Positions 1 to 20,668 of a stretch of 20,668 nucleotides of DNA are shown piece by piece (position 1 is the stretch's first letter; each line of letters starts with the position of its first letter). Source of the stretch: Phlegmacium glaucopus (Eukaryota; Basidiomycota; Agaricomycetes; Agaricales; Cortinariaceae); NCBI GenBank assembly GCA_015039465.1, contig MU130542.1:330051-350718 (forward strand), given 5' to 3'. A program made the position numbers and the translations under genes. Under the pieces are notes generated by a model that ran no database searches, had not been told where the DNA came from, and was given only the letters and a program-made list of their open reading frames with translations.

Positions 1-786
1 CTCGCTGCCAACGACCTACTCTTTGCACAGTTCACCTAACACGCCTCTTACCTTTACTATTGGTTTCTCTAATTGCTCTACAAGCTTCCGCTTTAACCTC
101 ACCTTATAGCTCAACTGTTCGTTCGTCACCTTTACTTCGCTCTTAAGGATTTCAACCTGTCCCTCTGCGACGACAAAGTCCTTGTCATGAAGTACCTCGA
201 CAACGACCATATGCTTCACTTCCTTACCCTCGTCGAAAAGACCTTGTTCAAGTTTTTACAAGACCTGGTCTAACCGTTACTAGCCCACCCCCCCTTTCTT
301 GCTAACTGCTTCCTCACCTCCCGGTTAACGACCTTTTCTGAGTTAGGGGTCTACGCGCGTCGGCTCTTTTCCAACCGGCTGGAGCTGTTTCTGTTAGTAA
401 CCTTCCGGTCCGCAGGAGCCGTTTCCTAAGTATGTCTCACCCGTAGTATGTAGTCGGTTAAAAAACTTCCCCAACTATTTGCTTTAGGTTGTAGCGATAG
501 TCGATGACGTGACTCCCCTCTCTAGCTCGTATAGTTGCTGGTATTCTAGGCAGATGCTTACCTTTTCCTCTAACTCCTATAGCTAAAGGCAAACTTTGCA
601 CCTAGACTTAACCCTGCCAAGCTAGTTAAAACCCTACTCCTATAAGAAAAGCTTACGTCCATGAGAGCCAGCTTCACCGAGGTAGAGCTGTATAGACGAT
701 GATCACGTGGTGGACTTCAGATGAGCGTACGAGACTTTCCTTTGTTTTTGTAGGAGGAGGAGTGAAAGTCAGTAGGACTAAGGACT
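1..786. CDS. C-terminal part of membrane protein A (mirrored)
   Basis: Complementing the text left to right, without reversing, from base 1 gives 261 codons and a TGA at 784-786, in frame with the 563 codons of 6096-4408, for a total of 824 residues. The translation starts ERRLLDEKRVKW and is collinear with residues from about 560 to the C-terminus of membrane protein B. It is a highly charged, Trp- and Glu/Lys-rich, probably helical cytosolic region with no membrane segment. Unlike copy B it lacks the 28-bp duplication and has GAT where B has a TAA, so the frame runs about 125 codons beyond the point where B is truncated. The TGA itself arises where copy B's relic reads FDGFDSDSDVNWIQ; a small deletion here makes it likely that this is also a premature stop. 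Confidence 0.85.
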
Positions 787-1396
787 AAGGACCTAAGTCC
801 GATGTTAAACACTAAATGGTACCCACTGGAGCTATAGAGCCCCAGCCAGACCTGGATGGGCGGTAGGTGGCACTAGGGGATAAATAGTTTAGATGGTTGT
901 TACTAAATTAGTGTAAGCGCTTTCTTTAAGCTGGGTTCAACTTGAGAAAGTGTATGTAAAAGTGCCTGCGACGGCTGAAATTGTACAGATGAGACTAGGT
1001 CTATCTGAACCCTTACTACGTTCTCAAAATTAGAGTAAGCAGCGAGGTTGTAGCCCGGTGTCAGAATTTGACTCTGAGTTTGTAAGGCCGTTTCTTCTAC
1101 CCGGAGAGCGTTAGTGAGATCCTAGTTGGTACTAAGTTGAATTGGGGAGTAGGTTCAGTAGTGAGTGCTAACTACTATATTGGGATATAGGTTGAGGGCC
1201 AGGAAGACTTAGACTAGTGGAAAGCAAACTCGGTCCCTAGGCCTTACTGTAACAATAGGTCAAATATCCTTGTCAGCTCCTGGTGTTTGTAAAAAATGTA
1301 CTGTATCTTAATGAACTACTTCGACCTCTTGCGATGCCATACGGTAATATAAGGCTTTACCTAGGTCTCAGACCTCCTAGGCTGAGCTTCCTTATC
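787..1396. pseudogene. Frameshifted tail of membrane protein A (mirrored)
   Basis: The complement read left to right continues to match the tail of copy B (14601-15360), through segments like WIQATICDLPWVTSIS and up to ERYGMPLYSEMDPESGG, ending at a TAG at 1394-1396. The frame is broken by at least two small deletions: one near 780-800, and one near 850 where copy B has two extra bases. Unrecognised introns could explain part of this, but no convincing splice pair was seen. The tail is about 190 residues in intact form and belongs to no family I can name. Confidence 0.7.
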
Positions 1397-1930
1397 AGGT
1401 GTAAGATGAAGAAATAGGTATGTAAAAGGGTGAACAAGCTCAAAAGATCGATTTGACCTAACTTATGTATAAATAATCTTACTTAAAGTACAAAATCAAC
1501 AAAACTACTGTGGAGAGCTTCATGCTTAATATTGTGAATCCGATAAACTTACTAACCACATGTTTGTGAACTTTGAAGACATCATAAGAGGGAACAAGAA
1601 AATTCCTGCTCTACGTTCCCGAAGGCTGGGATCAGAACAGATCGGTTTTACTCTACTATAGTTAAGAGCTCGTACCGCTACATAACATTTTTCAACAATA
1701 GATCGTGTACCTACCTATCGTACCTCTCTCCTCCCTGCTATCTCCTGAGCCTTATCTTAAAGTTAAACCAACTTAAATTGAATTTCTGCGCTCCCCGTCA
1801 TTTCATTCAACTGCTACACTTCCTAACCAGCTATTCATCGCAGAGACACTAGCTCCACCTACTTTGCCGTCTCTACTAGCTGCACCATATATGCTTATTA
1901 CCATGTGTTTGTAACACAACACGGCCTGCG
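1397..1930. other. Shared 3' flank between gene A and dynamin relic (mirrored)
   Basis: The reversed text is nearly identical to about 14110-14600. It has no open frame of note and probably holds the 3' untranslated end of gene A plus spacer. The match shows that the duplicated unit is continuous across this non-coding stretch. Confidence 0.75.
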
Positions 1931-3412
1931 CTCCCCCTACATTAAACCCTGCTGAAACCCTATCCCACCTAGCTCTCAATAGCGTCGTCTACTTTCAACG
2001 GCCTGTCAAGTGCTCATGCTTGAGACATTTGTATTTCAGCAAGTCTTGGTATAGTTTTAACTATTTGCCTTGGTTTATGAATGACTACGCGGGAGAGGTA
2101 CTGAAGTAGCTATATTTAGTAAAACCTATTTTATGGGAGGGCGGAAGAGCGTCTTAACCTTCCGCGATCCAGTTTTGTGCCAGGTCAAAGTGGGATCGAT
2201 GGCAGCAGGGTAAGGAGTGGGAGCGACACGTTTTTGACTCTACGGAACAGGGAAACTTGAAGACGAGTCCTTTAAGCCACGTCAGTATGCCTAACGACAC
2301 TCCTTAAAAAGAACTCGCTCTGCTTATCGAACCTACTTGGGTAGAAGTAACCCCTGGGGGGCTTAAAGTACTCGCTCCAACGAGCACTTGCATACTTCCT
2401 CCCTTCGCTAAAGTGGTGCGCCTAGCAGCCTTCCACCAAACCCATCTGGAAACTCCTCCAGTGCTCGAGCCCAATATATAAAAAGGTCAAGCAGAAAAGG
2501 TCCCTCAGACACTCTTCCGTTTTCTTTCTTATTTGATACTCATCCTTTCCTTCCTTCTCTAATTTTGTCTGGAAAAGCTTTAGTTCAGGCTATTTTACCT
2601 CGAGTTGGACAGGTGTTCTAATCTGCCAGAAGTTTATGAAAACTATCTGGCGCAGCTCGATGTCTGGTACCATTGCAGTAGCGTTTTCTTAAGGAGGAGA
2701 GAAAAAGACCGAACACGGGTACACTACGGATCGAATTACAGCGAACTTGACGCGGCGTATTGTGTCATGGTTAATGAAAGTCGCAAAGCAAAAGTAAAGC
2801 TCATTTCCTTCCGGTTAAACACAGAAGAGGTGAATCTTATGCTAGTCCGAAACACTCGTGTGGATCATACTACTGCTACTTCAACTCCCTATCAGAAGTA
2901 TCTTATTTACCCTGAACTTCTTGTATGGTTAGCAAGCGAAGGGAAGACCTACTATGAGGAACGGTTCCGCTACTCGTTGAACCAAGAGATCTCGGTTTTT
3001 TCTACTTGGTCTTTAATCGATTATTCCTCTGTTCCACTTCGGCATAATAAAAGTGTACACTGACGCTCGTTCTACTATGTCGAACCGAAAAATAAATTCG
3101 TCACTGGTTTGAAAACTGCTCCCGCTACAGTAACGATGAAGAGGATCGGGATGACTGTGAAAGTTAATTTGGAAAATCAAAAATATTTTCCTCTAATTCG
3201 TTCTCTTCTTTGTACTCTTTCGTACGTTGCGTGGCTTTACGGTGGAGTCCGGGTGACTAGACATTACCCTGTGTTAACAAACTCTTTGCATTGAGTCTTT
3301 GTTCCAGGAGAAACAGGATTAACAGATTCTTCAGAAAGGTTCCAAACAGTCCCCAGTTCTACCGAGAGACGCGAGCTACTTACGCAAGAAGTTGAACTCT
3401 AACTAGCATTTA
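1931..3412. pseudogene. Dynamin-like GTPase relic, copy 1 (mirrored)
   Basis: Read right to left, this encodes pieces of a fungal dynamin-family large GTPase (Mx/vacuolar-sorting type, membrane-remodelling). In order: VEERIHRAQRAIL (about 3400-3360), FSNNCVPLQISGPE (about 3290-3245, the segment just before the G3 region), GLIESVSRARRSSNDIALV, NQVAHRLGKEYHPEGKRTIG, an intron, GVLTKPDRI with an intact TKPD G4 motif at about 2853-2842, ILSDLISKR, a 64-nt intron (2571-2508), then the stalk from DELEKYITRARDLL through GVPNEDGFIQAIRLAQEKF and IYIDEVMERAHQ, an intron, and VRTREL. In-frame stops, frameshifts and loss of the G1/P-loop end show it is dead. The gene's 5' part is replaced by ABC-transporter sequence at about 3412-3420. 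Confidence 0.85.
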
Positions 3413-4400
3413 CTACGACTGCAACACCTCAGACCACCAGGGCCTATAGGGGCCAAACTTTGGCGGAACCCTAAGCCTCCAAAGCGACCATAGCTCACTC
3501 TCATCAAACAATTCTAGCCGGCACCGGACACACCTAAAGCGTTAAAAGACCCGACGTCTCTTCTTTTTTTATCCGTAATCCTTCTCTTTTTTTTCAATTT
3601 TGAACTTTGGGTGATTGTGGTATTCAACGCTGGGTTAGCAGTGGCTTTCGTAGTTTAAGCTTTGAAGGTGGTAGACGTCTATGCTTCTGGCCGGAACCCT
3701 TTGCTCTTGCCGTGGCTGCATCTGGTCCTCGCGAAGCCGCTCCATCTATTCCGGTGACCTTTGTGGTATACACGTAGGAAGTTGCTTTCGAGGCGCTTGT
3801 GGGCAGCTTTCCGTAGGAAGGTGACTTCGTAGCTTGACTCAGAACTTTTTCGAAGCTTGGGGTACCTGGCCTACAGTGCTTACAACTACTACCAGATTGT
3901 TAGTAGGAGTATTCATTTTTTTCTTCCTTTGTTTGGCTCCCATTCTTTTTCGAATGTAGTGTTTTAGGGGACCGGAAGGATAAGAAGTAGAGCGTGCGTC
4001 TGACTGGTGAAGGGATCGTGGGCGTTTCTGGCCGCGTTATCGGTTTGGGCGACGGTTGCAATTATCGGTTGAGGAGCACTTTCGGGTCTGGTTGAATTGT
4101 AGGTTGTAACGGTGTTGGTGTGTATAAACCGGTTCTTGTTGCCGTTACTCCAGGGACCGCAGGAGACGAAGAAAGTTGTGGAACGTACTCGAAGCTCAGC
4201 TTGGTACTAAATAGAACACAGTCCTGGTCTCTTTCTCTACAACTGGCGCGCCTCCAATAAGTCACGTAGCTCGACAGAAGGTAATACTTCATAAACTCAG
4301 GATATTCGTGTGGTAGCTCTTGACGCTACGACTCGTGCTCGGGTGGTTTAACCAAGTACTAGCTCCGAAACGTGCGGTCTCCTCTGAAGTTTCTCTTCGG
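3413..4400. pseudogene. ABC transporter (Ste6/ABCB-like) TMD fragment (mirrored)
   Basis: Read right to left, this region encodes parts of the second membrane domain of a full-size ABCB/Ste6-type exporter, the class that includes the fungal a-factor pheromone transporter. Visible pieces: FSLVLTQDKSWFDSK near 4220-4180, KEAEDARDLIAVVLGQICVV near 4170-4110, INIRDIRSMGFEA near 3890-3850, then VEGCLSTGVRGAFVEG and the helix GLIYLAEALLVYVGAVLV near 3830-3690, VTIGSQLM, an intron with a TTTTTCTTCTCTGCAG acceptor near 3553, and KIAKSTQATADLNKLLSLDT leading to HNVS at the start of NBD2. The NBD with its Walker motifs is absent: the sequence switches to dynamin at about 3415. At least one frameshift (near 3845) is present. 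Family assignment is from recall of the motif pattern. Confidence 0.65.
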
Positions 4401-4407
4401 ACCCTTC

Positions 4408-6096
4408 TCTTTCAATTGACGAGTGCATGAAATAATCACGTATAACCAAAGATTCTTCGTTTTGCTCCTTCTCTTTCCCCTTCTTAACAGTCGTTTCCCA
4501 ATGTAACCGCCGGGCCCGCCGGGCCCTACGGATGGTATCCCGTGTTCTCCTTGGCATGAGGATCCCCCCCTCAACAGTCGTTTCCCAATCGCCCCTTAAC
4601 CTCTGGACCCTACTGATGGTATCCTCCACCCTCATTGTCCAGCTGTTCTCTATGGTATATGCTTTGCTTATGTCGGCAGCTCCTAGTCGATACCGGATGC
4701 GCTCTAAGATCGACCGATGATGTTTTCGAAGTGAATCCACGTTATTTCTATCGCTGGATACTGGGTCGCCTTTGGGATCAATTCTGGCGTCAATTTCCAC
4801 TTCAAGTAGAAAGTGTCCGACATCAACGAGGGGCGCATTGGAATTTGTTGAGTAAAAAGTGTCAATCCCATTGTCTCGGGTGTAAACTCGTGTCGTACGC
4901 TCCTTGTGATCCAAAACTGTGATATATAGAATCCATTCTCCGAGTTTGTGACCCTTCGAATTCTCAGGTCCATTGTCCCCATTCCCGCGCCAATGTTCCC
5001 AATCTTCAAGTACAATCTCTTTGCGTTTCCGAGTCAAAGTGTAATACAGAGAAAGGTCAGGGTTGCGGAATGGCTCGATGAGCCCAGTGAACGACATGAT
5101 GATCTTCAGGAATTCTTGCGCTCGGGTGAGAGGCAGTACCTTGTATTTTAAGATTTCTTCATTGTCTTTGTTGCAAGTGGGAAGGGGTGAATATTCATCC
5201 GGTTCCAGAATAATCTCCAGCGGAGGCGCCGTCTTCGGACTCCCAACCCAAAAAACCAACCGAAATACAGAAAGCACAACTTCAACGCAGAGCCAACCAA
5301 CAGGACTGCCTGTCGATATGGAATTCTGTACGATGCTAAAACATCCAATATATCCCACAATAGATGCTATGATACCGATAAGGAGGAAGCATAGCAACAG
5401 CCATGTGCGTGCATCTGTTTGATATTTCTTCGTGTCGCGCTCGACGGCCGCTTCGATATCTGTATTAGGCGGCTGGTCTCCATTCTTAAGTTGAACAAGA
5501 TATTGTTCGGAAAGAGTGGTTATTCGTCTTTGTATGAGCAGCTGAATGAGCATGACGGTGATGAAGCCTCCAATAGCATGCAGAAGTGGAAATACCAGTG
5601 TCGTATCAAAAGTTAAACTGAGATATGGAGGGAAACTCATGACACATGAGAACGCGGTCATAAGCATCATGGAACCCCAATCAACGGACTTGTGGGATAC
5701 CCCAGTCATCCTGTTTCTGTCAATGTTGAGTTCCTGGATTAATTCGTCCATTCGAACCTCGATGATGTAGCGCCCTTGGTTCCTCCCTTTACCAGGCTCA
5801 ACCATAATCAAAGAAAGGTTATCTCCCTTCGGCTCGAATCCCACATCGCTAAGTATCTTTGCCCCTTCAATATCCCACAACGAGATGCAAGCGACCAACG
5901 TCTTGTATCCCGCGCTGACTATCCCAAGACTTCCGAAGATGGATATTGGCGCCATTGCTGCGCGATGCAATCCTCGTGAGAGTGCTGAGCTGACTTGGAC
6001 TTCGCATTGCTCTGTACCGAGCAGCGGAAGAAGGGCTGAAATATTTTGTATTCCGCCTGTAAGAAATGAACCTAATCCTCCACTACTGGATGACAT
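4408..6096 (-). CDS. Multi-pass membrane protein A (N-terminal 563 codons)
   Basis: Starts at the ATG at 6096 (MSSSSGGLGSFLTGG), the same start as paralogue B. As printed the frame runs to 4348, but the last 19 or so residues after SSIERE come from the mirrored segment and are spurious; the real continuation is at 1-786. About five hydrophobic segments are visible: residues about 52-72 (FGSLGIVSAGYKTLVACI), 142-162, 165-190, 233-258 (LLLCFLLIGIIASIVGYIG) and 266-288 (VGWLCVEVVLSVFRLVFWVG). A charged cytosolic region follows, with a conserved block RAQEFLKIIMSFTGLIEPF and EWILYITVLDHKERTTRVYT. No enzyme motif or named domain is recognised. Similar tandem families exist in mushrooms, but I cannot give a function. 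The gene has no introns in this part. Confidence 0.85.
4486..4622 (-). repeat. In-frame 87-bp partial duplication in gene A
   Basis: The string aacagtcgtttcccaat occurs at 4486-4502 and again at 4573-4589, and gatggtatcc follows both, giving an 87-bp period (29 codons). In the protein, a unit resembling DTISRVQRLRGDWETTVE is repeated as DTIRRARRARRLHWETTVK. Copy B lacks the second unit. The inserted unit includes the GC-rich direct repeat cgggcccgcc at about 4509-4526, unlike the surrounding composition. Confidence 0.8.
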
Positions 6097-6122
6097 GGCC
6101 GCACGATGAAAGATTTATTGTC

Positions 6123-6186
6123 GTAGGGAGTTCTTGTTGTAGGGGGTTCTTGTTGTAGGGGGTTCTTGTTGTAGGGAGTTCTTGAT
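6123..6186. repeat. 16-bp minisatellite, four units, upstream of gene A
   Basis: Four tandem copies of gtaggg(a/g)gttcttgtt, with the last ending in gat. The array begins 26 bp upstream of the gene A start codon, and the same unit recurs upstream of gene B (18310-18360 and about 19113-19160). Unit number and base changes differ between copies. Confidence 0.9.
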
Positions 6187-7540
6187 GAAGAATGGCTTAA
6201 TAGATCGCGAGAGTGGCGGCTTCGAAGCACGTCGAAAATGTACAATTCACGATGTCAATCTATTATCGTAATGAATTTTATTTTTGTCATGATTGACATA
6301 CCGTAGGTAAGTTGCCAGTCAATTATAATAACAACTGTGTGAATTGGAAGTCGGATTAGTGAGTGGATCAGCAATTCAAAATACACAGTTTAAATTTGCT
6401 CAATTTATTATCAACACATAGCTGGGACTGAGAATGATCTGCAAGGATCAGATAATACAGATATTGAGCGCTGAGCAGTGAATTTAGGGGCGGTGGGTGA
6501 TGAAGAGATTGTAGCCGAAAGTCGCCTGCTTCCTCCATATCTGCTGCTGAACGTGGGATCGCAGTTCGGTTTCCACCCCATTTTTAAGTTCATACTTTCG
6601 ATTTCTAGGAGTCATCAGGGTTGATACCTGAGCTGGCCACTCTGTTCTATCAAAAAGGTAGAGCACCGTAGTGGAAGAATCTTGCGCTGAAGAGGTTATT
6701 TGTGCATGGCCAGAGAGTTAACCAGATGATTAGCGTTCTGAATGAGTTGAGAGACTCCGAGAGAGGCAGTGAGTTGATCTCGATTTGAATCCCCGATAGT
6801 CATATGCCGTGGAACCCGTACTTACGCCCCCTCGTCGCACATCCGCATCATTTTAATGGCTCTCTGTCTCGTCTGTTCTTTTCCTTGTCCCACACGTTTC
6901 AAATTGGATCCTGTCACATTTTTCAACGCAAAAAGCTTCTGATCGACGATTACCCAAACAATCCGTGTCCTAACTGGTGATCTTCCATTGCGAAACGTCC
7001 ATCATTATGCTGTGATCTCTTTTTTTATGCGGTCTTTTGCTTGAACCGTTGTTAAACTGCGACTTCAGACGACATCCAGACGACTAAAGTCCTATTGCGG
7101 ACGACGACGACCACCAGGAAATAATCCAAGACCGCCGATAAGTTTATCATACCGACGATCCTTGGGAATTATTTTGATGATCATGTAAAAGTCAAGTACA
7201 TCACACTAGCCGGACGCGATGCCAATGTGGCGTTCAATGACAATGCGGCGTTCGACGACCCAGAGTAATTCAAGTGTTGCCGTGATGGGCTTAGAAAAAT
7301 ATAAGAAAAATGGCATGTGACTTTTTTTTTGTCTTCATAAATTCAGGGAAACGGTCTACTTATTTACCAAGGCTGTCAACACTGTCGCGGCGTTTGAACC
7401 CTCAACAATCCACGTTCAAGTCCAGACTCTGACTGGAAAACCGGGGAAGCCGAGTCTCTTGGGTCTCAGTCTCAGTCTTCCCCCAGTGGATCCCACATTG
7501 TTGAGCGTTGGCCTATCAAAGACGCTAACATGGCATGAGT
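6187..7540. repeat. Gene A upstream block (duplicated)
   Basis: Direct, diverged match to 19000-20255 (gene B upstream) and, for the first 650 bases, to 8890-9560. It should contain the promoter of gene A, which points left, but no TATA box is clear. A minus-strand reading near 6480-6660 (REWPAQ-like, then KYELKNGVETEL) is shared in decayed form by all three copies, so it may be an old coding exon. About 6821-7005 is absent from the gene B copy. The part from about 7020 to 7500 again matches about 19760-20230. No intact gene seen. Confidence 0.7.
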
Positions 7541-7736
7541 ATACTTTTGGTTGGGTCTTTGACTGCTGACAACTTATCTTGTGATGTTATCAAGTTTCTT
7601 CTGAAAAACCCACTACTCACCATCCCTCTCTAGAGTCTAAATACTTAACGGGTTCGGAGCCGACAACTGGGATAAGAATATCAGGAGGACAACTTCGTGA
7701 GAAGTTATCAGTCTCACGGTCCCATCTTCAAGTTTC

Positions 7737-7747
7737 TTTTATAAAAG
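7737..7747 (+). promoter_or_regulatory. TATA-like box of 7TM gene
   Basis: The sequence ttttataaaag lies about 40 bp before the ATG at 7786. That is close to the start codon, so the 5' leader would be short. Sequence-only evidence. Confidence 0.45.
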
Positions 7748-7785
7748 CTAAATTTAAAGGTGGCCCGCTGCTCGTTGCACTTGCT

Positions 7786-8719
7786 ATGTCCCTTGATCCT
7801 TCGTGGCGACCTGCTGAAGATGAGGTAACCATTCTCAATGAACGAACTTGGCTGGCAGGAATGATCCTGTCAGCTGCGGCCTATGGGATCGTCCTCACCC
7901 TATTCGTCCTTTCCCTCAAACAGCTTATCAGGACCATAACGAAGTATAACTACACCCAAAGGATGTTCTTCATCGTCTACATCACATTAATGTTCATCCT
8001 TGGAACGTTATTCGTGGGCGACATCGCCAAAATGACGCAACTCAGTTATATCGATTATCGTTTGTTTCCAGGAGGGCCAGGTCTGTATATTTTTTCCATC
8101 CAACGAACATTGTTTGCTAATTAATGTGTAGCGGCCTTTGAGGAACAAGAGTTCTCTATTCCTATTGATAAAATCTCTATTGTCTCATACGTGATTGGTA
8201 ACTGGCTAGCTGACGGGATGGTAGTGCGTAATCCATTCACTTCCATGTAGATTCTTCTCAATCACTCTTGACAGATATACCGCTACATGATCATTTACAG
8301 AAGCTCTCATCAATTCCCCTTTTGGATCGTCATGGCAATTCCTGTCCTTGCATACATGGCTTCTGTCTGTACGTTCAAACCCCAGGAGAGACTTGCCATT
8401 TTTCATCCTCTGACTATGTGCCTATCCAGCACTCAGTTTGGTATGGCTCGTTCAAGTATCAGCGCCGGCTTCTTCGCCATGGAGCAGTAGCGGCGCTATC
8501 AATTTCACTCCGCCATACTTCTGGATGTCGCTCTCCTTGAATATTTCGATGACGCTAGCAATCTGCGCTCGGCTCTTCCTTTTCAGATGGAGGATCACTA
8601 GAGTTCTAGGACCAAATCATGGCACCGAGTATACAAGTGTTGCTGCCATAATCGTTGAATCCTCTTTCCTGTATTCAGCATTCATATTGCTCTTCTTGAT
8701 TCCCATTCGCCCTCAATAA
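7786..8719 (+). CDS. Seven-helix membrane protein, Agaricomycete type
   Basis: Proposed exons: 7786-8080, 8132-8223, 8275-8368 and 8430-8719, with GT..AG introns of 51, 51 and 61 nt, giving 256 residues. Splicing joins hydrophobic segments in one frame: GMILSAAAYGIVLTLFVLSL (residues about 25-45), FFIVYITLMFILGTLFVGDI, the conserved-looking YVIGNWLADGM, FWIVMAIPVLAYMASVSLSL, PPYFWMSLSLNISMTLAICA and SVAAIIVESSFLYSAFILLF. The WLADG and GTEYTSVAAIIVES blocks resemble a large family of uncharacterised seven-helix proteins in mushrooms, from memory. No receptor function is shown. The frame ends early at a TAA (8717-8719): removing one base, the a at 8705, would continue as FALNNPIQNAFIQFMGEIQ to a gt donor at 8763. 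This is a one-base insertion or a sequencing error. Confidence 0.75.
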
Positions 8720-8913
8720 CCCGATTCAAAATGCGTTCATTCAATTCATGGGAGAAATACAGGTAAGTATCTCAGGTATCACACACACACAAGAACACAA
8801 ATCAATATTTCTTTCATATAATCTATATCATCGCTCCCCTTCTTATCACTTACCGTGTAGCGAATGGTACTGCTTGGGTCAACATGACCTCAGCGGACAT
8901 GGCTTCACGATGA
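8720..8913 (+). pseudogene. Decayed 3' end of 7TM gene
   Basis: After the frameshift, coding-like sequence runs to cag|gtaagt at 8762/8763. A last exon is then visible as YIIAPLLITYRVANGTAWVNM, at about 8829-8890, which is the usual final helix region of this family. No AG acceptor is in the right place; cataatcta at about 8818-8826 may be a lost one. The last codons before the TGA at 8911-8913 (MASR) come from the gene A/B upstream repeat, so the native C-terminus was replaced. Confidence 0.6.
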
Positions 8914-9560
8914 ATAATTTATTGTCGTAGTGAGTTCTTGATGAAGAATTGCCTAGTAGATCACGAGAAAGGTGGTCTCGGGGCACAATGTACAACTCAC
9001 GATGTCGGTCTATTATCGTAATTAATGTTATTTTTGTTACGATTGACATACCATCAGTAAGATGCATAATAATAACGATTGTGTAAGTTTGATGTGAATT
9101 CGAAGTCGGACTACAGCTGTTCTCATGTGTGTAGACGTTTTCAAATTTTCGCCTTGTGCGCTTTTGGTTATTACCATATATGATTGAACTTGAGCTGTGG
9201 GCCGTGGCTACACCCAGCATTACGAGTCCCATCCGAGGCTAGCATTTGGAGCTTGGAGGAGCGTAGTGGAGTGTGAGGGCATACTGGGTCATAGCCACTA
9301 CTATTTTGGGGTGTTTTTGCTGTAATGGGTGGATGAGCAATTAAAAATACGCAGTTTAATTTGTTCAATCTGTTATCAACACATAGCTGGGACTGAGAAC
9401 GATCTATAAGGATCAGATGATACAGATATTGAGCGCTGAGCAGCGAATTAAGGGAGTATTTAGGAACGGTGCGTGGCGAAGGGACTGTAGCCGAAAGTCG
9501 CCGCATACACTCATAGCTGCTGCTGACCTGGAATCACAGTTGAGTTTCCACACCCGATTT
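8890..9560. repeat. Third copy of the gene A/B upstream region
   Basis: Begins with gacatggcttcacgatgaa, the same string that spans the start codon of genes A and B (there on the opposite strand), followed by one minisatellite unit, the tctattatcgtaat...attgacata stretch, the ttatcaacacatagctggg stretch and the possible decayed exon. It is interrupted by the insert at 9114-9322. No membrane-protein coding sequence lies to its left; the 7TM gene's 3' end is there instead. Confidence 0.8.
9114..9322. mobile_element. Possible 209-bp TA-site insertion
   Basis: Absent from the other two copies of the upstream region, which read across the site as ggattagtgagtgg and agattagtgagtgg. Here the TA is present on both sides (9112-9113 and 9323-9324). 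The ends start CAGC and finish GCTG, and an imperfect inverted pair lies inside (gtggctacacccag near 9204 and ctgggtcatagccac near 9283). It is consistent with a degenerate Tc1/mariner-type MITE, but terminal repeats are very short. Confidence 0.45.
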
Positions 9561-11051
9561 TCAAGTCCATACTTTCCATTTTGACCGAAGGCGTGTGGGG
9601 AGAGAGTGAACCGGATGGTTCTGAAGTCAGGAGATTCCATAAGCGAGACGAGTCTTGCCGCCAGCAGCATGACATCTGGTCTTCGAATTGCATGCGATGT
9701 CAGGTTCCTTCTGGGCCGACCTCCATACCTTCATCGTGAGTCATTTATCCACACTCACCCTCCTTGTCCGAAGAATCTAGAGTTTGATTGGGTTCTGGGT
9801 AGTGTCTTTGAACTAGTAAATCTTGTGAGCCTTGCGAGAAGTTTGCTGGCGTAAGTCGACACCCTAGACCGAACCTACAGCATAATCTATATGCAAACCA
9901 AAAAAAAAGAATGTATATGCGTCCGGAAATTTTTCAATAGAGCGGTGGTGAGATACCCAATTCCATAATATTGTCTAGGTCGGCTCCAATATTCAAATTG
10001 AGCGAATTCCACTTGTGAGAATATGGCGCGGAAAGGGCTCAAAGTGCGTGTTGTAGCTTCTGCGGCGAGGTTGGCAGTGGGTCAAAGGATCGGCAATGGA
10101 AGTACAGTATATTGTGCTCCAAAGATCGGTCTGGCATCGAATGAACCGGCGTTTTGGGTGGATTTTGTCATCGAGGGTATGGTTAAGAACGTGATGAATT
10201 TAATTTGTTTCAGCTTTCAAAGTCGTTCTACATGTTCTGGAAGGATTACTGAAAGGACTGATGATTAGCGATGCGAGAAACCTTGAAAACAGTCTCAGGC
10301 CGAGGACAGAAAGATACGTACCCAATGTCTAACTGGGGAGCCGAATCAAAGTGCCACCAGGCAACCGAACAAGGGGAGGATTGCTTTTTCAAGATCAGAC
10401 GACGAGTTCTCTTTTGAAAGTCTCTTGGGCCTGTTCGAAATCAGTACCAGTATGAACTGAGAAGCAGAACCCTACGGTGAATATTCAAACTCCGACTGAT
10501 CCACACTACGCGGTTCATTCCTCAACTTTTGTTACTCCGGTTTTATGCTGCTATGTTCATTTCAATTTGTAACATTAAGCTCAACAGGACCCTTTCCCCT
10601 CATTACGAGTCTAACATCATGCGCATTAATTCTGCCTAAATATGGGTATTTATACAAACAAAGGCGCACATAAGAAAATTTCAAAACGTCTACCATTTCG
10701 CAAATAGCTGTAAGGCTCAAATTTTACATGTGCAGCTTCAATATAGCCCTTCTCATTGGCCTACATAAATCCTTCAGACTTTTGAATTAAATTATCGAAC
10801 GCAGAATGATTTGCCAACATATCCACGCATTTGCAATATAACATGGCTGGATGCGTTTTCAACGACTTCTAAGGATACTTGCAGTCTTGGGCTCGCATGG
10901 CTGAGTCGCTCCTTTCCTTTTTACTCCAAGTCAAGCGTGTCTCCTATATGTCACCGATAAAGCCATTGTACGTATTTTCATCATCGATTCGTCCACCAAT
11001 TAATGATCATACACCCTTGCTTACTCAGAGTTACATTCTTGCTTTTGCCTT
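9561..11051. other. Unassigned stretch, no supported gene
   Basis: A plus-strand open frame of 81 codons lies at 10023-10268 and a minus-strand reading runs past the same place, but neither shows a known motif, convincing splice sites or a partner elsewhere in the window. From 10270 to 10870 the sequence is AT-rich with no coding signal. The last part (10880-11050) ends with a pyrimidine-rich acceptor leading into the dynamin relic and may hold a lost intron or upstream exon. Confidence 0.4.
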
Positions 11052-11640
11052 CTCAGACTCCCGGGAATTCAAGACGAACTGGAAAAAAATATAATCCGAG
11101 CTCGTGACCTCCTCAGAGGTCTACCCAAACTTTCTGACGACCTGCGTGGTCAACTCACTTCACTCCGTTATACGTTCACGAGCAACCTCGCTCATGGAAT
11201 TCGTGGGGTCCCAAATGAAGATGGGTCCATCCAAGCTATTTGTCTGGTTTGAGAAAAAGTCCTCACAGCAATCCTTATGACAGTTCAAAGGGACAAAGGG
11301 ACAAGGCGTCTTACTCAGGCTCAGTTTTTGCACAGCGAGGGTGAGGAATGGGACGAGGGTAGCGAGAGTGAAACTGAACCGTGTTTTGACCTAGCGCCTT
11401 CCAATTCTGCGAGAAGGCGAGAGGGTATCTTATCCAAAACGATTTATATCGATGAAGTCATGGGGAGGACGCATCAGTAAGGTATTTGATTCCGTTTATC
11501 AATTTTTGATGATGGTTCTTAATGACTTTCTTTGTACAGAGTTCGTACTCGTGAACCACCTAGCAACTATCCATTTGTCGTACAAAAAACTTTCATCGAT
11601 GTTGCGATAACTTTTGATCCGCCCTATCCCAAAGTCATCC
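11052..11640 (+). pseudogene. Dynamin-like GTPase relic, copy B (stalk only)
   Basis: Stalk region of a fungal dynamin-like GTPase, read on the plus strand: acceptor ttctcag, then IQDELEKNIIRARDLLRGLP, LTSLRYTFTSNLAHGIRGVP, a stop codon, EGEEWDEGSESETEPCFDL, ILSKTIYIDEVMGRTHQ, a 63-nt intron (11477-11539), and VRTREPPSNYPFVVQKTFID. The GTPase domain is missing. It parallels the mirrored copy 1 (reversed 2510-1930) and copy C (13470-14090). At least one in-frame stop and a frame change make it non-functional. Confidence 0.75.
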
Positions 11641-12343
11641 CACAAGCATCTCTATAGTAGCGAACCTCTTCCTCAGCCAATCGAGTGGCTTCGGTGGAAG
11701 GCCACGGTGTATCGTACCCAAGTCGTGAGGACGATGGGGATTAAGCTTGGTCGGTATCGCTCCGACCCGCAATTTCGTTCTGCCTCTACCTCCGTCTGCT
11801 CTTCTGGACCTCCGCCAATCCCAGAGCTCGATCAACCACCAACTACCAACCAGACTATCAGAAGGCCGCCTATCCAAGGATACATAATCGACTCCGATGA
11901 CCATTATTTTTCGAACCCAAACAACCGAACTCACATATAGACGTAAACAGTCGATCCAAACACTTTGCTCCAATGGCTACTCCGTCTATGCCCTATGTAT
12001 TACTTGGGCCACTCCACCCATCTCGACTCCATTGGCGTATGTATTTTCATTCCTTTGTTCTTATTGGGAATGAGTTGAGAGAGTTTGACTAGATCGTGAG
12101 AGTGAGCTGACAAATTACAGCAATGAAGTGAGTTAAAATACATAGAAGTGTATGAGTAACTGCAGCCTAAGTGTTGGATGGGAGATCAAGGAGCAGATAA
12201 TTGTAAATCTAGAACCGAAATTGACTCTAAGTCGGAACTGCTTAATGACATCATGATTCAATAAATTAAAGAGATTTTAAATTACTGGAGACCTACTTAC
12301 CAATGAAGCCAAGATAGCGACTCGAACGGCGAAGGACAAACGA
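11641..12343. other. Spacer between dynamin relics
   Basis: Open frames on both strands cover 11635-11973, but neither has a recognisable motif; the plus reading is proline- and serine-rich (PPPIPELDQPPTTN). From 11980 to 12340 nothing coding is seen apart from short GT-rich runs. No repeat partner was found in the window. Confidence 0.4.
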
Positions 12344-14100
12344 TGTGCAAGTTTATTTGTAGGCTTGTGCCGCTTGTGCCGAATACCCCTCAAAGTTCAG
12401 TCAAACTCCGATGCGAGTGTCGTAAGTCCACAACTCGACTCCCTGCACCGACTCGCCTGTGCCAACTCAGTACTACTGTTTGTCACCATGCAAACAACGC
12501 TGTCCTCTTTTATGGTACGATGACTACCGTGATCCTCGCTTCGACTCGTACTGAGGCCAAAATGAAAATTTCACAGTATCATTTACGATCAATATCAAGT
12601 TTGAAGAACACATTCGTCGAGCGCAGAGAGCCATCTTGACTCCTAACAAATCTTGGAAAGACTTCTTAGACAATGAAGACGAATACGGCCTTGTTTCTGA
12701 GTTAATTTTCTCAAACAACTGCGTCCCATTACAGATTAGTGGACCTGGAGGTGGCAGATCTGTTATTTCGGTGCGTTGCATGCTTTCTCATGTTTCTTCT
12801 CTGGCTTAATCTCCTTTTCCAATGATTAATAGGCTTAATTGCAAGTGTCAGTAGCGCTATGAAAGTAGCGATGACATCGCCCTCGTCGCTGAAATAAAAA
12901 AACCAAGCTGTATCATGTTGCTCGCAGTCACATGTGAAAGTAATACGGCTCCACCTTACCTTCTTATTAGATAATTTCTAATTCGTCTTTTTTTCGTTCT
13001 AGCTGATTTCGAGAACCAAGTTGTTCATCGCCTTGCCTGGCAGTATCATTCAGAAAGGAAGTGGGCGGTTGGTATGTTCTTCGGGTTCCAGTTATTCTAT
13101 GACTATCCCTCACCTTCACCGTCATCATACTAGGTGTGCTCACGGGGCCTGATCGTATTCTAAGTGAAGAAGACACAAATTGGCTTTCCTTTATTCAAGG
13201 TGAGAAGGAAACGCTGGAAATAATTGGTACTGTGTTAAGCCACCCAGTTCAAGCGACATTAAGCAAGGCACCACATGGCCAGGAAAAGAGAGTAGGAATC
13301 TTTTGCAATGACGTTACCATGGCCTGTAGTCGACACGGTCTATCAGAAGTATTTGAAGATCATCTAATCTTGTGGATAGGTTGAGCTCTATTTTATCGGA
13401 TTTGATTTCGAAAAGGTGTGTTTTAATCTCTTCCTTCCTTTCCTACTCATAGTTTATTCTTTCTTTTGCCTTCTCACAGATGCCCAGGAAAAGATGAACT
13501 GGAAAAATATATAACCCAAGCTCGTGACCTCCTCGACCACCTTGCGACGATCCGCGTAGTGAAATCGCTTCCCTCCTTCATACGTTCACGGGCAATCTCG
13601 CTCATGAAAAACTGGGGAGGGTCCCAGATGAAGATGGGTTCATCCAAGCTATTCGTCTCGTTCAAGAACAATTCCTCACAGCAATCTGTATGACGGCACC
13701 GTATTTCCTGAGCAGAAGTTCAAAGGGACAAGGTATCTCAGGTTTTGTACAGCGGGGGTGAGGAATGGGACGACGGGAGCTAGGGTGAAATCGGACCGTG
13801 TTTTGACCTAGTGCCTTCCAATTCTGCGAGAAGGCGGGAGGGTATTTTATCCAAAATGATTTATATCTATGCAGTCATGGAGAGGGCGCATCAGTAAGTA
13901 TTTGCTTCCGTTTATCAGTTTTGATGATGGTTCTGAACGACTTTCTTTTTACAGAGTTCGTACTCGTGAACTGCCTGGCAACTATCCATTCGTCGTACAA
14001 AAAACTTTCATCTGCTGCAACTCTCGATCCACCCTATCCCAAAGTCATCCCAAAAGCATCCCCTCACGTCCGTCACAACGCACTATTTTTGTACCATTAT
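12344..14100 (+). pseudogene. Dynamin-like GTPase relic, copy C
   Basis: Runs from a poor N-terminal region to the stalk. Readable pieces: FEEHIRRAQRAILTPNKSWKDFLD (about 12600-12670), ELIFSNNCVPLQISGPGG (about 12700-12755), ADFENQVVHRLAWQYHSERKWAVG (about 13000-13075), an intron, GVLTGPDRILSEEDTNWLSF (about 13132-13193), SSILSDLISKR, a 64-nt intron (13416-13479), CPGKDELEKYITQARDLLD, then frameshifted stalk and, after an intron at 13894-13954, VRTRELPGNYPF-like or shifted sequence. The G4 motif reads TGPD instead of TKPD; the lysine normally contacts guanine, so this copy would be impaired even if intact. The P-loop was not found. Copy 1 is the closest relative. Confidence 0.8.
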
Positions 14101-14600
14101 TCGTATATACCACATTGATCATTTCTGCCGTTTCATCCACCTCGATCACACAGACGCTACTTATCAACCAATCCTTCAGATTGTCAATTTAATTTACTGC
14201 TCCTCGCGTCTTTAAGTTAAATTCAACAATTGAAATTCTATTCCGAGTCCTCTATATCGTCCCTCCTCTCTTTATGCTATCCATCCATGTGCTAGATAAC
14301 AACTTTTTACAATACATCGCCATGCTCGAGAATTGATATCATCTCATTTTAGTTATACAAGACTAGAGTCGGAAGCCCTTGCATCTCGTCCTTAAAAGAA
14401 CAAGGGAGAATACTACAGAAGTTTCAAGTGTTTGAACACCAATCATTCAAAATAGCCTAAGTGTTATAATTCGTACTTCGAGAGGTATCATCAAAACAAC
14501 TAAAACATGAAATTCATTCTAATAAATACGCATTCAATCCAGTTTAGCTAGAAAACTCGAACAAGTGGAAAAATGTATGGATAAAGAAGTAGACTGTGGA
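14101..14600. other. 3' flank of gene B, shared with copy 1
   Basis: No gene seen. The sequence matches the mirrored 1397-1930 read backwards over its length with few changes, including the motifs cgagaggt and gtgttataattcgtacttc. It probably contains the 3' untranslated end of the original gene B. Confidence 0.7.
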
Positions 14601-16153
14601 CTATTCCTCCGAGTCGGATCCTCCAGACTCTGGATCCATTTCGGAATATAATGGTATACCGTAGCGTTCTCCAGCTTCATCAAGCAATTCTATGTCATGT
14701 AAGAAATGACCGTGCCGGAGCTTACTGACTGCTCCTTTAAACTGGATAACAATGTCATTCCGGATCCCTGGCTCAAACAAAAGGTGATCAGATTCAGGAG
14801 GACCAGGAATTGGATGGAGGGTGACATCATCAATCGTGAGTGATGACTCCGATGAGGGATTGAGTTGAATTATGGTTAATCCTAGAGTGACTGCGAGAGG
14901 CGCATCTTCTTTGCCGGAATGTTTGAGTCTCAGTATAAGACTTTGGCCAGTTGTTGGAGCGACGAATGAGATTAAAACTCTTGCATTATTCCCAAGTCTA
15001 TCCGGATCAGAACGCATGTTGTTCGAGCCGTCAGCGTCCATGAAAATGTATGTGAAAGAGTTCAACTTGGGTCGGATTTCCTCCGCGAATGCAATTAGAT
15101 CGTTATTGGTAGATTTGATGAACAGGGAATCACGGTGGATGGCGGGTAGACGTCCAAACCAGCCCCGAGATATTGAAGTCACCCATGGTAAATCACAAAG
15201 TGTGGCCTGAATCCAGTTGACATCGGAATCAGAATCAAAACCGTCGAAAGAGATGAGGACAATGTTTTTGTTTCCTTTCAGAGCATGCGAGTAGATTTCA
15301 AGTGGTGTACTAGTATGAAATACGTTGAGATGGAGCCACTTCGACCGAGAGTACCTGCATTTGAAATAGTGATGTGCTGGCTTGGCTTTGGCCTGAAGCC
15401 ATGGCTTTGGCCTGGCTTGCCTTGGCTTTGGCTTCACTTTTTCCAGGCCAAGGCCAAACCCTTGGTCTTGGCTTGGCCTTGGCCTGGCCTGGCTCAAGCC
15501 ATGGCTTGGGGTCAAAACTTGGCTTGACTTTGGCCTTGGCTTGGCCTTGGCTCAGGCCATGGCTTACACCTAAAAAAGTGAAGATTAGTAAAAAAAAAAA
15601 ATACATAACATTTTTTCTGCCTAAATTCATCATTAATTCTAATGTCTATCCATTATTCTCTGCAGGATCAGGTAATTTCTTTATGAATTATCCTTAAATG
15701 AATAAAAATACCCTATATAAAATAATATAATCACCTGTTTTATGATAAATTGTTTTTAGAAAAATCAAATTTTAACTTTTTATACATCATAATTTACCAC
15801 TCAGTCCTATCAAAAAATTTCCCAAAGCCATGGCTCAGGCCATGGCCTGTGGCTTTGAAAATCTCAAGCCAAGGCCACAGGCCAAGGTAAGCCAAGCTCA
15901 TGGCTTGGCTTTGGCCTGGCCTATTTTGCTTGGCTTGGCCTGGCTTCTGGCTTCCAGGCCAAGCCGGCACATCACTAATTTGAAAAGAGCATTGTCATCC
16001 CAAAATTGATCGAACCGTCCCAATTCCGATCCACGTTTCAAACGGAATTAGGTATCCTCGATCTCTTTTTCCATCCGTAGACGAATCTCACCGGTATCTT
16101 CGACCAGTGTCCTCAATTTGGATAGGGATGTTGACTTTGGTTTGTCAAGCCCT
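14601..16153 (-). pseudogene. Disconnected tail of membrane protein B
   Basis: Minus-strand sequence that was once the end of the membrane protein B gene. It continues from the truncation point as VWASHIGQFLEGLDKPKS, reaches a TAA at 16048-16050 (copy A has GAT there), continues FRLKRGSELGRFDQFWDD, is interrupted by the 611-bp insertion, and then reads RYSRSKWLHLNVFHTSTP to the TAG at 14601. The printed 304-codon frame from 15515 uses an ATG inside the insertion, so its first 50 or so residues (repeated PKPRQARPKP-like sequence) are transposon. The authentic part has VLISFVAPTTGQSLILRLKH and ends in an acidic SGGSDSEE tail. Family unknown. Confidence 0.75.
15367..15977. mobile_element. 611-bp hAT-like MITE with 8-bp target duplication
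   Basis: Both ends carry TAGTGATGTGC(T/C)GGCTTGG as inverted terminal repeats. The 8-bp direct repeat atttgaaa lies immediately outside (15359-15366 and 15978-15985). The mirrored copy 1, read backwards, keeps the unoccupied site with a single attcgaaa. Inside are runs of GGCTTGG/CCAAGCC words in both orientations flanking an AT-rich core (about 15575-15820), so the element can fold back. No transposase frame. 8-bp duplications and TAGTG-type ends fit the hAT superfamily. Confidence 0.9.
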
Positions 16154-18283
16154 TCAAGAAATTGGCCGATATGTGAGGCCCACACTCTCTGGACGTTTTG
16201 TCTTGCAGGATTCCAATGATTGTCTTTGTCTTGCAGGATTCCAATGATTGTCTTTGTCGAGGTCAGCCAACCTTTTCTTAGCTGCGTGCATGTGGGTATC
16301 GAGTCTCTTCCAGCAATTGGCCCTCCATTCCCTCGTCAATCTTTCTTTCTCTTCCACTCTATCATTACCGATCTGGTCCAGAACATCTTTCAGATTGTTC
16401 CAGAAAAGCTGCTCCCACTCCCCCACCTCGTATACCAGCAATTGCTCCATCAAGTAGTGTTCAAAAAACAGCGCCTGCTCCATCTCCCTCTTTGATAAAC
16501 CTGTTGCAGGCTTATTTTCAACTGACTCCTTGTCAACTCGATATTCCACTCCAACTTCGCCTTCGAACATCTCCTTAATCTCTTTGGTTATCATTTCCAT
16601 TCTCCGCGCAATCCACTTGACACGTTTCTCATCCAGCAACCGTCGCTCTCTTTCAATTGACGAGTGCATGAAATAATCACATATCAGCAAAGATTCCTCG
16701 TTTTGCTCCTTCTCCTTCCCCTTCTCAACAGCCATTTTCCAATCGTCTCCATCTTCTTCCTCCCTTAACCTCTGGACCGCACTGATAGTATCCTCCACTT
16801 TCATTGTCCAGCTGTTCTCTATAGTATACGCTTTGCTTATGTCGGTAGCTCCTAGTCGATACTGGATGTGCTCTAAGATCGACCGATGATGTTTTCGAAG
16901 TGAATCCAGATTATTGCTATCGCTGCATATTGGGTCCACTTTGGGATCAATTTTGGCGTCAATTTCGACTTCAAGTAGAAAGTGTCCGACATCAACGAGG
17001 GGCGCATTTGAATTTGTTGAGTAGAAAGTGTCAATTTCGTTGTCTCGGGTGTAAACTCGTGTCGTACGCTCCTTGTGATCCAAAACGGTGATATATAGAA
17101 TCCATTCTCCGAGTTTGTGACCCTTCGAATTCTCAGGTCCATTGTCCCCATTCCCGCGCCAATGTTCCCAATCTTCAAGTACAATCTCTTGGCGTTTCCG
17201 AGTCAAAGTGTAATACAGAGAAAGGTCAAGGTTGCGGAATGGCTCGATGAGACCAGCGAACGACGTGATAATCTTCAGGAATTCTTGCGCTCGAGTGAGA
17301 GGCAGCACCTTGTATTTTAAGATTTCTTCGTTGTCTTTGTTGCAAGTGGGAAGGGGTGAATATTCATCCGGTTTCAGAATAATCTCCAGTGGAGGCATGT
17401 CAATGTTGTCCCCGATTGGAATGAAGGCCCAAACAATGAATCGCGTCAAAGAAAGCACAGCTTCCACGCTGAGCCAACCAACAGGACCGGTTGTCGATAT
17501 CGACTTCTGTACGATGCTAAAACATCCAACATATCCCACAATAGATGCTAGGAGACCGAGAAGGAGGAGGCATAGCAACAGCCATGTGCGTGCATCTGTT
17601 TGATGTTTCTTCGTGTCGCGCTCGACGGCCGCCTCGATATCTGTATTAGGCGGCTGGTCTCCATTCTTAAGTTGGACAAGATATTGTTCGGAAAGAGCGG
17701 TTATTCGTCTTTGTATGACCAGCTGAATGAGCGCGGCGGTGATGCAGCTTCCAAAAACACGCAGGAACGGAAATACCATTGTCGTAGTAACCCCAGTGAA
17801 AGAAAGATATGGTACGACACTGGGCAAAGATAAACATGCGGCGGTCAGGGCCATCGTCTGGATGTTGAAAGCAGCGGACTTGTGGGATACCCCAGTTATC
17901 CTGTTTTTGTCAATATTAAGTTCCTGGATTAATTCGTCCATTCGAGTCTCGATGATTAAGCGCCCTTTCCTCCCTTTACCAGTCTCAACCATAATCAAAG
18001 AAAGGTTCTCTCCCTTCGGCTCGAATCCCACATCGCTAAGTATCTTTGCCCCTTCAATATCCCGGAACGAGATGCAAGCGACCAACGTCTTGTATCCCGC
18101 GCTGACTATCCCGAGACTTCCGAAGATCGACATTGGCGTTACTGCTACGGAAAAATATCCTCGTGAGAGTGCTGAGGTGACTTGGAATTCGCACTGCTCT
18201 GTACCGAGCAGCGGAAGAAGGGCTGAAATATTTTGTATTCCGCCTCCAAGAAATGAGCCTAATCCTGGATCACTGGATGACAT
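16154..18283 (-). CDS. Multi-pass membrane protein B, truncated
   Basis: 709 codons from the ATG at 18283 (MSSSDPGLGSFLGGG). The same plan as protein A: hydrophobic segments at residues about 52-72, 140-162, 168-192, 235-260 and 266-292 (LSVEAVLSLTRFIVWAFI); then charged sequence with AQEFLKIITSFAGLIEPF, EWILYITVLDHKERTTRV and, from about residue 540, a long Glu/Lys/Arg-rich probable helical region (EEKERLTREWRANCWKRL). The last 27 residues are out of the native frame because of the 28-bp duplication at 16197-16252. A protein ending there would keep all membrane segments, so function is possible but unproven. No introns, no known domain. Confidence 0.85.
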   Translation of the reverse strand: MSSSDPGLGSFLGGGIQNISALLPLLGTEQCEFQVTSALSRGYFSVAVTPMSIFGSLGIVSAGYKTLVACISFRDIEGAKILSDVGFEPKGENLSLIMVETGKGRKGRLIIETRMDELIQELNIDKNRITGVSHKSAAFNIQTMALTAACLSLPSVVPYLSFTGVTTTMVFPFLRVFGSCITAALIQLVIQRRITALSEQYLVQLKNGDQPPNTDIEAAVERDTKKHQTDARTWLLLCLLLLGLLASIVGYVGCFSIVQKSISTTGPVGWLSVEAVLSLTRFIVWAFIPIGDNIDMPPLEIILKPDEYSPLPTCNKDNEEILKYKVLPLTRAQEFLKIITSFAGLIEPFRNLDLSLYYTLTRKRQEIVLEDWEHWRGNGDNGPENSKGHKLGEWILYITVLDHKERTTRVYTRDNEIDTFYSTNSNAPLVDVGHFLLEVEIDAKIDPKVDPICSDSNNLDSLRKHHRSILEHIQYRLGATDISKAYTIENSWTMKVEDTISAVQRLREEEDGDDWKMAVEKGKEKEQNEESLLICDYFMHSSIERERRLLDEKRVKWIARRMEMITKEIKEMFEGEVGVEYRVDKESVENKPATGLSKREMEQALFFEHYLMEQLLVYEVGEWEQLFWNNLKDVLDQIGNDRVEEKERLTREWRANCWKRLDTHMHAAKKRLADLDKDNHWNPARQRQSLESCKTKRPESVGLTYRPIS
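16197..16252 (-). repeat. 28-bp tandem duplication causing frameshift in gene B
   Basis: The unit tttgtcttgcaggattccaa plus eight bases is present twice without spacer. Copy A has a single unit. 28 is not a multiple of 3, so the duplication shifts the frame and leads to the stop at 16154; removing one unit lets the frame continue as RVWASHIGQFLEGL. Confidence 0.9.
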
Positions 18284-18309
18284 GGCCTCACGATGAAAAT
18301 TTTATTGTC

Positions 18310-18360
18310 GTAGGGAGTTCTTGTTGTAGGGGATTCTTGTTGTAGGGAGTTCTTGTTGTA
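18310..18360. repeat. 16-bp minisatellite upstream of gene B, interrupted
   Basis: Three units of gtaggg(a/g)(g/a)ttcttgtt and the start of a fourth, which is split by the element at 18361 and resumes at 18998 as tagggagttcttgat. Confidence 0.85.
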
Positions 18361-18997
18361 CATCAGTAACTTTGCATCTGAGTTTCCAGAGGTTGCACAA
18401 CATAGAAAACATGAGAAAACACACAGAAACTATGGAAACTCAGACATCAGGAAACTTATGTCCCTTTTCCAGGAAACACACCTGTTGGGTGGGGTGTGGG
18501 AACCTAGGAAACTTGTAGAAACTCGAATTTAACAATTTACATACATAATTACTCTAGTAAGACTACATATGATGAGCAGATGCTCATGGGAATTGGGCGA
18601 AAAGTGGTGGCCTTTATATAAGTAAATGGGCTCAGGGTTAGTTCGCTAGAATATTCCATCAATTGCTTGACATTGACAACTGGAATTGATGGAATATTCT
18701 GGTGATTTCTAGTGAGCTAACCCTGAGGCCAGTTACTTATATAAAGCCACCACTGCACAGTTAATTCCCCACTAGCATCAGCTAGTTGTAGTCTTACTAG
18801 TTACTAGTAACTAGTAGTATTACTTTGGTAGACTAAATTTCGTAGTGACTGAATACTTAGCATTTTTGTTGTCATACAATGTAAGAACTGCAGAGTTTCT
18901 GTGTTTCTGTGTTTCCAGGCTTCCGAAAACCCAGAATCATGTAGAAACAAATGAAAACTCTTGAAAACACGGAATCTGAAATGCTATTTTACTGATG
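18361..18997. mobile_element. 637-bp fold-back MITE at a TA site
   Basis: Flanked by TA on both sides (18359-18360, 18998-18999) inside a minisatellite unit that is unbroken in other copies. The ends are inverted: CATCAGTAA at the left and TTACTGATG at the right, with further inverted similarity inward (gcatctgagttt / aatctgaaatgc). The centre is a long hairpin at about 18550-18825: agtaagactaca, tggtggcctttatataagta, ctcagggttag and attccatcaatt each recur in reverse complement about a loop near 18675. No coding capacity. The TA duplication suggests a Tc1/mariner-mobilised element. Confidence 0.85.
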
Positions 18998-18999
18998 TA

Positions 19000-19262
19000 G
19001 GGAGTTCTTGATGAAGAATGGCTTAATAAAGGTGGCCTCCAGGCACTATCGTAATGAATGTTATTTTTGTTATCATTGACATAAGTTGCCAGTGAATTAT
19101 AATAACGACTGTTGTAGGGGGTTCTTGTTGTAGGGAGTTCTTGTTGTAGGGAGTTCTTGATGAAGAATGGCTTAATAAAGGTGGCCTCCGGGCACTATCG
19201 TAATGAATGTTATTTTTGTTATCACATTGACATAAGTTGCCAGTGAATTATAATAACGACTG
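19000..19262. repeat. Tandem duplication in gene B upstream region
   Basis: About 112 bases starting gggagttcttgatgaag (19000-19111) recur at 19149-19261 with minor changes, separated by minisatellite units. Gene A and the third copy have this stretch once. Confidence 0.85.
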
Positions 19263-20255
19263 TGTGAATTCGAAGTCAGATTAGTGAGTGGATGAGCAAT
19301 TCAAGATACACAGTTTAACTTGCTCAATTTGTTATCAACACATAGGTGGGACTGAGAACGATCTGTAACGATCAGATAATACAGATATTGGGCGCTGAGT
19401 AGTGAATTTAAGGACGGCGGGTGATGGGAAGACTCTGCCTCCTCCATAGCTGCTGTTGAACGTGGGATCGTAGTTCGGTTCCCACCCCATTTTTAAGGCC
19501 ATACTTTCGATTTCCAGAAGTCATCAGGTCGATCCCTGAGCTGGCCACTCTGTTCTATCAAAAAAGTAGAGTGCCGTAGCAGAAGAATCTTGCGCTGAAA
19601 AGGTTGGTAGTGCATTGCGAGAGAGAGTTCACCAGATGATTAACGTTCTGCATGAGTTGAGAGAGAGAGAGACTGTGAGTGAGTTAACCTCGATTTGAAT
19701 CCCCGATAGTCATATGCCGTACAACCCAGTGGCCCGCAACCAGGTTATGTGATTACATTATGCTGTGATCCCAATTTTTTGCGGTCTTTTGCTTGAACTG
19801 TTGTTGAACTGCGACTTCAGACAACATCCAGACGACTAAATTCCTATTGCGGACGACGACGACGACCAGCAAAGAATTCAAGACCGCCGATAAGGTTATC
19901 ATACCGAAGGATTCTTGGGAATTATTTTGATGATCATGTAAAGTTAAGCACATCACACTAGCCGGACGCAATAACAATGTGGCGTTCGATGACCCAGAGT
20001 AATTGAAGTGTTGTCGTGAAGGGCTTAGAAAAATACAAGAAAAATGGCATGTGACTTTTCTTTTGTCTTCATGAATTCAGGGAACGATACACCGATTTAC
20101 CCAGGCTGTCAACACGGTCGCAGCGTTTTAACCCTCAACAATCCACGTTCAAGTCCAAGCTCTGACTGTGAACACGGGGAAGCCGAGTCTCTTGGGTCTC
20201 ACTCTCACTCTTCCTTTCAATCTTGTCGCTTGTAACGCTTGGCCTCAAGGTGTCG
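19263..20255. repeat. Gene B upstream block (duplicated)
   Basis: Direct match to about 6340-7540, lacking about 180 bases present at 6821-7005. It includes the decayed KYGLKNGVGTELRSH reading on the minus strand (about 19445-19500), a gagagagaga run near 19660 and the tcatgtaa...cactagccgg stretch. No intact gene. Confidence 0.7.
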
Positions 20256-20668
20256 TCGCTGGTGTGCAACCAGAGTAGTCGAGGAGGGGAAGAGTCAGTG
20301 AGAGTGGTTAGGAGTATGACGGGGTAGAACCAAGTCGGTGAAACAGAACTTGTCTGATGAAACGTGTTATCAGCAGGGTTCCGGACAGGAATTCTTTCGA
20401 TCCCTGTCCAGCGCCATATCTCTTCTGGAATGACTTGGTATGGCATGTAACGATGGAGTCCTGTTTGACTTCACAAATCAAGGTGGTATCGTCAGTATTT
20501 TTAAAGAGACCATATGCATATCTCTGATAACCCAGTGTAATACTCGATCAAGTAGCGGATGTATGTAAACAATATTTTCATTACATATTATAATTAGTGT
20601 GTAAAATGACCGGGTGGCGTCAGTACCTATCTACCAACGACATAGTATGCCTGTGCCTATTCATCTTT
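20256..20668. other. Right edge, no supported gene
   Basis: A minus-strand open frame at 20135-20446 begins MPYQVIPEEIWRW, which could be the start of an F-box-like or similar exon, but half of it lies in the duplicated block and no other motif supports it. After 20450 the sequence is AT-rich and non-coding as far as I can see. Confidence 0.35.

Follow-up and report, generated by a model that had tools for sequence, protein, structure and literature searches.

A contig end in mirrored letter order in the Phlegmacium glaucopus assembly, probably left by gap filling

Why do the first 4407 bases of a stretch of paralogous genes in Phlegmacium glaucopus (GCA_015039465.1, contig MU130542.1, here scaffold C186) resemble their neighbors only when they are read backwards? 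The window, meaning the whole stretch of DNA that was analyzed, is 20,668 nucleotides long and corresponds to C186:330051-350718. C186 has 510,156 bases, in an assembly of 60.5 Mb in 259 contigs. The following features of the window bear on the question.

Window 1..4407, no strand assigned: mirrored tract 1 (the block), local sequence in reversed letter order, uncomplemented, with its edge at an N run.
Window 4407..4408, no strand assigned: artificial joint; the true neighbor of base 4408 is base 1.
Window 11015..16648, plus strand: in-window paralogue of the un-reversed block (blastn, three pieces, 79-87% identity).
Window 16649..18360, plus strand: paralogue, in two pieces, of window 4408-6173, beginning directly after the block match with no base missing.
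Window 4348..6096, minus strand: open reading frame (ORF) of an uncharacterised gene family, with genuine codons at 6096-4408 (563) and a false 3' end at 4407-4348.
Window 2605..3063, plus strand: 152-codon ORF in the mirrored tract, probably spurious, with no Pfam match.

The matches of the block to its paralogues come only from the backwards, uncomplemented reading, and this observation is correct to the base. With the block read backwards, 1027 of its 4394 14-mers were found in window 4408-20668, compared to one when it was read forwards and none for either the reverse complement or the complement. Among 200 random sequences generated by a first-order Markov model of the block, the mean number of matches was 0.26 and the maximum was 4. 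A separate tally of the reversed block against the window gave 1072 position pairs. Within window 1-4700, checked against the remainder of the scaffold stretch, the last mirrored-only 14-mer ended at base 4407 (n=3904) and direct 14-mers started at 4406-4408; there was a single direct-only 14-mer within the block, at position 1490. Against the paralogue arrays of C186 (blastn), the longest chain of the un-reversed block covered 13-4407 with 90% identity, and its best-matching piece was 97.5% identical over 1882 columns. The preliminary description had called the block a plain string reversal, not a reverse complement, with a direct copy at window 11000-16700; the plain-reversed block indeed aligned there, in the three pieces listed above. 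Searched genome-wide as printed, the block matched only itself, plus one first-look candidate, and no second mirrored copy of the gene family was found.

Base 1 belongs beside base 4408, as had also been proposed. The two positions were adjacent (blastn) in all six paralogues in which both pieces reach the joint (C186:272823/272824, 281608/281609, 304396/304397, 323722/323723, 346698/346699, and 384069/384070), with the block match ending one base early (272822) at the first of these. Three more places were uninformative, with a complete block match but a 4408-onward match that starts approximately 186 bases in. In translation, the 563 codons from 6096 to 4408 track a 709-residue paralogue as far as SSIER, and the printed ORF diverges afterwards. 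The complement of window 1 upwards, in frame 0, begins ERRLLDEKRVKW, the next residues of the paralogue at the point where the printed ORF 6096-4348 diverges. It contains 261 open codons before the frame breaks, and these breaks are absent from the one paralogue compared (C186:322274-325447). The true continuation of ORF 6096-4408 is the complement of window 1 upwards. The agreement of nucleotide and protein evidence at the joint indicates that no base was lost or gained and that the string was reversed in place; base 4407 would then face the upstream gap. The E that follows SSIER is a chance agreement between the printed ORF and the paralogue.

A contig edge marks the start of the mirrored block, and the start of the window just coincides with that edge. 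Window base 1 immediately follows an N run of 4283 bases (C186:325768-330050), and an N run of 11,105 bases (C186:350719-361823) directly follows the end of the window. We scanned C186:190051-460718 (250,256 non-N bases) in 400-base windows, using a strand-symmetric order-5 model to compare each stretch with its plain-reversed string. The scan flagged three mirrored tracts, all of which (3/3) touch N runs.

C186:330051-334457, right of the N run 325768-330050: tract 1, from composition scan and alignment.
C186:361824 to approximately 363656, right of the N run 350719-361823: tract 2, from composition scan and repeat matches.
C186:approximately 438299-439637, left of the N run 439638-442670: tract 3, from composition scan and alignment.

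There are four N runs in the scanned stretch and hence eight flanks, three mirrored and five not, indicating that the fault affects only part of the extensions. The three tracts total approximately 7.6 kb in 250 kb of non-N sequence.

A held-out test gave a similar picture. Using an order-5 model trained on C186 190-300 kb only, we found negative scores for seven of 136 held-out 1-kb windows. Four of the seven lie in tract 1; tracts 2 and 3 are each overlapped by one (-1.8 and -18.1, respectively), and the last, at C186:420051 (-10.3), is away from any gap. Whole-tract scores under this model were -201 for tract 1, -29 for tract 2, and -48 for tract 3. The score inside tract 2 was mixed (+7.5 at C186:362651), and its end, set by a break in repeat matches, is less certain than the limits of tracts 1 and 3. 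Tract 3, when un-reversed, matched C167:161593-162927 (99%) and C126:91192-92531 (94%) over its full length. The normal flank before it matched C167:161510-161593 and C126:91110-91192, directly adjoining the tract matches. As printed, tract 3 matched only itself over its length in the genome search. From these alignments, tract 3 appears to be another in-place reversal, at the right end of a contig.

Mirrored copies of a repeat are present on many other contigs. Tract 2 contains a repeat, LTR-like by eye, that stands in complement relation to a normal copy beyond the next gap. Genome-wide, there were at least 93 matches to this repeat in normal order (among the best 40 of 965 candidates scored) and at least 86 matches to the whole query in mirrored order (among the best 40 of 761 candidates scored). 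A 26-mer from the repeat, with up to two mismatches, was found 280 times in normal order (134 + 146) and 20 times backwards (9 + 11). Taken with the 7.6 kb of mirrored sequence in 250 kb of C186, the 20 mirrored copies among 300 suggest that a sizeable part of the assembly may be affected. A 26-mer of 18S gave no match in the assembly, normal or mirrored.

Mirrored repeat copies tend to end at assembly gaps. We surveyed 18 mirrored loci, picked where the match table suggested an edge; the remaining mirrored loci were left out. An N run was reached in the first 201-base look at five of the 18 (C224, C145:472k, C148, C181, and C235), and the locus on C118 ends with its scaffold, bringing N or scaffold end to 6/18. 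Four more (C171, C15, C220, and C219) had N 250-660 bases past the last mirrored letters read, and the tract edge of four others (C3, C237, C183, and C144:196k) was marked by 25 or 26 consecutive A. In the stretches read at the last four loci (C226, C145:781k, C144:1215k, and C144:1217k), there was neither N nor a 25-A run. Near normal copies of the repeat, N was seen at none of six, which were probed less evenly than the mirrored loci: four received only 41-base probes, one a single 201-base look, and one both types, with three of the six probed on both sides and all scored for N only. The 41-base probes were placed every 400 bases and may skip short gaps. The contrast between mirrored and normal copies in N or scaffold end (10/18 versus 0/6) gave a Fisher p of 0.024. 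The loci C144:1215k and C144:1217k lie 2 kb apart and may be a single tract.

The A runs were inserted by software. Over all contigs, 157 runs of exactly 25 A with other letters on both sides were on the plus strand, compared to one on the minus strand (two-sided binomial p about 1e-45). Real poly-A would be strand-balanced. Runs of exactly 24 A numbered none on the plus strand and one on the minus strand. The 25-A runs presumably stand for unknown bases. Another A run (C176:123849-123875) lies at the start of a mirrored match. The run at C186:311191-311215, one of five 25- or 26-A runs with surroundings read, has normal sequence on either side, indicating that a mirrored flank is not constant beside the placeholder; its position is precisely that at which the 97.5% block match stops.

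Based on the anatomy of these tracts, we believe that window 1-4407 holds, in backward order, the correct sequence by which the contig from base 4408 continues, and that it is very probably a long-read gap extension written outward and not left to right. The gaps of a scaffolded draft would have been extended with long reads, and the extension string for tract 1 was probably written in outward order. Tracts 1 and 3 both have an exact joint with normal sequence on the contig side, which argues that the extension was placed correctly and that the letter order alone was lost on writing. Whole reads that had been reversed could not align to the contig, again pointing to the writing of the extension as the step at which order was lost. 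Siamaeras and chimeric long reads are artefacts able to corrupt fills, but they give the reverse complement, whereas tract 1 is the plain reverse. One-base gaps in the block are compatible with a long-read consensus. We counted 10 (3449 columns) and 7 (3700 columns) in alignments of the block with two paralogues, compared to 1 in 3378 between those two paralogues, and 16 in 4463 and 3 in 1882 columns against two more. However, another pair of paralogues had 9 in 3382 columns, which makes this a weak signal of long-read error.

We infer that the extensions were written by a PBJelly-like program, which fills gaps with long reads, and that the P. glaucopus genome was treated in this way. In the parts of the sources available to us, PBJelly is described as counting at least 25 N as a gap, and flanks are extended and gaps closed or "overfilled" (PMC3504050; PMC7757076); in a Laccaria bicolor project, AllPathsLG assemblies of some strains were patched with PBJelly and polished with Quiver (PMC12923307). 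The likeness to our case thus lies in flank extension, in gap closing and overfilling, in the 25-N threshold, and in the use on AllPathsLG assemblies of an agaric (PMC3504050, PMC12923307). The difference is that letter-reversed fills and a 25-A placeholder are absent from the available part of the PBJelly description (PMC3504050). The placeholder equals the threshold in length and differs from it in letter, and that same part names no such spacer. A literature search for a letter-reversal fault in assemblies gave nothing on point; the available parts of PMC8848313 and PMC4580222 report fills that are inaccurate or overfilled, with no mention of reversed ones.

Two other ways of producing the block by processing were weighed. 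The preliminary description had suggested that the reversal acts on the extracted window itself, and a fault in cutting the window, or a deliberate change to that single window, would fit an exact in-place reversal whose first letter is the first letter of the window. However, the tract is present in the source scaffold directly after the N run, making window base 1 a contig edge. Further mirrored tracts lie outside the window at other N runs of C186, including one left of a gap, and mirrored repeat copies are spread over many further contigs. The assembly, and not window cutting, is therefore where the reversal arose, and we consider an edit of the window very improbable. The broader suggestion of a data-processing artefact is borne out by the recurrence of mirrored tracts at gap edges of the same assembly. 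It is also conceivable that some contig ends were already backwards when they left the draft assembler, before any gap filling, as from an un-reversed left-extension buffer. This would produce the same anatomy, with mirrored contig ends at gaps and at one scaffold end. We think this unlikely, as left and right contig ends are both affected and mirrored tracts adjoin 25-letter placeholders within otherwise continuous sequence, which fits a second pass over gaps, as by a gap filler.

Explanations that take the tract as real DNA, or as chance similarity, fare worse still. A real mirror tract, arising by wrong-polarity copying ("A<->T + C<->G" swinger-type polymerisation), requires wrong-polarity joints on both strands. 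Such a tract should be independent of assembly gaps, yet the tracts found here are mostly at gap markers (no edge was found at 4/18 loci). Furthermore, a megablast search of 20,395 E. coli records with the plain reverse of a 700-base piece of E. coli 16S gave no match, compared to 37,600 places in 5382 of the 20,395 records for the same yardstick in normal order. The letter relation is indeed that of the swinger DNA rule (PMC4942731, available part), but we regard a biological origin as scarcely credible and effectively excluded. Chance, low-complexity or mirror-repeat similarity has a negligible probability, given 1027 reversed 14-mers against a random mean of 0.26 and 4.4 kb aligned at 90%. 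The same holds for an ordinary inversion, which was rejected on the complete lack of reverse-complement matches among the 4394 14-mers.

The mirrored tract is an assembly artefact and not a biological feature, and its interest is that of an easily tested problem of assembly quality. A strand-symmetric k-mer model can be used to compare a stretch with its reversed string, and 25-A runs can be counted by strand. Further genomes may have this fault if the program is in common use. We consider it possible, if rather doubtful, that a widely used gap filler with an undescribed orientation fault has seeded mirror tracts, often by a 25-letter spacer, in many deposited genomes, and that it also yields published "A<->T + C<->G" DNA. 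That rule is given as the only one found for DNA so far in the available part of PMC4942731. A tract reversed on one strand is complemented without reversal on the other, which is the likeness to swinger DNA; the difference is that swinger DNA is there taken as polymerase behavior, whereas the position of tract 1 marks a processing fault. The case thus offers an ordinary possible source for records reported as swinger DNA.

Mirrored tracts resemble orphan sequence, with broken genes, false protein ends, and false ORFs, and a normal similarity search with their printed letters finds no relatives. Pfam gave no match for any of the four window ORFs searched, including 2605-3063. The best named hits of an RPB2 exon included Marasmius, Mycena, and Agrocybe (93-95%). 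Among protein relatives, the best 120 of 362 were all at most 70% identical, and the named ones were from agaric mushrooms, one of them Phlegmacium glaucopus.

Further tracts in which the letter order is reversed without complementing lie beside N runs on C186, the scaffold that carries the window, and contain repeated sequence (L024 and L031 are stretches of C186):
L024:1106-2938 (C186:361824-363656), mirrored tract to the right of an N run
L031:7581-8919 (C186:438299-439637), mirrored tract to the left of an N run

A mirrored-like score was also found with no gap near: the 1-kb window C186:420051-421050 scored -10.3 in the held-out composition model, in which negative scores indicate mirrored sequence.

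Runs of exactly 25 A, counted genome-wide, were found 157 times on the plus strand versus once on the minus strand. Based on this asymmetry, we conclude that these runs are placeholders put in by software. Examples, on C186 and other contigs of the assembly, are:
C186:311191-311215, 25 A
C144:196452, 25 A
C237 and C183, 25-A runs
C3 near 48160-48184, 26 A instead of 25

An 18S rRNA 26-mer had no match in the whole assembly with up to two mismatches, indicating that rDNA may be absent from it.

Members of an uncharacterised protein family are encoded at:
window 4348-6096 (4407-4348 being a false 3' end from the mirrored tract)
window 16154-18283
C186, array at 247-433 kb

The two ORFs tested had no Pfam match. 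Seven copies have open frames of about 1000 codons, and 362 relatives were found.
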